Positions 1 through 64,000 of a stretch of DNA of 64,000 nucleotides are shown here, in pieces; position 1 is the first letter of the stretch, and each line of letters opens with the position of its first letter. The position numbers and the translations under genes were made by a program. The DNA comes from a bacterium (GTDB lineage: Bacteria > Orphanbacterota > Orphanbacteria > Orphanbacterales > Orphanbacteraceae). A model generated the notes under the pieces. That model had not been told where the DNA came from. It worked only from the letters and a program-made list of their open reading frames with translations, and did not search any database. The stretch lies in the NCBI GenBank assembly GCA_025782575.1, contig JALGYY010000035.1, forward strand, positions 535,541 to 599,540, in the 5' to 3' direction.

Positions 1-5
1 TTCTG

Positions 6-515
6 ATGATCATTGTCTCCGCCTCGATGCTGCCCAAAGAGCTGAGTGCTCAGACCATGCCGGATCTGGGTCGCCACTGGCTGGCCATACACGTGGGCCT
101 GACAGTTCTCGCGGAGGGGGCATTCGCAGTCGGAATGGCCATGGGAGTGACCTATCTTCTCAAATCACGAGCAGAGGGGCGAAATAGCATGGGGGCCTGG
201 CACCGGATCCCTTCCCTCACCAGACTCGATGCGGCGGGCTTCCGAGCGGTCGAGTTCGCATACCCTCTCTTCACTGTGGGTGCACTGTTTGCCGGATCCG
301 TCTGGGCGCATGAAGCCTGGGGGGTCACCTGGGTATGGGAACCGAAGCAGATCAGTGCCATTGCTATCTGGACTTACTACACGGCTTGCTTTTACGCACG
401 CCTCCAGCTCGGATGGCGGGGAAAGCGTTTCGCTCTGCTGAATGTGGGAGGCTTCCTTCTGATCCTGCTGTCGTTCGCCGTGAACCTGGTATTCGGCGGG
501 GCACACGCGGCCTGA
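6..515 (+). CDS. ccsA: Cytochrome c assembly protein, CcsA/CcmC family (5' partial)
   Basis: This is the C-terminal part of an integral membrane haem-handling protein used to attach haem to c-type apocytochromes. Four hydrophobic segments are visible. A tryptophan-rich stretch, WGVTWVWEPKQ at about residues 105-115, matches the WWD-type haem-binding motif of the CcsA/CcmC/ResC family. Family members usually have about 250-320 residues, and only 169 lie here. The reading frame is open to the window edge, so the ATG at base 6 is probably internal. The gene ends just before a convergent multihaem cytochrome operon, whose products it could help to mature. Confidence 0.85.
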   Translation: MIIVSASMLPKELSAQTMPDLGRHWLAIHVGLTVLAEGAFAVGMAMGVTYLLKSRAEGRNSMGAWHRIPSLTRLDAAGFRAVEFAYPLFTVGALFAGSVWAHEAWGVTWVWEPKQISAIAIWTYYTACFYARLQLGWRGKRFALLNVGGFLLILLSFAVNLVFGGAHAA

Positions 516-546
516 GAGACCCTTCTCTCGATCGAGGGAGCGCCGG

Positions 547-1326
547 TCAATCCCCATTCTGCAGAAAGTATGACTGGAGAGCGGCAAATGTGATATTCCC
601 CCGTGGCCGGGGTGGAGTGGGCGTCATCGCATGACAGCTCAGACAAAGGTCACTCCCACGATTGCTGAACTGCAATAGATCCTCGCCCGAACCGTACAGG
701 TCGTGACACGTTCCGCACCCGACCGCTGCGTCTTCAAACAGAAGCTCGGCCGGCAGATCGGAAATAACGCGGTAACTCCTGGGCCGCACGGTGAGCGCAT
801 CAACATAGCGAACACCAACGGGATGACTGTTCGGCCCATCGAGGATCGGCATCAGTCCCTTCTGCTGCCGGGGAGTGCTGACAAATCGTACGTGTGCATC
901 CGGGGCGGACGATCCGTCATGACAGGATGCGCACTTTCGGGAGTGAGATACCAGAGAGATCGCTCCCCTGGAATCAACCGTTGCCATATGTACCAGTGTC
1001 GATTCGTTCTCGTGCCGGCCCGCCCCATTAGGGTGACAGGTAACGCAAAGACTCCGACCCAGCTGGCTGGCAGGTGATGATCCGGTCGAAAAATGGTCGA
1101 CATCAACGTGACAGGTCCCGCATGTGATCGTTCCATCGGCCGCAAGGGGGAGGTGCCTGCCGGACAATGGAGGAACGATACCCACGGGATGAGACATCAA
1201 GACCATTTCTCTGTGGCACTCGGCGCAGGTCGCCGGGGATGAGACCGGATCGGCTGCCAGACCGGACACCACGAATAGGAAAAGGGCTCCCCAAAGAGAG
1301 CAGACGGCACGATATCCTGCCCACAC
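547..1326 (-). CDS. Secreted six-haem cytochrome c
   Basis: The 259-residue product starts with a hydrophobic signal peptide (about residues 5-25) and contains six CXXCH motifs: CAECH, CGTCH, CVTCH, CASCH, CGTCH and CLSCH. It is therefore expected to be a periplasmic or surface electron carrier. The start is GTG with a GGGAGG ribosome-binding site upstream. It is the last gene of a minus-strand respiratory set (Rieske, cytochrome b, nine-haem cytochrome, this gene), separated from the nine-haem gene by 235 bp. Histidines outside the CXXCH motifs could serve as distal ligands. Its redox partner is unknown, but the location suggests that it accepts or delivers electrons for the bc-type complex. 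Confidence 0.88.
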   Translation of the reverse strand: MWAGYRAVCSLWGALFLFVVSGLAADPVSSPATCAECHREMVLMSHPVGIVPPLSGRHLPLAADGTITCGTCHVDVDHFSTGSSPASQLGRSLCVTCHPNGAGRHENESTLVHMATVDSRGAISLVSHSRKCASCHDGSSAPDAHVRFVSTPRQQKGLMPILDGPNSHPVGVRYVDALTVRPRSYRVISDLPAELLFEDAAVGCGTCHDLYGSGEDLLQFSNRGSDLCLSCHAMTPTPPRPRGNITFAALQSYFLQNGD

Positions 1327-1561
1327 GCTCCGATACCTCCCTCAGATGGCTTGAACTCACGATGCAATCGGGTCCGGAGAGACCTAAGAAAGGCAGGAAC
1401 TATGCCATGGAGACTGTAGGAGCTAACTCGAAGAAACTATGAGGGTTATCACTATCAGGAGAAACAGGGGCAGGGCACAGGGGAGGGCGAATCGAGAGTG
1501 GTGTATGCAAACAGCATTGGCGGGGCACCGAGCCGCGTTTCAATACTCGAGGGAAGAGTGC

Positions 1562-2866
1562 TCAGGAACTTTCCATCTGGCGAATTCGGAAGAACAGAGC
1601 GATCACCAGAATCGTGATGAAAAGCGTGCCCATCCCGAAGCCCCGGCGGCGGAATGAGTACTCCTGGATCGTGGATTCGGCTATTTCTATCGCCGACTTC
1701 GACTTCTCCACCCCTTCCCGCGTCCGTGGCCCCACTCTCTCGGGATCGAAAGTGTGCACCAGCGTCCGCGCCTGGATGAGGCTCTGGTGAGCCTCCTGGA
1801 GAATGAACCCGATATCGACATCGTCCATTCCTTTAGTATTGACCTCTTCCTGCCGTTCGAGAGCAATTCCATAGACTTCCGTCAAAGAGTCGAGTTGTGC
1901 ACGAATTCTTCCGGCCGCGTCAGAACCATCGTCTCCATCGTCATGGCAATCCATGCAGACAGACGCGTCGCCGGTCCCGACCATCTCATCGGATGTGCGC
2001 GCGACACCATGGTTTCCGTGGCACTCTTCACAACCGTGAAGCTCGCTATCCTCGAATGCCCTTGCCATCGGAGTAGCCTCAAAAAACTGCAGATTATTGA
2101 CATGACAATGACCGCACACCTGTGTAACTGAGGAGATGCCCGGAGGAAGGGCCCCGTGATTCCCGTGACAGTCGTTGCACGCCGGCGCGCCCGTGTCTTC
2201 TTTCTCCAGCAGTGCAACGCCGTGAACGCTCTTTGCATACTGCTCGTACTGATCCGTCGGAATATCGTATCCCGCCATATGATCCGTGTCGCCATGACAG
2301 GAATTGCAGGTCGATGGCACGTTCAGGGGGTGCACGGATGACCGGGCGTCGCTTGCGGGGAGAACACCGTGGGCTGTATGGCAGCTCGTGCAATTGGCCA
2401 CATTATCGTCGCCTGAGCTCAAGAGCTGTCCATGCAGGCTTGTGGAATAACGGTTCACCTGATCAGTCGGAATCCGGGGCTGATACCGGCGCATGAATTC
2501 AATATCAGAATGGCAGCGGCCACAGAACTCCGGCACCTCGCTCCGCGACGGCACACCAAGAAAGCCCGCCTCCTCTGACATGGATTCTTCGTCATCGTCG
2601 CTCGCCGGATCGCCCCCGTGACAACCGGCGCATGAGAGATTCGCCTGCATATGAATATCATCGATGAAGAAATGTTCGGGGAGGTTTTCGTCTTCGAGAT
2701 GACACTGGTAGCACTGGTCGTTTTCGAGAAAAGCCCGGCGGGCTACCTCGGCATCAGAGGGGGCGACTTCCTCGTTTGCGGATACGCTCGTCCCGTCGGC
2801 AAGTGCGGCGCCAGAGACCAGCGCGAGAGCCAAGGTTATCATCGTACTTATCCGTAATGCCTTCAC
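1562..2866 (-). CDS. Membrane-anchored nine-haem cytochrome c
   Basis: The 434-residue protein has a signal peptide (residues 1-23), nine CXXCH motifs spread over about residues 50-310, a charged helical region, and one C-terminal membrane segment (about residues 410-428) followed by a short basic tail. Repeated CXXCHGNHG motifs resemble NrfH/NapC-like and other multihaem oxidoreductase cytochromes. The start is GTG, preceded by AGAGG and only 9 bp after the cytochrome b stop, so the two are probably one transcript. The likely role is to pass electrons between the cytochrome b/Rieske complex and periplasmic acceptors, replacing a classical cytochrome c1. The exact acceptor cannot be told from sequence. 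Confidence 0.88.
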   Translation of the reverse strand: MKALRISTMITLALALVSGAALADGTSVSANEEVAPSDAEVARRAFLENDQCYQCHLEDENLPEHFFIDDIHMQANLSCAGCHGGDPASDDDEESMSEEAGFLGVPSRSEVPEFCGRCHSDIEFMRRYQPRIPTDQVNRYSTSLHGQLLSSGDDNVANCTSCHTAHGVLPASDARSSVHPLNVPSTCNSCHGDTDHMAGYDIPTDQYEQYAKSVHGVALLEKEDTGAPACNDCHGNHGALPPGISSVTQVCGHCHVNNLQFFEATPMARAFEDSELHGCEECHGNHGVARTSDEMVGTGDASVCMDCHDDGDDGSDAAGRIRAQLDSLTEVYGIALERQEEVNTKGMDDVDIGFILQEAHQSLIQARTLVHTFDPERVGPRTREGVEKSKSAIEIAESTIQEYSFRRRGFGMGTLFITILVIALFFRIRQMESS

Positions 2867-2875
2867 CGTAAACCT

Positions 2876-3970
2876 CTAGACTAAGTAACCCCAGATCGTC
2901 ATACCGATAATGAAGGTGACGCTGATGATCCCGATTACCAGGATCGTGCGCCGGCTCTTCGCGGAGGGAATCGCCTTTTCCCAGAATGGTACGAACATCC
3001 AGGCGACGCCGACCAACCCGAAGCCGACGATCCCGAGCACTTCCCCCTCGATCAGAAGCACATGCGCCGGAATCAGCTTGAGCGTTTGGAACATGAACAT
3101 GAAGTACCATTCGGGGCGGATGCCTTCCGGTGCCGACGCAAACATGTCCGCTTTTTCCCCGATCTCCCAGGGGAAGTAGACGGACAGGTACAGAAGGATA
3201 TTCAGCACGATCAACCACAGGAGCATGTCGCGCAGCAGGAAATTAGGGAAGAACGGGATCATTTTCTTGCGCTCTGGCGGCAGTTTTTCGACAAAGGATG
3301 GTTCATGCATGCCAAGGCGTTGCACGAAGATCAGGTGCAGCCCCAACAGGACAGAGAATAGCGCCGGCAGGATCGCAATATGAATGGCATAGAACCGTGA
3401 GAGTGTGGCACCTGTGACGTCTTCGCCACCTCGGAGCACCAGCTTCGCCATGTTGCCGATCAGCGGAACAGCCCCGGTGATATCCGTACCTACCTTCGTT
3501 GCAAAATAGGCCAGTTCGTTCCATGGGAGCAGATACCCTGTAAAACCAAATCCCATTGCCAGTGCGAGAAGGAGGAACCCGGTCATCCACGTAAGTTCAC
3601 GGGGCTTCCGAAAAGCCCGCGCGAAGAACGTACTGAACATATGAACAAACACAAAGAAAACCATGAAGTTCGCCGACCAGCTATGCAGAGAACGAATCAG
3701 CCAACCGAACTTCACCTTTGTTGTGATAAAGCGAACGCTCTCGAATGCAGTCGCCTCATCACCCTTATAATAGAGGATGAGAAGAATTCCGGTGATTACC
3801 TGTACGATGAATAGGAATAGCGCCACACCGCCCATGTAGTACCAGACAGTGTGACGGTGCATGGGCACCTTTTTGTGACGCAGGAATTCAATGAGCGGCG
3901 CGATTCTAAACCGTTCGTCCACCCACCCAAACAGGCGCTGTCCTATGCTGTCATGGCTTGACATGCTCAT
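2876..3970 (-). CDS. Cytochrome b subunit of a bc-type complex
   Basis: The 364-residue membrane protein combines a four-helix cytochrome b6-like half and a subunit IV-like half in one chain. Haem ligands are visible as two histidine pairs: one in HSWSANFMVFF...H (13 residues between) and one in HIAILPALFSVLLGLH (14 residues between, the spacing typical of b6-type proteins). The quinol-site motif is present as RPEWYF. The start overlaps the Rieske stop codon by one base (TGATG), so translation is coupled. The protein would oxidise quinol in the membrane and pass one electron to the Rieske protein and one through its two b haems. Confidence 0.92.
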   Translation of the reverse strand: MSMSSHDSIGQRLFGWVDERFRIAPLIEFLRHKKVPMHRHTVWYYMGGVALFLFIVQVITGILLILYYKGDEATAFESVRFITTKVKFGWLIRSLHSWSANFMVFFVFVHMFSTFFARAFRKPRELTWMTGFLLLALAMGFGFTGYLLPWNELAYFATKVGTDITGAVPLIGNMAKLVLRGGEDVTGATLSRFYAIHIAILPALFSVLLGLHLIFVQRLGMHEPSFVEKLPPERKKMIPFFPNFLLRDMLLWLIVLNILLYLSVYFPWEIGEKADMFASAPEGIRPEWYFMFMFQTLKLIPAHVLLIEGEVLGIVGFGLVGVAWMFVPFWEKAIPSAKSRRTILVIGIISVTFIIGMTIWGYLV

Positions 3971-4398
3971 CAGACGGCTGGACGAGAGACCAGGATCTCG
4001 TCGTTAACTACCTTGACCACATACTCGTCGAGCGGTCTCGGCGGCGGGCCACTGATATTGCGGCCCCGCGTATCGTACAAGCCGTTGTGACAGGCGCACC
4101 AGATCTGCTTGAGATCGGTCCGGTACTGTACGATGCAGTCGAGATGGGTGCATGTGGCGTTGAGCGCCCGAAAGTCGCCTCCTTCAGTGCGTATCAGGAT
4201 GACGGGCTTACGGCCGAACTTGACGATCTGAGCGGTATTGGGCCGAAAATCTGATGCCGTACCCGCTTTGACCGAACCGACATTAGCCTCGGCCACCTTG
4301 GGAGGCGTAAGGTAGCAAACGATCGGATACAGCACACTCCCGATCCAACCGAGGAGGCCGCCCGCCAGAACCATATTTGTGAACTTCCGTCGATCCAT
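3970..4398 (-). CDS. Rieske iron-sulfur protein
   Basis: The 142-residue protein has an N-terminal anchor (MDRRKF followed by a hydrophobic helix, about residues 9-30) and a soluble Rieske domain. The two [2Fe-2S]-binding loops are CTHLDC (about residues 83-88) and CACHNG (about residues 101-106); both cysteine-histidine pairs and the two extra cysteines of high-potential Rieske proteins are there. It is the first gene of the operon and overlaps cytochrome b by one base. It should take electrons from quinol at the cytochrome b Qo site and hand them to the multihaem cytochromes encoded downstream. Confidence 0.93.
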   Translation of the reverse strand: MDRRKFTNMVLAGGLLGWIGSVLYPIVCYLTPPKVAEANVGSVKAGTASDFRPNTAQIVKFGRKPVILIRTEGGDFRALNATCTHLDCIVQYRTDLKQIWCACHNGLYDTRGRNISGPPPRPLDEYVVKVVNDEILVSRPAV

Positions 4399-4545
4399 TT
4401 ATCCACCCGGATAGCCTGACCACCCGGAGAGTGCCCCCCTGGCAACGCTCCGTCAAGATGGTTCAGTCATTCCCATGGCCAGGAACAAGAATACCCACGA
4501 ATACCAACAGATGAATCATGGGTCCACTTTTCTTCTATGGAACAA

Positions 4546-4574
4546 AAAGTACCACTCCTGAACTCCTGCAGCAA
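4546..4574 (-). promoter_or_regulatory. Probable sigma70-type promoter of the Rieske/cytochrome b operon
   Basis: On the minus strand TTGCTG is followed after 17 bases by TACTTT, about 150 bp upstream of the Rieske start. An A-tract lies just upstream of the -35 (4575-4592) and could act as an UP-like element. The call rests only on box similarity and spacing. The rest of 4399-4694 contains no other feature that I recognise. Confidence 0.45.
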
Positions 4575-4694
4575 GTTTTTTTTCCCTTTTTTCCACTTTT
4601 GAGTCGGACAGACCGGAGCGACTGTGAAATCTGCCGGCGTCTATCGATCATCATTACATAGAGGAATGATGCCTCTGAGCCCGCGCGAGCAATC

Positions 4695-6863
4695 TTATCT
4701 GGCAATCACCACGCGCCGGCTCGATCGGCTACTTCCGTTCGCCAGGCGAACAAAGTAGATCCCCGAGGAAACAGCGCGAAAATCATTATCAAGACCATTC
4801 CAATCAACCTGGTAATGCCCGGCACTCTGGCGGCCGTTTATGAGCGTTCTGACCAGCGCACCTCGAACATCGTACACACTCAGGTTCACCTCTCCCTGAT
4901 GATCGATTTGATAGCTGATGGAAGTCTCTGACCTCGCCGGATTCGGAAAAGCCCGAATCGATGTGATTCCTCCTGCGAGTATATCCAACGGATAGAGGTC
5001 GGGCAGCGTAGTCGGTACAGGGTGCCCATAAATCTGTAGCCCTCCCGTTCCATCGGCCACGTGAATTCCGCTGTCGGTCTTATGCACTCTAAAGGCAAGA
5101 CCTGGTGTCTCGTGAAACCCGATTTCGACCGGGTTGTTAGAGTTCGAGACATCAATCACGATCAACCCCTCTCCCTGATCCGTAACATATGCCGTATCGT
5201 TCGATACGAATATTCCGGAGGCGATAATCCCCGCCGGAGCGTAGCTTCCCTTCTCATTCGGGTTCGACGGATTCGAGATATTGATAATCCTGAGGCCGCC
5301 CCCGAAATCGGCAACATAGGCAAAGTTTCCGTCAACGAAAACACCAGCGACATAATCGGACGTTGCAATCGATGCGATTTCCCGGGGCGACGTCGGATCG
5401 GACACATCCACGACCCTGAGACCGTCAGAGCCGTTGGCTACGTAAGCGTAATCACCCTGCACATCGACCTGGCCCGACAAAGATGGGAGTGCGACGGATC
5501 CGACCTCCATCGGATTTACCGGATCGGTCACATCGATTACACGGAGGCCGGCAGACAGGTCCGCCACATAGGCGTAGCCGTTCTGATAGGCGACACCCCT
5601 GGCATAATCGGGCGTCGTTTGAGAACCCACTTCGACCGGCAAGGCGGGGTTAGATATGTCGATGATCCGAAGTCCCGAGTAGCGGGAGGCCACATAGGCG
5701 TAGTTTCCCCCGAGTGTGATATCGAGACCGATATCCGGTATCACCAGGGAACCGATCTCGAACGGGGCGGCGGGGCTGGTTACGTCCAGTACCGTGAAGC
5801 CCGCGGTCGAGTTGGCGGCATAGACAAAACCGCCATCCCCTTCGATATCATACACAAGGCTCTTCGTTTCGATAGACCCCAGCCCGGCAGGGAGAGCGGG
5901 ATTCGACAGATCGACAATGTGAAACTCCGTCCCGCCGGAAACATATGCGATCCCCCCGGAGACTTGAACATCGAGCGCGGCAATCGAATCCGATCCGATC
6001 TCCGCGATGAGCGCAGGATTCGTTACATCCAGTACGCGAAGACCGATAAACGGGTCGGCGACATAGGCCGTGCTGTCAACGACAAACACATCTCTCGAAT
6101 TGCTTCCGGACCAGAACCCGAGATTGGGGAGGAAGATTTGGGTCAGATCGAGGATGATGAGATCACCGTTGTTCAACAGATACGCGCGATCTCTCAACAC
6201 AAAGACGCTGGTTGAACTCTGAGACAGATTGATGTCGAATCCGGTGCTGCTCAGCGAACCGTTCGGGTTGATCGCGAAACGGATGAAGTCGGAGCCGGCG
6301 ACATAGAGGAAGTCCCCCTGGAGATAGAGATCCCGGGATGGGCTACCGCCCGAACCGTTGAACCCCAGATCGACTGGGGCTGTCGGATCCGAAACATCGA
6401 GCCAATGGACGAAGCCGAAATCCGCGGCTACATAGGCGGTGCTGTTCTTGACCGCTACCGCATGAACGGGGACCTCCACACCGAAATAGAAGACCTCATG
6501 CCTGCCGAGAAACTGTGGTGAAGTCGAACTTGCTACGTCCCATATCTCGAGTCCCCCCTTCCCGCCGGCGAGGAAGATGCGTTGATTCGGAGCATCATAA
6601 AAAAGATCCTCCACTACCCCTCTTGTCTTAATCCCCTCCGACAGGGTGATCGGGCTTGCAGGATTTGACACATCAGCGATTATGACTACTCCGCCGGATC
6701 CGAAGAATGCAAGATCACGCACCGGATCGTATGCGACTCCTCTCGCCGCCCCGTAGGGCCACGCACCGGAAAACTCAATGTTGTTTGAATCAAATGCGAG
6801 AACGGGCGACGAGATCAAGACGAAAGCCAGAAAGAAGAACAGGGCATAGTCCGGTTTCTGCAT
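4695..6863 (-). CDS. Secreted LVIVD-repeat beta-propeller protein with FlgD-like C-terminal domain
   Basis: After a signal peptide (MQKPDYALFFFLAFVLISS) the 722-residue protein consists of at least ten repeats of about 42 residues of the LVIVD type, with recurring units such as YAYVAD, GLRVIDV and NPALPVEVG. These are predicted to fold as beta-propellers. The last 90 residues form an Ig-like FlgD/sorting-type domain (VYDVRGALVRTL, then WNGLDND and SGIYFVRL), as found at the ends of secreted proteins in FCB-group bacteria. The start at 6863 was chosen because GGAG lies six bases upstream and the signal peptide begins there; an in-frame ATG at 6920 would add 19 residues and hide the signal. It is a single gene of unknown role, probably a surface or extracellular binding protein. 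Confidence 0.85.
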   Translation of the reverse strand: MQKPDYALFFFLAFVLISSPVLAFDSNNIEFSGAWPYGAARGVAYDPVRDLAFFGSGGVVIIADVSNPASPITLSEGIKTRGVVEDLFYDAPNQRIFLAGGKGGLEIWDVASSTSPQFLGRHEVFYFGVEVPVHAVAVKNSTAYVAADFGFVHWLDVSDPTAPVDLGFNGSGGSPSRDLYLQGDFLYVAGSDFIRFAINPNGSLSSTGFDINLSQSSTSVFVLRDRAYLLNNGDLIILDLTQIFLPNLGFWSGSNSRDVFVVDSTAYVADPFIGLRVLDVTNPALIAEIGSDSIAALDVQVSGGIAYVSGGTEFHIVDLSNPALPAGLGSIETKSLVYDIEGDGGFVYAANSTAGFTVLDVTSPAAPFEIGSLVIPDIGLDITLGGNYAYVASRYSGLRIIDISNPALPVEVGSQTTPDYARGVAYQNGYAYVADLSAGLRVIDVTDPVNPMEVGSVALPSLSGQVDVQGDYAYVANGSDGLRVVDVSDPTSPREIASIATSDYVAGVFVDGNFAYVADFGGGLRIINISNPSNPNEKGSYAPAGIIASGIFVSNDTAYVTDQGEGLIVIDVSNSNNPVEIGFHETPGLAFRVHKTDSGIHVADGTGGLQIYGHPVPTTLPDLYPLDILAGGITSIRAFPNPARSETSISYQIDHQGEVNLSVYDVRGALVRTLINGRQSAGHYQVDWNGLDNDFRAVSSGIYFVRLANGSSRSSRRVVIAR

Positions 6864-7026
6864 GGGGTTCTCCAGGAAAAAGGTATCTCGTTCCATGAGT
6901 ATTCGCTCGGGGGATCGCACCCCATAACACTTACGAGACTGAAGCCGAGATGTGACTGCAAACGATCAAGATTGGTCACAGTCGATGAGGGGGATAGTTC
7001 AAGTATGCCACAAAGCGAGCGAATGA

Positions 7027-9438
7027 TCAGCCGCGGGAAATTCGCTCTGCCAGAGGCCGGAACTGGAGGCCATAGAACATCTCCAGATACCGCCGGGATT
7101 CCGCACGGTCCATGTCAGTAACGTAACGCCAGAAGCCGTAGACTCGGGACAGAGTCATCAGACGCTCAGCGTAGCTGGCCCAGGTATAGCGCTCCGCCAC
7201 ACGAGCCAGCGCCCCTTCGGAAACGGCGCTCCAGGCAGCAGGATCCTTTTGACATCGCACCAGAAATTCGGCCATTCGGGAAGCCGCTTCGTCACCATGG
7301 TTCGGATCGATGTGGAATCCCGAGATCCCCTCTTCGATGATCTCCAGAGGACCGCCGAAGCAGGTGGCGAATACGGGGAGTCCCGTGCTCATCGCTTCGA
7401 TCACTGTCAGACCGAATGCTTCAAAGAGCGCCGGCTGGACGAATAGGCCACCCGTGTCAGCGACGAAACGATACAGTTCCCCATTTCGCTCACGATCGAC
7501 CTGCCCCTCGAGCCAACGAACCTGCCCGTCCAGATCATATTGATCTAAAAGACTGTGCATCTTATCAATCTCATGCTTTTCTTCATCATCGGCGGACCGA
7601 TCAGGATCGATGAAGCCGGATGCAAGCAAGACGTTGGCGACGCTCCGAAGTTTATCGTTCCTGGCATACCACTCCACAAATCCCGTCAGATTCTTCACCT
7701 TGTCCATGCGGGCAATGGAAAAGATCAACGGTAGATCCCGATTGTTCAGCCGGCCGCGGCTGTCTCCGTCACCCGGTCCACCGAAAACCTGTGCCTCAAT
7801 GCCGGGTAGTAGATGCTTCAAGCGACGTTTATCATCTTTCGGCGGAAAATAGACCGTCGGATCAACACCGGGCGAAACAATGTTGAACTTGGGATCGAAG
7901 ACATTGATCCCGTGCACTACCCGATAGAGCCCAGGCATTGTAAATGCGGTGTGGGCCTCGTACTGTCCCACTGTATCTTCGGCACCGGCGATTTCCTGGT
8001 ATGTCGATGTGATAATGAAGTCAGCCGTATTCATGGCGATCACATCCGCGGTAAACTGACAGGAAAAGTGATACTGGTCTTCGTTCTCACGCCAGTAGAG
8101 ATCGGATAGCAGATACTTGGTCTTCTCCAGGGCATGGGCAATATTGCACTGGGTAATGCCCAGCCTCTGAGAAAGCAGTGAGGCGACCAGATTGCCGTCG
8201 GAGTAGTTTCCGATGATCAGATCGGGCCGGCACTGCAGTTCAGCCAGGATCTCTCGCTCCGCATCAACGGAAAACTGCTCCAGGTACGGCCATATTTCGA
8301 AGCGGGATACCCAATGTTGTAAAGGCTCCCCTCCCGATCCCCGGAAGGGCACACGTAGAATGCGGGAATGCTCCGTTCCGGCGATCGGTTCGATATGCTG
8401 ATTGCAGGTTGTTCCGTCAGCCTCGGGAATGAGCCTCGTGACAACAATTATCTGCGGCTGAATAGCAAGACCCTGTTCGGCGAGCCCGAGTCGCATCTCC
8501 TTCTCGAGCGCCCGTACCTGATCGAGGATATACACGACCTGGCCACCCGTATCCGGCCTGCCGAGTACGCCGCTCTGTCCGAACCATCCGTGAGGAGACA
8601 GAATGCAGATCGAAAAAATCATGGGGATACGAGCGAGAAATCGCTCCAGGGTATCGGGGGACGGCGCCTCCAGCACCTCCAGAAGCAGCTGCATGGTCTC
8701 CCGCACAATCCGGGCATCACGCCCCCATCCCGGCTCGAACCCGAGACCGTGCAATTCCTGGCTGAATTTCATACACGGTGTGTCGATCGGTAAGGCTGCG
8801 AGCTTCCGATCGGCATTGCGCAGTGCTTCACGCAGCGAGCGGACATCGGCGATCGTCGGGCTGAGCATCAATTGCTGCTCCCCCATCCGATGTACGAGAA
8901 GAAAATTCAGGAGGCTGGCGGGACCCTTCCCGCGCTTGTCGAAGAGACCGCTTGAAAGGCGGCGGCTCATGAACTCCACCCCCCGACCGATGGATCGCGC
9001 CTCCTGCAACTTGGTGAACTCGCGCGAAAAGGGTTCGAGATCGACTTCCAGCGTCCATTCCGTATCATCATGGCTGCCGTTAACGAGTCGCTCTTTTGCC
9101 TCCAGAAACTCCACAGTCGTAATTTCGCGCACACTAGGCGGCTCCAACTGCATGCAGACGTAACCCCAGCGGGCTACGCTGGTGCGAAGCGCAAAATAAA
9201 TCTTTCCGCCGTCAACGGCTGCTTCCTGGACCCATCCGAATAGGCTCTCCAATGGAGTCCCGCTGAGATCACAACTGTATTCGTCTCCGCATACCTCAGA
9301 AAAGGCGTCCCGGAGATCGCTTCTCAGCAGAAAGGGTCGTCCGAGCTCCTGCAGATGGTGAATGATCATGTGTACAGTGCGGGGCTCTTTCTCCAGGAAG
9401 ATACCCATCTCATCGATAAATCCGGGGTTCAGGCTCAT
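7027..9438 (-). CDS. susA: Sucrose synthase
   Basis: Sucrose synthase reversibly makes NDP-glucose and fructose from sucrose and NDP. The protein of about 803 residues has the full family length: an N-terminal regulatory region, then a GT-B glycosyltransferase (family GT4) core beginning at SPHGWFGQSG and containing GRPDTGGQVVYILDQ and the nucleotide-sugar motif ALFEAFGLTVIEAMSTGLP (E-x7-E). The start at 9438 gives an ATGA overlap with the fructokinase stop and has GGGAG five bases upstream; an upstream in-frame ATG at 9450 is less likely. It is the last gene of the four-gene sucrose operon and probably acts in the cytoplasm to recover sugar nucleotides from sucrose. Confidence 0.95.
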   Translation of the reverse strand: MSLNPGFIDEMGIFLEKEPRTVHMIIHHLQELGRPFLLRSDLRDAFSEVCGDEYSCDLSGTPLESLFGWVQEAAVDGGKIYFALRTSVARWGYVCMQLEPPSVREITTVEFLEAKERLVNGSHDDTEWTLEVDLEPFSREFTKLQEARSIGRGVEFMSRRLSSGLFDKRGKGPASLLNFLLVHRMGEQQLMLSPTIADVRSLREALRNADRKLAALPIDTPCMKFSQELHGLGFEPGWGRDARIVRETMQLLLEVLEAPSPDTLERFLARIPMIFSICILSPHGWFGQSGVLGRPDTGGQVVYILDQVRALEKEMRLGLAEQGLAIQPQIIVVTRLIPEADGTTCNQHIEPIAGTEHSRILRVPFRGSGGEPLQHWVSRFEIWPYLEQFSVDAEREILAELQCRPDLIIGNYSDGNLVASLLSQRLGITQCNIAHALEKTKYLLSDLYWRENEDQYHFSCQFTADVIAMNTADFIITSTYQEIAGAEDTVGQYEAHTAFTMPGLYRVVHGINVFDPKFNIVSPGVDPTVYFPPKDDKRRLKHLLPGIEAQVFGGPGDGDSRGRLNNRDLPLIFSIARMDKVKNLTGFVEWYARNDKLRSVANVLLASGFIDPDRSADDEEKHEIDKMHSLLDQYDLDGQVRWLEGQVDRERNGELYRFVADTGGLFVQPALFEAFGLTVIEAMSTGLPVFATCFGGPLEIIEEGISGFHIDPNHGDEAASRMAEFLVRCQKDPAAWSAVSEGALARVAERYTWASYAERLMTLSRVYGFWRYVTDMDRAESRRYLEMFYGLQFRPLAERISRG

Positions 9439-10331
9439 GAAGTCTCCCATTGGACCGCAAAGGATTCATAGAACTCGCGTCTGTCGGTTGTTGCCCCCCG
9501 AAGTCCGAGGACAGCGGCGGCAAACTGCTGGGCCCGTTCCATTATTATCGGCCAACCCCACCCCCGGCCCAATCCGAGAATGACCACGCTGCTGAAGGCG
9601 TCACCCGCCCCTACTGTATCCGTGATCGTGAGCTTTCCTGCAGGCTCCACACGATACTTCCATCCATCCTTACCATGGGCCTCCGCTCCTCCAGGACCGA
9701 GCGTGAGGATCAGCACATCCAGCGAGGAATCTGAAAGCAGACGAGTGATCCGCTCTTCACGCCCGGCGCCGTCAATCGCGAGTTCATCGAGTTCCGACTC
9801 GTTCAGTTTGGCCCACCGCGCGGAGTGCAGCCAGCCGAGGACGCCTGCACGATCCCACCATGGATCACGCAGATTCACATCGACAAAAACCGGCATGTCG
9901 GCGCGGCTCTTCAACGATACCAGAGCACGGCGCGAAGCCTCCATCCGGAGCGCGAGACTGCCGTGATAGAGCAATCGAGCATGATGAGCTACGGGCATCT
10001 TCTCCGCCGCGATGAAATCATACGCCCGTTCCGTCTCGATCCGAAAGCGGGGCTCACCGTCTTCGAGCATGACGGTCACGGTACCCGTCTCGTGCTCCCC
10101 ATCGCTCTGCACACCGGAAATCGTCATGCCCCAATCATTCATGGCTGATCGAATCCGCCGGCCAAGCTCGTCCTCACCGACTCGGGAAACAAGAAGGGGC
10201 GGCATGCCGAGTGCCTGTAGATTCCATGCCACGTTGAATGGCGCACCGCCGAGGACCTCTTCCCCGTCGGGGAACCGATCGAAGAGTACCTCGCCGAAGA
10301 TCAGGGGACCATTCAAGAACTGATCGCTCAC
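9435..10331 (-). CDS. PfkB-family sugar kinase, probable fructokinase
   Basis: The 298-residue protein has the PfkB (ribokinase) fold signatures: an N-terminal glycine motif (GGAPFNVAWNLQALG) and the C-terminal catalytic/anion-hole motif DTVGAGDAFSS. It overlaps the upstream phosphatase and the downstream sucrose synthase gene by four bases each (ATGA). In this context the likely substrate is fructose released from sucrose by sucrose synthase, giving fructose 6-phosphate that sucrose-phosphate synthase can reuse. The substrate is inferred from the neighbourhood; the fold assignment is firm. Confidence 0.88.
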   Translation of the reverse strand: MSDQFLNGPLIFGEVLFDRFPDGEEVLGGAPFNVAWNLQALGMPPLLVSRVGEDELGRRIRSAMNDWGMTISGVQSDGEHETGTVTVMLEDGEPRFRIETERAYDFIAAEKMPVAHHARLLYHGSLALRMEASRRALVSLKSRADMPVFVDVNLRDPWWDRAGVLGWLHSARWAKLNESELDELAIDGAGREERITRLLSDSSLDVLILTLGPGGAEAHGKDGWKYRVEPAGKLTITDTVGAGDAFSSVVILGLGRGWGWPIIMERAQQFAAAVLGLRGATTDRREFYESFAVQWETS

Positions 10332-11176
10332 GCGCCCTCCTCAGAGATTACTTCCAGCATTCCGGGGTGGAAGTGTTCGATTCCCTCGAAAATGCCTGCG
10401 CCATAGTTTCCGTTCCGGCCCGACCCGCTTCCCTTGGCGAGATAGAGCGCATCCGCCAGGCCTGCTCGCAGAGCATCCCGTGAAGCTCTCTGCTTCAGCT
10501 CCTCTGTTGCGTTCGCCACTACCACCGACGGAATCGGACTCACCAATACCGGCAGGTCATTCCCACTGTCACCTGCGAAGAGGGTCTCTTTCAATTCAAA
10601 CCCCAATTGATTCATCAAGAACTCGATGGCCAGGCGCTTATTCGCTCGCCGGGGAAGAATATCAAGCAATCCGACCTGTGCCACTTCGTCAACACTCCAT
10701 ACCACGTTAGCCGCCACACCAGCAGCAGCAAGGCGGGCGCGCACGGTTCCGGTCAGGACTGAAGAATCAGCCGGCAGGGCGGCATGGAAGCTCACCTTGA
10801 ATCGGCTCTGCCGCGACTCGTCCTGCAGCTCCAGGCCTCGAATCTCACCAACCATATCGCGAACGTCAATATTGCGATCGGGCCAGTCAACACCGATGAC
10901 CGCGTCCCACGACGGCCACCTTTTCCAGGTCTCACGGTCAGGTTCAGCAATGGTGGTTCCTACATCGCCGATCAGATAGTCGGGAAGCGGAAGTTCATAC
11001 TCGGCCAGTGCCGCATTCACAAGCCCGGTACCTCGACCGGTGACGTAGGCGAGTGTGATCCTCGGATCGGTAACCATGCGACGAAAAATCTTTCGCACCC
11101 CCGGCGACTCAGGGGCTTCCCCGTTCGGCAACAGAGTCCGATCCAAATCGGTACAGAGCAAGAGGCGATCGCTCAT
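10328..11176 (-). CDS. Sucrose-phosphate phosphatase (HAD superfamily)
   Basis: The 282-residue protein has the HAD motifs in order: DLDRTLL near residue 10 (nucleophile and acid-base aspartates), VTGRG near residue 46, and FAGDSGNDLPVL (motif IV). Its length and sequence fit the sucrose-6-phosphate phosphatase family. It lies between sucrose-phosphate synthase and fructokinase with four-base overlaps on both sides, so it should remove phosphate from sucrose 6-phosphate made by the preceding enzyme. The preceding synthase carries its own HAD domain, so this separate phosphatase suggests that the fused domain is inactive or regulatory. Confidence 0.88.
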   Translation of the reverse strand: MSDRLLLCTDLDRTLLPNGEAPESPGVRKIFRRMVTDPRITLAYVTGRGTGLVNAALAEYELPLPDYLIGDVGTTIAEPDRETWKRWPSWDAVIGVDWPDRNIDVRDMVGEIRGLELQDESRQSRFKVSFHAALPADSSVLTGTVRARLAAAGVAANVVWSVDEVAQVGLLDILPRRANKRLAIEFLMNQLGFELKETLFAGDSGNDLPVLVSPIPSVVVANATEELKQRASRDALRAGLADALYLAKGSGSGRNGNYGAGIFEGIEHFHPGMLEVISEEGA

Positions 11177-13323
11177 GATTCGGGGTTACGGCAATCGCCG
11201 AAAAAGTCATAGTGGTCGATTGCTTCCAGTATGCCAGCCGCATGCGACTTCTTTGCGAGCAGGACACGGTCGATGTCGGTCAGGCTGGAGAGCTCCTCGT
11301 GGTGGCGGTTGGCGACTACGACTGCCAGCGTGTTTCCACGCATCATATCCTCATCAGCGCCCGACCCACCCGCGACCAGCACCCGTTCAAGCGGAACATC
11401 CCACCCGGCGGCAAACCAACGAAGCGCCGCCCCCTTCGAGGCCCGCACAGGTACGATATCGAGGTACTGGCCGAAGGAAAGGGTCATATTGACCGTCTGT
11501 TCGTTTTGCCTCAGGAGGATTTCGATCTCTTCCAGACCGGGGGCCAGCGCGGGATCATAGTAGTAGCTGATCTTGTACTTGCCCCGCTCACGCTTGGGCT
11601 GCAACTCGAGGCCGGGCAGGTCCGAAAGCAACCTCTTAACAGCCCAACTGTTCCAGAGGTGATCGATGTGGCTCCGCCAGGTGACATCTTGTGTGAGGCT
11701 GGGCGCGTAATAGATGTCAGTTCCGAGACTGGTGATCAGCACATCCGGCCGGGGGATGTCGTACTCGCGCATGACTCGCAGCGCCGAGTCGAGTCGGCGC
11801 CCGGTGGCGATACCAAAAGTCATGCGCTTCCGATTGGCTTCTACCAGCTCGATAAATTTCTTTAACGGCCCGCGATCGCCGAGCAGTGTCTTGTCCAGAT
11901 CGCTGAAGACCGCCCGATCCCGAAACCGGCCAGACCATTTGGGAATGGGAACGCTCGGTTCAGGTACCTTGGCTAACAATAATCGCTTGACCTCGGGGAC
12001 ATAGTCGGTTGTATGGCTCTCCCAGGAGTAGTGCTCCCGTACGCCGCTCAGACCATTCGCGGCGAGCTCATCCCACCGGTCGCGATTCGATAAAACTCTG
12101 AGAAGGGCTGCGGTGATCGCCTTAGAACTCAGGGGGTCGATCAACTCGCCGTTTCGGCAGTTGTTGATAATATCAGTGGGGCCGCCGTCGTCGGTCGCCA
12201 CGATCGGGAGCCCGCTGGCAGCCGCTTCCAGAAGAGTCAGACCGAAAGGTTCAGTCAGTGCCGGGTTTATGAAGACGCCCCGGCTTAGAGCGGCGAGCCG
12301 ATACAACACCGAAACATCGTCGGCGCGGTGGTGTTTCGGGTAAGCGACCCGACCATAAAGGTCCTGCTGGTCGATGGTGAGGAGGATATCGGTCAGAACC
12401 TCCTGCGGCCCGGGATCCATATCGCGAACATCGTTCCGGTTCCCCGCAACGATTACCAGGTTGGCCAGCCTCTGCAACTCTCGCGACTCGCCGTAAGCCC
12501 TGAGCAATCCTCCGATGTTCTTCCGCGCGTCCGGACGGGATAGAGCCAGGATCATCGGTTTTTCAGGAGCCTGGAGAAAACGCCTGAGCTGCTGATAGAT
12601 CGTGACTCGCCGTTCGTTTCCGAGCGGGGGGAAGAATCCCTGAAGATCGACGCCTGGCGGTACCACTTTCATCTGTTCAGGACGGTAGTAATCGTACAAC
12701 TGATACTGGGATTCCACTTCCTGGCGTGTACTCGTGATGACAAGATCAGCCGTACCTAATGTACTTTCTTCCGCAGCGATTCGCCTTGAAATCTTGTAAC
12801 GCTCCTCCAGCTTCTCCCGCGAGAACCCAGCTGCCAGCAGGCGGCTGCGTTTAACCCGGCCGAGGGAGTGTCCTGTGAATATCAATGGGAGCCCGAGTTG
12901 CCCGGCCAGTCGTGAACCGACATAACCGGCGTCGGCATAATGGGCATGGATCACTTGAGGCGGACGGTCCTGATTCTGAAGATAGTGAAGAGCGTCATCG
13001 ATGAAGCCGTCGAGACAGTCCCAGAGTTCTTCTTTAGGAAGGTAGGAACCATCGCCGCAACTGAAGCGAACGATGCGTACATTCCGGCTGAGTTCTTCTT
13101 CGGGTTGGGCGTAGTCACTGCTCAGCGTGGAGTCGTGAACAGACTGCGTGAGGAGGTCAACCCGCCTGACATCGGGATGTTCGCCAAGGGCGCGAGCCAG
13201 TTCAACCACGTATCTCGTCTGGCCGCCCGTATCGGCATCACGGCCAAGTTCGAGCTCACGTCCCCGAATCAGACCATGGATGCTGATCAGAACGAGGTAG
13301 AGTTGTTCGTCTCGTTGTTCCAT
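11173..13323 (-). CDS. Sucrose-phosphate synthase with C-terminal HAD domain
   Basis: This 716-residue protein joins a GT4 glycosyltransferase (about residues 1-460; motifs LGRDADTGGQTRYVVELA and NPALTEPFGLTLLEAAASG) to a HAD domain (about residues 470-716; FSDLDKTLLG). It should transfer glucose from an NDP-glucose to fructose 6-phosphate. In the HAD part the first two aspartates are kept, but motif IV reads GGSGADEDM where active phosphatases have GDSGND, so the first motif IV aspartate is a glycine. It is the first gene of the operon, with AGG ten bases before the ATG. Sucrose made here may be an osmolyte or reserve; that purpose is inferred. Confidence 0.92.
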   Translation of the reverse strand: MEQRDEQLYLVLISIHGLIRGRELELGRDADTGGQTRYVVELARALGEHPDVRRVDLLTQSVHDSTLSSDYAQPEEELSRNVRIVRFSCGDGSYLPKEELWDCLDGFIDDALHYLQNQDRPPQVIHAHYADAGYVGSRLAGQLGLPLIFTGHSLGRVKRSRLLAAGFSREKLEERYKISRRIAAEESTLGTADLVITSTRQEVESQYQLYDYYRPEQMKVVPPGVDLQGFFPPLGNERRVTIYQQLRRFLQAPEKPMILALSRPDARKNIGGLLRAYGESRELQRLANLVIVAGNRNDVRDMDPGPQEVLTDILLTIDQQDLYGRVAYPKHHRADDVSVLYRLAALSRGVFINPALTEPFGLTLLEAAASGLPIVATDDGGPTDIINNCRNGELIDPLSSKAITAALLRVLSNRDRWDELAANGLSGVREHYSWESHTTDYVPEVKRLLLAKVPEPSVPIPKWSGRFRDRAVFSDLDKTLLGDRGPLKKFIELVEANRKRMTFGIATGRRLDSALRVMREYDIPRPDVLITSLGTDIYYAPSLTQDVTWRSHIDHLWNSWAVKRLLSDLPGLELQPKRERGKYKISYYYDPALAPGLEEIEILLRQNEQTVNMTLSFGQYLDIVPVRASKGAALRWFAAGWDVPLERVLVAGGSGADEDMMRGNTLAVVVANRHHEELSSLTDIDRVLLAKKSHAAGILEAIDHYDFFGDCRNPES

Positions 13324-13484
13324 TTCTGAACCTGTGTGGAACTGTTCATTGCGTTATCGGGAAAGTACTATAGCGAAAATCGGGAGGCTACTCAATGCTA
13401 TCGGTGGAGGTATTTTGGGGGAGGAAAAAAGGAACTGATCAGACTCATGATGAATAGAGACTCCTATAGACGGTCGCTCTTCCA

Positions 13485-13751
13485 ATGTACCGAGACCGTT
13501 CCAAGAAACCGTACCACATTCACAGAGAATCGTTTTGTGTGAATTGCCCCGCCTCGAGCATCAAATCCGGATTCGACATCTCCGAGCGACTGCCCCGGAC
13601 GCTTCTGGATGGGGAACGTCGTTCAGGTGCGTACGAAGTTGTATGGGATGGTCGGAATGATTCTGGTGAGGGAGTCGCGTCAGGAATTTGGTTCCTCCGC
13701 CTTGTAAGCCACGCGGAGTCATTGGTGCGCCGGATGACGCATTTCAAGTAG
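13485..13751 (+). pseudogene. Orphan FlgD/sorting-type Ig domain fragment
   Basis: From about 13,570 the frame encodes the end of a secreted protein of the kind seen at 4695: ISERLPRTLLDG, YEVVWDGRNDSG and GIWFLRL. There is no signal peptide, no body of a protein and no ribosome-binding site upstream, and the first 30 residues do not resemble a protein domain. It is most likely the leftover 3' end of a deleted gene. Confidence 0.6.
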
Positions 13752-13881
13752 GCGACATTCCTGTCTCACGAGAATCTTCCAGCGCGTTTCGGAATGAGAT
13801 CGACCCAAAAGGTGGTATAGTGGAAGTTGTTCTACAGCCCTTCACCTGATTCGATTGAAACCAAACCGGGGAGGTTTCGCC

Positions 13882-14451
13882 GTGTCCGATCCAGCATCAA
13901 CAGCAGGGACCCGCCGCCGGGGCTCGGGGAGCATCCTGCTGGCAGCATTATTTCTTGCTGCTGTCGTTTCAAACACCTCCTGTCGTACCGGGGAGATGAC
14001 GTGGGCGGGTGTTAAAGAAGATGTACGCGACAAGTACCCCACAGTCGTTCAGCTCGCCACTCCCGAGCTTGCATCCTGGCTTCAGTCCGACAGCACATCG
14101 CCGCCGATTCTGCTGGACGTCCGTCAAGCCGATGAATATCAGACCAGCCATCTCAAAGGGGCTCTTCTCGCGACAGATCTGGAAGATGCCTTGAAACACC
14201 TCGATGACAAATCGCCGGGCCGGCCCATTGTTCTTTACTGCTCGGTAGGTTATCGGTCGAGTGAATTAGCCGGGAAGCTCCAGAAGAAGGGTTTCACTCG
14301 CGTGTACAATCTGGAGGGATCCCTCTTCCAGTGGGCAAACGAAGGTCGCCCGGTTTTTCGAGGAGAAGAACAGGTCCATGAGGTCCACCCTTTCGATCGT
14401 CGATGGGGAGTGTTGTTGAAGACGGAGTACTGGCCCCGATCGTACGAGTAG
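13882..14451 (+). CDS. Rhodanese-like domain protein, exported
   Basis: The protein of about 189 residues has a hydrophobic N-terminal segment (about residues 16-33) ending near a cysteine, then one rhodanese domain: LLDVRQADEYQTSHLKGA and the active-site loop YCSVGYRS with the catalytic cysteine. It would handle persulfide sulfur or act as a redox protein outside the cytoplasmic membrane. The GTG at 13882 was chosen because GGGGAGG precedes it by seven bases; a TTG at 13855 is also in frame. The segment before the cysteine (SNTSC) is a poor lipobox, so a lipoprotein is only possible. It converges on the HD-GYP gene with a 10-bp gap. Confidence 0.8.
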   Translation: MSDPASTAGTRRRGSGSILLAALFLAAVVSNTSCRTGEMTWAGVKEDVRDKYPTVVQLATPELASWLQSDSTSPPILLDVRQADEYQTSHLKGALLATDLEDALKHLDDKSPGRPIVLYCSVGYRSSELAGKLQKKGFTRVYNLEGSLFQWANEGRPVFRGEEQVHEVHPFDRRWGVLLKTEYWPRSYE

Positions 14452-14461
14452 CCAGGTGCCC

Positions 14462-15856
14462 TCAGCTCCCGACGATCACGGAATCCGAATCCAATATCAA
14501 CTCCCTTACCTTGAGATCAGGATCGTCGGCCGTGGCCAGATCGACGATTCTCTGCTGCTTGTCGGCGATTGGATTCCCCGTAAAGTCGTGGGTGATCCGC
14601 ACCAGGGGTCGATCCAGCTCCGAGCCGGTTTCAACGACCACGCCAAGGGTTTCATCCGATAGCCTGACCTGGTTTCCTGGGGGGTAGAGTCCCAGAGTGC
14701 GAACGAATTGAGTCAGCAGGTAGGGATCGAACGCCCCCTCGTCTTTCAGCATGATGTCGTACGCTCTTTGCGGTGTCATGGGCGACTTGTATGGTCGGAT
14801 TGCGGTGAGTGCCTCGTAAACATCGCATACATGTAGAAGAGCCGTTACCATGGAGCGCTCGGCCCACTGGGGTTTGAGTGGGTAACCGCCGCCATCGAAG
14901 CGAATGTGGTGCCCCCATGCGGCGGCGACAGTCATAGGCGTAGCGTTTCTGTGCTCCAGGAGAATCTCCGCACCGAGGGGCGCGTGGGACTGCATGATCC
15001 GGTGCTCTTCCTCGGTCAGGCGACCGGGCTTGAATAGGATCTCGTCCGGGATCTTGCTCTTCCCTACATCGTGCAGCAGACCGGCGGTCCCCAATTCCAG
15101 CAGCTTTTCTTCGCTCATGCCGAGCTTGCCGCCCATGAAGACGGCGAGCACCGCCACTCGCACCGAGTGGCCGACAGTATAGCTGTCAAACTCCGGATAA
15201 TGCACGAGCAGCATCATATCGGTGAAGCTGGCGCTCACACTGTGCAGGAGGCGTTCGCTCACGGAGCAGGCTTCGTCGATGTCGATAGAACGGTCGAACG
15301 CTGCATTGCCATGTGCCGCCGTTACCGTGTTGAAAAGGGCCTGATACATCAGGATAGGAGAGTCCAGATAGTTGCCCCCCCCATCCTTTCCACGCCAGGG
15401 GGTCTGTTCGTCGTCTCCGGCAATGTCGATTTCACCATCGTGATGAGCGGCCAGTTCGATGCTTCTGATACCCCTGGAGGCGAAAAGTTCGCGGGCATCC
15501 TGGAGGCTGTCGACAGGATCCTGAAGTTCTTCTGAGAGCGCCAGCAGACGATCGACTTCCTCGCTCGTGATTCGATCGGAGAATCCGAGCCCGCCACTAT
15601 TAAGATTCTCCACGAATGCGACGAGCTGCCCGCCCGCGATGCTCGGCCCGACGAGATAGCGTCCTTCGTAAACGAGCTTGCCCTGTACTACACCGACAAA
15701 GAGAGATTCCTTTGATGTTTCGGCAAGGATCTCTTGCAGAATCGAGACGAAATCGCGGCTATAGGCCTTCACCTTGGGGTGGCCGGCGAAGTAAAGTCTG
15801 CGCTGCGCGATGCCACTGTTCAGCAGGATCAGGAGCCTGTCGAGTTTGGCGTGCAT
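14462..15856 (-). CDS. HD-GYP domain protein
   Basis: The 464-residue cytoplasmic protein has an N-terminal region of about 190 residues without a recognised fold and a C-terminal HD-GYP domain, the family that degrades cyclic di-GMP or related dinucleotides. Visible motifs are LLHDVGKSKIP (HD and following lysine), HAPLGAEIL, and HHIRFDGGGYP, where the usual HHE is HHI while the GYP is intact as GGGYP. It starts 12 bp after the stop of the larger upstream protein, so the two are probably co-transcribed and may act together in a signalling pathway. Whether the altered HHI motif still supports metal-dependent hydrolysis is uncertain. Confidence 0.85.
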   Translation of the reverse strand: MHAKLDRLLILLNSGIAQRRLYFAGHPKVKAYSRDFVSILQEILAETSKESLFVGVVQGKLVYEGRYLVGPSIAGGQLVAFVENLNSGGLGFSDRITSEEVDRLLALSEELQDPVDSLQDARELFASRGIRSIELAAHHDGEIDIAGDDEQTPWRGKDGGGNYLDSPILMYQALFNTVTAAHGNAAFDRSIDIDEACSVSERLLHSVSASFTDMMLLVHYPEFDSYTVGHSVRVAVLAVFMGGKLGMSEEKLLELGTAGLLHDVGKSKIPDEILFKPGRLTEEEHRIMQSHAPLGAEILLEHRNATPMTVAAAWGHHIRFDGGGYPLKPQWAERSMVTALLHVCDVYEALTAIRPYKSPMTPQRAYDIMLKDEGAFDPYLLTQFVRTLGLYPPGNQVRLSDETLGVVVETGSELDRPLVRITHDFTGNPIADKQQRIVDLATADDPDLKVRELILDSDSVIVGS

Positions 15857-15868
15857 GAATTCCCCCCT

Positions 15869-17875
15869 CTAATCCCTGGTCCCGGCCGATGTCTCACGTG
15901 CCGCTTCTCTACATCCGATCGGCCAGTCGTGCAGGATCAGGAAGCGCCGACCACGGGCAATGCCCCGCAGAATTGCTCCTGCATTCGGAACGGGCAGGTG
16001 AGCGATGGCCCGGATCGTCTCCAGAACCCAAGGCTCCCCACGCCGGCTGCGGGCGAGTTTCGGAAGAGCCCCTGCGATGAGCCGTCCTGCACCCTGCGCC
16101 AGGACGGCCGTCGGCTCCTCGTTGTTAGTCTGCCGGAGTAGCTCGGCCAGGATCCGGCGATGGCGCGAATGGTATTCACCAAGCAACGGTACGATAGCCT
16201 TGCATAGACGATCGGGCGGCTTGCGAAGCATGCTCTGCAGGATAGACTCGCCGAGCGAATCCGTACGAGACCGCTCAAGAAGCTCACCGAAGATCGGGCA
16301 TAAGGTCGCCGGCAAAGGTGTAAAGATATCCGGCACGATTTTGTCGTCCCGAAGCGCTTCCAGGCGCTCAAGTCTGGGCACTCCATTCAACATGACCTTC
16401 TCGGGCAGCTCGGTCATCAACGTGTACGAACGGGCGAGCAGGCGAGAATCCTCGGGCCGCCCCATCAACAGGATTTCGTTCATGACGAATGGCCAGAGTG
16501 AACCAAGCTGCTCGACTGTGGCACCTTGAGCTACCTTTAGAATAAAGGGCAGCGCGGACTTACTTTCGAGACGATGCAGGTGATCGATGATCGACACCAG
16601 CATGTCTTCGAAGAGCGGATCGCTGTCGAGATCAAGTAGCGGGCGCAAACCGGCAACTAGGATATCCCACTCGGCAGGTCTCAATGGCGAGGCTAGAACG
16701 TCACTCATCAGTTGCCCGATTCTGACTTGAAGCTCGGGCTTAGGATCGCGTCCGAGTATTTGCAATAAAATTGACAGCTCTTCGCTGCGGTCGCTCAATG
16801 AGAGGCGGGGGCTGCCGCCTGCCAGGGCTGCACATCGGGACAGTAAAACGCGAATCTCATCGAGCGTGGATTCCGGTGAATCATCACCCTCACGCCCTGA
16901 TTTTTTACCTTTGGTTGTATCGGCAGACTCATCGTCCGCGCCTGATTTTTTTGCATCTGACTTCTCGATCTCGGTCGGAGCGGACTGTCGCCGGTTCATC
17001 TCGACCAGGAGATCGATCGCTGAGTTGCTGTCATTCCGGTCCAGATCTTTTCTGATTGACTCGAAGATTGCCGAAATGGCGTCCACGTGCCGATCCGCCC
17101 GAGATCGACTGGGGGCAGCATGTTCATCGCTTCTATCAGCGTGGTTGCCGACGGTCCGCAGAGCAGCATCACCCTGTCCGGCCCGGACCACGCGTAGCAG
17201 TAGATTCTCGACGTCAACCCACCCCACCCTCGCCAGGGCACCACCCGGCTGCTGTTCCTCCCGGTCGGATCGGATACTTTCGAAAAGGCGGCGGCAGGTA
17301 GCGATCTGCTCTTCGGTAAGACCCTGCTTTGCCAGCGACGTCAGCAGATCCTCGATTCGTGGGTCGGTGCGGTTATCCGTGTCCCCACTATCCGCGCCGT
17401 CAACCTCCTGGCCTATGAACTTACGGGGTTTGATCCGAATCGACGTCGGCATGCCGTCGAAGTTGATCCGCTGGAAGTTGGAGACACTTGAAATCCGGGT
17501 GCGGAGAGCTAGAAGCCTGGACGCGAAGCACTGCAGATCCGGGGGGGTAACTTCCTTATCGATCTCAACATGAGCGATTCCGAGAAGTTCCATCAGCTCC
17601 CCGAAGTCCCTGGCGCCCGGCACGCCGTTATCGAGTTCGACGCCTTGTATACGAAGCACCCCCTTCAGGGGCTCGATTCGCAGACAGCGGGATTTGCCGA
17701 CAACCCGGATCGTCGCGTTCAGAAATTGGGTAGCGGCCTCATCGCAAAGGGCGTGACCGGACGGGTAGTAGACTCCGATCTTGAAGATCCGATCCAGGGA
17801 TTGCATGAGGTCGACCACCCCCCTGTGGGTGGAGGCCACCGCATTCCCGTGGGAAGTCAACGCAGGATCCCGCAT
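15869..17875 (-). CDS. Large cytoplasmic protein of unknown function, partner of the HD-GYP protein
   Basis: The 668-residue product has no signal peptide. Residues 1-150 resemble the N-terminal region of the adjacent HD-GYP protein (both have GHA/GHP and a 'KG-LVYEG / KGVLRIQG' strand pattern), which suggests a shared sensor or dimerisation fold. A charged, low-complexity linker (about residues 170-340) follows, then a long helical stretch with repeated leucine-rich pairs (about residues 350-640) that looks like HEAT-type repeats. It is first in a two-gene operon. A scaffold or regulator of the HD-GYP protein is plausible but not proven. I do not recognise a named family. Confidence 0.7.
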   Translation of the reverse strand: MRDPALTSHGNAVASTHRGVVDLMQSLDRIFKIGVYYPSGHALCDEAATQFLNATIRVVGKSRCLRIEPLKGVLRIQGVELDNGVPGARDFGELMELLGIAHVEIDKEVTPPDLQCFASRLLALRTRISSVSNFQRINFDGMPTSIRIKPRKFIGQEVDGADSGDTDNRTDPRIEDLLTSLAKQGLTEEQIATCRRLFESIRSDREEQQPGGALARVGWVDVENLLLRVVRAGQGDAALRTVGNHADRSDEHAAPSRSRADRHVDAISAIFESIRKDLDRNDSNSAIDLLVEMNRRQSAPTEIEKSDAKKSGADDESADTTKGKKSGREGDDSPESTLDEIRVLLSRCAALAGGSPRLSLSDRSEELSILLQILGRDPKPELQVRIGQLMSDVLASPLRPAEWDILVAGLRPLLDLDSDPLFEDMLVSIIDHLHRLESKSALPFILKVAQGATVEQLGSLWPFVMNEILLMGRPEDSRLLARSYTLMTELPEKVMLNGVPRLERLEALRDDKIVPDIFTPLPATLCPIFGELLERSRTDSLGESILQSMLRKPPDRLCKAIVPLLGEYHSRHRRILAELLRQTNNEEPTAVLAQGAGRLIAGALPKLARSRRGEPWVLETIRAIAHLPVPNAGAILRGIARGRRFLILHDWPIGCREAARETSAGTRD

Positions 17876-18273
17876 GGAGACCTTTCTCCTCGTATGGCCG
17901 TTAATGAGTCACGATCATGCGCCGTCGCGAGTGCGACCAGGCACAGAACACACCTCCCTCGGAGGATCGGTATTTCAATCGAGGACCTGAAGCCCCGTTG
18001 TCTTGTTCATTTTTTTGCCTGAATCGGCTTGACACCGAACTCCATGGTAGTAACCTTCCTCGCGAGAAGCGCAGTCTGGTCGGAGTCTTTGGGTGAAACG
18101 GGTTACGAAGACCGGCCACCCACTACCCCGAGCGGACCGACATGGCCGCCCGGCCGAAAAGTCGAGTCGTGCTTCAAATTCCCGGCAAAAAAGGAGCTGC
18201 GCCCGGACGCGGTTGCACACATTCGGGATGGTGCCATGAGTCGGTCCGACCTGGCCCATCACAGGAGGCTCCA
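17876..18273. other. Intergenic region between divergent genes
   Basis: About 400 bp separates the large HD-GYP partner gene (minus) from the haem lipoprotein gene (plus). It should contain both promoters. I see no convincing -35/-10 pair, RNA or repeat. The frames crossing it have no protein-like composition. Confidence 0.4.
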
Positions 18274-19446
18274 ATGTACAGGATCACTCAGGTCGTTCTG
18301 GTCACTTCAATCGCGATGTTGATGACGATCGGCATGGTACTGATCGGTTGTGAAGGGGATACGGGTCCTCCAGGCCCGGCCGGGCCCGCCGGCACTGACG
18401 GAGCCGACGGGGCCGACGGAGAGCAGGGCCTGCCGGGTGGGACGACTGAATACGACCTCACCAAGCTGAACGCGATCTCCGTTCCGATCGGGCCGTTCAT
18501 GGATGGCCAAGTCGACGGAATCTGGGAGACGGTGCCGGCGCTCGCCGTTCGGATGGGAGAAACGTCCGACGTTACCGATCCGTCCAGCATCAATGATTGT
18601 ACCGGCTGCCACAATTACGATAGCGACGTCCAGGTCACGCTGCAGGCGGTCTACACTACGGATCGCCTCTTCATTCTGGCCATGTGGAATGATCCGACGG
18701 CAAGCTTCACTCGCGGTGGAGCCTGGGAGTTCGTCAGTAATGCATGGTCGAGGAGTGAGAACTCGGAACAATCGGAAGATCGCATCGGATTTTACTTCCC
18801 CATCGGAGATGTCACGGGCGATCCGTGGGACACTGAAGGATGTATGGCGAAGTGCCACACCTACTGGCCTACCGATACCGATCCCCATGTCAGCACACAT
18901 GGAATCGTAGACGATGCGTGGTTGGAGACCGGCCGCGCCGATCTCTGGCACACCAAGGCGGCGCGCTGCGCTCCTGTGAGCTCCGCATTCGGATCGGGCC
19001 TGACAATAGACCCAATCACACATGAAGTCGTCGGAGGTTTCCTGTCACTGATCGGGTATGCCGATGACAAGCACGCGGGCCAGTGGGAACCGGATGCGAC
19101 GAACGGAGAGGACGGCGGGCAGTGCGCAGGCGATCCCGACACAGGGGTGAGCGATGCTGACGCCGCCCTGTACTGGCCTGCCTACATGGCACTGGACGCC
19201 ATTGTTCCGGAGCGCATTCTCCGCGAACCGGATGGGAGCCGGGCGGATATTGAGTTTGGCGGCACCTGGGACAACGGAATCTGGACAGTGGAACTGGCTC
19301 GTGATCTTGTCACCGGAAACGATGACGACGTCCAGTTCGACGACATCAGCCTGGAGTATCTCTTCAACATTGCAACGTTCGAGAATTCCCGACACGGCTA
19401 CGAGCACCGTACGTCGGCTAATCTCGATCTCAAGTTCATCGAGTAG
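18274..19446 (+). CDS. Haem-binding lipoprotein with ethylbenzene-dehydrogenase-type domain
   Basis: The 390-residue protein begins with a lipoprotein signal (VLVTSIAMLMTIGMVLIGC; lipobox LIGC), then a short collagen-like segment (GPPGPAGPAG), then a domain resembling the haem-binding gamma subunit of ethylbenzene dehydrogenase/DMSO-reductase enzymes (pattern PIGPFMDGQVDGIW, with a C-terminal WTVELARDLVTG). One CXXCH (CTGCH, about residue 111) and one unusual CMAKCH (CX3CH, about residue 191) could bind c-type haem. The start has a perfect AGGAGG five bases upstream; longer frames starting at 18142 are not needed. The gene stands alone and ends in a hairpin. The electron-transfer role is from family knowledge. 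Confidence 0.78.
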   Translation: MYRITQVVLVTSIAMLMTIGMVLIGCEGDTGPPGPAGPAGTDGADGADGEQGLPGGTTEYDLTKLNAISVPIGPFMDGQVDGIWETVPALAVRMGETSDVTDPSSINDCTGCHNYDSDVQVTLQAVYTTDRLFILAMWNDPTASFTRGGAWEFVSNAWSRSENSEQSEDRIGFYFPIGDVTGDPWDTEGCMAKCHTYWPTDTDPHVSTHGIVDDAWLETGRADLWHTKAARCAPVSSAFGSGLTIDPITHEVVGGFLSLIGYADDKHAGQWEPDATNGEDGGQCAGDPDTGVSDADAALYWPAYMALDAIVPERILREPDGSRADIEFGGTWDNGIWTVELARDLVTGNDDDVQFDDISLEYLFNIATFENSRHGYEHRTSANLDLKFIE

Positions 19447-19464
19447 CTGACTGCTCATGGCAGG

Positions 19465-19492
19465 GCCCCTCCCGGAGTATTTCGGGAGGGGC
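19465..19492 (+). terminator. Hairpin after the haem lipoprotein gene
   Basis: GCCCCTCCCG and CGGGAGGGGC form a perfect 10-bp stem with an 8-base loop, 18 bp after the stop codon. There is no long T run, so it may be a weak intrinsic or bidirectional terminator also serving the convergent comM remnant. Confidence 0.7.
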
Positions 19493-19537
19493 TTCGCCTG
19501 GTAGAACTCCACTCCACCGGCTAACCCCTAAGAAATT

Positions 19538-20050
19538 TCACCCCCTCCACCTCGGCCGGTCGAGCGACCGGTACTGGATTGCCTCGGCGATATGATCGGC
19601 ACTGACATGCTCGGCACCGGCCAGATCCGCGATCGTTCTGGCGACTCGTAGGATGCGGTCGTGTGCACGCGCCGAAAGCTCGAGCTTTTCCATGGCCATG
19701 CCGAGGAGTTGGCGACCTTCGGTGCCGGGCACGGCGAAGCGTTGCAGCAATCGCCGCTCCATCTCCGCGTTGGTCCGAGCAGGGCAACCCGATTCGGCCA
19801 TTGCACCAGGCCCGTCGCCGAGTCGCTCTGCCTGCACCCCCCGCGCCTGTACCACCCTCTTCCGAATCACTGCGGAACGCTCGCCGCTCCCCTCCCCCTT
19901 CTTCGAAAGCTCCTCGAAGGTCACGCGGGGCATCTCGATATGAATGTCGATCCGGTCGAGAAGGGGACCGGAAAGTTTACCGGCGTAACGGGCGATCATG
20001 GACGGGTCACAGGAGCAGCGCGTTTCACCATAGTACCCGCAGGGACACCG
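19538..20050 (-). pseudogene. comM: comM (Mg-chelatase-like AAA ATPase), 3' remnant
   Basis: The minus-strand frame encodes the last 170 or so residues of the ComM/YifB family: CPCGYYG, CSCDP, then GKLSGPLLDRIDIHIEMP, and the C-terminal helical domain ending SADHIAEAIQYRSLD. Intact ComM proteins have about 500 residues with N-terminal Lon-protease-like and AAA+ parts. Homology stops abruptly right before CPCGYYG, near 20,048, where TTGCGTTGC-rich sequence begins. The missing part is not elsewhere in the window. comM is a known insertion site for islands in other bacteria. This breakpoint marks one end of the accessory region. Confidence 0.85.
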
Positions 20051-20076
20051 TTGCGTTGCCTTTTGCCGGTCTTGCG

Positions 20077-20508
20077 TTGCGTTGCAAGAAACCGCCTCTT
20101 CTAGATTATCCCAAGAAAATCAACACTTTAGGAGATCACTTGAAGCGTCGGAGACTTGATTCGGGACTCCGTCAGAAGGACGCGGCGAAGCAATTAGGTG
20201 TCCGAGTGGACACGTTTCGACTCTGGGAAGGCAACGCAACCCTTGCGTTGCCGCAACACTGGCCCGGTTTGATCAAGTTCCTAGGTGGCTACCCGTTTCG
20301 GATCGGCAGATCTTTCCCCGAGAAGTTCCATGCAGCCCGCTTGATTCGGGGGCTTACGCATCGGGAGATAGCTGAAGTTTTTGGCGTGGATCCGAGTAAC
20401 GTGTCGCGGTGGGAACGGGGTATCCAGAAACCCGCTAACCGCATTGCCCGTCAAGTACGAGATTGGCTCCAAGATGTGCTTCAGAAGACCCCGCAAAACT
20501 CAGGATGA
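20077..20508 (+). CDS. Helix-turn-helix regulator with two HTH motifs
   Basis: The product of about 143 residues contains two Xre-like helix-turn-helix units: LRQKDAAKQLGVRVDTFRLWE and, about 60 residues later, LTHREIAEVFGVDPSNVSRWE. This two-HTH layout, with a conserved PKKINTLGDHLKRRRLDSG beginning, is common in small stand-alone DNA-binding proteins on mobile or recently acquired DNA. No ATG is available; TTG at 20077 is a guess, and the protein may begin slightly further upstream or at the TTG at 20141. A perfect 10-bp inverted repeat (20230-20252) lies inside the gene, and one arm of it recurs at 20051-20060. Confidence 0.65.
   Translation: MRCKKPPLLDYPKKINTLGDHLKRRRLDSGLRQKDAAKQLGVRVDTFRLWEGNATLALPQHWPGLIKFLGGYPFRIGRSFPEKFHAARLIRGLTHREIAEVFGVDPSNVSRWERGIQKPANRIARQVRDWLQDVLQKTPQNSG
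20230..20252. repeat. Perfect 10-bp inverted repeat inside the HTH gene
   Basis: GGCAACGCAA and TTGCGTTGCC are separated by CCC. The right arm is present again at 20051-20060, directly at the comM breakpoint, and a further variant (TTGCGTTGCG) is at 20072-20081. This could be a binding site for the encoded regulator or a recombination hotspot. Confidence 0.5.
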
Positions 20509-20667
20509 ACCGAGGTCCTTGGGGAGAAGCGGTTGATGCGAGGCCCGAAGGAGAATGACGGGAGTTATCGCTTCTCTACAGCTCTCTCAGTTGTGTGCTC
20601 CGAAATGACCTGCCCCCTGAAGCCTGCCCAGATCGAATGTTGGGCCTTTTCTTGTGATCACGCCCCG

Positions 20668-20815
20668 GGGTTATCCCCCGATTTCACGGACACATACGAA
20701 AAGCCGTATAATGGCTTTGGAGGTGTGTCATGCCACGAAGAAAGTTTTCGGACGAATACAAGCTGGAGGCTGTCGCTCTCCCACGCGCGGCCCTCCTGGG
20801 GCTCGCTTCTCTTAG
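20668..20815 (+). mobile_element. IS3-family remnant (left end and start of orfA)
   Basis: A 39-bp end sequence (20668-20706), ending in the CGGACAC type of terminal repeat seen in IS3-family elements, is followed by GGAGG and an ATG at 20730 that encodes MPRRKFSDEYKLEAVA, the first residues of an IS3-type orfA. Similarity then stops. The same 39 bp, with one mismatch, occurs at 27285-27323. The rest of 20509-21029 shows no gene. Confidence 0.65.
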
Positions 20816-21029
20816 ATAAGTCGTTCAAGCTCTTGTGCGTGCTCAAGGCTCGACTTTTCTTCTCCATGCTATGGTCCTATTATCTACGATCGATAAAACA
20901 ATAGCACCCCAACCTCGTTCCTGCAATCCAATAGACTCTGGCCAAGACCGCTTATACATCGGACGATACCTCGGGATGCATACGGGATCGCCGGCGAGAT
21001 TCGACTGTGCCCCACAAGCGTCCGACTCG

Positions 21030-21302
21030 CTATGGATTCTTGAATACTTCGTCGTGATCACCGACAACCCGCAGGTAAAGCGTTGCCCGGTAAAGCTGGA
21101 AGGTGAGTCGATACTTCATGGTCACGCTCGCTTCCCAGATGTCCGTCGTGCCCTGAATCCGCTTCGCTCGGAGGCTTGGGTGGTACGGCTTTTTCTCTTC
21201 CTTGGTCGCGAGAGGCCGGACCGTCTTGTCGACTCGCGTCTGGATGCTGGGCGAAAGTGATCGGTACGCCTTCTCGAAGGTCTTCGCGTAGACGACTTTC
21301 AT
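21030..21302 (-). CDS. RelE/ParE-superfamily toxin
   Basis: The 90-residue basic protein has the RelE-like pattern: N-terminal helices (YAKTFEKAYRSLSPSIQTRV), a middle strand RIQGTTDIWEASVTMKYRLTF and a final strand LYLRVVGDHDEVFKNP. Members of this fold cut mRNA on ribosomes or inhibit gyrase. The start overlaps the stop of the AbrB-type antitoxin gene by four bases (ATGA). The order antitoxin then toxin and the coupling are typical of type II modules. Whether it is an mRNA interferase or a gyrase inhibitor cannot be told from sequence. Confidence 0.8.
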   Translation of the reverse strand: MKVVYAKTFEKAYRSLSPSIQTRVDKTVRPLATKEEKKPYHPSLRAKRIQGTTDIWEASVTMKYRLTFQLYRATLYLRVVGDHDEVFKNP

Positions 21303-21592
21303 CGCCGTCGCTTTTGCCTTCCCTTGAGCTTGTCGATCGCCTGCTCGGCAGAATCGGCTTCGACAATTCTGCCCGATTGGAAGTCCTTGTCCGTATTATG
21401 TTCCATTTCGGTCCAGCGAGGACTCCAAAAATAGGCCTGTTCCGGGTCAATCTCAGGAGAGACGGAAAGGAGGATACCCTTCGGGGTGACTTCGAAATCG
21501 ATGTACTGCCCCTCAACCAGGGGAAACCTGTCACGAATCTCTTGGGGGATCGTGATTTGGAAGCGTCGCCGGATGCGCGATTTCGTGGCCAT
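21299..21592 (-). CDS. AbrB/MazE-type antitoxin
   Basis: The 97-residue protein begins with a SpoVT-AbrB swapped-hairpin DNA-binding domain (RRRFQITIPQEIRDRFPLVEGQ) and continues into a charged tail (about residues 55-97) that would wrap the toxin. Pairing an AbrB-type antitoxin with a RelE-type toxin is a less common mix than MazE with MazF. It is first in the operon, with a good promoter 50-80 bp upstream, and probably represses that promoter. Confidence 0.8.
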   Translation of the reverse strand: MATKSRIRRRFQITIPQEIRDRFPLVEGQYIDFEVTPKGILLSVSPEIDPEQAYFWSPRWTEMEHNTDKDFQSGRIVEADSAEQAIDKLKGRQKRRR

Positions 21593-21644
21593 CTCTATTA
21601 TCCTGATGGGGCGTTGTGTTTAAGAATTCAGCTTTCTGATATTC

Positions 21645-21673
21645 AGAATATATGATTTTCAGACTGCTGTCAA
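21645..21673 (-). promoter_or_regulatory. Promoter of the toxin-antitoxin operon
   Basis: On the minus strand a perfect TTGACA is followed after 17 bases by TATTCT (or after 15 by TATATT). Between this and the antitoxin start, repeated CTGA(A/T)AT(A/C) units (21625-21662) could be the antitoxin operator. Confidence 0.6.
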
Positions 21674-21762
21674 GCCCTCCTCCTGTTCCCCCGTGGAAGC
21701 GGCCGTTATCGCGTGGAGTTTGAGGGGGATTGCACCTAATGAATAAAAGTGTGCAGTGCGCT

Positions 21763-21811
21763 GATTGGCGACAACTGTTTTTCCCGTTGGAATTTATAAT
21801 TGTCGCTAATC
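21763..21811 (+). promoter_or_regulatory. TATAAT promoter framed by a 12-13-bp inverted repeat
   Basis: GATTGGCGACAA (21763-21774) and TTGTCGCTAATC (21800-21811) are inverted repeats with one mismatch, and a perfect TATAAT (21795-21800) sits at the inner edge of the right arm. Just downstream AAGGGAGG precedes a GTG that opens only a four-codon frame. The layout suggests an operator for a dyad-binding repressor controlling the genes at 21877-26125. No good -35 box is visible. Confidence 0.45.
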
Positions 21812-21876
21812 ACAAGGGAGGAAAAAGCAGTGGCAGTAGCTTAGCTAAATTGATATCATTGCCATAGTTTGGATGG

Positions 21877-22206
21877 GTGATTTCAACGCGGTGCTATACC
21901 CTGGGCCTTCAGATGAGTAAACATTCTAGCCAGAAATACATATACAAGGAGCTAGTTGCAGAGGCGACCACCGCTCTGCGCCGAGGCCGCGTCTCGATTG
22001 CGACTTATGCACTCGAACACGCCCAGAGTTTTGAGAAGCACTGGAGCACCGCCGACGCTCTCCTGCTTGGACAGTGCTATCTACAGCTCAGACGTTTCCC
22101 TGACGCTATTCGCGTTTCTCGAGAGATCCTCAGCTCCCTGCCTAATTGCCAGCCTGCTCTTGAGTTGCAACAAGAGGCCGTAGCCGCGGCCGCATCCACA
22201 AACTAG
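21877..22206 (+). CDS. Small helical TPR-like protein
   Basis: The protein of 97-109 residues (start GTG 21877 or ATG 21913) is helical, with one tetratricopeptide-like pair: ADALLLGQCYLQLRRFPDAIRV followed by a helix with SREILSSLPNCQPALELQ. No signal peptide or catalytic motif is visible. It lies upstream of, and in the same direction as, the large HD-methyltransferase gene, 259 bp away, and downstream of the inverted-repeat promoter. It may be an adaptor for that protein, but this is only suggested by position. Confidence 0.5.
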   Translation: MISTRCYTLGLQMSKHSSQKYIYKELVAEATTALRRGRVSIATYALEHAQSFEKHWSTADALLLGQCYLQLRRFPDAIRVSREILSSLPNCQPALELQQEAVAAAASTN

Positions 22207-22465
22207 TACTTCTGACTCCGCGAACTCGCTGTGGTACACTCATACACGTCATTGATGTAGTATTCTTGCTCGGGAGTTGAATACGGTGACTCGCCACATG
22301 GTTTGAGCCTCATTCTCTCCGCGTATTGTTCCTGGGGCAAGTTCCGAACATATTCACGATCGGCCACCGCCAATTGAGACAATCGATGCCCTAACCGGAT
22401 GCTGCGGCCTGGCAGAGCGGCGTTTCTTACAGTTTTGGCTCTAGACGTCTACACCGAGAAATCAA

Positions 22466-25400
22466 ATGGAACCTAGTTGGGATGAAGACCAGTACCTATT
22501 GCTCATCTACCGAGACGAGATGGCAGACAGAACAATCGCTGCCTCCCCTCTCACATCACCCAGCAAGACTATAGCCCTACATCGTTGGTCCGCTAACCCG
22601 GGACGGAACCCAGAGGATTTCGGTCTAAGCATAAAGGACCTACAAGAAGAGAGTAGAGCATCTGATCCGGTCCGACCAGGCCAAGACTCTCTCTTCAGTA
22701 ATCTGAGCACTGGGGACTGGGTCGGAATTGATGGTCGACTAGGAATCGAGAAAGATCTTCGCCCTATTCCCCTAGGCTGTTCTGTGTGGGGATGGTGGCG
22801 CAAACCGTGGGAGGTGAATACGAGCCTTCTCACGCGATTGAAAGCGGTAACTCGGCATTTGAGACCTAAGGTGCTGCTTTACAATCAATATGTGCATCGA
22901 TTGTATCATGCCACACTAGTGGACCTGTATTTCAGTGAAACTCTCACCTCTGTAGTTTGCCCGCCTCAATGGCTTGTTTCTTGCCCCCAATACTACCGAA
23001 GGACGCCGCATCTGTGCGGAGCATTCTTTGTTCTGAAGATCGAGGAATCTGAAGCTGATGCAAAGATCCTTGGAGCAGATTTCTATATTGACTCTGCCAC
23101 TTTTGGGGTCTCGCACGATAGTCACGTGATTCCGACTCCAAGTGATATTGGCCAGGCGATTCCAGCGATCATTGATCGCAATCCCAATAGGATAAATCTC
23201 CGCACGGTGGAGCGAACAATACTTGTCGTCCGTTCGTATCCGCAGAAGGAAAAGACCGCCAGCCTACTAAGGGAGGACGTCGAAGATGTACAAGAGGATC
23301 TCCCCAAGGCTCTTGGGGAGACTAAGTGGCCTGATGTCTTAAGTGTACTGCGTAGCGCCTCGCCATCTGCCTGGCGGAAGCTTGCCACCAATCAGGAGGC
23401 AATCAAGACTCTGGGCGAGCGCGCACAGATTGAGGGTTCACGGTTGACACGCCTTGACTTCTGGCTATTTGCGAGCGCTGTGACATCGCCTCATCTTCGC
23501 CCGATTCTTGAGACCTCCGGTAGAGACGATTTCACGGGATTGGGAGTCGCCCTAAGATGCTGGGTGACTGAAGATGACGAAGAACGAGGGCGAGTAACTG
23601 CAGCTAAAGTTTTTGCCGAGGCATGGGGCATGGCTCAAGGCCGATACAATCTCGCCGAGCTTCCGAATGGCTACTTCGAGAGATTGCCCGCTGTTGAGGC
23701 GATTGCGGCCGCTGTAAAGCATGATATCGGGAAGAAGTTCTATCGTGATCACCTTAGCCATAACGTGCGTGCCGCCCTGCTGAGCGCAAGGTTAATCGAG
23801 GAACGTTCGATAGATCTGGGCGAAGAAGTGAATGGTGCACTGATTGGGTTTCTTTCTGGCCTCTTGCATGATCTTGCTCTCCCACTCACGACATTCCCCA
23901 AAACTGTTAGCAGCCTTGCAGAAGCACTTCGCGAGGCACAGCATCAACCCGAAAATAGCCAGCAGAGTATTCAGCCACACGTATTACTTCTTGATCAGGA
24001 GATCCTAAGACGAAGCCTTAGCTACGTTGCTCTGCTCGCGTCAGTGCAGAATGTTCCTCATTCTATAGAAGCCAGTACACTCCGGCCTTGGGAAGACAGA
24101 TCAGGCGCTCTGCAATTGACAGATGCAGGAGTCCTGATTGATGAGCTTCTTTGTGCCATCTCGGGGGACCACGCTTTGATTAGTGCCGCCCTCATATTCG
24201 ACTACGCGGTCCATGGCGCGAAGGAGCATGGCGACTTTGACAGTGGGGTCAAGACGCTTTTTCCGAGGATGACGGGTTCCGATTCAACTCCCGAGGGACG
24301 AGAGCTAGCCTGCATCCTTCAGTGCATAGCACTGCATGATAGGCGAGCTGCTGCTGAACACCATGGGGTTTTGGATGTGCCAACCACAACACCGCAACCT
24401 ATTAGCATTCAGGACTTCACACTGCCATCTATTGTCGCGATTGCTGATGAGCTACAGGAGTGGGGGCGGTCACTGGGTAAGCCACACGAGATTGGAGCGA
24501 TTGATGCCGATATTCGTATCAGCGAATCTAGCGTACGTGCCATATTTACCATGTCTAATCGCGCAGCAACATTCGAGTCCGTGCGCTTTTGCTTGTTGGA
24601 GTATCTTCTGGGGAAATTCAAGACCATTGGGCGAATTAGGATAACTAGCGCGTTCGATGCTGTGCTATCCTTGACCCTCAAAGTCACAAATCTGACTGCT
24701 TTCCACCTGGTGTACGTATGTAACGGAATGAACAGCACGATTAAGTACAAGAGACCCGTGGAGCAATTGGATTTTTCCACATGGCCGAAAGGAGGTAATC
24801 TTCAACGGGAGGTAACAGGATCCAACGTGTCACACCTCGTTGCATTTCAGCGAGGCAGTAGGGCCGATGACAAGCGTGACTTCCTGAATATCAGCGGGGA
24901 TGGTGCATATGTTGAGGAATTCGTGAAATGGGCGCGCATGAACACCCCCCTCGAGTCCCTCTCCATTGAGGCAGGGAAGGTGGTGATCCGTCTCAAAGGC
25001 GGCTACAAAGTGTGGGGCAAGCCCCTAGCTTACAGATTCGGAAAGGTAAGTGCTTCCAGTATCCCAGCTACAGTATTCCCTCCATCCGGTAGGATCGGGC
25101 ACATAGAGTTATCACTTCAAGGCGACAACAGCAGTGAAGAAGAGATGCAGGGTCCTCCAGCTATTGACCCGCAGAAAACCCCACACCCGCATTTCCTAGA
25201 TTTCGATTGGCGTTTTACATCACAGACGGCAGTAGCTTTGGTAGATGCTGCAAGACACCATGCGAACGGGAACATGATCGGCTATCTCGGGTGCCCGACC
25301 TTAGCACTCTGGCATGCCCGGAGGTATCCTGAAGAAGAAAACTGGCTTCTCCTAGACCGTGGTCACTTTTCATTAGCAGAGTGGCTCGATAACCAAATAC

Positions 25401-26125
25401 CCAGATCACAATACGAACCACTCGATGTCTTCAATGATATTCCTACGAAGCTGCTTGGAAGGTTCTCTCTCGTACTAACAGACCCACCATGGTACGATCC
25501 TCACTATGAATCGTTTTGGCGAACCGCATACGCTCTACTAACCCCCAAGGGCGTCCTAGGCGTTAGTCATTATCCACGATCGCTGGATGAGCGGAAATTC
25601 GAATGGTTCAGGCTAAAACTGGCGAGGAGCGCGGCTAGAGCCATGCGAGAGTTCGGAGCGATAGAAATCGACTACGATATTCCCGAATTCGAATCCGCTG
25701 CCAATGGGCTGCATCGCAAATTCATGCATCCAGCACTGGGTGTTTACCGCCCTGGGTTCATGGACTTCTATCGAATGCCTGATGAGAAACTTTCATGGGA
25801 GGACAAGCCAAGGAGACCTCTGCGCTTGGATCCAGCGAGCGTTCTAACCCACAGCATTTCACTTGACGAAGGCCATCATTTGAGGTGTCGTCCCGTGAGT
25901 CAGCTGACGAATCAATTCCCACTTGAAGTCGAAGCCGTGCGTAGAGGTATCAAAAGATTAACTAGATTACCCGATGCATGGATCGCGTGGTCGTCCCGCA
26001 ACCTGATCGTACGAAAAGCTGCTACTACCAGGGAGGGCGACCGTCTGGAGTCACTTTCTGATCTGGCCAAGTTTGTTATAGAGAAGGAACAGCCGAACGC
26101 CGATATTCACACATTGCCAGAGTAG
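22466..26125 (+). CDS. 1219-aa protein with HD-like region and DPPW methyltransferase domain
   Basis: Three parts can be seen. Residues 1 to about 400 are unrecognised, with several tryptophans and cysteines. From about 415 to 720 a helical region has an HD-phosphohydrolase-like series of histidines and aspartates: DHLSHNVRAALLSARL, GLLHDLALPL, IFDYAVHG, QCIALHD and SIVAIADELQEWG. From about 910 to 1130 there is a Rossmann-type methyltransferase with GYLGCPTLALW (motif I-like), WLLLDRG (acidic loop) and LTDPPWYDP (motif IV, as in N6-adenine or N4-cytosine methyltransferases). No signal or membrane segment is visible. A hairpin follows the stop. Codon use looks less G+C-rich than in the core genes, which suggests acquisition. 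I know no named family with this architecture; a defence or nucleic-acid modification role is inferred. Confidence 0.7.
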   Translation: MEPSWDEDQYLLLIYRDEMADRTIAASPLTSPSKTIALHRWSANPGRNPEDFGLSIKDLQEESRASDPVRPGQDSLFSNLSTGDWVGIDGRLGIEKDLRPIPLGCSVWGWWRKPWEVNTSLLTRLKAVTRHLRPKVLLYNQYVHRLYHATLVDLYFSETLTSVVCPPQWLVSCPQYYRRTPHLCGAFFVLKIEESEADAKILGADFYIDSATFGVSHDSHVIPTPSDIGQAIPAIIDRNPNRINLRTVERTILVVRSYPQKEKTASLLREDVEDVQEDLPKALGETKWPDVLSVLRSASPSAWRKLATNQEAIKTLGERAQIEGSRLTRLDFWLFASAVTSPHLRPILETSGRDDFTGLGVALRCWVTEDDEERGRVTAAKVFAEAWGMAQGRYNLAELPNGYFERLPAVEAIAAAVKHDIGKKFYRDHLSHNVRAALLSARLIEERSIDLGEEVNGALIGFLSGLLHDLALPLTTFPKTVSSLAEALREAQHQPENSQQSIQPHVLLLDQEILRRSLSYVALLASVQNVPHSIEASTLRPWEDRSGALQLTDAGVLIDELLCAISGDHALISAALIFDYAVHGAKEHGDFDSGVKTLFPRMTGSDSTPEGRELACILQCIALHDRRAAAEHHGVLDVPTTTPQPISIQDFTLPSIVAIADELQEWGRSLGKPHEIGAIDADIRISESSVRAIFTMSNRAATFESVRFCLLEYLLGKFKTIGRIRITSAFDAVLSLTLKVTNLTAFHLVYVCNGMNSTIKYKRPVEQLDFSTWPKGGNLQREVTGSNVSHLVAFQRGSRADDKRDFLNISGDGAYVEEFVKWARMNTPLESLSIEAGKVVIRLKGGYKVWGKPLAYRFGKVSASSIPATVFPPSGRIGHIELSLQGDNSSEEEMQGPPAIDPQKTPHPHFLDFDWRFTSQTAVALVDAARHHANGNMIGYLGCPTLALWHARRYPEEENWLLLDRGHFSLAEWLDNQIPRSQYEPLDVFNDIPTKLLGRFSLVLTDPPWYDPHYESFWRTAYALLTPKGVLGVSHYPRSLDERKFEWFRLKLARSAARAMREFGAIEIDYDIPEFESAANGLHRKFMHPALGVYRPGFMDFYRMPDEKLSWEDKPRRPLRLDPASVLTHSISLDEGHHLRCRPVSQLTNQFPLEVEAVRRGIKRLTRLPDAWIAWSSRNLIVRKAATTREGDRLESLSDLAKFVIEKEQPNADIHTLPE

Positions 26126-26171
26126 ACGGTAGGATTCCCGGGTTAAAAGCAAACTCAAGGGAATATAGAGA

Positions 26172-26195
26172 AGCCCGGCACATAAGCGCCGGGCT
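26172..26195 (+). terminator. Hairpin after the HD-methyltransferase gene
   Basis: AGCCCGGC and GCCGGGCT form a perfect 8-bp stem with an 8-base loop, 47 bp after the stop codon. It is followed by a short pyrimidine-rich stretch. Confidence 0.6.
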
Positions 26196-26211
26196 CGATC
26201 GGTTTACGCTG

Positions 26212-26601
26212 CTAGGTTCTCATATATAGCAACTGAAACACCTCACAACAAAGCGTTAACAACTTTCTGTCAGGAAGGATATTATCGTCCCCAAGCACGC
26301 TAACGTGGAAACACCTCAACCAATCACCTTTTTCTGACATGCTGTGCAGCTCGGCTCCCTGTGCCCTCGCAAATCTACGGATAGTAGGGAGCAGTCTTTG
26401 TGCCGTCCCGTAACACTCGATCACAAGGTCCATTCCACCTGGATGTGAATGAGGCCGATGCATACCCCGAATGGTAAAGGAACAACCAGATTCAAACTTC
26501 AGAGCAATGTTACTTCGTGTGAATAAAGGACACAAGTTCGTACCCGCCTTTCTGCCACGAGCACGAACCTTCGTCCCCGACAGCCAGGGGGCCTTCTGCA
26601 T
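26212..26601 (-). CDS. Hypothetical protein, doubtful
   Basis: A 129-residue minus-strand frame between the methyltransferase and MazG genes. Residues 50-125 have an alternating strand-helix pattern (MDLVIECYGTAQRLLPTIRR, then WLRCFHVSVLGDD), which looks protein-like, but there is no strong ribosome-binding site and no family I recognise. If it is not real, 26,196-26,724 is simply non-coding. Confidence 0.3.
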   Translation of the reverse strand: MQKAPWLSGTKVRARGRKAGTNLCPLFTRSNIALKFESGCSFTIRGMHRPHSHPGGMDLVIECYGTAQRLLPTIRRFARAQGAELHSMSEKGDWLRCFHVSVLGDDNILPDRKLLTLCCEVFQLLYMRT

Positions 26602-26724
26602 CAGTTCCCTTGGCTGCCGGGGACGCTCTTATTGTGTAAGAGCAGCATTCATGATACAACATTCATGCCATCAGTCAAGTCATATCCGCACTCAAAGAGC
26701 CGAAAAAGTTGAAGGAGCATAGCC

Positions 26725-27030
26725 ATGAATTCCCAGGAATGTAGGCCACTTACATTTGAGTGTTTCCAAAAGCACATCCGAACAAATTACTATGAACGCG
26801 ATGCAGAGCGTGGAATCCCATCAACATTTCTCTGGCTAATTGAGGAGATAGGCGAACTCGCTACGGCAATAAACACGCGCACCCCTTATCGCGACCCGGA
26901 GAATCTGCGCGAAGAATTCTCTGATGTGATCGCCTGGGTCTTCACCTTGGCGAATCTGTGCGATATTGACCTAGCCGCAGCTATTCAGAAGAAGTATCTA
27001 ACGGGTGTCGGCCCAGTCGGGTGGAAGTGA
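26725..27030 (+). CDS. MazG-like nucleotide pyrophosphohydrolase
   Basis: The 101-residue protein has the MazG metal-binding pattern EExxE ... ExxD: LIEEIGELATAI and, 30 residues later, LREEFSDVIAWV. Small MazG-like enzymes hydrolyse NTPs or dNTPs to monophosphate and pyrophosphate. GAAGGAG lies seven bases before the ATG. It is a single-domain form within the normal length of about 100 residues. In a defence context it could deplete or clean nucleotide pools; the substrate is not visible from the sequence. Confidence 0.85.
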   Translation: MNSQECRPLTFECFQKHIRTNYYERDAERGIPSTFLWLIEEIGELATAINTRTPYRDPENLREEFSDVIAWVFTLANLCDIDLAAAIQKKYLTGVGPVGWK

Positions 27031-27284
27031 AGCAGGAGAAGGGCAACCGGTCAGCGATCGACGTCTCTTCACTCGGCATCGGGGGTGGCACATCTTCAAA
27101 TGCCCTGCGCAATAGATTGCGAAAGGAACAGCATAAGTAGCGGTATTCTCGATTTCAAGCCCAACGGATACAAACACCTCATCGAGCTTTTCCCGTGACT
27201 CTTACGCTGATCCTTGCGCGGCGCTCCCTCTCGGGGAGGGGTGCCTCGCTCGGCTTCTTCAATCTCTGCAGCTAAGAACCGTTC

Positions 27285-27323
27285 GGGTTATCCCCCGATT
27301 TCACGGACACATACGATAAGCCG
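27285..27323. repeat. 39-bp IS end, second copy
   Basis: This matches 20668-20706 with a single mismatch and lies immediately left of the IS3 element beginning at 27326. The newer element therefore inserted next to or into an older IS end. The segment 27031-27284 has no gene or other structure that I recognise. Confidence 0.7.
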
Positions 27324-27387
27324 CATGGAGTTCCCCTGGAATCGTGGACACCTCAAGGTCTAAACTGGTACCTGGAGGAGGATCCCC

Positions 27388-27669
27388 ATGGGACAACGAT
27401 ATTCCCCGGAATTCAAGGATGAGGCTGTCCGGCAAGTACTCGACAGAGGCTATTCGGTGGCCGAGGTTGCAGGGCGGCTCGGCCTATCGGCGCACAGCCT
27501 CTACAAGTGGGTGAAGGCGGTAAAGCCTGATAAGAACGAGAAGCAAGCTGACGAGCTTCTGGAGTCGAAGCGGGAGAATATGAGACTTCGTGCGGAACTC
27601 CGGCGGGTTCAGGAAGAGCGCGACATCCTAAGAAAAGCCGCCGCGTACTTTGCCAGAGAGCACGAGTGA
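27388..27669 (+). CDS. IS3-family transposase OrfA
   Basis: The 93-residue protein contains an HTH (FKDEAVRQVLDRGYSVAEVA, then GLSAHSLYKWVK) and a C-terminal leucine-zipper-like coil (ENMRLRAELRRVQEERDIL) ending in KKAAYFA-like sequence (KAAAYFAREHE), as in the IS51/IS3 groups. AGGAGG precedes the ATG. It overlaps orfB by four bases, where a programmed -1 shift would normally make the fused transposase. Confidence 0.9.
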   Translation: MGQRYSPEFKDEAVRQVLDRGYSVAEVAGRLGLSAHSLYKWVKAVKPDKNEKQADELLESKRENMRLRAELRRVQEERDILRKAAAYFAREHE

Positions 27670-28527
27670 AGTACGCGTTCATCGACGCGCATCGATTCGA
27701 ACATTCGATTCAATTGATGTGCCGGGTTTTGCGCGTGGCACGAAGCGGTTTCTATGCCTGGCTCAGGAGGCCGATCTCAGATCGGGAACTCGCGAACAAG
27801 CATTTACTCGAACCGATTCGCCAATCGCACGCGGCGAGTGGTGGCGTGTACGGAAGTCCGCGCGTTTACGCTGACCTTCGTGAGGCAGGTGAGACGTGCA
27901 GTAAGAATCGCGTGGCGCGCTTGATGCGTTTGCACAAGATCCGTGGGGTCCGTGGCTACAAGCGGCCGCGTTATACTAATGGCCGACCCACAGCAATCGC
28001 TCCGAATCGGCTCGGCCGCAAGTTCACGGTTGAAGCGCCGAATCAAGTGTGGGTGACCGATATCACGTACATCCGAACGTGGCAGGGCTGGCTGTATCTC
28101 GCAACGGTCATGGATCTTTTTTCGCGCAAGATCGTCGGATGGTCGATGAAGCCGACGCTCAAGCGTGCGTTCGCACTCGATGCAATTCTGATGGCCGTGT
28201 GGCGACGGAGACCGAAGACGCAGGTGCTCGTGCATTCGGACCAGGGATCGCAGTACGGCAGCGACGATTGGTTCCGGTTCTGTCGCGAGCACAACCAGAA
28301 GCCGAGCATGAGCCGTCGTGGCAATGCTGGGACAATGCACCGGCGGAGTCGTTCTTCAGTTCGCTCAAGAAGGAACGAATCCGAAAGAGATATATCGGAC
28401 AAGAAACGAAGCGCGTGCCGATGTGTTCGATTACATCGAGATGTTCTACAATAAAGTGCGGAGGCACAGCCATCTCGGAGACGTGAGTCCGGAGGCTTTC
28501 GAGCTCGCCTCACAAACGACCCGATGA
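27666..28527 (+). pseudogene. IS3-family transposase OrfB, broken by two frameshifts
   Basis: The first 215 residues are normal integrase-type DDE transposase: an HTH_21-like region (GVYGSPRVYADLREAG), then WVTDITYIRT (first D) and LVHSDQGSQYGSDD (second D). At about 28,321 the frame moves so that NAPAESFFSSLKKE, carrying the catalytic glutamate, is read in the next frame, and at about 28,385 it moves again to YRTRNEARADVFDYIEMFYN. Both shifts disable the enzyme. Confidence 0.88.
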
Positions 28528-28646
28528 GTGTCCATAAGAGCGGGGGAACTCCACTAACTTAACTCAACCGTCCGCTGAAACGGGGTAGAACCCTTCCTCA
28601 CCATGAGCAACCTAAACTCACGAGGCCAAATGTCAAGCCTTGGGCT

Positions 28647-31600
28647 CTATGGCTCGATGTGCTTATAGACTGGCCCGTTGCTGCCAATAGACCGAAACTC
28701 GTAGAATCCCGCCCTGGGTTCCAAGGTGCCAAACTTTTGTCTCATAATACGGTAGAGCCGTTCATCGCATGTGGAGATGATGAACTGGCGGCGAACACTA
28801 CTGTGGCTCATTAGCAGGCCACGGATAAGCTCAACAAATGCGTAAGCGTTCAGGTCGTCGAAGTGCGTGACCGGGTCATCGAGGAGGACAGGGGTGAAAG
28901 ACGACCAGGTCTGAGTTGAGGCAATCGCCAGGAACAGGCTTAACATCAGTACCTGCTCCTGAGATTCGCTGAAATAGTTCGTTGGGAGGAATTCTTTCCC
29001 TCCCTTGGTAACCAGGGCACGAAGATTGCCCTCGGAAGACTGTATACGTACTTTACCAAAGCCGTAAACAGGACGAAGTCGCTGCTGCAATACCGATACC
29101 ATCGGACCGAGATTTGTGGTGTACGCATCTACCGCATCGGAGCGCGTCTGATTCAGTGACGAACCGATCTCCCTGAAGTATTTACGCCACCGACGGCAAT
29201 GGGAGAGCTTGTCATGGAAGTCTCGCAACTCGTTGTCTCGCACTTGTTGCTCTTTCTCGAGGGACGACAACTCGGACAATTGTGCGGCTATCTTGAGCAT
29301 CTGCTCTAGTGCGTTGAGTTCGCTTTCGACCGACTCACAAACCTCAAGTCTCTTCATGGCGTCATCGCGAGAATCGCCAATCTGCTCCAGGGTCGGCTCT
29401 GCTGGTAGACTACATTTGACGATGATTGAATTGTACCGTATCAGGTGTTCCTTTATCGCTGTTTCTTGCTGTTCCAGATCGGCTTGCTCAGACTGAGACC
29501 GCAGCAGAGACTCGCCTAGTTCGCCGCCCTTGCTACCTTGGTCCTTGAGTTTTGCTTGGATTTCCTTTGCTTGTTTCTCGACATGTGAGAGCGTCTCGTC
29601 CAATGCGGTGACTCTTGTTGCCACCTCCATCGCGTCGGCCGGCAACAGGAGATCTTGTCTCTTGGCTTCATCCCTCAGGCTCTGGATTTCCTGCCGGGTC
29701 TGGGCGAGCTGCTCTTCTGTGCCTCCAATTGAAGAAACCAATGTGGCCAAGGACAGCTCGGACGAGCTTAGTGTGTGTTGCATGGCATCAAGCTTGCGCT
29801 GTAAACCTGTGGCCTTCGCCTCAAGTAACTGGATCTCCTGCTCTTCCTCGCGCATCCTTAGTTGCGCCGCATCGCCAAGTTGGCTGGGGTCGGTTGGGAG
29901 ATTCAGCGCTCGTACCCGGCCCTCAAACTCAGCCAAAAGAGCTTGTAGTTTGTCTCTCTCTTCCCTCGCAGCCCGGCCTTCGAGTCCCAACTGCCTTGCC
30001 TCTTCGGCGAGGACATGCTCGCGCTCAGCCAGTGCCGCGATTTCCTGCTTGATGCGTTCTTCCCTCTCCGCGGCCGCCTTTTGTTCCACAGGCACTGCTG
30101 CGCTTCGCGCTGTGATTGCGTCAAGTAATCTATCCCGCGTGCCCAGATCCGACCCGCAGGTGGGACACGTAGCGTCACTGATAAACTCAGTTAGTTGACC
30201 AAGGAGAGCCGCCAGTTTTGCGTGGGAGGATGAAATCTCCCGCGACTTCTTCTCGGCCTCCTTGGCAACCAAGTGAGTGGCGTTAAGCTGATCCGATAAA
30301 GACCGATGTTGGTTAGCATTTTCTTCGATGCGGCGCTCCAACTCACGAAGCATGGTCTCGCTCCTAGCCAGCTCTATTCGCCACCGCATCCACCCAGTCA
30401 TCATCTCGACCACATCACGAATCGTGGCCCAGCGGGTCCGAGCTTGGCTCAGAAATTCGGCATTCGTTCCGAGTCCTTCTTGGATCTCGAGGCGGGCACG
30501 GGTGGTTTCGGACAAAGACTTGCGGGTATCATCCAGCCGGGCTCTTTCAGCCTGGAGAGCCGATGTCAGCTGAATCGCACTCGTTTCCATCGCTGTTACC
30601 CGTCCAGTGACGTTCGCTAGCCAAACCAACCCTTCCCGCTCCTTTCGGGACCGCTCGATTCTAGCCAGTATTTCGTCGTATCGTTGACGCAGTTCGGCCT
30701 CGCCCTTTGTTAGGTCTTTCCGGTCTCGGCTGAGAGTCGAAATCTGAGCACGAACGGCCGCCACATGCTCTTGTATCCCCGGCAGCGTCGACTTCATGAC
30801 AAGGGCGCCAGGAAGTTCGGATTCGAGTTGATTGAGTTCGCCAACCAGTGCCCGCAAGCGCGTATCCGCACCCGCTGCTTCCGTTCGCCATTCGCGAATA
30901 TGCTCATCGGACACCGTATCTGGTATTCGAATCTTCACGCCTGCGGCTGTTCTGACTTTTTGCACGATCGTCTGGACAGTTTTCTGTATCGCTTCTGGCG
31001 CTTCTGCACCATTCAGACTTGCGCGAATTATCTCTCGCCTCTTCCTCAGCAGATCGGCATCCTCGTTAAACTGTCTACGCTTCCCGGACAGTTCTTCCTC
31101 GCGCATCTGGATGACCCTGGCAACTTGGCCAGCCTTGCGGCTTCCGCGTACGTAGTCCTCAAGCGCCAACATTCTAGCCACGATGTCCGGCTCAAGTTGC
31201 GAGGTATTCCGGAACTTGGTTAGAAGCGCCTGGTAGTCTTGGCCAAAAAGGTGGCACGAGCGGAATAGACGTTCAAGGTTCTCCACACGCTCGGTTGCCT
31301 CTGAGTCCTGACCACAACCAAGCCATTTTAGGAGTCTCTTCCGATCAAAGCGTGCGCCGTCAACGTCTGCCTTGTCCCATCTTTCCGTGGTCCGCGTCAC
31401 CGTGGTGTGTTTGTCGGTACTATCAGAGACGGTCATGCGGACTTCTGCTTCCGCTGTCGCATCTAGGTGCTGGATAAGGTCCACCGGGCTCGGACCTGGG
31501 CCAAACTGCGCAGTGAACCGCCCCAGCCTGCCCGTGCAGACGAAGTCGATAGCATCGAACAATGACGTCTTCCCAAGACCGTTCGGGCCATATAAGACCG

Positions 31601-32315
31601 TCACGTCCGCACTCAGGTCGAACTGGTGGTGCCCCCTATAGGCACGGAATTCGCTGACATCCAACGAATCGATTCGTTTACCGGCAACCGGGATGGTAAT
31701 TTCCTCGGGCTGCGCCCGTTCGCGCGTCTTGGTGGACTCCAGCGTAATTGGATCCTTACTGAGACAAGAGCTAGCAATGCCCTGATCAGAGGACCTTATC
31801 GACACCAGCTTGTCGGCCAGATCTGGCTCTACACCAGAAGCACGTAGCAGGTCTTGCGCGGCCCGAGGTCTCCCTAAGCTGACGGTACCTTGCCTATCAA
31901 GCGGGATGAACGGCAAGCGAAGAAGCCGTTGTTGCAGGCGATCAGGATCGTTGTCGGCTTCAATGACGAACTTCCGGCAAAAGTAAGTGTTGACCTCGAC
32001 TGAGTTCCAGAACGCCATGTCCTCGTCTCTCATCGCAACCGGACAACAAACGAAAGACAGCGTACGCGATTCCCACTCATCGACGTGAATACGGTACAAA
32101 TCCTTGAATGTCCCGTAGAGCTGTTCGTATGTCGCCCTCGGCTCTTTCTGCCCGGCCACAACGAACCCAGCCACGTCCAACTCGCCAGTCACAAGTAGCA
32201 GCCCCGGGTCTGGTTCCGCAAGGCGATTCATGTGCCACCCAATGCTAATAAGACTGCCGCCGAGGCACGCTTCTAGAGTCTTGTAGTAAGTTGCGAGTCC
32301 CTCAGAGGAGTTCAT
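28647..32315 (-). CDS. Rad50/SMC-like ATPase with zinc hook, partner of a nitrilase-fold protein
   Basis: The protein of about 1222 residues has an N-terminal extension (about 1-215) that is not part of normal Rad50 proteins and includes LYRIHVDEWESRTLSFVCCP. The ATPase head follows (LDVSEFRAYRGHHQFDL, Walker A GPNGLGKTS near residue 240), then two long coiled coils separated by a zinc hook, CPTCG near residue 714, and the C-terminal head with Walker B and D-loop LLDDPVTHFDD near 1141. The start at 32315 has AGAGG upstream and overlaps the preceding gene by 14 bp; a longer frame to 32429 would run through that gene. It probably senses or clamps DNA ends and controls the co-encoded nitrilase-like effector. 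The partnership is inferred from the overlap. Confidence 0.82.
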   Translation of the reverse strand: MNSSEGLATYYKTLEACLGGSLISIGWHMNRLAEPDPGLLLVTGELDVAGFVVAGQKEPRATYEQLYGTFKDLYRIHVDEWESRTLSFVCCPVAMRDEDMAFWNSVEVNTYFCRKFVIEADNDPDRLQQRLLRLPFIPLDRQGTVSLGRPRAAQDLLRASGVEPDLADKLVSIRSSDQGIASSCLSKDPITLESTKTRERAQPEEITIPVAGKRIDSLDVSEFRAYRGHHQFDLSADVTVLYGPNGLGKTSLFDAIDFVCTGRLGRFTAQFGPGPSPVDLIQHLDATAEAEVRMTVSDSTDKHTTVTRTTERWDKADVDGARFDRKRLLKWLGCGQDSEATERVENLERLFRSCHLFGQDYQALLTKFRNTSQLEPDIVARMLALEDYVRGSRKAGQVARVIQMREEELSGKRRQFNEDADLLRKRREIIRASLNGAEAPEAIQKTVQTIVQKVRTAAGVKIRIPDTVSDEHIREWRTEAAGADTRLRALVGELNQLESELPGALVMKSTLPGIQEHVAAVRAQISTLSRDRKDLTKGEAELRQRYDEILARIERSRKEREGLVWLANVTGRVTAMETSAIQLTSALQAERARLDDTRKSLSETTRARLEIQEGLGTNAEFLSQARTRWATIRDVVEMMTGWMRWRIELARSETMLRELERRIEENANQHRSLSDQLNATHLVAKEAEKKSREISSSHAKLAALLGQLTEFISDATCPTCGSDLGTRDRLLDAITARSAAVPVEQKAAAEREERIKQEIAALAEREHVLAEEARQLGLEGRAAREERDKLQALLAEFEGRVRALNLPTDPSQLGDAAQLRMREEEQEIQLLEAKATGLQRKLDAMQHTLSSSELSLATLVSSIGGTEEQLAQTRQEIQSLRDEAKRQDLLLPADAMEVATRVTALDETLSHVEKQAKEIQAKLKDQGSKGGELGESLLRSQSEQADLEQQETAIKEHLIRYNSIIVKCSLPAEPTLEQIGDSRDDAMKRLEVCESVESELNALEQMLKIAAQLSELSSLEKEQQVRDNELRDFHDKLSHCRRWRKYFREIGSSLNQTRSDAVDAYTTNLGPMVSVLQQRLRPVYGFGKVRIQSSEGNLRALVTKGGKEFLPTNYFSESQEQVLMLSLFLAIASTQTWSSFTPVLLDDPVTHFDDLNAYAFVELIRGLLMSHSSVRRQFIISTCDERLYRIMRQKFGTLEPRAGFYEFRSIGSNGPVYKHIEP

Positions 32316-34125
32316 ATAGCCTCTTCTCAATATCGGATTCGATATCCCCGTTGATGAACCAGTCGAGAACCTGCTGATAGCCCACATGCTTGATGTGGGT
32401 TTCGGGATCGGTGAATGTGATACCCTCACTTCGCACGCTGGAGCCAGGGACGTCCGTGATTTTGCTCACTGTGCGCTCGCAGACCGGGGTATTGTCCTTG
32501 TCGCGAGTGACCAGGAACACGGGGTGATTCGGAATTGGCTCACGATTTAACCTAAAATGCTCTTTGCAGTCGATGTGCGAATGACCGCAAATCACTACTA
32601 TGTCAAATGGCTTGCCGAGCACCTCTCCACGCCCATGATTGCTGCCTTCAGATGCTGACAAAGTGCCGCCAACTGCAACTATCGTGCTTGCGTGGACGAC
32701 ACACGTTAGCGCATTTTCTTCCTGCATCGCCCAATCATCGGGAACGATGTTCCTGTGGTGATCTTCCTCCTTCATCAGCACGCAAGTAGCCATCAGCACG
32801 CGCTTCTCAACGCTTCCACATTCAATATCGCACCAACTCAACATGACTTCTCGTTGTTTTACCTCTGCTGTGGACTTTAGTGGCGCCTCCGGATACTGCT
32901 CGGCGAGAGAGCCTGTTACGTCAAGACAATCATGGAGCCACTTGACACCTGCCGGCACTGGTTGACCAGGTGTTCTCGCATCGCTATCAGATCCCAGGGG
33001 GTGGACGGCAGGATTGTCCACAGGTGGCTTTCTGCCGGCTGCATCATGGCGAGCGAATTTGGGGACCCTGACCTGCATGGAGTGGATACAGGGTCCCATC
33101 TCACGAAAGACCGCATCCTGGCATCGCTTAAGAATGTCGGACTGGCGCAAATGCTCTGCCCTGTAACACACTGTCGCTGGTCTGTCGCTATCACAGTCGA
33201 ATGTGTTCGGGTGGAAGACGAGGGCCGAGAAACCAAAGCTATCTCGGTGCGCCCGTCGGAATTCACTGGCGCTATTTGAGTGAACAACCACTGCGTCACG
33301 GCGTTCCACGAATGAGTACTTCCCAGAGTGGAAGAATTCGCTCGTCGCATTGAGAAATAGAGGGTTGCAGGGTTTCTTGTTGAACTGTGGCACGAAGACC
33401 CAATGAATGGGTCTCGGATCTGGTTTCCAGATTTCATCGATTCGCTCCAGAACACCGTCCAGTGCAGAGACTCCCCCATCCACTCCGATCCAGTCAAAAC
33501 AGATGAGACAAAGAAACCGGCATGGATAGCCGTCCAATCCGTATTCTGCGCGGAAGATATATACACCCTGACCGGTCCGCATGCACAGACATCGGACTTG
33601 TTGCTCCTGCCGTGCCCGCGTGAGCTTGGGTTGGACGAACACCCGGACGTGGCCCGAGGCTTCTTTCACCCAAACGACGCAGCAATTCACCCACTCGGCG
33701 GCCGATAGGTCTTTTGGTTCGCTGCCTGGGAGGGGGTCCTCCGGCCTTAGCCGCTCCCAGACTGAGCTATATTGTTCGCAGTCCAAGCCGTCAACGCCCG
33801 CGATCACAATGCTGTTCGTTTGCCATAAATCCTGGCGGATAGCAGCATCTACGATTTCCAAGCCACTCAAGCCGGGAAGCGAGTACTCAGGGAAGATCGT
33901 AAATTGTGCCTGTCTATCTAAGGCAACCTCAAGAGTCTGTCGCACAGCATCGCGTTGGATTCCCACACTCTCGGCCGGCCAGCAGTAAGGCTCCAGGTTG
34001 TCAAAACCCTTGATCAGCGGTTGCATGAGCACAATCGGGATGGAAGCCTGGGGGAAGGTCACCCCCAACGATACTTCCTTCACATCAATTCCATTGTTCA
34101 TAGTGCTAATCTCAGCTAGTGACAC
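32302..34125 (-). CDS. Nitrilase-superfamily (carbon-nitrogen hydrolase) protein, predicted defence effector
   Basis: The 607-residue protein has an N-terminal carbon-nitrogen hydrolase domain with the catalytic triad visible: Glu80 in FTIFPEYSLPG, Lys167 in VFVQPKLTRARQEQ and Cys209 in LCLICFDWIG. Spacing between the three fits the family. The C-terminal half (about residues 330-607) is not recognised; it includes DIVVICGHSHIDC and a charged helical end. Start choices are GTG at 34125 or ATG at 34101; neither has a strong ribosome-binding site. The SMC-like ATPase gene follows with a 14-bp overlap. Nitrilases cut or form amide and nitrile bonds; here the substrate is unknown and could be a metabolite such as NAD-type or amide cofactors, which is speculation. 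Confidence 0.75.
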   Translation of the reverse strand: MSLAEISTMNNGIDVKEVSLGVTFPQASIPIVLMQPLIKGFDNLEPYCWPAESVGIQRDAVRQTLEVALDRQAQFTIFPEYSLPGLSGLEIVDAAIRQDLWQTNSIVIAGVDGLDCEQYSSVWERLRPEDPLPGSEPKDLSAAEWVNCCVVWVKEASGHVRVFVQPKLTRARQEQQVRCLCMRTGQGVYIFRAEYGLDGYPCRFLCLICFDWIGVDGGVSALDGVLERIDEIWKPDPRPIHWVFVPQFNKKPCNPLFLNATSEFFHSGKYSFVERRDAVVVHSNSASEFRRAHRDSFGFSALVFHPNTFDCDSDRPATVCYRAEHLRQSDILKRCQDAVFREMGPCIHSMQVRVPKFARHDAAGRKPPVDNPAVHPLGSDSDARTPGQPVPAGVKWLHDCLDVTGSLAEQYPEAPLKSTAEVKQREVMLSWCDIECGSVEKRVLMATCVLMKEEDHHRNIVPDDWAMQEENALTCVVHASTIVAVGGTLSASEGSNHGRGEVLGKPFDIVVICGHSHIDCKEHFRLNREPIPNHPVFLVTRDKDNTPVCERTVSKITDVPGSSVRSEGITFTDPETHIKHVGYQQVLDWFINGDIESDIEKRLYELL

Positions 34126-34531
34126 CGTACATGGCCCATTTGCCCAAGTGTTTATAGGTCATTCGAATGGTATGCCGGCAGCGAACGATAACAATATAAT
34201 CTCGCTTCATGGCTCCATATCGCCGTTCTATTTCCTTTTTCACGGAACAAGCGAACTATCAAATAGATTTCGCCTTCCACCCTGTATAGATTGTACCGTA
34301 TTGGGACGAGTATTTCAGGTGGGATCTCTAGATTCCAGAGTTATATATCTACAAACGCCGGTTCCCGATACCTTAGCCATTTCCCCGAGGCTATACTAAC
34401 CACTCAGGCTGGGATTTCTCGCTCTCCCCGCGGATAATCTCGTCACTGTTGGCTTTTATGGTCGGTCACTACTGATACCCCTATCGCTAAACCGAAACGG
34501 TATCACCGACGACCATGATAAGTCCCTCTCC
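34126..34531. other. A+T-rich non-coding stretch upstream of the nitrilase/ATPase operon
   Basis: About 400 bp with no convincing gene. It is visibly richer in A+T than the flanks and should contain the promoter for the minus-strand operon. The plus-strand frame crossing 33998-34399 overlaps the nitrilase gene and lacks protein-like composition. Confidence 0.4.
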
Positions 34532-34783
34532 TCACGTACGTTCCTGCAGCCAATCGACTATTCGAGCATAGTTACGGAGGTCGAGGCGCCACTGATGTCT
34601 CGTAGATTCCATCCTTTTAGCCTCTTTTGTGAAGTCGCTTGTGGTGGCGATCATCCCAAGCGTGCTTTGATACTCCTGATCTACCCAATACATGAGGCTA
34701 CGGACGACCCCTATCCCGACCGGTCGATCGGGCCGATACTTTTTGCACTCGACCACCAGCTTTATGGGCTTTCCTTTGATCAG
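34532..34783 (-). pseudogene. Mrr-type restriction endonuclease, 3' fragment cut by an IS
   Basis: Eighty-three residues remain of a PD-(D/E)XK restriction-like domain of the Mrr_cat type: KLVVECKKYRPDRPVGIGVV (the E-x-K catalytic part) and LGMIATTSDFTKEAKR (the typical TTS-F strand). Similarity ends precisely at the IS boundary at 34784. The upstream catalytic aspartate and the rest of the protein are missing, so the fragment should be inactive. Confidence 0.75.
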
Positions 34784-34862
34784 TGACCTGACCCCCTGAA
34801 ACCGGTCCGGATCGTAAGTTAGGATTTTGATACGATCGGGCCAAATGAAAAGGGGTGTTAAT

Positions 34863-35141
34863 ATGCCTAGAAAGCGATATTCGGCTGAGCAGATCATCGG
34901 AAAGCTGCGGGAATCCGAAATCATGCAGACGAAGGGGCTGACGATCTCGGACATCTGTCGGGAGCTTGGTGTGAGCGAGCAGACCTATTATCGGTGGCGA
35001 CGTGAGTTCGGGGGCCTCGGAGTTGACCAGGCCAAGCGCCTGAAACAACTGGAGGGAGAGAACAAGCAACTGCGCAAGCTGGTTGCCGACCAAGCGCTCG
35101 ACATGGCGATCCTGAAAGAGGCCGCCTCGGGAAACTTTTAG
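34863..35141 (+). CDS. IS3-family transposase OrfA (IS407 group)
   Basis: The 92-residue protein begins MPRKRYSAEQIIGKLRESE and has an HTH (ISDICRELGVSEQTYYRWRR), then a leucine-zipper coil and the group-typical end LDMAILKEAASGNF. AAGGGG lies nine bases upstream of the ATG. The stop region AACTTTTAG is a plausible slippage site for making OrfAB. Confidence 0.92.
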   Translation: MPRKRYSAEQIIGKLRESEIMQTKGLTISDICRELGVSEQTYYRWRREFGGLGVDQAKRLKQLEGENKQLRKLVADQALDMAILKEAASGNF

Positions 35142-35161
35142 GCCCGACGCGCCGTCGCCAG

Positions 35162-36031
35162 GTGGTGGATCATGTCCGCCGGGAGCTGGCAGTGACGGAA
35201 CGTCGGGCTTGTCGGGTGCTTGGGCAGGCTCGGTCAACCCAACGCCGCCGACCAAAAATCGCGGCCGACGAGGAGCGGCTGACGGAGTCGATCGTTGGTC
35301 TCGCGCGCGAGTACGGGCGGTATGGGTATCGCCGAGTTACCGCGCTGCTCCGGCATGCCGGCTGGCGAGTGAACCACAAGCGAGTGGAGCGGATCTGGCG
35401 GCAGGAGGGTCTTCGGGTGCCGAAAAAACAACCGAAGCGCGGGAGGCTCTGGCTGAATGACGGATCATGCGTCCGGAAAAGAGCGGAGCATGCGAATCAC
35501 GTGTGGTCCTACGACTTCGTGATGGATCGTACCCGTGACGGCCGCGCGATCCGCATGCTGACGATCGTGGACGAGTATACGCGTGAGTGTCTGGCCATCG
35601 ACGTAGGACGGAGGTTGAATTCGGAGAATGTGCTTGCTCGGCTTGCGGATCTCTTTGTGCACCGGGGAACACCGCGATACATCCGGTCAGACAACGGACC
35701 GGAGTTCACGGCAAAGCGGGTGCGAGAATGGCTCTCACGGGTGCAGGTGAACACGCTGTTTATTGAACCGGGAAGCCCTTGGGAGAACGGTTATGTGGAG
35801 TCGTTCAACGGAAAGCTCCGAGACGAGCTCTTGAACCGGGAGATCTTCTACACGCTGATCGAGGCCCAGGTGTTAATCGGAAGATGGAGAAGATTATACA
35901 ATCACTTCCGGCCGCACAGTGCCCTGGGGTACAGACCGCCGGCACCGGAAGCGATCGATCCAGCTGTCAGGAAGATCACTTCCAGCGAAGTGGGAGAATG
36001 GAAGAAACTAACACAGGAAGTGGTACAGTAA
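35162..36031 (+). CDS. IS3-family transposase OrfB, DDE type
   Basis: The 289-residue catalytic part contains the HTH_21 region (YGRYGYRRVTALLRHAG), the first aspartate in VWSYDFVMD, the second in IRSDNGPEF and the glutamate in WENGYVESFNGKLRDE, ending HSALGYRPPAPEA. It is normally made as a fusion with OrfA by -1 frameshifting. No stop or shift interrupts it, so the copy may be active. Confidence 0.92.
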   Translation: MVDHVRRELAVTERRACRVLGQARSTQRRRPKIAADEERLTESIVGLAREYGRYGYRRVTALLRHAGWRVNHKRVERIWRQEGLRVPKKQPKRGRLWLNDGSCVRKRAEHANHVWSYDFVMDRTRDGRAIRMLTIVDEYTRECLAIDVGRRLNSENVLARLADLFVHRGTPRYIRSDNGPEFTAKRVREWLSRVQVNTLFIEPGSPWENGYVESFNGKLRDELLNREIFYTLIEAQVLIGRWRRLYNHFRPHSALGYRPPAPEAIDPAVRKITSSEVGEWKKLTQEVVQ

Positions 36032-36045
36032 TGGGGGGCAGGTCA

Positions 36046-36298
36046 AAGCCTCTTTAAGGCCCAGTGTATCGATCTTCTTGATCTGCTCGTCCGTCTTCTC
36101 AGGTTCGAAGGCAAGAATATATGGATTCGGATGCCGGTCTCCAAAGTTGATGCTGATTAGACCTTCTCGCAGGAGTTCTTTGAGAAGTGGAGATATCTCA
36201 TCGTGAGGTACATCCAAAGATGTGACGGAGAGACCATTGAAATCATGTGATCCGAGGTAGTGTGACACGACGGAATCGACGAGTTGGTCCTTTGTCAT
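36046..36298 (-). pseudogene. Gene truncated by the IS, N-terminal part only
   Basis: About 84 residues starting MTKDQLVDSVVSHYLGS and containing DFNGLSVTSL, LLKELLREGLISINFGD and HPNPYILAF remain before the frame runs into the IS right end. This resembles the beginning of a longer family that I recall without a functional name, in which a CVYPSP motif follows. It lies 19 bp after the TIGR02391 gene. It could have been one gene with the Mrr-like fragment on the other side of the IS, or two genes joined by a deletion. Confidence 0.6.
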
Positions 36299-36317
36299 GA
36301 TAGTCGAATCACGATTG

Positions 36318-37025
36318 TCAGGTCTTTCGGTCTGTAATCCGGAGGAGAACATTGGCGAAGTGAATCAGATCAGCGACCTCCTTCGGATCACTAAAATCGA
36401 TATCCCTGTGGCTAGACGGATTCTTGAATAGCGCAATGGCCCCTGCAAACAGATCGGACACACCCTGACGTTCGGCAGCCTCCCTCTTCATGTTGGTCAG
36501 CGGGCCGCCATTCGGCTGGAAAGCGTCGCGCATTAGCTTCTGTCCGATAGCGGAATCTGGGAGGCCAGCCTTCTTGCGAACTCGCACCTCAACCTCCTTG
36601 AAGGCCTGGAAGACGGCAGTCTCATAATCCCCACGAACAAATAGTGGTCGAACCTTGCGTACAAGAATGGGGTCTAGGTCTTCAGCCGGAAGAAGTGACG
36701 CCTTCTGGTACGATTGAAAATCCTCAGATTCAAGAATCTGGCGTCCGCGACGCGTAATGAACGCCCAATCGCCCTGAGAGCCAGGAGAGGGTGCGATGAA
36801 CAGCTCGCGTTCCAACCACATCCAGGCTTCCATGAGTTGGTGGATGAGTTGCTTCTGATAATCCCCAGCATATTCGACCAAATCAGGGCTCGTCCCTATC
36901 GTGTAGTTGTACCGATTGATCCTATCCTGAGGACCAAGATGCTTGAGGACAAACACGGCTAGTTCCTCTGGCTCCAGGTCGAGAGCAGTCTCGATCGGCG
37001 GGAAGATTTCTGAAAAGTTTGCCAT
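36318..37025 (-). CDS. TIGR02391-family protein
   Basis: The 235-residue protein ends with the conserved region of the TIGR02391 (Ymh) family: YETAVFQAFKEVEVRVRKKAG, GQKLMRDAF and FKNPSSHRDIDF. The last of these resembles the arginine/histidine region of HEPN-like helical domains. N-terminal residues 1-120 include a winged-helix-like part (DWAFITRRGRQILE). Such proteins occur in defence islands, often beside restriction enzymes. It is the fourth gene of the LexA-led operon. Confidence 0.75.
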   Translation of the reverse strand: MANFSEIFPPIETALDLEPEELAVFVLKHLGPQDRINRYNYTIGTSPDLVEYAGDYQKQLIHQLMEAWMWLERELFIAPSPGSQGDWAFITRRGRQILESEDFQSYQKASLLPAEDLDPILVRKVRPLFVRGDYETAVFQAFKEVEVRVRKKAGLPDSAIGQKLMRDAFQPNGGPLTNMKREAAERQGVSDLFAGAIALFKNPSSHRDIDFSDPKEVADLIHFANVLLRITDRKT

Positions 37026-37032
37026 TCTCCGC

Positions 37033-37281
37033 TTATCCTAATTTCTTCTTCACGTCGGAAATAAGCTTCTCACAACATCCCTTGATGTCGAATCTGAGCT
37101 TATCGATACTCCGCCCAGATGCGACAATCTGCGCAGCCTGCCCATGTTCTGGACATCGGACGGTTGCTACCTTCTTCTTAATGTCGTCCTCGACCTTCTG
37201 GAGCAATGCCTTCTCCAGAGCATCTCCTATCTGGTTGGGACGTACCTTTCGACCATTGAGTTTGAATGTGATATCGAACAT
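37033..37281 (-). CDS. Small hypothetical protein of the LexA-led operon
   Basis: The 82-residue protein has no match that I recognise. A pair CPEHGQ and KGCCEK could bind metal, and the sequence has an alternating strand-helix pattern (IVASGRSIDKLRFDIKGC). It is 7 bp upstream of the TIGR02391 gene and 14 bp downstream of the DUF2188 gene, so it belongs to the same transcript. Confidence 0.65.
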   Translation of the reverse strand: MFDITFKLNGRKVRPNQIGDALEKALLQKVEDDIKKKVATVRCPEHGQAAQIVASGRSIDKLRFDIKGCCEKLISDVKKKLG

Positions 37282-37295
37282 GTCATCTCCTGGTG

Positions 37296-37532
37296 TTAAT
37301 GCTTCTTGTCCTTTGGAGGATTCGGGTCGTTTCCGAAACTGTCTTTGTCTCGGATCTTCCCATCTCGTCCATGAGTAACGAGTTCGACACGGTCTCGGCG
37401 TGCCATCGGGCGAGCCTTCTTATCCGCAGCCGCTTGCGTACGATGCTTCGATACTGGGGATTTGGATCCCTCTCTTTTTACTTCCCATCCACCATCTTTC
37501 GGGACGATATGGATGTTCTTCTTCTTTGGCAT
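37296..37532 (-). CDS. DUF2188-family small protein
   Basis: The 78-residue basic protein matches the DUF2188 pattern: HIVPKDGGWEVKREGS near the start, then HRTQAAADKKARPMARR and a glycine/aspartate-rich RDGKIRDKDSFG. These small proteins are widespread and of unknown function. Its ATG shares a base with the LexA stop (TAATG), so its translation is coupled to LexA. Confidence 0.8.
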   Translation of the reverse strand: MPKKKNIHIVPKDGGWEVKREGSKSPVSKHRTQAAADKKARPMARRDRVELVTHGRDGKIRDKDSFGNDPNPPKDKKH

Positions 37533-38176
37533 TACGATTCTCCTTCTTGGTTAGGTATGGTTGCGATGACTACACCCTGAATGAGCACGTCTCGTTGCAG
37601 GATAATCGGTTTATGTTTCTTATTTGACGACCTTGGGTGAAGGACGACCGCATCGCGTGAGACATGAAGCTCTTTTACCGTCGCCTTATCGTCGATCAAG
37701 GCCACAACCTTTTCACCATTCTCCGCAGTTTGCTGCTGCCGTACAAGTACGAGGTCGCCATTGTTGATGCCAGCCCTGTTCATGGAATCGCCCTGAACCC
37801 GGAGCAGGAAATATGTGTGGGGTCCTCGGGCAAGAGATTTGGATACGAGAATTTGTGCTTCGACATTCTCTTCGGCGAGAATTGGTGAGCCGGCCGCAAC
37901 TGTTCCGATGAGCGGGATAGGGACTGTTTCAACTCGTCCTTCGAGGTCAGCATCGAGCGGGACCTTCACGATTCGTACATTTCTGGCCCCATGCCCTCGT
38001 CGGATGTAGCCCGCTTTCTCAAGGGCGTCAAGGAACTGGAGGACACTCCGAGTCGAGCTGAACCCGCCGTACTCCCTCATTTCCCGGACTGTTGGAGGTA
38101 TGCCCTCTTTTCGCCGGTATTGGAGGAGAAGACGGAGGAATTCGAGCTGTCGTGCGGTTAATCTCTCTTTTTTCAA
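37532..38176 (-). CDS. lexA: LexA-type repressor (S24 self-cleaving)
   Basis: The 214-residue protein has an N-terminal winged helix (LTARQLEFLRLLLQYRRKEG, then PPTVREMREYGGFSSTRSV), the self-cleavage region AAGSPILAEE (Ala-Gly), the serine of the dyad in GDSMNRAGI and the lysine in ALIDDKATVKEL. The length is standard. The start is TTG. It is first in an operon with DUF2188, an 82-residue protein and a TIGR02391 protein. A promoter with an overlapping dyad lies just upstream, suggesting that it represses its own operon and releases it on RecA activation after DNA damage. Confidence 0.9.
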   Translation of the reverse strand: MKKERLTARQLEFLRLLLQYRRKEGIPPTVREMREYGGFSSTRSVLQFLDALEKAGYIRRGHGARNVRIVKVPLDADLEGRVETVPIPLIGTVAAGSPILAEENVEAQILVSKSLARGPHTYFLLRVQGDSMNRAGINNGDLVLVRQQQTAENGEKVVALIDDKATVKELHVSRDAVVLHPRSSNKKHKPIILQRDVLIQGVVIATIPNQEGES

Positions 38177-38200
38177 GGCGTTATCCTGATTACATGGATA

Positions 38201-38243
38201 TACTCATCTGTTTCAGAGTACCATGAGCCTTTGCACTCGTCAA
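38201..38243 (-). promoter_or_regulatory. LexA operon promoter with overlapping dyad operator
   Basis: On the minus strand TTGACG (38243-38238) and TACTCT (38220-38215) are spaced by 17 bases. The dyad TACTC-N10-GAGTA (38201-38220) overlaps the -10 box and has the geometry of a LexA-type operator. A divergent promoter for the gene at 38308 should also lie here. Confidence 0.6.
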
Positions 38244-38307
38244 GCGAATAGGGGGATCCACGATAGTGCGGTAAAGTACGTAATTCTAACCAGTTACCCA
38301 AATCACA

Positions 38308-38628
38308 ATGCTTAAGAAACCCGAATCAGTCCAGGATGATGCCAAGGAGCAACTTCGTGCGCCTACGCTTCTGTCTCAAGAGGACGTCGACGAATTCAAA
38401 CGCATCATGAAAAAGGAGTGTGGAGAAGAACTCTCAAACTCAGAAGCTTGGATCCGAGGAACAGAGTTAGTAAATATGTTTCGGATGCTTGCAGGTCCGA
38501 TTCCTGAAGATCCGGAACGCAATTCTGTGCCGAAGTCGAAGGAGGTCACGGAAGCGAAACCTCAGCCCAGCCCAAAGTCATCCAATCCGACCAAGGGGAA
38601 ACGGCGCCAACTATCTCTTGATCTCTAA
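38308..38628 (+). CDS. Small recombinase-associated protein, paralogue of 47203-47469
   Basis: The 106-residue protein has a conserved middle: LSQEDVDEFKRIMKKECGEE followed by an Ala-Trp helix and FRMLAGPIPEDPERN. The same block is found in the protein encoded at 47203-47469 next to the second serine recombinase. The C-terminus is basic and ends QLSLDL. Its stop overlaps that of the recombinase-tail remnant on the other strand. Its last 20 bases are part of the 193-bp direct repeat that bounds the CBASS cassette. The function is unknown. Confidence 0.7.
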   Translation: MLKKPESVQDDAKEQLRAPTLLSQEDVDEFKRIMKKECGEELSNSEAWIRGTELVNMFRMLAGPIPEDPERNSVPKSKEVTEAKPQPSPKSSNPTKGKRRQLSLDL

Positions 38629-38799
38629 GCCTTCCCCCTCTTCCCCGATGTCCGGGATTCTGGTACTCTACCCAGGTCGTCGTCGACTTTGCTCGATGGT
38701 ACGCTTGTATCGACAGTTAGCTCATCCAAGTCTGGTATCACGAAATATTCGCTAGTATTCGCGATCCAAGTTCGAACGTCGTCTACTGTGGTGTACCAG
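38607..38799. repeat. Direct repeat, left copy, bounding the CBASS cassette
   Basis: This 193-bp sequence matches 45499-45691 without gaps and with about twelve mismatches, six of them clustered near 38688-38707. It contains the end of the gene at 38308 and, on the other strand, the 3' end of a serine recombinase gene. The two copies are 6892 bp apart. Confidence 0.92.
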
Positions 38800-38840
38800 C
38801 CAGGGTTAAGGTCTTGAACCCGACACCCCTGTGGAAACAA
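38625..38840 (-). pseudogene. Orphan C-terminal tail of a serine recombinase
   Basis: The frame encodes WYTTVDDVRTWIANTSEYF through DDLGRVPESRTSGKRGKA, almost identical to the last 57 residues of the recombinase at 45517. The first 14 residues (to LNPG) are unrelated to it. There is no recombinase body attached, so this is a scar left at the cassette boundary and not a functional gene. Confidence 0.85.
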
Positions 38841-38895
38841 GAATCTAGCGCTAACGTCAGCGTCAAATCTTTACAATTCAGTGCTCAAACAGTCC

Positions 38896-38912
38896 CAAGT
38901 GCTAGGCACTTG
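38896..38912. repeat. Perfect 7-bp dyad CAAGTGC-TAG-GCACTTG
   Basis: A symmetric 17-bp site between the recombinase-tail scar and the 3' end of recombinase 1. It could be a recombinase binding site or a small hairpin. The rest of 38841-39004 shows no gene. Confidence 0.4.
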
Positions 38913-39004
38913 AAAGGTTTGAACTCTCACTGGTAGTCGGCAACACCGAGTCGGCTGTTTTTGACGTTCTGGAACCCATACAGGGTCACAAATCGCCGCC
39001 TTTT

Positions 39005-40465
39005 CTAGGATTCACGAGGCAACATTTCTTCCTGAAACGAGAAAGGACGGTGGAGGTCGCAGAAGAGGCGCTTCCCCCCGAGCGAAAACGTCCCAATAGT
39101 GGACAACACCATGCGGGTTTTCGTGTGGTCCTCATGTTGTAAGACCCGATGAATCCTCTCTGCGAGGGAGTCCGCGCTATCCACAGAGGGATGGTCGTTT
39201 TCCTCCTTCGGCGGAGCGCTCTCGGCCTGCCCGCTGAGTCGCCCGATGTCCTCCTGTAGAGTGGCTCTACGTTTTTCGTGTTCTCGAGCGTCGATCAGAC
39301 CACGAACGCTGAGATCCGCTAATCGACGAAGCTGCATAATACTCTCCTCGAGAGCTTTCCTCGCAGACGCCCGGGCCACCTCATCGATGCTCCGATCCTC
39401 CCTCCTCTTTCGGACCTGCTGCTGAGCCCATTTCTCGAGTTTTGGTGGTACTGTAACCCGATTCACGTACTCATGAATCTGTCGTTCAATTTCCGCGGCC
39501 GGCACGTACTTGCCCGGGCATCGAGTCGCGCCTTTCTTTGTGCAGTGATAGTAGACATAGCTCCGGCCGCTCGGTTTCACTATTTCGCTGGCCGTAACCG
39601 AGCAACCACATTCTCGGCAGGTCATGAGTTGCGTATAGGGAAACGAATGCTTTTTTGAAACTCGACGTCGCTTTCCGCCAAGTACTTCCTGCACTCGCTC
39701 GTACTGGCCCCGGGAGATCATTGGGGTGTGAGCACCGGCGTAGAGTTGTCCCGAGAACTCAATGACACCGTAGTAGAAGCGGGACTTCAGAATCCGGTAG
39801 AGACCGGATCGGGAAAGAGGGGAATTTCCCATGCGAGGAGTTTGTGGGGTTCGGAAGCCCCACTGCTCATTTACCACTCGGAGAAGTTTTGGTATTGGTG
39901 TCCCGGAAGCAGCAAGCTCCCAGATCTTTCGGACGAGGAGAAACCGCTCCGGATCGGGAGTGATCCGTTTGAGCGCCCGATCGTTCAGGTACCCGAGTGG
40001 CGCCTTTCTCGGTAACCACCCCCGTTCGACTTTGGCCCTTAGACCCCTCTTCACGTCCTCGGCGAGGTCGTCGACGTACTTCTTCGCCATACCAAACTCG
40101 AGCTGCATCCAGAACTTGTCGTTCCCCGAGTTTTCGTATGTCCGCTGGGGTGTGACTATTCTTTGAAGCCTCCTCTCTTCCAAGGACCAGATCACAGCCC
40201 CGCCGTCTACGGGGTTGCGGGCTAGGCGGTCGAGTTTCCAGCAGAGGATCCCGTCTGCCTTGCCAGCGGAGATCTCCTTCAGCATAGCTTGGAAGACTTC
40301 TCTTCCGGGAGCTCGGGCAGATTCTGATTCGGAGAGAATCCTGGAGACCGTGAAACCGCGATCTTGGGCAAGACTGAGTAATTCTTTGATTTGAGAAGCG
40401 ATAGAGAGGATCTGATGATCATCGCTCTCCGTAGATCTCCGGGCGTAGAGAATGTAGTCGGTCAT
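39005..40465 (-). CDS. Large serine recombinase 1 (CBASS cassette)
   Basis: The 486-residue protein has an N-terminal resolvase catalytic domain (YILYARRSTESDDHQ with the nucleophilic serine; GILCWKLDRLARNP), a recombinase domain (GWLPRKAPLGYLND), a zinc ribbon (CRECGCSV ... YHCTKKGATRCPG) and a C-terminal coiled coil (about residues 360-440). It would cut and rejoin DNA at attachment sites. It overlaps a 58-codon gene upstream by four bases. Unlike recombinase 2 it lacks the WYTTVDDV tail. It lies inside the 193-bp repeats with the CBASS operon and could move that cassette. Confidence 0.92.
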   Translation of the reverse strand: MTDYILYARRSTESDDHQILSIASQIKELLSLAQDRGFTVSRILSESESARAPGREVFQAMLKEISAGKADGILCWKLDRLARNPVDGGAVIWSLEERRLQRIVTPQRTYENSGNDKFWMQLEFGMAKKYVDDLAEDVKRGLRAKVERGWLPRKAPLGYLNDRALKRITPDPERFLLVRKIWELAASGTPIPKLLRVVNEQWGFRTPQTPRMGNSPLSRSGLYRILKSRFYYGVIEFSGQLYAGAHTPMISRGQYERVQEVLGGKRRRVSKKHSFPYTQLMTCRECGCSVTASEIVKPSGRSYVYYHCTKKGATRCPGKYVPAAEIERQIHEYVNRVTVPPKLEKWAQQQVRKRREDRSIDEVARASARKALEESIMQLRRLADLSVRGLIDAREHEKRRATLQEDIGRLSGQAESAPPKEENDHPSVDSADSLAERIHRVLQHEDHTKTRMVLSTIGTFSLGGKRLFCDLHRPFSFQEEMLPRES

Positions 40466-40638
40466 GAGGACTGGCCGGTTACTACGTCTTCGGTGGTGAT
40501 AGGGCCTGCTTCAGACAAGATCTCGAGGAGATGGATGAGGCGATGGGCAACAATCCCACGATCCGCTTTTGAGAGCTCATCGTCACCTTTTATATTGTGA
40601 AAGGCCGTGAACTCATTGTAATTAATGGCGTTAGGCAT
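40462..40638 (-). CDS. Small protein coupled to recombinase 1
   Basis: A 58-residue acidic protein (MPNAINYNEFTAFHNIKG ... VTGQSS) whose stop overlaps the recombinase start by four bases (ATGA). A longer frame begins at 40701, but that would run into the divergent promoter. It is helical in the middle (ADRGIVAHRLIHLLEILSEA). It could be a recombination directionality factor; this is only suggested by position and size. Confidence 0.5.
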   Translation of the reverse strand: MPNAINYNEFTAFHNIKGDDELSKADRGIVAHRLIHLLEILSEAGPITTEDVVTGQSS

Positions 40639-40672
40639 AGGTCTTATCGTGAATAATCTTCGTCTTGGTATG

Positions 40673-40701
40673 TTGACAGAATGTGATGCATACAGTAGCA
40701 T
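40673..40701 (+). promoter_or_regulatory. Promoter of the LexA-like/CBASS operon, likely leaderless
   Basis: A perfect TTGACA is followed after 17 bases by TAGCAT. The ATG of the LexA-like gene is only six bases after the -10 box, so transcription would start about at the start codon. GTATG (40668-40672) and CATAC (40689-40693) form a weak dyad across the spacer, and TACTGTA, a LexA half-site, lies at the -10 on the minus strand. Confidence 0.55.
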
Positions 40702-40707
40702 TCACCC

Positions 40708-41382
40708 ATGGATACGATATCGTCTATGTCAGACCAGCCTCAGCTAACCCCCCGGGAGCACAAGGCGTTACGCATCATCCGTGATTCAATCATGCACGGT
40801 AGAAATGGCATCTCGATCAGGAAACTCCAAAGGATTATGGGCTATCAATCTCCCAGAACGGCGGCCGTCATCATCGAGAGATTGTGCGCCAAGGGTTTTA
40901 CGGTTCGGCGATCCGACGGCTCATTGAAGATCCTGGCGGAACCGATTCGTGATCGGTTGATGGAGGAGACGGTCATGGTTCCGATCATGGGCACCGCACC
41001 ATGCGGATCACCGTTCTTCGTGGAAGAAAATGTCGATGCCATGATTCCAATCTCAACTCAGATCGCGAAGCCTCCCCATCGACACTTCCTACTTCGTACA
41101 GTCGGGGACTCGATGGAACTCGCAGGTATTCGGGAGGGGGGTCTCGTGCTAGTACGGCAGCAGGAGTACGCAAGTGATGGCGATAGCGTCGTCGCCCTAG
41201 TAGACGGTGAAGTGACCATCAAGGAGTTTCGCCGCCTATCGAACGGAATTCTCTTGAGGCCTCGAAGTCGCGATCCCAAGAAACATCAACCTATGATGCT
41301 AACTCACGACCTTAGAATTCAGGGCATTGTGGTTGCTACCATTTCATCCGAAGATGCCGAATTGTTTTACCCTGAAACCTAA
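40708..41382 (+). CDS. LexA-like self-cleaving repressor leading the CBASS operon
   Basis: The 224-residue protein has an N-terminal winged helix (LTPREHKALRIIRDSI, SIRKLQRIMGYQSPRTAAVI) and an S24 peptidase domain with a cleavage region APCGSPFFVEE (Cys-Gly in place of Ala-Gly), the serine in GDSMELAGI and the lysine in ALVDGEVTIKEF. It differs clearly from the LexA at 37532. The CD-NTase gene starts 20 bp downstream. By analogy with the transcriptional repressors of other CBASS operons (CapH/CapP, CapW), it should keep the system silent until DNA damage or infection. The match to LexA mechanics is from the motifs; the link to CBASS control is inference. Confidence 0.85.
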   Translation: MDTISSMSDQPQLTPREHKALRIIRDSIMHGRNGISIRKLQRIMGYQSPRTAAVIIERLCAKGFTVRRSDGSLKILAEPIRDRLMEETVMVPIMGTAPCGSPFFVEENVDAMIPISTQIAKPPHRHFLLRTVGDSMELAGIREGGLVLVRQQEYASDGDSVVALVDGEVTIKEFRRLSNGILLRPRSRDPKKHQPMMLTHDLRIQGIVVATISSEDAELFYPET

Positions 41383-41402
41383 TTGCACGCTGAGGAACCA
41401 CA

Positions 41403-42374
41403 ATGCCCAATCCAATCATTACACATACTGATATCGCGGAATTCTCTGAGTCTCACGTCAACCTCCCGTCGGACCTAGCGACGCTATATCGAGAGCAGGT
41501 AAATAGGCTACGAAAGCGACTAGAAAAGCATATCGCAGAGAACCCCGGATTCGCCGTTGTAAAGATGTTGCATGCGGGAAGCGTTGCCAAGGGTACCGCA
41601 CTGCGCTCGATCAACGACCTCGACGTAGCCATCTATGTCTCGAAGGAGGCGACTCCAACACGAGAGGAGGATCTCGTTCCATGGATTGGACAGCGTCTTC
41701 GTGAGGCGTATTCAAAATTGAGTCCTGATCAAATCGACGACACACAGCCCCACTGTGTAACAATTCACTTTGAGAAACCGGACCTCGATATCGATGTAGT
41801 GCCCGTACTCTATGAAGGAGAGGCAAACGATATTGGCTACCTTGTGAGCCGACATACTGGAGAACGTATTCTTACAAGCATCCCGCTACACTTGGACTTC
41901 ATCCGGAAACGAAAAGGGGTCTGTCCTGTTGACTATGCTCAAATCGTTCGACTTCTAAAGTGGTGGGCTGTCCAACAGAAGGAGCTTGACCCTGAATTCA
42001 AATGCAAATCGTTTCTTCTTGAGCTCATCACTGCCCATTTGCTGGACGGGGGTGAGGAGTTATCGGACTACCCGGGAGCGCTTGATCATGTCTTCACCTA
42101 TATGGTCCGATCTGGCCTTGAAGAGCGTATAGCCTTCACTGACTATTATCCAAAGAGCAAGCTCCCGGGGCCGACGGGGAATGCAATAGAGATCTTTGAT
42201 CCTGTAAACCCCGAAAATAACATTACGGACAAATACGAGACCGAGGATCGGGAGCGCCTTGTTTTTGCGGCCGAAAAGGCCGCCGATGCCATCTCGGAAG
42301 CAAGGTACTCCACCACAAAGTCACGGGCCGTCGAACGTTGGCAAGAAGTGCTTGGCCCAAGCTTCAGAGGATAA
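41403..42374 (+). CDS. cdnC: CBASS cyclic oligonucleotide synthase (CD-NTase)
   Basis: The 323-residue protein is a cGAS/DncV-like nucleotidyltransferase. The catalytic motif is AGSVAKGTALRSINDLDVAIY (GS followed by DxD), with the third acidic residue in LDIDVVPVL. The C-terminal helical region (about 180-300) completes the fold, and the length is typical. Upon infection such enzymes make cyclic di- or trinucleotides. The following HORMA and TRIP13 genes place it in a type III CBASS. It looks closest to clade C enzymes, but the clade and product are not certain. The HORMA gene starts 6 bp downstream. Confidence 0.9.
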   Translation: MPNPIITHTDIAEFSESHVNLPSDLATLYREQVNRLRKRLEKHIAENPGFAVVKMLHAGSVAKGTALRSINDLDVAIYVSKEATPTREEDLVPWIGQRLREAYSKLSPDQIDDTQPHCVTIHFEKPDLDIDVVPVLYEGEANDIGYLVSRHTGERILTSIPLHLDFIRKRKGVCPVDYAQIVRLLKWWAVQQKELDPEFKCKSFLLELITAHLLDGGEELSDYPGALDHVFTYMVRSGLEERIAFTDYYPKSKLPGPTGNAIEIFDPVNPENNITDKYETEDRERLVFAAEKAADAISEARYSTTKSRAVERWQEVLGPSFRG

Positions 42375-42380
42375 CATCTC

Positions 42381-42887
42381 ATGACGTATACATTCACACA
42401 AACCAGCACCTTCACTCGTACCAGCGCCCGTTACCTTGCTTCGAAGGTGGCAACTGACCTCTACCGGCTCAATCGACTGTACGGAAGGCCGTCCGAGCCT
42501 CACATTGATAACTATAATGATGAGCTTGTTGAACTCTTGCTTGGAAACTATGTTCAATCGGTTGAGTATGGATTCAAGCGCCAAGAATATAGAATTCTGA
42601 CCCTTTCCTACGAGGTTCAGACTGACGGGTCGCTGTCCGATAGCGATGCTGGAGGCATATATGCTCGCGCCTCGGACGTCCGGAGTGCTTCGTGGTTTTC
42701 CTATATGACGTATAGCGCAGCATGGTATCTTCTTTCGCACTACCAGCGTGCGTCAATTCAAGAACAGCTTCCTTTTCAACGCTCTGACTCTTTGGCGCCT
42801 CGAGATGGCAACGGATATTGGACTGCTGACCGCGGATACTCGACGGACGGAACCATTCTGTCGCGACAGACTTTTAGACCATACTAA
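42381..42887 (+). CDS. cap7: CBASS HORMA-domain activator (Cap7)
   Basis: The 168-residue protein fits the bacterial HORMA family: FTRTSARYLASKVATDLYRL at the start, DSDAGGIYARASDVRSASWF in the middle, and the C-terminal closure region with WTADRGYSTDGT and LSRQTFRPY. HORMA proteins bind a peptide, close, and then activate the adjacent CD-NTase. Its position between the synthase and the TRIP13-like ATPase, with gaps of 6 and 2 bp, is the usual type III order. Only one HORMA gene is present. Confidence 0.9.
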   Translation: MTYTFTQTSTFTRTSARYLASKVATDLYRLNRLYGRPSEPHIDNYNDELVELLLGNYVQSVEYGFKRQEYRILTLSYEVQTDGSLSDSDAGGIYARASDVRSASWFSYMTYSAAWYLLSHYQRASIQEQLPFQRSDSLAPRDGNGYWTADRGYSTDGTILSRQTFRPY

Positions 42888-42889
42888 TT

Positions 42890-43831
42890 ATGAACTCTAT
42901 TAACCCACAACTATTTGATGCCGTGCTCGAACTTCCAGATCCTACCCGCCAGCAACAATTTGACAGCCTTGTTGGCCTCGAATCCATCAAAGAAACCCTC
43001 GTCAAGGAGGGGACGGTTCTTCTAAACCCCACCCTCTTAGCTGACTGGAGCAATAAGTATCACAAGCAGGAACTTCCCTGCGTTCGTACCTTCAGGGAGC
43101 GCCCACCGCTAATCTTGTTCTCCGGAGATGTCGGCACAGGCAAAACCAGTCTCGCCGAGAGCTTTGGAGATGCTATTGCGCGCCGGGAGAAAATCAAGAT
43201 ACGCGTGCTTCGCATGAGCCTCTTTACGAGGGGTCGCGGCGCGGTCGGAGAGATGACTCGGTTGATTTCTCAAGCATTCTCCGAGGTCGAGCAGATTGCT
43301 TCTCGAGGCATTCGCAAAGGTCTGAAGCCTGCCTCTGGTGTCATCCTCATCATTGATGAAGCCGACGCACTAGCACAATCCAGATCAGAGGAGCAAATGC
43401 ATCATGAAGACCGCGCCGGCGTAAATGCCCTAATCCGTGGTATTGATATGCTGACCTCGGTCGATCTGCCCGTCATGGTCGTCATGTGCACCAATCGCGA
43501 TAACGCAATGGATCCAGCCATCCTTCGCCGAGTTGCAACGCACCATGTTTTTAATCGACCAACCGCCGAGCAAAGAGTCGCCGTTTTCAAAGGCGCGTTT
43601 GGGAAAGTGCTTTCTGGTGACGAACTTGCTCGCATCGGAAAGCTCACTGGTCGATCCAATGGCCGAGAATACGGATTTACTTACTCAGATCTTCTTCAGC
43701 GACTCGTGCCAGCAGTTGTCATGAGCGCATTCCCCGACCAGGCGATAACGCTGCCACTTGTTGAATCGGTGATTGAAAGGGAAGTCCCCACAGCCCCGTT
43801 TGACTCTTCCGGCAATCACAATGAGAAATAG
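42890..43831 (+). CDS. cap6: CBASS TRIP13-like AAA ATPase (Cap6)
   Basis: The 313-residue AAA+ ATPase has Walker A GDVGTGKTS, Walker B LIIDEADALA, sensor 1 VVMCTNRDN and an arginine finger in ILRRVATHHVF. It opens closed HORMA proteins and so switches off the CD-NTase. It starts 2 bp after the HORMA stop, and its own stop lies inside the beginning of the effector gene, so all four CBASS genes are translationally close. Confidence 0.92.
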   Translation: MNSINPQLFDAVLELPDPTRQQQFDSLVGLESIKETLVKEGTVLLNPTLLADWSNKYHKQELPCVRTFRERPPLILFSGDVGTGKTSLAESFGDAIARREKIKIRVLRMSLFTRGRGAVGEMTRLISQAFSEVEQIASRGIRKGLKPASGVILIIDEADALAQSRSEEQMHHEDRAGVNALIRGIDMLTSVDLPVMVVMCTNRDNAMDPAILRRVATHHVFNRPTAEQRVAVFKGAFGKVLSGDELARIGKLTGRSNGREYGFTYSDLLQRLVPAVVMSAFPDQAITLPLVESVIEREVPTAPFDSSGNHNEK

Positions 43832-45266
43832 AGCCCTGAGCGCTAGGGGGGCCAGTATTCGCGGTGATGACTATCAACATCTCTGGGGATGGATAAAGGC
43901 GCTAAAGGTCCTTACTCCAGGATCAATTGTTACTGAGATTGGTATCGAGGATCCGAGAGCTAACGGCGCAGATGATGTCACCGTATACTACGCTGACGGT
44001 CGGAATGAACTCTATCAATGCAAATCAGCCGTAGACGGCCGAAAGATGTTTAATGTCGATTGGTTGATTGAGGATGATGTCCTTCTTCGCCTATTTGATG
44101 TATGGAAAAAACATTCTGACAACCTGGATGGCCTCCAAATCGAACTTGTCACGAACAGACTTCCAGACACCAATGATCCTTTCTGTGACCTTCTCGACGG
44201 AAGAAGTCGAAAAGTTACCAACCTGCTCCATACTGACGGCCCTCGTTCTCGAATAGGGAAAGTCAGGAAGCGGCTAACAGACGGTCTTCGCACAACCGAT
44301 GCCGAACTTCGTGCCTTTCTTTCCCATGTTAGTTTTCGCATAGCCCTCTCCTTCGAGGATCTTGCTGAACGAGCGAGAGAGGAAATGGGGTATCGGGGGT
44401 TGCGTTCAGATCGCACCGACCTGGACCAGGGAATCGAACTAATCCGGAAATGGGTCACTTCCGGTAAACGCAACCTTTCGGCCCAAGAGGTTAGAGATGA
44501 GATTGGTACTCTTCAGCTGGAGCGAGAAGCCCCGTATACAACTCTTCTCATACAGGCACTTGATCGAGAACTCGCCCCTGGGGATGCCGACATTGTTTTT
44601 GATTGGGTAGATCTTTTCATCGGAGATGACCCGCGATCTCGTCGTTTGCTCCATGACAATAGTGACTGGAACTCTAGAATCCGCCCCGAAATTAAGAAGG
44701 CTGCAGATGTACTGAATCGCGAGTCTCACAGACGAGTTATTGTACGTGGATCCGCGCGTCTGCCACTATGGTTTACGGTTGGTGTGGAGTTCTCGCGAAC
44801 TGCGGGATTCGATATTGCCTCAATGCAAGGTGGGCAAATCTGGGGATCCACTGGTGGCGAAATCAACCAGATGCGCCTAAGTACTCATCACGAACAGCTT
44901 CGAGATGGGAATAGCATCGCGATCGGGCTATCGGTATCGACCGATCTCTCGGCTGATGTGCGCGAATATGTTGAGAATCACCTTCATGAAGTGGGTAGCG
45001 TATTCTTCCTTTCCCCAGAGAGGGGTCCAAGCAATGCCGCCATTCCTGATCCTAAAGCTGCTCGTGATCTGGCGTTCTCCGTTAGAGATCTCGTGCGAAC
45101 GATAACACGGGAGAAGAAACCGCATACTTTGCACCTCTTCATAGCTACACCCCGAGGTTTCTCCCTTCTCCTTGGGCATCTGTGGGATCGAATGCCACAC
45201 ACTCAACTGTACGAGGATCTTGGCTCTCCTGGTGGTTATGCGCCTTCTTTTTCGATTTCCAACTAA
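43821..45266 (+). CDS. cap4: CBASS effector Cap4-like: dsDNA nuclease plus SAVED domain
   Basis: The 481-residue protein has an N-terminal DUF4297-type PD-(D/E)XK nuclease (SIRGDDYQHLWGWIKAL; NGADDVTVYYADGRNELYQCK, with the catalytic D and QxK) and a C-terminal SAVED domain (FDIASMQGGQIWGSTGGE; THLFIATP-like LHLFIATPRGFSLLLGHLW). SAVED binds the cyclic oligonucleotide and triggers DNA degradation and cell death. The start at 43821 overlaps cap6 by 11 bp; an in-frame ATG at 43773 would overlap by 59 bp. It is the last gene of the operon. Confidence 0.9.
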   Translation: MRNRALSARGASIRGDDYQHLWGWIKALKVLTPGSIVTEIGIEDPRANGADDVTVYYADGRNELYQCKSAVDGRKMFNVDWLIEDDVLLRLFDVWKKHSDNLDGLQIELVTNRLPDTNDPFCDLLDGRSRKVTNLLHTDGPRSRIGKVRKRLTDGLRTTDAELRAFLSHVSFRIALSFEDLAERAREEMGYRGLRSDRTDLDQGIELIRKWVTSGKRNLSAQEVRDEIGTLQLEREAPYTTLLIQALDRELAPGDADIVFDWVDLFIGDDPRSRRLLHDNSDWNSRIRPEIKKAADVLNRESHRRVIVRGSARLPLWFTVGVEFSRTAGFDIASMQGGQIWGSTGGEINQMRLSTHHEQLRDGNSIAIGLSVSTDLSADVREYVENHLHEVGSVFFLSPERGPSNAAIPDPKAARDLAFSVRDLVRTITREKKPHTLHLFIATPRGFSLLLGHLWDRMPHTQLYEDLGSPGGYAPSFSISN

Positions 45267-45273
45267 AGCAGGG

Positions 45274-45295
45274 GCCGATTCACGCAAAGATCGGC
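45274..45295 (+). terminator. Weak hairpin after the CBASS operon
   Basis: GCCGAT and ATCGGC form a 6-bp stem with a 10-base loop 7 bp after the effector stop, followed by TTGTC. It is short, so termination is uncertain. The segment 45296-45498 shows no gene. Confidence 0.4.
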
Positions 45296-45498
45296 TTGTC
45301 CGATAAGCTTCCTTCTGGTTTTCACAGGAGGTCCTGTTTACCGAACTTCCGCCCCCCTCCTTTTCGCTTTTTCTTCTTGATAGGCTTTCTACATGATTTA
45401 CTCTGGAGGGAATTAGATGCTTCACTGTAGAAGCATAGCCGTTGGATAGCGTCGAAATGTTCCTGGAAAGAGGTACGAATACCATCCACGGTAATCGA

Positions 45499-45691
45499 CC
45501 AACTGTCCCTCGATCTTTAAGCCTTCCCCCTCTTCCCCGATGTCCGGGATTCTGGTACTCTACCCAGGTCGTCGTCGATTGTATTCGACGGTACACTTGT
45601 ATCGACAGTTAGCTCATCCAAATCTGGTATCACGAAATATTCGCTAGTATTGGCGATCCAAGTTCGAACGTCGTCTACTGTGGTGTACCAG
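45499..45691. repeat. Direct repeat, right copy, bounding the CBASS cassette
   Basis: This is the counterpart of 38607-38799. Its first 20 bases repeat the final codons (QLSLDL, stop) of the gene at 38308 although the rest of that gene is absent here. The remainder is the 3' end of recombinase 2. Confidence 0.92.
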
Positions 45692-47163
45692 TTGAAACTC
45701 GCGGCTGATTCCGCTACGAACGAGAACGGTTTCGCCAATGAAAACCGGACTTTTCGTCCCCTCAAGGTGTAGTTCAAACCTACTGTGTCGAGAATTTTTC
45801 GCTTCTGAACTTTTGTCCCCGCTGCGAAAACTCGACCCGCCCTAACCGCAAACTCAATCGTCTTTTTCGTGAGCGCGTCGACTTCCTCCGAGCTCCTCGG
45901 ACCGGCACCGATCTTCTCCTCCATTGCGCGACGACGGTCTTCCAGCGCTCGTTTCCTGCCGATGTAGACGTCGTCATCAACGAGTTCGCGAAGTCGCAGG
46001 GAAAGGAGGTTATCCACCTCCTGGTTTACCTTCTCCAGAGATCTTTGCATTGACTGACGGACTTCTTCCCGTCTCGCCTTTTCGCGAGTCGATTCCTTTT
46101 CTAGCTGGCGCTTGATCCAATCATAGACTTTCTCTGGGATTCCAATTCGGGAGAGTTCCCCTTGCATCTGCCTCTCCAGATCGGGCCCAGAAATCGCCGG
46201 TTCCCGGCAAACGACATTTGCCTTTTGTCTCGAACACCGGTAGTAAACATATTTCAACCCGCTCGGCTTCGTATGTACTTCAGCGGTTATCGAGCCCCCG
46301 CAGAGTCCACACACGATGAGACCCGTGAAGGGGAAGCTGTGCTTCTTCGGTCGTGGGCGTCCTGGGCGCCCAAGAATATCCTGAACACGGTCAAATTCCT
46401 CCCGGGTAACCATCGGCGGATGCAAACCGGAAAATGTTTCTCCGGACCGGAGCTGTATGACTCCCATGTAGAAAGGGTTGGCGAACATACGGTATATCAT
46501 TGACCGAGAGAGAGCTTTCCCTCCTTGGCGCTTGGACTTCCGAGTACGAAAACCCCATTCCTCATCGGCGATCTGCAGGATCTCCTTCGGCCTCATGGTG
46601 CCGGAGAGAAGAAGCTCCCACATCCGCCGAACATGGTCAAAGCGGTCAGGGTCCTTCTCGATGGTCTTCTCTAAGCGATTGTTGAGATACCCAAGGGGAG
46701 CAACTCCACTGAGCCAACCCTGCTTGAGTTTCGCGCGGATCCCCCTCCGAACGTTCTGCCGGAGGTCGTCGATAAACTTTGTCGCGATCCCGAGTTCAAA
46801 GTTCCCCATGAAACGGTCGTTTCCATCTCGGGTGTAGGTCCGGTCGCTTGTAACGATTTCATCCAACTTACCATCGGCCAGAGCTTGGAGGATGGATCCA
46901 GTATCCATATGGTTTCTGGAAAGGCGATCCATTTTCCAACAGAAGACGCCGCGAATCTCGCCCTTTTTGATGCGTCGCATGAGCTGGTCGAAGACTGGTC
47001 GGCCGGGGGCCTTGGCCGATTTCGCTTCCGAGAGAACCTCCGCAATGCGAATTCCTCTCCTCTCGGCAATACTTCGGAGTTCGTCGATTTGGGAATCGAC
47101 CGAGAGTATCTGTCGGTCTTCCGATTCAGTGGATTTTCTGGCGTAGATGATGTGTGAAGGCAT
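45517..47163 (-). CDS. Large serine recombinase 2
   Basis: The 548-residue protein has the same layout as recombinase 1: YARKSTESEDRQ with the catalytic serine, FCWKMDRLSRNH, the recombinase domain (GWLSGVAPLGYLNN), a zinc ribbon (CGLCGGSI ... RCSRQKANVVC) and a coiled coil. After PFSFVAESAASFN it has an extra tail of about 57 residues beginning WYTTVDDVRTW, whose coding sequence is the 193-bp repeat. The small protein gene at 47203-47469 lies 39 bp upstream on the same strand, so the two may be co-expressed. Confidence 0.92.
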   Translation of the reverse strand: MPSHIIYARKSTESEDRQILSVDSQIDELRSIAERRGIRIAEVLSEAKSAKAPGRPVFDQLMRRIKKGEIRGVFCWKMDRLSRNHMDTGSILQALADGKLDEIVTSDRTYTRDGNDRFMGNFELGIATKFIDDLRQNVRRGIRAKLKQGWLSGVAPLGYLNNRLEKTIEKDPDRFDHVRRMWELLLSGTMRPKEILQIADEEWGFRTRKSKRQGGKALSRSMIYRMFANPFYMGVIQLRSGETFSGLHPPMVTREEFDRVQDILGRPGRPRPKKHSFPFTGLIVCGLCGGSITAEVHTKPSGLKYVYYRCSRQKANVVCREPAISGPDLERQMQGELSRIGIPEKVYDWIKRQLEKESTREKARREEVRQSMQRSLEKVNQEVDNLLSLRLRELVDDDVYIGRKRALEDRRRAMEEKIGAGPRSSEEVDALTKKTIEFAVRAGRVFAAGTKVQKRKILDTVGLNYTLRGRKVRFSLAKPFSFVAESAASFNWYTTVDDVRTWIANTSEYFVIPDLDELTVDTSVPSNTIDDDLGRVPESRTSGKRGKA

Positions 47164-47202
47164 AGATGTTTGTGATTGGGTAGCTTACCGAAAACGGGCG
47201 AA

Positions 47203-47469
47203 TCAGGGCAAGTTGGACAACGTTCGAACCCCGGAATCCGGCCCATTTCGCTCCGGATCCTCGGGAATGGGGCCGGCGAGCATCCGGAAAAGTCCGACGA
47301 GGTCTGTCGCGCGGTCCCATGCCTCCCGGTTCGTGAGTTCCACGTCGCATTCCTCCCGCATTAGGGCCTTAAACTCTTCGATATCCTCCTGTGTGAACAG
47401 GAAGCCTACCTCCGGCTTTTCGCCATCCTGGGCGTCTGAATCGTGCCGTTCTCGTACTTGTTTGCTCAC
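47203..47469 (-). CDS. Small recombinase-associated protein, paralogue of 38308-38628
   Basis: The 88-residue protein has the block FTQEDIEEFKALMREECDVE and FRMLAGPIPEDPERN, clearly homologous to the protein at 38308. The start is GTG. Here the gene is upstream of, and in the same direction as, recombinase 2, while the paralogue at 38308 converges on the recombinase scar. Pairing of this family with the recombinase at both places suggests a functional link such as directionality or immunity, but no function is known to me. Confidence 0.7.
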   Translation of the reverse strand: MSKQVRERHDSDAQDGEKPEVGFLFTQEDIEEFKALMREECDVELTNREAWDRATDLVGLFRMLAGPIPEDPERNGPDSGVRTLSNLP

Positions 47470-47550
47470 GTCCTAATATTACTAACTTCATGATTTTCAG
47501 TGGATCGGGGTTTTCGTTGCGCTGGCAGGACTCGATCGCGAATCAAAGAC

Positions 47551-47559
47551 TTATCCACA
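47551..47559 (+). other. Perfect DnaA-box sequence
   Basis: TTATCCACA, identical to the consensus DnaA box, lies about 70 bp upstream of the Xre regulator and winged-helix genes, which resemble plasmid replication genes. A single box is weak evidence for an origin. Confidence 0.3.
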
Positions 47560-47626
47560 GTCTGTCTTGGAGAACCTACCTCCCACCAGGGCGTCATGGA
47601 TCGCGGGGCAAGGTATTGTGAACCTC

Positions 47627-47902
47627 ATGAACATGCAAGTAACGCCGCGTGTCGGAGGGAAACTTGGTCGTTACCCGAACACGATCCGCAGGTACAGAAT
47701 TCAGTCGGGCCTGTCGCAGCGAAAACTCGCGGCACTCACAGGCCACAGCCGGAGCACGATCTCTGCCTGGGAACGCGGACATGTGCTGCCATCCCTGGCG
47801 AACGCTCTCCAGCTCGCGAAGACGCTCGGGGCGCTCATCGAGACGCTCTACCACGAGCTCTACTCCACGGAGAGGCCTTCGAAACCTCAAACCACAGCGT
47901 GA
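47627..47902 (+). CDS. Xre-family helix-turn-helix regulator
   Basis: The 91-residue protein has a single HTH_3 domain: IRRYRIQSGLSQRKLAALTG and SRSTISAWERG. It is first in a tightly packed plus-strand operon, and its stop overlaps the next start by one base (TGATG). It probably represses this operon. The start at 47627 is chosen for domain boundaries; a longer frame from 47567 exists, and neither has a good ribosome-binding site. Confidence 0.75.
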   Translation: MNMQVTPRVGGKLGRYPNTIRRYRIQSGLSQRKLAALTGHSRSTISAWERGHVLPSLANALQLAKTLGALIETLYHELYSTERPSKPQTTA

Positions 47903-48504
47903 TGACGAAATCCGCGATTTTCGAACTCCTCCGTCCCGCCCTCGATGTGACGGATGCGCCGACAAAGCTCGGTCGTTCCCTCTGGCTCTATGCTCTCCTG
48001 ATCACAGTCGCTAGTAATGAAGGCCGCGTGATCCGGACATCCGCTCGCCTGGCGAGTGACCTCTCTGTAGAGGAGAATACGATTCAAGACTGGCTGAAAC
48101 GACTGGAGAAGCACAGCCTCATCCAGATCCAGTCGCCTCCCCCCTACCTTGTCACGAGACTGCGATTCTGGCCTAGTAGGGACCAGAATCGCAGCCCCAA
48201 TCCCCCAAAAACAGCGGCGAAGCAAGCTAAGCATAAATATGTACCTGTCGGCAGCAGCAAGCTAGCTTCAAGCAAGGCAGGAGAGGTTGGGGGTTCGGGG
48301 GAAGGAGAGGATCTCGATCGAGCTGTCGCTTCGGAACTCGGCGTCAGCCGTGAAGAAATCGAACAATGGATCGCGGACTATCCCGAGACCATTGTCCAGA
48401 GAGCCCTCACCCGTGTCCGGAACACGCCGGAGAGTCAGATACGAAAATCAAAAGAAGCCCTCTTCCGGTTTCTCCTTACTCGCCTCACGAATGAACCCGA
48501 ATGA
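47902..48504 (+). CDS. Winged-helix replication-initiator-like protein 1
   Basis: The 200-residue protein has an N-terminal winged helix (LGRSLWLYALLITVASNEG, LASDLSVEENTIQDWLKRLE), a basic, serine-rich linker with SKLASSKAG, and a C-terminal helical region ending IRKSKEALFRFLLTRLTNE. The same order occurs in the next gene, so they are paralogues. The pattern is like plasmid helix-turn-helix proteins of DnaA/DnaD-type initiator operons. It overlaps the next gene by four bases. The function (DNA binding) is inferred. Confidence 0.65.
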   Translation: MTKSAIFELLRPALDVTDAPTKLGRSLWLYALLITVASNEGRVIRTSARLASDLSVEENTIQDWLKRLEKHSLIQIQSPPPYLVTRLRFWPSRDQNRSPNPPKTAAKQAKHKYVPVGSSKLASSKAGEVGGSGEGEDLDRAVASELGVSREEIEQWIADYPETIVQRALTRVRNTPESQIRKSKEALFRFLLTRLTNEPE

Positions 48505-49028
48505 CCCACCACAACCCCATTACTATTTCAATCTCGCAACGAATTCTTGAACATCCCGAAGCTATTCACCTCCGCCGGATGCGAGCAGCGATCTGGCTCT
48601 ACCTCGTCCTGCTCGGCCGCATCGGGAGCGAGAGCGATGAGATTGAGATCGACCCCGCTGAAACCGCCCTTGCGATGGGCGTTCACGAGGGAACCATCCG
48701 GAGCTGGATCGGGCACCTTCGGAAATGGCGGTACGTGGATGCAAGGCGAACGAATGGCTCAGTCCTCGTCCGAGTGAGGCGCGCCGCTGCTACCACCGCG
48801 AGCGAGCCCCCTAAGAAGCCCAAACGGGTGTTCGCCGTAGAGAATCTCGCAAAATCACTCGGCGAGACCGATGACCGGGAAGCCCTTGAGCAGGTCTTGG
48901 AGGCTCACCCGGACGATGTCATCCGACAAGCACTTGCAAGAACCCTCGCGGTCCCGGAAGAGAAAATCCGGAAGTCTCGAACAGCCCTTTTTCTTTACCT
49001 CCTCAAACAACATGAAGAAGACAAATAA
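48501..49028 (+). CDS. Winged-helix replication-initiator-like protein 2
   Basis: The 175-residue paralogue of the previous protein: MRAAIWLYLVLLGRIG, ALAMGVHEGTIRSWIGHLRK, a basic linker, and VPEEKIRKSRTALFLYLLKQ at the end. The shared C-terminal block (EEKIRKSRTALFLYLL against ESQIRKSKEALFRFLL) makes the duplication clear. Its 3' end overlaps the RuvC-like gene by 17 bp. Confidence 0.65.
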   Translation: MTHHNPITISISQRILEHPEAIHLRRMRAAIWLYLVLLGRIGSESDEIEIDPAETALAMGVHEGTIRSWIGHLRKWRYVDARRTNGSVLVRVRRAAATTASEPPKKPKRVFAVENLAKSLGETDDREALEQVLEAHPDDVIRQALARTLAVPEEKIRKSRTALFLYLLKQHEEDK

Positions 49029-49506
49029 CACGATCCTCGCCATCGATCCCGGGCTCCGGGAATTCGGTTTTGCCGTCCTCTCCGGAAAAAACCTCATCGA
49101 TGCCGGAGCCCGGTCGCTCAAACTTGTCCCTCGGGAGAAGCGGGAAGCCTCCCTCCGCGCGCTCGTAGGTTCATGGATAGAGATACACAAGCCAAGCGTC
49201 ATCGTTCTGGAAGCAACTCACTCCCACCCTATTCCCTGGCTCCATGATGTCCATCGCATGACGAGGAGAATCGAACGAATGGCTCGGTATCGGAATCTGT
49301 CCGTCGCCCGCTACGCTCCGCAGGCCGTTCGAAAAGACCTCCTCGGAAACGGCTGGGCAACGAAAAAGGAAGCCGCGGCGGCCATAGTGAGCAGATACCC
49401 CCGCCTCCGCGTTTATTTGACCCAGGACCAAAAGTGGAAGGAGCGGCTCTGGCTCAACATGTTTGACGCAATCGCTCTTGCTCTCCACCACCAAAGGACG
49501 CGCTAA
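49012..49506 (+). CDS. RuvC-like nuclease 1
   Basis: The 164-residue protein has an RNase H-fold nuclease pattern: ILAIDPGLREFGFAVLSG (first Asp), SVIVLEATHS (Glu), and WLNMFDAIALALHHQ near the end (final Asp). These match RuvC-type Holliday-junction resolvases. It is slightly shorter than cellular RuvC and belongs to the divergent mobile-element type. It would cut branched DNA made during replication or recombination of the element. Confidence 0.8.
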   Translation: MKKTNNTILAIDPGLREFGFAVLSGKNLIDAGARSLKLVPREKREASLRALVGSWIEIHKPSVIVLEATHSHPIPWLHDVHRMTRRIERMARYRNLSVARYAPQAVRKDLLGNGWATKKEAAAAIVSRYPRLRVYLTQDQKWKERLWLNMFDAIALALHHQRTR

Positions 49507-49650
49507 CCGCCCTCCCAGACCGCCTCGTGCGGCTATGAGCGTATCCACTTGCGGAGCGCCGCTACCATGTTTCGTCGCTTCAGCGAGCAAGATACTGAGG
49601 CCATGCGTAGTCATTGGGAGGGCACCTCAATTCGTAACCCCACAAACTTC

Positions 49651-50193
49651 ATGAAAAACACTGTTCTTGGAATCGACCCCGGAACCCGAGATATGGGAAT
49701 CGCCGTTCTCGCTGGCGACGAACTCGTCGCCTACGGCGTCCACACCCTCCGCAATGGACATCGCCCCTACGACGTGATCGGGCAAGCGAGGAAGATCGTC
49801 CTCATGTACGTAGCCAAGTACAACCCCAGCGTCGTATCGCTCGAAAAACCGCTCCGGATGAGCCACAAACGCGCTGCCCTCCTAACCACAATTGTCGAGG
49901 AGCTCTCGGCTCGGACCCGTGATCTGCAACTTGAGGTCGTCCAGCTGCAACCCAGCGAGATCCGTCAGGAGCTCCTCGGCAACCCCCGTGCGAACAAACT
50001 CCAGGTGGCCGAAACGATTGTAGAAAACGGCTTCGAGGAGTTGCGGGAAAAGCTGCCCCAGAAGCCCAAGCGCTCCGCCCTGGGGTACCGGCCGAAGGAG
50101 ATGTACTGGTTTCATATGTTTGATGCGTTAGCAGCAGCGCTGGCGACCCAGGGTGCAGCTCTTCGAACGAAGAGTAGCGCGAGTCACACCTAA
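49651..50193 (+). CDS. RuvC-like nuclease 2
   Basis: The 180-residue paralogue has VLGIDPGTRDMGIAVLAGDE (Asp), PSVVSLEKPLRMSHKRA (Glu) and YWFHMFDALAAALATQ (final Asp). Two different RuvC-like proteins in tandem, after two winged-helix paralogues, suggest that the block arose by duplication of a two-gene unit. The start is separated from the first RuvC stop by 144 bp that contains no gene. Confidence 0.8.
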   Translation: MKNTVLGIDPGTRDMGIAVLAGDELVAYGVHTLRNGHRPYDVIGQARKIVLMYVAKYNPSVVSLEKPLRMSHKRAALLTTIVEELSARTRDLQLEVVQLQPSEIRQELLGNPRANKLQVAETIVENGFEELREKLPQKPKRSALGYRPKEMYWFHMFDALAAALATQGAALRTKSSASHT

Positions 50194-50297
50194 GCCCCCC
50201 GACACAGTTCCATCCATCCCGTCTACGCTTTCAATTGAGCCCACAATCAGGGCTCCCTCCGTTCCTTTCACAACAAAACACGAGAAGGAGAATTCTC

Positions 50298-50972
50298 ATG
50301 AATCAGCAGATTCACTCGAATCCCGATGTTCCGATCGCCGAAAATGTGGAGACGATCACGAGAGACACCGGCTTCTACGCAGAGATTCTAACGAGAGCAC
50401 ACCAAGATGGTCTCTGCGAAGTGCAGACGACGTTGAGTCAGATTCCGACGGAAGGGAACGAGCGGACAGCCATCGTGAAAGCGGAAGTCCGAACGAGCAA
50501 AGGTCTCTTCCATGCATACGGCGATGCTTCCCCGGAAAGCGTAGATACCGATTACCTGCCCCATCTCATTCGCGTAGCAGAGACCCGAGCGAAGGCTCGA
50601 GCACTCCGAGATGCGGTGAATATGGGAGCCGCGACCTTTGAGGGGTCGAATGGTGAATCGTCGACCATGAAAACAGGAGCAGCGGAAGCTGAGCCCCCCT
50701 CGGTATCGGCCAACGACACCCCTCCCCTTCCTGAAACAGCCGGCAGAACGGAAACCGGTCCAGCGCCAGAGGGATTCATCTCCCTCTCCGAAGCCCAGCG
50801 TCGATATCTGTATCGTTTGGTTGCGGCCCACGGTTTCAAAGGAGAAGCCGCTGACGCAAGAATTCTGGAACTTTTCGGGGCATCAGCGTTTTCCGAGATT
50901 TCCAAATCTGCCGCAAGAGAGAAGATCGATCGTCTGCTCCGAGAAGAAAGTAACCCCGCACCGACAGTGTAG
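50298..50972 (+). CDS. Rad52-like single-strand annealing protein candidate
   Basis: The 224-residue protein has an N-terminal domain with the pattern LIRVAETRAKARALRDAVNMG, which resembles the 'AETRA-ARALR' signature of phage and plasmid single-strand annealing proteins of the Rad52/Sak type. A Pro/Thr-rich linker follows, and then a C-terminal helical domain (ISLSEAQRRYLYRLVAAHGF). AAGGAGAA precedes the ATG by five bases. With RuvC, RadC and DUF932 neighbours, a role in recombination of the element is likely, but the family call is tentative. Confidence 0.6.
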   Translation: MNQQIHSNPDVPIAENVETITRDTGFYAEILTRAHQDGLCEVQTTLSQIPTEGNERTAIVKAEVRTSKGLFHAYGDASPESVDTDYLPHLIRVAETRAKARALRDAVNMGAATFEGSNGESSTMKTGAAEAEPPSVSANDTPPLPETAGRTETGPAPEGFISLSEAQRRYLYRLVAAHGFKGEAADARILELFGASAFSEISKSAAREKIDRLLREESNPAPTV

Positions 50973-51094
50973 TCGAACCCCGCAAACATCTCGCCTAGCT
51001 GCTGCACTGTCGCTCCCGCCAGGCGGGCTAGAGCCTGCCCATCGAGGGCCTGTCTCCCCCGAATCGGGAACGCCTCTCGATCGCTCCGACAATC

Positions 51095-51133
51095 GTATGG
51101 AGCTTCCGGCGAACCTTGCTGGAAGCTCCATAC
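51095..51133 (+). terminator. 13-bp hairpin terminator
   Basis: GTATGGAGCTTCC and GGAAGCTCCATAC form a perfect 13-bp stem with a 13-base loop, followed by TCTTCTT. It ends the transcript of the annealing-protein-like gene and lies before the radC-like gene. Confidence 0.7.
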
Positions 51134-51164
51134 TCTTCTTCACCATCATTAAGGAGGTTATCTC

Positions 51165-51572
51165 ATGCCACTCGAGTGGAAACCTCGGGGCGATGTACTT
51201 CTTCGCGATCCGGCCGCCGTGTACGAAGTCATGCGAAAAAGGCGCCTTCCTCGGGACCGCGAAGTTTTCAGCGCGCTCCTGCTGGATGCTAAGAACCGCC
51301 TCGTTCGCGCCGTGACGGTGAGCGTCGGGACTCTGACCGCTTCGCTCGTTCATCCACGGGAAGTCTTCAAAGCTGCAATCCGTCACTCCGCAGCCTCGAT
51401 CATCCTCGTGCACAACCATCCGTCAGGTGACCCGACGCCCTCCCGAGAGGACATCGAGGTCACGGAGAGGCTGGTCGAAGTCGGGAAGGTGCTCGGCATC
51501 GAACTCCTTGACCATGTGATCCTGGGTTCGAATGGGCGCTTCGAGAGCCTCCGTGAGACGGGGTACTTCTGA
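51165..51572 (+). CDS. radC: RadC-family JAB/MPN protein
   Basis: The 135-residue protein matches the JAB domain part of Rad[21 protein letters not shown], the metal-binding motif [16 protein letters not shown] (HxH and the downstream Asp), and the end [18 protein letters not shown]. Element-encoded RadC-like proteins of this size lack the N-terminal HhH region of cellular RadC. AAGGAGG is upstream. The function is unsettled, but the genes cluster with recombination functions of mobile elements. Confidence 0.88.
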
Positions 51573-51650
51573 TCGCCAAACCGCTACTTCAAGAATCTCG
51601 CTTCCTGGACGATCTGGGAAGTCTGTACTCAAAACGAAGGAGAATCTGCA

Positions 51651-52379
51651 ATGTCTGAACAACTTGTTCTGCACAGGGGAGGATGGGAAGCCTCAAAGGC
51701 GGATCTCGCCAGCGTTCCCGTCCCGGAAGAAACCGATTCCTACGTTCCTGTTCCCTACGCTCGGTTCATCGAGGAACTCGAGCTCCACATTCCTCGTTTC
51801 GGATTCTCGATCTCTGCCGAGCGCTTTGGCCTGAATCGAAGCGGATCCCAGATGTTCGGTGTCTTCACCTGCACCAATGGCAATAATCACCAGGGCTACG
51901 CCCTCGCGATCGGCCTCCGGAACTCGTACGACCGATCGCTCTCAGTTGGGCTCGTGGCGGGCAGTCAGGTCTTCTGCTGTGATAATCTCGCCTTTTCGGG
52001 CGAGGCATCGATGCACCGAAAACACACGGCCAATGTCTTCAGGGACCTGCCTGACCTCATCTACCGGATGCTGTCCCAGGTCTCAACGATTCAGAGTCGC
52101 ATCCACAAGGAGATCGCGGCGATGAAAGCGATGGAGGTTTCGGCACAATTCGCGGACCACCTGATGGTGGAAGCCGTGCGGGGGAATATCGTCCCAGCTT
52201 CTCGGCTGCCGAAGGTCATTCACGCATGGGAGAAGCCGCAATTCTCGGAGTTCGACCCGCGAACCGCGTGGTCGCTCTACAACGCGTTTACGGAGGTGCA
52301 GAAATCGCGGAGTCCACGAGTCCAGGTAGAGGGTAGCCTCCGCCTGACCGAGCTCTTTCGATCGTCCCTAAACCTCTGA
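51651..52379 (+). CDS. DUF932-family protein
   Basis: The 242-residue protein shows the DUF932 pattern found on plasmids and phages: FGLNRSGSQMFGVFTCTNGN, YALAIGLRNSYDRSLSVGLV, SQVFCCDNLAFSGE, and the ending WSLYNAFTEVQKS. AAGGAG lies eight bases upstream of the ATG. It is the last gene of the block, before a strong hairpin. Its function is unknown; members usually accompany replication and recombination genes. Confidence 0.85.
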   Translation: MSEQLVLHRGGWEASKADLASVPVPEETDSYVPVPYARFIEELELHIPRFGFSISAERFGLNRSGSQMFGVFTCTNGNNHQGYALAIGLRNSYDRSLSVGLVAGSQVFCCDNLAFSGEASMHRKHTANVFRDLPDLIYRMLSQVSTIQSRIHKEIAAMKAMEVSAQFADHLMVEAVRGNIVPASRLPKVIHAWEKPQFSEFDPRTAWSLYNAFTEVQKSRSPRVQVEGSLRLTELFRSSLNL

Positions 52380-52386
52380 CCTCTTT

Positions 52387-52413
52387 ATGGCCATCGCCAC
52401 CGGCGATGGCCAT
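52387..52413 (+). terminator. 12-bp hairpin terminator after DUF932
   Basis: ATGGCCATCGCC and GGCGATGGCCAT form a perfect 12-bp stem with a 3-base loop, 7 bp after the stop codon, followed by TTTCATC. It separates the plus-strand block from the minus-strand genes. Confidence 0.85.
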
Positions 52414-52562
52414 TTTCATCTCCATATCGGGTTTATCCGCAACCTTCGAGTCGGTTCTCACCGAGATAGCCTAGCCTTGAAACATCCAGCCAAGCGGATC
52501 TCATAGTAAGTCTCGCGAATTGCTTATTCTGATTATGAGGGATTGCTCTCGATACGCCTGCC

Positions 52563-52607
52563 CCTTTTGATTAAAGGGTGTAGCGGAACTAATGAAATTC
52601 TACCCGA
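52563..52607 (-). repeat. 45-bp intergenic repeat, copy A
   Basis: CCTTTTGATTAAAGGG is followed by GGAAC and AATTCTACCC. It is similar to 55709-55753 over the full 45 bp. The minus-strand reading GGGTAGAATTTCA is also at 60836-60848. It lies downstream of the nuclease gene at 52748. The remaining bases of 52414-52747 show no gene. Confidence 0.6.
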
Positions 52608-52747
52608 ACAGTCTTCTCGATTTCAAATCCAGAGAGATCGAAACGTCTTCGCAGATAACATCCTTAGCGCGGACCGGCTGAAAACCAGGGCTATGACGAA
52701 CGACTTTGTCGGTTGAAAGCTCATGTAAAGCTTCCCACCATTCACCT

Positions 52748-53977
52748 TTACCCCTCCTTGATGAACGGCAAAAAATACTCCTTCCAATCGTCCCCCGGAT
52801 AGATATCTATCAACTCGATGCCGCTCGCCTCTGCCAATTCAATTTTAATTGCTGCCTTTGCAGCATAGTCGGGATTCCCCATCAATCCGAAGTACTCGAC
52901 GAAGATTCGCTTTGATGTCCCAAATATCTCCCAATCCGTCCTCATCTTGCTACCTGGATATCCGACCTCTTTGTCGTGCGGCACTCTATTCGCAAACAGA
53001 TAATCGTCGATCTCTTTCTCTACAAGGGACAGACAGAGATGTCCGTCCCTCGCCAAGACCATAGTCCCGATAGTCATTCTACGACTGCCCTCCGGAAGTA
53101 TGCCGGATTGCACCAACGCAGAGAAGAAACCTCCAAACTCGGCTGCATAACCGTGGGGAGTTCTCAATTTCCTAAAGATGTTCAACAGTTCCATCAGCGA
53201 ATCGTGATCCCTATATAGGTAGACGAACCTATCGAAATCCTGAGTAGGTATTTCGCCCGTGAATTTGAACAGATCGTAGAGTCGCGCCAATCTAGTTCGC
53301 GGCGCCCCCCGCTTATAGTCCCTAAATACGGACCCGAAACACTTTGGACAAATGCTTACAAAGAGATTCGGGTAAAGACAGTCCACGTATTTGGATCCGT
53401 ATGATTCGTAGCTAAATATGTGCTTCTCTAAAGAATAGACTTTCTGGCAAAATTCGCATTCCCTTTTCCTGCTGATGCGACTCATTAAGCCGCGTACCTT
53501 CTTGGCAATCTCTTCGTCCCAAAATTCGCCATAACGACTAACTACATAATTGCACGTTCTACAGCGTGATGGCGGTACGCCCAAGGACCTAAGAATGTCG
53601 GGGTGAGTCTCTGTCAACCGATGTGATTTCGAACAATACGGGCACTCATACGATTTCTTGAGAGCCATATTATGAGACTCTACCCAGAGTCTTCTCGTTT
53701 CCTCGATTTCGAAGGCCCGATTGGCCAAATAGTATTCGTAATATCTGACCTCCTTCTTGAATGAAGTCCCCAAGCGCTTGTCTATTTCTCGCATTATTCG
53801 ATCGTGATATAGACTGAAGAACGTACCGTATTTCTTGACGTAGTTTATAAGAATGGCATCGCAGCCAACATCCCAACGTTTGTCAATTACGTCTCTTCCT
53901 GGCGCATAATTATCTTCATTCGAAATTCGGTACCAGCCTCGATCGATTCCACCAAATTCCGGGCCATAATAACTCAT
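52748..53977 (-). CDS. Zinc-ribbon protein with C-terminal PD-(D/E)XK-like nuclease domain
   Basis: The 409-residue protein has several CxxC pairs that could form zinc ribbons: CPYC and CRTC (about residues 112-150), CEFC (about 180) and CPKC (about 215). The C-terminal 120 residues look like a PD-(D/E)XK nuclease: LVEKEIDDYLFANRV, then the Asp in MRTDWEIFG, E-x-F in FVEYFGLMGNPDYAAK, and a final strand GIELIDIYPGD. A single predicted gene in an A+T-richer patch suggests recent transfer. A DNA-targeting defence or homing-type role fits, but I do not know a named family. Confidence 0.6.
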   Translation of the reverse strand: MSYYGPEFGGIDRGWYRISNEDNYAPGRDVIDKRWDVGCDAILINYVKKYGTFFSLYHDRIMREIDKRLGTSFKKEVRYYEYYLANRAFEIEETRRLWVESHNMALKKSYECPYCSKSHRLTETHPDILRSLGVPPSRCRTCNYVVSRYGEFWDEEIAKKVRGLMSRISRKRECEFCQKVYSLEKHIFSYESYGSKYVDCLYPNLFVSICPKCFGSVFRDYKRGAPRTRLARLYDLFKFTGEIPTQDFDRFVYLYRDHDSLMELLNIFRKLRTPHGYAAEFGGFFSALVQSGILPEGSRRMTIGTMVLARDGHLCLSLVEKEIDDYLFANRVPHDKEVGYPGSKMRTDWEIFGTSKRIFVEYFGLMGNPDYAAKAAIKIELAEASGIELIDIYPGDDWKEYFLPFIKEG

Positions 53978-53990
53978 TCCCGAAATCTCC

Positions 53991-54626
53991 TTAGTGCCTC
54001 AATTGAGCGGCCCGAGCAAGCTTAACGTCAATCTTCAGCCGCGCCGTCCTCGGAGTCGGCTGTAAGCCTTGTTGGGCCTTTCGCTTCCGAAAAGCAAATC
54101 CGCCGAATCGACCCTCCCATGGTCGAAGAGCAACCCTACAGGAATCGAAGTCAACAATGGCCAGCTTCAGGCAGTCACTGAGAGTCTCAAACTTGGTTGT
54201 ATCCCCCAAGCGTGCAAGCAGACGTAGCACGAGAAGTGGCGCGTCCTGGGGCTTCGTGTTCTGATCCGCGAGTGCGTCCGCAACAGACTTAATCTCGTCC
54301 TGCTGTTCCTTTGTCAAATCCGACGCTTGCGACAGGCTCAACACTTCCGGCAGAAGCCTGCGCACATTTTCTAGCGCGGCAACGTCCACTCGCAATGAGA
54401 TGCTGTCCAATTGGCCCTGTCCTCGGGCAAATGTCATGCCAGACTTGGTATTGGAAAACGCACCTTTAATGACATCGTCGAGTTCGATGGACTTGACCGC
54501 TGCGATATCGGTTGGCTTGTCGAGACCGGCAAGCCGCGACAGGAATTCCGCGACTTGCCCCCAATCGACCCCGAGGCTCATGTAGATCTGCGCGTCCACG
54601 GACCCGTCTGACACCTTGACCTGCAT
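53991..54626 (-). CDS. Hypothetical integron-cassette-type protein ending in an attC site
   Basis: The 211-residue protein has no recognised domain; it is helical and acidic (for example DLTKEQQDEIKSVADALAD). Its last 30 residues (AQQGLQPTPRTARLKIDV and following) are the translation of an attC site, a pattern I know from cassette-encoded proteins. Its ATG directly follows the stop of the HNH gene at 54627, so the two are coupled. The real functional end of the protein is probably near residue 180. Confidence 0.6.
   Translation of the reverse strand: MQVKVSDGSVDAQIYMSLGVDWGQVAEFLSRLAGLDKPTDIAAVKSIELDDVIKGAFSNTKSGMTFARGQGQLDSISLRVDVAALENVRRLLPEVLSLSQASDLTKEQQDEIKSVADALADQNTKPQDAPLLVLRLLARLGDTTKFETLSDCLKLAIVDFDSCRVALRPWEGRFGGFAFRKRKAQQGLQPTPRTARLKIDVKLARAAQLRH
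54020..54077 (-). other. attC site (integron recombination site)
   Basis: Read on the minus strand, GCCCAAC (54077-54071) fits RYYYAAC and GTTAAGC (54026-54020) fits GTTRRRY exactly. Between them CAGCCG and CGGCTG provide the inner dyad. Total length is 58 bp, normal for short attC sites. Confidence 0.75.
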
Positions 54627-55013
54627 CTAGGCGCCGCACATTGGACATCGTAGCGCGCAGGAGCCGTTCGGCTCTGCTGTTTCCACAGACATTCGTGATG
54701 TTACGCAAGCACAAGAGCAGTTGACGAAGTTCTGCTGGCGTCTGATCGATTCTAAGAGTCGGCGTTTTCGCTCCTTGAGTTCAGAAGCACTGAACTTCCG
54801 ACCTGTTGGATGCTTGTCGTTGTAGCTCGCAACGACAGCGTGGCAGTTCCGGCAGAGGACTATCAGGTTATCTTCCTCGTCGCTTCCTCCTCTCTCCCTC
54901 GGAACGATATGGTGAATCTCCAGCGGGATTAGCCACTTGTGGCATATGGCGCATGTCCTGTTACTCTCGAGGAGCAATTGGTCCACTGCCTCTTGAGGTA
55001 TCGCCAAATCCAA
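54627..55013 (-). CDS. HNH endonuclease domain protein
   Basis: The 128-residue protein has an HNH motif with zinc ligands: CAICHKWL, LEIHHIVPRERGGSDEEDNL and VLCRNCHAV. The C-terminal 30 residues carry more cysteines (CSCACV and CPMC) that could form another zinc site. It is the upstream partner of the coupled gene at 53991. HNH domains of this form occur in restriction, toxin and homing enzymes; the target is not known. Confidence 0.8.
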   Translation of the reverse strand: MDLAIPQEAVDQLLLESNRTCAICHKWLIPLEIHHIVPRERGGSDEEDNLIVLCRNCHAVVASYNDKHPTGRKFSASELKERKRRLLESIRRQQNFVNCSCACVTSRMSVETAEPNGSCALRCPMCGA

Positions 55014-55128
55014 ATCTCCTGTGATGGCCCAAGCCTCGAATGAACCATTTCGGGTTGGCCGTAGAGCGAAACGGCGCGGCTAACCCGAAGTCCCGTTCGA
55101 TTCGGTTGTTGGAGTCTGGGGTTTCCCT

Positions 55129-55377
55129 TCAGCCACCGAAGGTTCCTGTGCCGACGTGGCAATTCCAGCACAAGATCTCACAATTGCCGAGACCATCTCC
55201 ACCCGAGGCGCTCATGTGGTGCGCCTCCCATGAACCGCGCCCCTCTCTCCCTCTGTTCGCGAAGACCAGAGCCTTGTTGCAGACGCCGTAGTTGTGGTCA
55301 TGCCTCTTGCGTCTGCACTTGCACTTACCGCCTGCCTGTCGCCATGCCTTTTCCACGGTTTCGCCTGAGAATGCCAT
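55129..55377 (-). CDS. Small HNH-like zinc protein
   Basis: The 82-residue protein has cysteine pairs CKC and C...K and an HNH-like end: GSWEAHHMSASGGDGLGNCE and ILCWNCHVG. The start at 55377 is supported by GGAGGAGAG immediately upstream; a frame to 55422 is longer but unlikely. It is the second HNH protein in a row and may be a cassette gene. Confidence 0.7.
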   Translation of the reverse strand: MAFSGETVEKAWRQAGGKCKCRRKRHDHNYGVCNKALVFANRGREGRGSWEAHHMSASGGDGLGNCEILCWNCHVGTGTFGG

Positions 55378-55422
55378 CTTCTCTCCTCCACTGTTTTGAC
55401 TCCAGCTACAATTCTGTTGCAA

Positions 55423-55812
55423 GCGCCCAGCGCAATAGGTTGCGTAGGGAGTGGTATATCTGGCGCGGCCCCCGCTCCTGATTAGATGAATAATATCATG
55501 CGAGCGAGTGGGTTCCGCATGAAAATGGTCCTCAAGCCCATATGGTGATAGGTCTCGGGATCGGTAATGTACTTGCTCGATGAGTAATTCGCTACAGCCG
55601 TTCGCTGTCCCCCTGGCAATGTACGACTACATCTCGCTTCCCGGGCGGATGCCTCGCAATAGTCCTGTGGCCTGCAGGTTATGCGTGGGAGCTGTTGCGG
55701 GGAGTGCGCCTTTTGATTAAAGGGCGCAGAGGAACCAAGGGAATTCTACCCCGAGGAACGAGCCCGGCCCTAAGCCCAGTGAGCCGCTGCCGTCTATGCC
55801 GACACCCCCCGT
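55423..55812. other. Non-coding stretch with intergenic repeat
   Basis: About 390 bp without a convincing gene. It contains copy B of the 45-bp repeat (55709-55753), and a lone GTTATGC at 55678 that resembles an attC core without a partner. Confidence 0.4.
55709..55753 (-). repeat. 45-bp intergenic repeat, copy B
   Basis: GCGCCTTTT and AAAGGGCGC form a 9-bp stem (one G-T pair) with loop GATT at 55707-55728, then GGAACC and AATTCTACCCC. It matches copy A (52563-52607) at roughly four positions in five and lies 60 bp downstream of the gene at 55813. Confidence 0.6.
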
Positions 55813-56721
55813 CTATTTGATGCGAACGCCATTAACCCACACCCTCTCGAACCTTGCGCCAAGCGTCTTGGACTCATTGGTTTCTAGGATTTCGCGTGCC
55901 CACCCAGCGGCGATATCGGCAGCCTGAATCTCGTCAATTCCACGTGAATCTACTTCTCTGACAACGGGCTTCTCCGAATACTGCCCTTGAATTGGCAAGC
56001 CAGACCCAATGGCAGTAGCAATTGCATCGGCGGCATTGTTCAGCACCATTATTGTGGCGGGACTCTCGGTATCAAAGGCTCTTTCGGTTGAGAGCAACTC
56101 CGCGAAAAGCACGCGAGAAAGTGGAGAGCTATAGATATCTCGGGTGGTCGCTGTGAAAGATTTCAGGCCTTCCAAATCAAAGACAGCATGTGCGCGCGCC
56201 GCAAAGATCTTTGCCTGCCTTAGCCCCCCTCCAATTTGCTTTTGAATCTCATCCGGTGTGAATTCGTCTAGTGATACAATCGGATCATATCGAGCCCAGC
56301 GAACGGCCTTGCTCAGCTCGTGGGGCAAGTATGCCACGGGGGTATTTGCGATAAGTGCAGTCGCACATGTAGACAGTATGGCCTGCTCGCCAAAGCCTTC
56401 CTCGGGAATCCGTCTTTCCTCTCGAAACGCAAGTCGCACCTCGGCCTCCACGGGTCGCGGATCTATTGCTATTATCGTTGCTTGCCCGATCCCGTTCTCA
56501 ATGCGAGCCCAGAGCTCGCACTCATCGCGGAGACGCGGTCGCGCATCCCGAAAGCCCCGGTACTTGAGCTCGTCGGTCACTAAAACTGCGCGGAGTTCTC
56601 TTACCCATTCGAGCGAGGCGTCGGAACGGAATTGTGCAAGGACATACTGACGACGCGCCCCGCCCTCGGTGGAGGTAGCGTCCGCAAAGGTTGTCGCAGC
56701 GGTTGGGATCACCAGTGCCAC
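55813..56721 (-). CDS. Hypothetical 302-aa protein
   Basis: No family is recognised. The start is GTG, and the first 20 residues (MALVIPTAATTFADATS) are mildly hydrophobic without a clear signal peptide. The middle is helical (LRQAKIFAARAHAVFDLEGL), and the C-terminal half has AATIMVL-like strand patterns (PATIMVLNNAADAIATAI). Codon use looks normal for the region. It is most likely another cassette gene. Confidence 0.55.
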   Translation of the reverse strand: MALVIPTAATTFADATSTEGGARRQYVLAQFRSDASLEWVRELRAVLVTDELKYRGFRDARPRLRDECELWARIENGIGQATIIAIDPRPVEAEVRLAFREERRIPEEGFGEQAILSTCATALIANTPVAYLPHELSKAVRWARYDPIVSLDEFTPDEIQKQIGGGLRQAKIFAARAHAVFDLEGLKSFTATTRDIYSSPLSRVLFAELLSTERAFDTESPATIMVLNNAADAIATAIGSGLPIQGQYSEKPVVREVDSRGIDEIQAADIAAGWAREILETNESKTLGARFERVWVNGVRIK

Positions 56722-56839
56722 TATTGCCGCACTCGCTCTATCTCATCAGCACTTGTCGGTTCATCGCGACTTTCTTTGATCTGCTGGACCAATATCAGGG
56801 CTCTCCTTTCTTGATCCTTCGGCATCGGGCCTCTTTTGG

Positions 56840-57109
56840 CTATTCGACAATCTGCCACTCTTTGATGATCGTTCCGTCCGCCTCTGTCCGCCAAGAGAAT
56901 ATCCAGGTTTGGCCTGTAGCCGTGTCAATCTTGAACAAGGAGCTGACCTCTACGACACCGGCCCCCGTGCTAGCGGTAACCGTCGCAGCTAGAAGTTGAT
57001 ATTGTCCGGCCCCCTTTGTTGAGGCATCAGACGCCTGCAAGGCCCCCGGGAGGCCAAACAAGCAGACGGCAAAAAACCACGTTCGCAGATTCCCTGGCAC
57101 TCTTCCCAT
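56840..57109 (-). CDS. Small secreted hypothetical protein
   Basis: The 89-residue protein has a typical signal peptide (LRTWFFAVCLFGLPGALQA) and a short beta-rich mature part (GQYQLLAATVTASTGAGVVE, then KIDTATGQTWIFSW). AAGGAGAG precedes the ATG at 57109; a frame to 57175 is longer but has no such site. It is an unknown single-domain periplasmic protein, common among cassette genes. Confidence 0.65.
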   Translation of the reverse strand: MGRVPGNLRTWFFAVCLFGLPGALQASDASTKGAGQYQLLAATVTASTGAGVVEVSSLFKIDTATGQTWIFSWRTEADGTIIKEWQIVE

Positions 57110-57231
57110 GGTTTTCTCTCTCCTTGGTTGGGGGCGTGTACGTCTTGGCAACCAATATACCGGAAACCAGATCAATTCTGGGCATTAGTACTTAGCGGGA
57201 AGCGGCATCTCCTTGCTGGAGAATCTCCTAT

Positions 57232-57978
57232 TCACTTTTCCCTTGAATACCAATTGATCTCGTCGTGCAGATCTAGGTGCTGCCCCAGTGGAAACAAGAT
57301 TGACGTGGTCTCCTCAAGGGCTTCCTCTACTTCCAAGCGAGTCGGGCGGTAGCCCCGGTGGTGTACGACCCGATTCCTTAAGGTGTTGATTGTGGCTTTC
57401 TTGATGGCTATCAAGAGCGGCACGATATTCGGATCTCCCAGCGCGTCGATTTCCACATCCTTCGGGTCGCAGGGGGAGCCCGGCAGGGCTGCTACTACAA
57501 TAGCAGCTTTCGCAGCGCTCATAGGGGACGGGTGTGTGACGACATGTTGGAGAAACAGTCTTCTCATGTGCGCGAAGGCGAGTTTCTTGGTTTTCTTATA
57601 CAAATCGTCGGCGATACGATTTAGGTTATCTAGATTCCGTTCTGATCCAGCTCCGAATGGCTTGTAGAGCAATTCAACGCGAAGAAACAGGCTGAAGAAA
57701 GTCTCATAGGCCTGTGCGAGATTAAGGATGCATCCCATATAGTGCTTCCGGTCGCGCAATTCATAGCTGTCAAAGACGAGCATTTCGTAAGCTTCGTTGA
57801 CTGAATCTCCTGTGATGCAGAAGGGCTTTCCGCACGCACGATCCAAACACGAAACCCGGAGATCCGCTACCGGCTCAAGCGTTCCCAGGTCCGACGCCCG
57901 ATTAAACACGATTTCCTTCCCGCACGCAGGGCAATCCACCACGAAGTTCTCATAGGTAGTCCGCTTGCCCCTTACCAT
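57232..57978 (-). CDS. HEPN-like protein with N-terminal zinc finger
   Basis: The 248-residue protein has a zinc finger (CPAC at about residue 16 and CLDRAC at about 44) and a helical C-terminal domain ending with NTLRNRVVHHRGYRPT, where RNRVVH fits the R-x4-H catalytic motif of HEPN RNases. HEPN domains are frequent in toxins and abortive infection proteins. The neighbouring gene is AbiTii-like, which fits a defence context. RNase activity is inferred only from the motif. Confidence 0.6.
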   Translation of the reverse strand: MVRGKRTTYENFVVDCPACGKEIVFNRASDLGTLEPVADLRVSCLDRACGKPFCITGDSVNEAYEMLVFDSYELRDRKHYMGCILNLAQAYETFFSLFLRVELLYKPFGAGSERNLDNLNRIADDLYKKTKKLAFAHMRRLFLQHVVTHPSPMSAAKAAIVVAALPGSPCDPKDVEIDALGDPNIVPLLIAIKKATINTLRNRVVHHRGYRPTRLEVEEALEETTSILFPLGQHLDLHDEINWYSREK

Positions 57979-58068
57979 GGGAACGCTGCTAATGATTCCT
58001 CCCCTTTCCAGTTTCGCGATTGAGCCGCGAGCAAGGCGACCTCGACATGCTGAGTACGCGGGCGGCGA

Positions 58069-58674
58069 CTACTCTTTAGAGCCAAAGACCCTTCTCCATA
58101 GTGCCTTAAGGTCAACACCCACGCCATGGATTTGAGGATTCAAGAGGAGGATCTCGTCGCCGAAATCGGGATTACGGACATGAGGAAGCGCCAGTACCTT
58201 CCGCCGCTTCTCAAGCTGGCCCAAGATGTGGACTCGAAGATTGGCAAGTACCTGACTGACAGAGCTTGGCTGAAACCGAAAGGTGGTAACATCGACATCA
58301 AATCCGCTGCGGATGACCTCCACGTAGTTGGGCTCGCGAATTGACAGGACACCCGCGGCGGTGGCGTAGCCCTCAAGCTCAGCGACGCCCTGCCGCAGGC
58401 GAATCTCGTTTATGAAGCCGAGCCTGGGGTTTCTCACCAAGAGCCTTCGGCCATAGTCGTCGAACCAAGTCCCGGGAATGGCTCGATACTTCGGAATAAC
58501 GCATTCCTCTGACATTGCTGGATTATCGGCCACATATCCCGCCACTTCACGCTCCAGGACTCCGACAAGCTCACTGTCGTCAACCTTGGTGGCCGCCACC
58601 AGCGCCACGGGCAATGCGTGGCTCAGTGGCTCTTCTGCGACAAGAGTTAACAAGCGGTCAAAGCTGCTCAACAA
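58069..58674 (-). CDS. AbiTii-like domain protein
   Basis: The 201-residue protein starts with a helical region resembling the AbiTii domain found in abortive-infection and defence proteins: LLTLVAEEPLSHALPVALVA, then ELVGVLEREVAGY and IPKYRAIPGTW. The C-terminal half has no match. The frame begins TTG TTG; the second TTG (58671) has AGGAGG five bases upstream and is the better start. No membrane segment is visible. The function is unknown. Confidence 0.6.
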   Translation of the reverse strand: MLSSFDRLLTLVAEEPLSHALPVALVAATKVDDSELVGVLEREVAGYVADNPAMSEECVIPKYRAIPGTWFDDYGRRLLVRNPRLGFINEIRLRQGVAELEGYATAAGVLSIREPNYVEVIRSGFDVDVTTFRFQPSSVSQVLANLRVHILGQLEKRRKVLALPHVRNPDFGDEILLLNPQIHGVGVDLKALWRRVFGSKE

Positions 58675-58993
58675 CTCCTCCTATTTCACCTGGCAACGGC
58701 TCATCGCGATTGATGGGCGCGAGGTGTTGCACGGGAAGCTAAGTGACGCCAATTGCCTACGGACCCACTATACAGACAATACCGTAGGCAGGTGTGGCGC
58801 CTGCGCGAATAATGGCCTCGAACACAGAAGACACATTTGAACACTAGGCAAACTGCGTCGGCCACCTATGGGCCCCTTGACAGTAACTGATAACAGATTC
58901 TATCGTTCACCGTATGAAGAGCAGGCGTAAGCTTCCCCTTAATTCGGTCTTCGGCAACGGTCTCACGGGCTTCCTCGCACTCTGAGGTTGCGG
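58675..58993. other. Non-coding stretch with one long-loop hairpin
   Basis: About 320 bp with no gene. TTGCCTACGG and CCGTAGGCAG (58758-58796) can pair around a loop of about 19 bases. It resembles the dyads of integron sites but lacks RYYYAAC/GTTRRRY ends. Confidence 0.35.
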
Positions 58994-59054
58994 ACATAAC
59001 GGCCCGCTCAAGACCGCCGCTTCAGCGGCGCGGCTTGAAGCAGGAACGTTATGT
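58994..59054 (-). other. attC site (integron recombination site)
   Basis: ACATAAC (58994-59000) and GTTATGT (59048-59054) are the outer inverted repeats; inside, CGCTCAAG pairs with CTTGAAGC-type sequence and CCGCCGCT with AGCGGCG. The overall layout is very like attC sites of classical aminoglycoside cassettes. It overlaps the stop codon of the gene at 59049, as usual for cassettes. Confidence 0.85.
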
Positions 59055-59570
59055 GCCTTGATCGATGTTCTTACGCCAGTAGTCAACCACGGTATCCAAG
59101 ATAGGCAAGAACTCCGATTTGCTTCCATCCTTACGTGTAAAGGCCACAAAGGACCTACCTTCTGGCTTACCAGGGGACCCCGTATAATCCTCAGAAATTG
59201 TATGCACATCCGAGTCGTTCTCGCAAAGCTGGATAGATTCAATGGACCCTGAAGATGACACACAAGAGTGGGTCGCCTTCTTGGGATCAGTATCAGTGTA
59301 AAGATGCTTGTAGGCGTTAGCAATGCTGCGAATATCTCGAAACGCGCCATTGGTTTGGTTTGATAGATGCTCGACATAGTCACCGATCTTCGGGAATCGA
59401 GATACAATTGCTGGCTTGTGACGTTGGTTGAAGGCGAAGTATTGATCGGCCAAGTGAGATGCGGCTAGCGAAGCATTGAAGGCACGTCTCACACAACCCG
59501 GGTTTGCATGACAATCGTCGTGATTGCCATCGACAAACGTGTCAAGGAATTGTATTGGTGTCATCCTCAT
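59049..59570 (-). CDS. Integron cassette protein, HEPN-like helical
   Basis: The 173-residue protein is of a type I know from environmental integron cassettes: RRAFNASLAASHLADQYFAF and FRDIRSIANAYKHLYTD. The second motif resembles the R-x-H region of HEPN domains but is not canonical. The C-terminal third is strand-rich (SFVAFTRKDGSKSEFLPIL). Its stop lies inside the attC site. A start at ATG 59570 or 59564 is possible. Confidence 0.7.
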   Translation of the reverse strand: MRMTPIQFLDTFVDGNHDDCHANPGCVRRAFNASLAASHLADQYFAFNQRHKPAIVSRFPKIGDYVEHLSNQTNGAFRDIRSIANAYKHLYTDTDPKKATHSCVSSSGSIESIQLCENDSDVHTISEDYTGSPGKPEGRSFVAFTRKDGSKSEFLPILDTVVDYWRKNIDQGT

Positions 59571-59670
59571 GACTGTTCGCTCTTCGTGTTTGGATCATAG
59601 CAAACTATCGTCGGCAGGAATGGAGTGCAGCGAAAATCCCGCCGGTGTGGATGGCACTGTTGGCGACTCA

Positions 59671-60654
59671 TCAATGTCCCGGTTCACAAAAAGGGGCCTG
59701 CTGACGGAAATCGATTTGTCCCGCGAATAGCGAACCGAGGGCATCATAGTCGATATTACCCTTCATAATATCTGCCAGCGGCAAAACGGCCGATTCAAAC
59801 CTGCATGTCTGTTCATCATAGTCGGTGAGAGGGAAGCCTCGGCCTTTTGTATACTCTCCGATGTATTCAGAAATCCACCCGGTTGCTTTAATTATGCTGC
59901 TTTCATCCACTGGATTGAAGTGACAGTATGTGTAGCCAAACCTCTTCTCTGTATTTTGCGCACGTGGATCATGGTAGATCGTCCATGCATTAGCGCTAAG
60001 AGCGAAATCGCTGATGTATTTTTTTTCATTGAGTATTGAATTCACGTACAGACAGATCTTGGGGACGTGAGGGCTCCCGTGACCCGGCAGATAAGTCCTT
60101 GGAATAATTCGCAGGCTTCCTCTCAGATCTACCTCCATCAGTGGGTAGCGCCTCGAGAAACGGAGAAGATTACCTGCAACATTGCTTGACACTAGAACTG
60201 GAACTGCGGCATCGAGTTTGCCGCTCGTCGTTGCTCCGTAGAGGCGTAACCGGTCATGTTTGGATAGGCGAATCGTTCCCAAGCCTCCTCGCGCCATTCG
60301 CTGCTTCTTACCGTATGGATCAAAATGAATTCCGAGTACTTTGCTGTGTTTCAGTCTGTGCGATGTGATCTCTCGCACTCGCCTGCCAGCGGACGTCCAG
60401 TAGAGACCGGGCAGACGAGGACACCAGGGCGAAAGCTGGAAGTTCTTAAGAACAACTACGTCGCCCTCGCGGGTGACCGAGTTCTTTGCTCTTGCCCCGT
60501 GAAATGACGGACCGAGAACGTCTCTCCAGAACCTCTCCTCACAGTCGTATGTCTTTTCGCCTTGAAAAAGACCTCTGGTGCGAACGTTGAGATAGTTGGG
60601 TATCTCGAGATAGTCTATGACCCAGCTGGCGGCTCCTAGAAGAGCCTCTTTCAT
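59671..60654 (-). CDS. Hypothetical 327-aa protein
   Basis: No family is recognised. The protein has mixed strand/helix content, conserved-looking pieces (GLGTIRLSKHDRLRLYGA, LRGSLRIIPRTYLPGHGSP) and a C-terminal helix (LPLADIMKGNIDYDALGS). The start at 60654 is supported by AAGGAGG eight bases upstream; a frame to 60678 is less likely. It is the first gene after the integrase in the array, 47 bp from a lone GTTATGT core at 60726-60732 (minus strand). Confidence 0.6.
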   Translation of the reverse strand: MKEALLGAASWVIDYLEIPNYLNVRTRGLFQGEKTYDCEERFWRDVLGPSFHGARAKNSVTREGDVVVLKNFQLSPWCPRLPGLYWTSAGRRVREITSHRLKHSKVLGIHFDPYGKKQRMARGGLGTIRLSKHDRLRLYGATTSGKLDAAVPVLVSSNVAGNLLRFSRRYPLMEVDLRGSLRIIPRTYLPGHGSPHVPKICLYVNSILNEKKYISDFALSANAWTIYHDPRAQNTEKRFGYTYCHFNPVDESSIIKATGWISEYIGEYTKGRGFPLTDYDEQTCRFESAVLPLADIMKGNIDYDALGSLFAGQIDFRQQAPFCEPGH

Positions 60655-60873
60655 TGGACGTCCCTCCTTTTTCGGCAACTAAAATTCTCTAGTCCCGCTT
60701 CGGGACGCGATATCGCCGACAACCCTACATAACGGCACGGGACGAGCGCACCATCGCTAAGGTTACAGGGGAATGGTACACGAATCGCTCGTGGGATTTC
60801 TAGCTTCCGCCGCTATATGTGCTGATTTACGCGCCGTGAAATTCTACCCTTTCGGTCAATGAGATCCCAATGG

Positions 60874-61881
60874 TCAAATCGCGATCCTCTCGACCTCGTC
60901 AAGTGTAATCTCATCGCTCGTTCGATCATATAGTTTTGTTGTGCGCGGCGACTCATGCGCAGCGATCGCCTGCGCATTTTCAATCGTCCCCCCGTTCTCG
61001 AGATAGGCTGTAATTCCCGTCGCTCGGAAGGTGTGACAGGAAGTACTCGCCGGAAGCCCCGCGGTCTTCGACCGTCTCTTAATCATCCGAAGGATGTCGT
61101 TTCGGGTGATGGCGACTTCGGTCAGCTGCCGGCGACGGCCGAGCGTCCGAAAGAGAGGAGACTTCGTCTCCTTTCCAATACCCGCGGCCTCGAGGTAAGC
61201 GTCGAAATACTCCTCGGCGTTATGATGAGCGGGGACGTCGTGCCTTTTCCCCCCTTTTTCATGGAGACGGAAGGACCAGCGCTTTCCGCTCTGATAGTAG
61301 TCCCCCACCTTCATGCCGGTGACGGCACTGACGCGTGCGAAACTGAAGAACATGACGCCGAAGATCGCACGGTCCCGGAGGCCGGCAATCGTCGAAATAT
61401 CGATCGAATCGAGGAGCTCGCGAGCCTGGCTCGCCGTTAGGACCTGTGTTTTCCCTCGTTTCACGACGTGCTCGGGCCCACGGACCGGCGCCGCGGGGTT
61501 TCTGTGGAGGATTTGGGTGAGGACGAGGTAATCGAAGAGCATCCGGATCGCGGCGAGGTGCTGCTATACAGTGGGAGCGGAACCAGGATGGGTTTCAATA
61601 TAGGAGGCGACCGTAATCGGCTCAATTTGCCGAAGCCCGAGCCCTCTCCCCTCACACCACCGAAGAAACTGCCCCACGGCACGCGCATAGGCCGCGCGCG
61701 TGTTCTTGTTCCGGATCGTAGCGGTAAAGAACTCGAGGAAGGCCCGGATCGCCTCGTCGCCAGCCTGAAGGACACTCGCCGGCAGGCTACCGAGGCCGAC
61801 CCGGACCGATTGCCGGTCGGGTCGAATGACGAGATCGTGGGTTTTCTCGGGTTTCTTCTTCGGCATGACAATGTGCACCAT
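60874..61881 (-). pseudogene. Tyrosine recombinase/integrase with an in-frame amber codon
   Basis: The gene codes for a 335-residue integrase. Residues 1-105 hold the core-binding domain (IRNKNTRAAYARAVGQFLRW) and residues 115-335 the catalytic domain with the Arg in FARVSAVTGM, Lys in HEKGGKRHDVP, H-x-x-R in CHTFRATG, the second His in AAHESPRTT and Tyr in KLYDR. A TAG at 61566-61564 interrupts the frame between SAPTV and QHLAAIRMLFD; no shift is needed. In relatives that I recall a lysine (AAG) stands there, so one base change explains it. It lacks features of integron integrases. It may be inactive unless the codon is read through, or the two parts are made separately. Confidence 0.85.
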
Positions 61882-61900
61882 AACGTCCCTTATGGTGCAC
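61873..61900. repeat. Perfect 11-bp inverted repeat at the integrase start
   Basis: GTGCACCATAA and TTATGGTGCAC flank a 6-base spacer (CGTCCC). The dyad covers the first possible start codon (61881) of the integrase gene, so it may be an operator for integrase autoregulation or a strand-exchange site. The second ATG (61866, encoding MPKKK) lies just outside it. Confidence 0.75.
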
Positions 61901-61991
61901 TGTCAATGGCCCACATCTCTCTTGGGTTGCTTTGGTCCTTCCTCCGCCTACTTCTATGGCCCCGACTACTGACGCGGGGGGCTACCTGGCT

Positions 61992-63812
61992 TCAACGAAC
62001 CAAAGTCATTCTGCCGATGATTGGAGGGGCTTGTCCCAGGGAACATCTATAGAAGTACACACCGGATGACACGGGGAGGCCGAGGTCATCTAATCCGTCC
62101 CAGACCACTTCATGCTCTCCGGCGGATAAGCTCTTCTGGTCGAGCATGGTTCGAACCTCTCTTCCCAGGATATCGTAAATATCCAAACTCACCGTCGTTG
62201 CTCTCTCCAATCCAAATCGAATGCTAGTGGCAGGATTGAATGGGTTGGGGGCATTGCCATACAATGCAACATCCGAGGAAGCCTCGGTCCGTTTTGATGG
62301 TGGCGCAACGAGGATATGTGGTTCATAATTCTCGTCCGCAACATCCATTGACCGAAGTCGGGCTTGCCGATAACTCTCATCCGAGGTGAATCGCGCAGTG
62401 CCTGCGATTCCCGAACCCCCACCTGCCACGCCAGATACTGGCATAAGGTATACATCAAGATACCGATCCTCGACACGATCAAACAGATCGAACACCCTTG
62501 CATCAGAAAAGAAATCTCCGGAAATCCAATCCAAGAAAGACATCCCAGGATCGTATTCCAGCTCAATGTGAAGCATATGGGTCTTGCCAAAGTCACTCAC
62601 CTGCACTATTACGTCTACTATATCTCCAGTGTTGGGAACTAGCCGAATATCCGCTAAGGGTGACCTACCTATCCAGCTGCTCCCGACACCCGTCTTCGCG
62701 ATTGCTGTTTTAGGCGTGCTACACTGGTGAGCAAAACTCAGATGAGGAAGGTATTTGAAGGTGTCGTGGAAATTAACATTGTAAGGCGGTTCAGTTTGCG
62801 AGCCATTGAGATCGCCACAGTAACCCCTACCCAAGTTCAGATACGAAATGTAAATAAAGTTATCAAAGAAATTCACAGTTCTATCACCTGTGAAGTCTGG
62901 CGAGCGAACAGTAGTTGTGGCAGAGTTGGTGAACTCAACATTGCCTACAGATGCGGTTGCTCTGATCTCCCCGCACCCCCCCACCCGATCTATGCTGAAC
63001 TCAATTTCCCCGTTGATATCTGACGGAGAGGCCGCCATGAGATTCAGGGTTTGTGATCCAGAGGCGCAGAACTCTATGGGATACGGCTGATTCGACCCAT
63101 AGACAATTGAATCCGCGTCGTCCGTGAGTTCCAGGCTGATCATGCTCGCAGGAACTCCAACCAACGGATTGTTCTGATTGTCTACAAGTCTGATCGTTAC
63201 CACGATCGGTTCGCTGTCTGGCCCCGGACAGACGAACAAGTCATCATCCTCAAACGAAACAGACGAGAGAGCCAGGTCTAGCTCCCTTATAAGGACCTCT
63301 TGGTTCGCACTAACATCATACAAACGGGAGACGATGCCGCTGGGCCATGTGACAATGATGGAATCGACCGTAGCGAGTTCACCGACACCGAAGAACAATA
63401 CGGGTGAGCGGTGTGCTTTTCGTCCGCTTTTCCCGGTGACCTCTTGCACGACTGGCCCCTTGCTCGTCGCTACAGTGACTTGTGCACCGATTCCGGTTCT
63501 GTTCGAGACGACGCCCTCGATCTGAACAGAGAGATAGTTAAAAGCTAAGCCAAGTTTTTGGCTGTTGAACACCTTGTCTGCGTTTTCAATGTCGTTGGTA
63601 TTAAATGCGCGTGCAATCGCCATATCAAGGTGCCCATCGCGGTTATAGTCAGTCATTTCCACCGCTTCAGCGATATTGGGGTCAGCAATCGCAGATAGGT
63701 AGCTAATATCGGCAACGTTCTCAAACTCTCCCCCGCCCAGGTTTTGACCCAGGTTTTGAAACAAAAGATTATTCGCCCCTGACGTGGCGTGCTGTGTGAG
63801 GTAGAGATCCAT
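61992..63812 (-). CDS. Secreted ASPIC/FG-GAP protein with sorting-type C-terminus (5' end not intact)
   Basis: The frame contains an FG-GAP/VCBS calcium-binding repeat (VNRDG-like: MTDYNRDGHLDMAIARAF), an ASPIC/UnbV domain (SNRTGIGAQVTVATSKGPVV; VDSIIVTWPSGIVSRLYD), a long middle region with dockerin-like pieces (DFTGDRTVNFFDNFIYISYL) and a C-terminal FlgD-like domain (LDIYDILGREVRTML, GVYFYRCSL). Protein-like sequence runs upstream of the ATG at 63812 (GFGASWGDFDRDGD) to about 63,890, where TGA interrupts it, and no signal peptide is found. The 5' end is therefore truncated or frameshifted. Confidence 0.75.
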   Translation of the reverse strand: MDLYLTQHATSGANNLLFQNLGQNLGGGEFENVADISYLSAIADPNIAEAVEMTDYNRDGHLDMAIARAFNTNDIENADKVFNSQKLGLAFNYLSVQIEGVVSNRTGIGAQVTVATSKGPVVQEVTGKSGRKAHRSPVLFFGVGELATVDSIIVTWPSGIVSRLYDVSANQEVLIRELDLALSSVSFEDDDLFVCPGPDSEPIVVTIRLVDNQNNPLVGVPASMISLELTDDADSIVYGSNQPYPIEFCASGSQTLNLMAASPSDINGEIEFSIDRVGGCGEIRATASVGNVEFTNSATTTVRSPDFTGDRTVNFFDNFIYISYLNLGRGYCGDLNGSQTEPPYNVNFHDTFKYLPHLSFAHQCSTPKTAIAKTGVGSSWIGRSPLADIRLVPNTGDIVDVIVQVSDFGKTHMLHIELEYDPGMSFLDWISGDFFSDARVFDLFDRVEDRYLDVYLMPVSGVAGGGSGIAGTARFTSDESYRQARLRSMDVADENYEPHILVAPPSKRTEASSDVALYGNAPNPFNPATSIRFGLERATTVSLDIYDILGREVRTMLDQKSLSAGEHEVVWDGLDDLGLPVSSGVYFYRCSLGQAPPIIGRMTLVR

Positions 63813-63933
63813 GTCTCCGTCTCTATCAAAATCACCCCATGACGCACCAAAGCCAGACGAAAGCGATGTGAATTCCGTTGGCGTAATCCCCCTGTGTCAG
63901 GGTAGTTGCCGCCTGGTCTGACGGCCGAGGGGC

Positions 63934-63960
63934 CCCTGCCAAGACGGAGTCTTGGCAGGG
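63934..63960. terminator. Strong 11-bp hairpin near the window end
   Basis: CCCTGCCAAGA and TCTTGGCAGGG pair perfectly around CGGAG. A second, GC-rich stem (CCCGCC/GGCGGG) follows at 63971-63987. They lie upstream of the broken 5' end of the ASPIC gene, so a terminator of another gene now abuts it. Confidence 0.7.
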
Positions 63961-64000
63961 CTCGGCCTGTCCCGCCTGTAGGGCGGGGCGCCCCCCATGG

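Follow-up and report, generated by a model that had tools for sequence, protein, structure and literature searches.

Lamassu (ABC-3C) systems act by abortive infection (PMC10586767). The SMC-like ATPase LmuB senses, LmuC and the C-terminal domain of LmuA provide the connection, and the enzyme at the N terminus of LmuA harms the cell (PMC10586767). LmuC is encoded by a separate gene in most Lamassu and is absent from some, and a zinc hook, CPxCG, is present in many, not all. The effector domains listed for LmuA in a 2023 review include "C-N hydrolase" (PMC10586767). In the literature searched, we found no paper that couples "Lamassu" with "nitrilase" and no experiment on a nitrilase-type Lamassu. 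In DdmABC, the Lamassu of Vibrio cholerae, the effector is a Cap4 nuclease, LmuC is separate, and LmuB (∼650 aa) carries a Glu-to-Gln substitution in Walker B. An operon on the Priestia aryabhattai plasmid NZ_CP024036.1, a three-component ABC-3C/Lamassu, is annotated as a hydrolase, an ABC-3C protein, a middle component 1, and an SMC ATPase. Nitrilase domains are also found in the anti-phage RT-nitrilase systems (UG1/UG5, DRT type I-like), in which the sensor is a reverse transcriptase (PMC9122126).

The two genes analyzed here lie on the minus strand at positions 28647 to 34125 of the window, the whole 64,000-nucleotide stretch of DNA under study (Table 1). Both frames are uninterrupted and complete, with exactly 14 nt (32302 to 32315) shared between them, which bears out the two-gene operon described in the first-pass annotation. 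The alignment of LmuA with its homologues begins at residue 9, an internal ATG at position 34101; the true LmuA is therefore probably the 599-aa product of that start codon. A search of PADLOC-DB matched the upstream product to LmuA (PDLC03850; E = 2e-195; residues 12 to 607 on model positions 4 to 603 of 604) and the downstream product to LmuB (PDLC03861; E = 0; residues 1 to 1220 on positions 1 to 1211 of 1213). The LmuB match runs end to end, so the N-terminal extension of this protein is included in the model. The architecture is that of the PADLOC-DB Lamassu throughout, with diverged sequence. Features of Lamassu found at the locus comprise the LmuB ATPase motifs, a CPTCG hook, an LmuA in the same operon with an N-terminal enzyme and a C-terminal region, and a middle component, here as a fusion (MComp1, LmuB residues 1 to 213, a weak match on its own). 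We consider it likely that the pair makes up a Lamassu (ABC-3C) directed against phages or plasmids, of the subtype with a C-N hydrolase effector and in a compact two-gene form.

The PADLOC matches agree with the original proposal that a nitrilase-fold effector and an SMC/Rad50-like protein form a defence pair, and they put Lamassu as the closest known system. The same proposal suggested that this would be a new or rare variant, the pairing not being known as a described system. Rarity stands; novelty does not, as profile searches of defence collections matched the pair at full length to a described system, the PADLOC Lamassu. Since the review lists C-N hydrolase among the LmuA effectors (PMC10586767), the pairing was already known, and it is a rare, already catalogued version of Lamassu. 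Compared with DdmABC, with which it shares an SMC-like LmuB, a middle component, an effector, and abortive-infection logic (PMC10586767), the pair has a nitrilase effector, a fused middle component, a 1222-aa LmuB, and the Walker B sequence LLDDP. The Priestia plasmid carries the best plasmid match to our LmuB and has middle component 1 and the zinc-hook SMC ATPase in common with the pair; its middle component is a separate gene, however, and its effector is an alpha/beta hydrolase accompanied by a separate 246-aa protein. No similarity was detectable between that 246-aa ABC-3C protein and the C-terminal region of LmuA. What the locus shares with the RT-nitrilase systems is the nitrilase domain, whereas its sensor is an SMC-like ATPase.

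Table 1. Features of the nitrilase-type Lamassu pair and of its surroundings (window coordinates).
Feature	Position	Strand	Remarks
LmuA, nitrilase-fold effector	32302..34125	-	607 aa from GTG; PADLOC LmuA PDLC03850
Nitrilase (C-N hydrolase) domain of LmuA	33196..34050	-	∼residues 26-310; inferred boundaries; hhalign to CN_hydrolase
E80 codon, catalytic Glu (FPEYS)	33886..33888	-	Invariant in 5 diverged LmuA
K167 codon, catalytic Lys (QPKLT)	33625..33627	-	Invariant in 5 diverged LmuA
C209 codon, catalytic Cys (LICFD)	33499..33501	-	Invariant in 5 diverged LmuA
LmuA C-terminal region, presumed docking domain to LmuB/LmuC	32302..33135	-	∼residues 331-607; docking inferred from PMC10586767
LmuB with fused middle component, Rad50/SMC-like ATPase	28647..32315	-	1222 aa, ATG start; PADLOC LmuB PDLC03861
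ABC-3C middle component 1 domain MComp1 (LmuC role)	31677..32315	-	LmuB residues 1-213; PF20289
Walker A GPNGLGKT	31566..31589	-	LmuB residues 243-250
Zinc hook CPTCG	30153..30167	-	Residues 717-721; C717, C720, G721 invariant in 5 LmuB
ABC signature FSESQ	28959..28973	-	LmuB residues 1115-1119
Walker B VLLDDP	28872..28889	-	Residues 1143-1148; first Asp and Pro invariant in LmuB alignment
IS3-type transposases either side of Lamassu pair	about 27326-28553 and 34827-36031		
CBASS operon	40708-45266		LexA/S24-like regulator, CD-NTase, bacHORMA_1, TRIP13 AAA, Cap4-like SAVED-PDDEXK endonuclease
Serine recombinases flanking CBASS	39005-40465 and 45517-47163		

Searches of the 607-aa LmuA against Pfam and NCBIfam returned no family at E ≤ 1, so its reading as a nitrilase required independent support. 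Neither LmuA alone nor a five-sequence profile retrieved a nitrilase in sequence searches of the PDB, and the C-terminal region gave no Pfam match. Five LmuA proteins were aligned (∼20% identity; 59% for one pair). The Glu-Lys-Cys triad noted in the first pass, E80, K167, and C209, is as stated and is unchanged, in that order, in all five, as are P79, S82, Q165, I208, and Q247-x-N249. Comparison by hhalign of the first 330 residues of the five proteins with CN_hydrolase proteins from a 15-genome search gave Prob 90.7 (E = 1.3e-6); in it, Glu and Cys superpose and Lys is off by no more than one or two residues. Controls gave a Prob of at most 0.3 for 40 column-shuffled alignments, 0.1 for the reversed alignment, and 0.2 for the C-terminal part; the signal was weaker with subsets (Prob 8 for the close pair only, 18 for three distant members only). 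An AlphaFold model of LmuA, for which a two-sequence alignment was the input, had a pLDDT of 31.6, a low confidence that is probably due to the shallow alignment, and the fold assignment therefore rests on motifs and profile comparison. These measures link the N-terminal domain of LmuA to the nitrilase (C-N hydrolase) superfamily. The C-terminal region is present in full-length relatives and missing from single-domain nitrilase relatives.

LmuB was identified by Pfam as an SMC-type ATPase (SMC_N, 7.9e-16; AAA_23, 1.5e-15), and each motif of the Rad50-like ATPase proposed earlier, Walker A, the CPTCG hook, and an LLDDP Walker B, could be located. The Glu-to-Gln substitution in Walker B, which the review gives, from work in Vibrio, as general for LmuB and which is no membership criterion (PMC10586767), is absent here, and the position is acidic in the relatives too. 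With LLDDP in place of the Gln-substituted form, LmuB may retain ATP hydrolysis.

The first-pass annotation reported an extra N-terminal domain of ∼215 residues in LmuB; the domain is there, but it is not an addition to the known components. A Pfam search with the whole protein gave a sub-threshold match to MComp1 ("ABC-three component system middle component 1") at residues 88 to 130, and the N-terminal 213 residues alone matched PF20289 at an E value of 2.4e-4, under the Pfam cut-off. This is the sole MComp1 match in the host genome. An MComp1-only search of 290 genomes gave three matches, our locus and genomes G007 and G058, the last of them above the Pfam cut-off; each of the three has the domain fused, at the equivalent place, to a Rad50-like ATPase, and the preceding gene encodes a nitrilase-like LmuA. 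The G058 pair was reached by this search alone, in which the nitrilase was not used. Two genomes of one genus (G815 and G819) have a nitrilase-LmuA gene followed by a gene of ∼180 residues and then by a 977-aa LmuB that lacks the extension. The ∼180-residue protein gave no match of its own in the profile libraries, so its reading as a putative middle component is based on its position and a short shared motif. From the profile matches and the recurrent fusion, we identify the N-terminal ∼213 residues of LmuB as the ABC-3C middle component MComp1, in the role of LmuC, fused to the ATPase.

In a Lentisphaerae metagenome-assembled genome (MAG), both genes recur with an identical 14-nt overlap (59% and 54% identity); the PADLOC scores there are 900 and 1643 bits, versus 649 and 1134 for our pair. 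As read from translations, the Lentisphaerae pair adjoins helicase and DNA-methyltransferase genes resembling a type III restriction system. The pairs of G007 and G058, genomes of other phyla, show ∼20% identity to ours; G007 has the same two-gene architecture. When we asked whether LmuA homologues occur without the ATPase, every full-length locus found had LmuB alongside (six of six: our own, L004, G007, G058, G815, and G819), and only single-domain relatives lacked it. LmuA was found in two of 386 sampled genomes (our own and G007) and in 2 of 195 genomes of another phylum, and a pattern search of species-level genome contigs found the one Lentisphaerae MAG; searches of plasmids, phages, and viral contigs found none. 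These counts are lower bounds, because the three-sequence profile used missed the divergent G058 pair. Nitrilase-type Lamassu is rare and sporadic in distribution.

Matches in G249, G376, and G241, and most of those in the phylum of G034, were rejected as LmuA; they are single-domain nitrilases with no LmuB match in the neighboring DNA. Those in G249, G376, and G241 have a NUDIX gene and genes of arginine biosynthesis nearby. We observed a nitrilase-like family of ∼390 aa that Pfam does not recognize (L013:7093-8265, L014:7749-8924, and L012 around 7977-8735), with the Glu-Lys-Cys residues visible in L013. In several genomes it adjoins a NUDIX gene and argG/argH-type genes, and it possibly accounts for an unnamed step connected to arginine biosynthesis.

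By analogy with other Lamassu types, a zinc-hook-joined dimer of LmuB, with its fused middle component, would keep LmuA inactive, and recognition by LmuB of foreign or abnormally replicating DNA would switch LmuA on. The nitrilase-fold enzyme probably then disables the infected cell. It probably acts on a C-N bond, of an amide or of another kind; the activated enzyme would use Glu-Lys-Cys to hydrolyze such a bond in a small molecule essential to the cell or in the side chain of a protein, and the cell would be halted (abortive infection). That the target is a specific essential metabolite, or a host protein that is deamidated, we propose only tentatively, as a possibility that falls short of probable. 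Acyl- and amide-transfer enzymes also belong to the nitrilase superfamily, which favors another account of the same complex, that the nitrilase is a transferase, or makes or destroys a signal molecule, and is not a hydrolase of an essential metabolite. A nitrilase domain is also fused to reverse transcriptases that act in defence (UG1/UG5, DRT type I-like), which fits this account as well (PMC9122126, PMC8934634). However, next to the pair we recognized no gene for a partner effector dependent on such a signal, in either the window or the relatives, and we regard a transferase or signal enzyme as rather unlikely.

The window is a defence island, and a complete CBASS operon (CD-NTase, PDLC00808, E = 6e-117) in the same island places the pair close to other defence genes, in support of the Lamassu reading. 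IS3-type transposases on both sides of the pair and a partial Mrr-like gene upstream of lmuA suggest island decay, and the Lamassu itself could be a decayed, non-working copy; both of its frames are complete, however, and every catalytic motif is intact, which makes this quite improbable. The IS3-type element downstream of lmuB has 26-nt imperfect inverted ends, and its integrase frame is apparently shifted near the 3′ end (a 262-aa frame, with its continuation in another frame). The Mrr-type endonuclease gene (34532 to 34954) lies just upstream of lmuA on the same strand, comprises the C-terminal half, and is probably truncated; its start overlaps the IS3-type element. A 1219-aa protein encoded at 22466 to 26125 has a PUA-like N terminus and a weak N6-adenine methyltransferase/mad2 match, and is perhaps a single-chain restriction-modification enzyme.

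A defence system that is entirely new and resembles Lamassu only through the shared SMC-like ATPase would account for a 607-aa protein without a Pfam or NCBIfam family and for the missing coupling of the two terms in the literature searched, but we rejected it as very improbable on the full-length PADLOC LmuA and LmuB matches, to which the MComp1 domain and the C-N hydrolase effector of the review (PMC10586767) add. Equally far-fetched is a chance neighborhood of a DNA-repair Rad50-like protein and an unrelated metabolic nitrilase: Rad50-like motifs are present and ATPase-free relatives do exist near arginine-biosynthesis genes, but the genes overlap, the pairing is conserved in distant genomes, the metabolic relatives are without the C-terminal LmuA region, and the distribution is sporadic, in a defence-island context.

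Taken as a Lamassu, the locus exemplifies a compact nitrilase form that is coherent across phyla and in which the "extra" domain is the fused middle component. At least two defence families with no relation to each other, Lamassu and the reverse transcriptases, make use of nitrilase domains. If the effector does hydrolyze an essential metabolite or deamidate a host protein, this would be a mode of shutdown without precedent among SMC-based defence in the literature searched, and its substrate would be new. A Lamassu of two proteins is also convenient for learning how an SMC-type sensor controls an effector that is not a nuclease.
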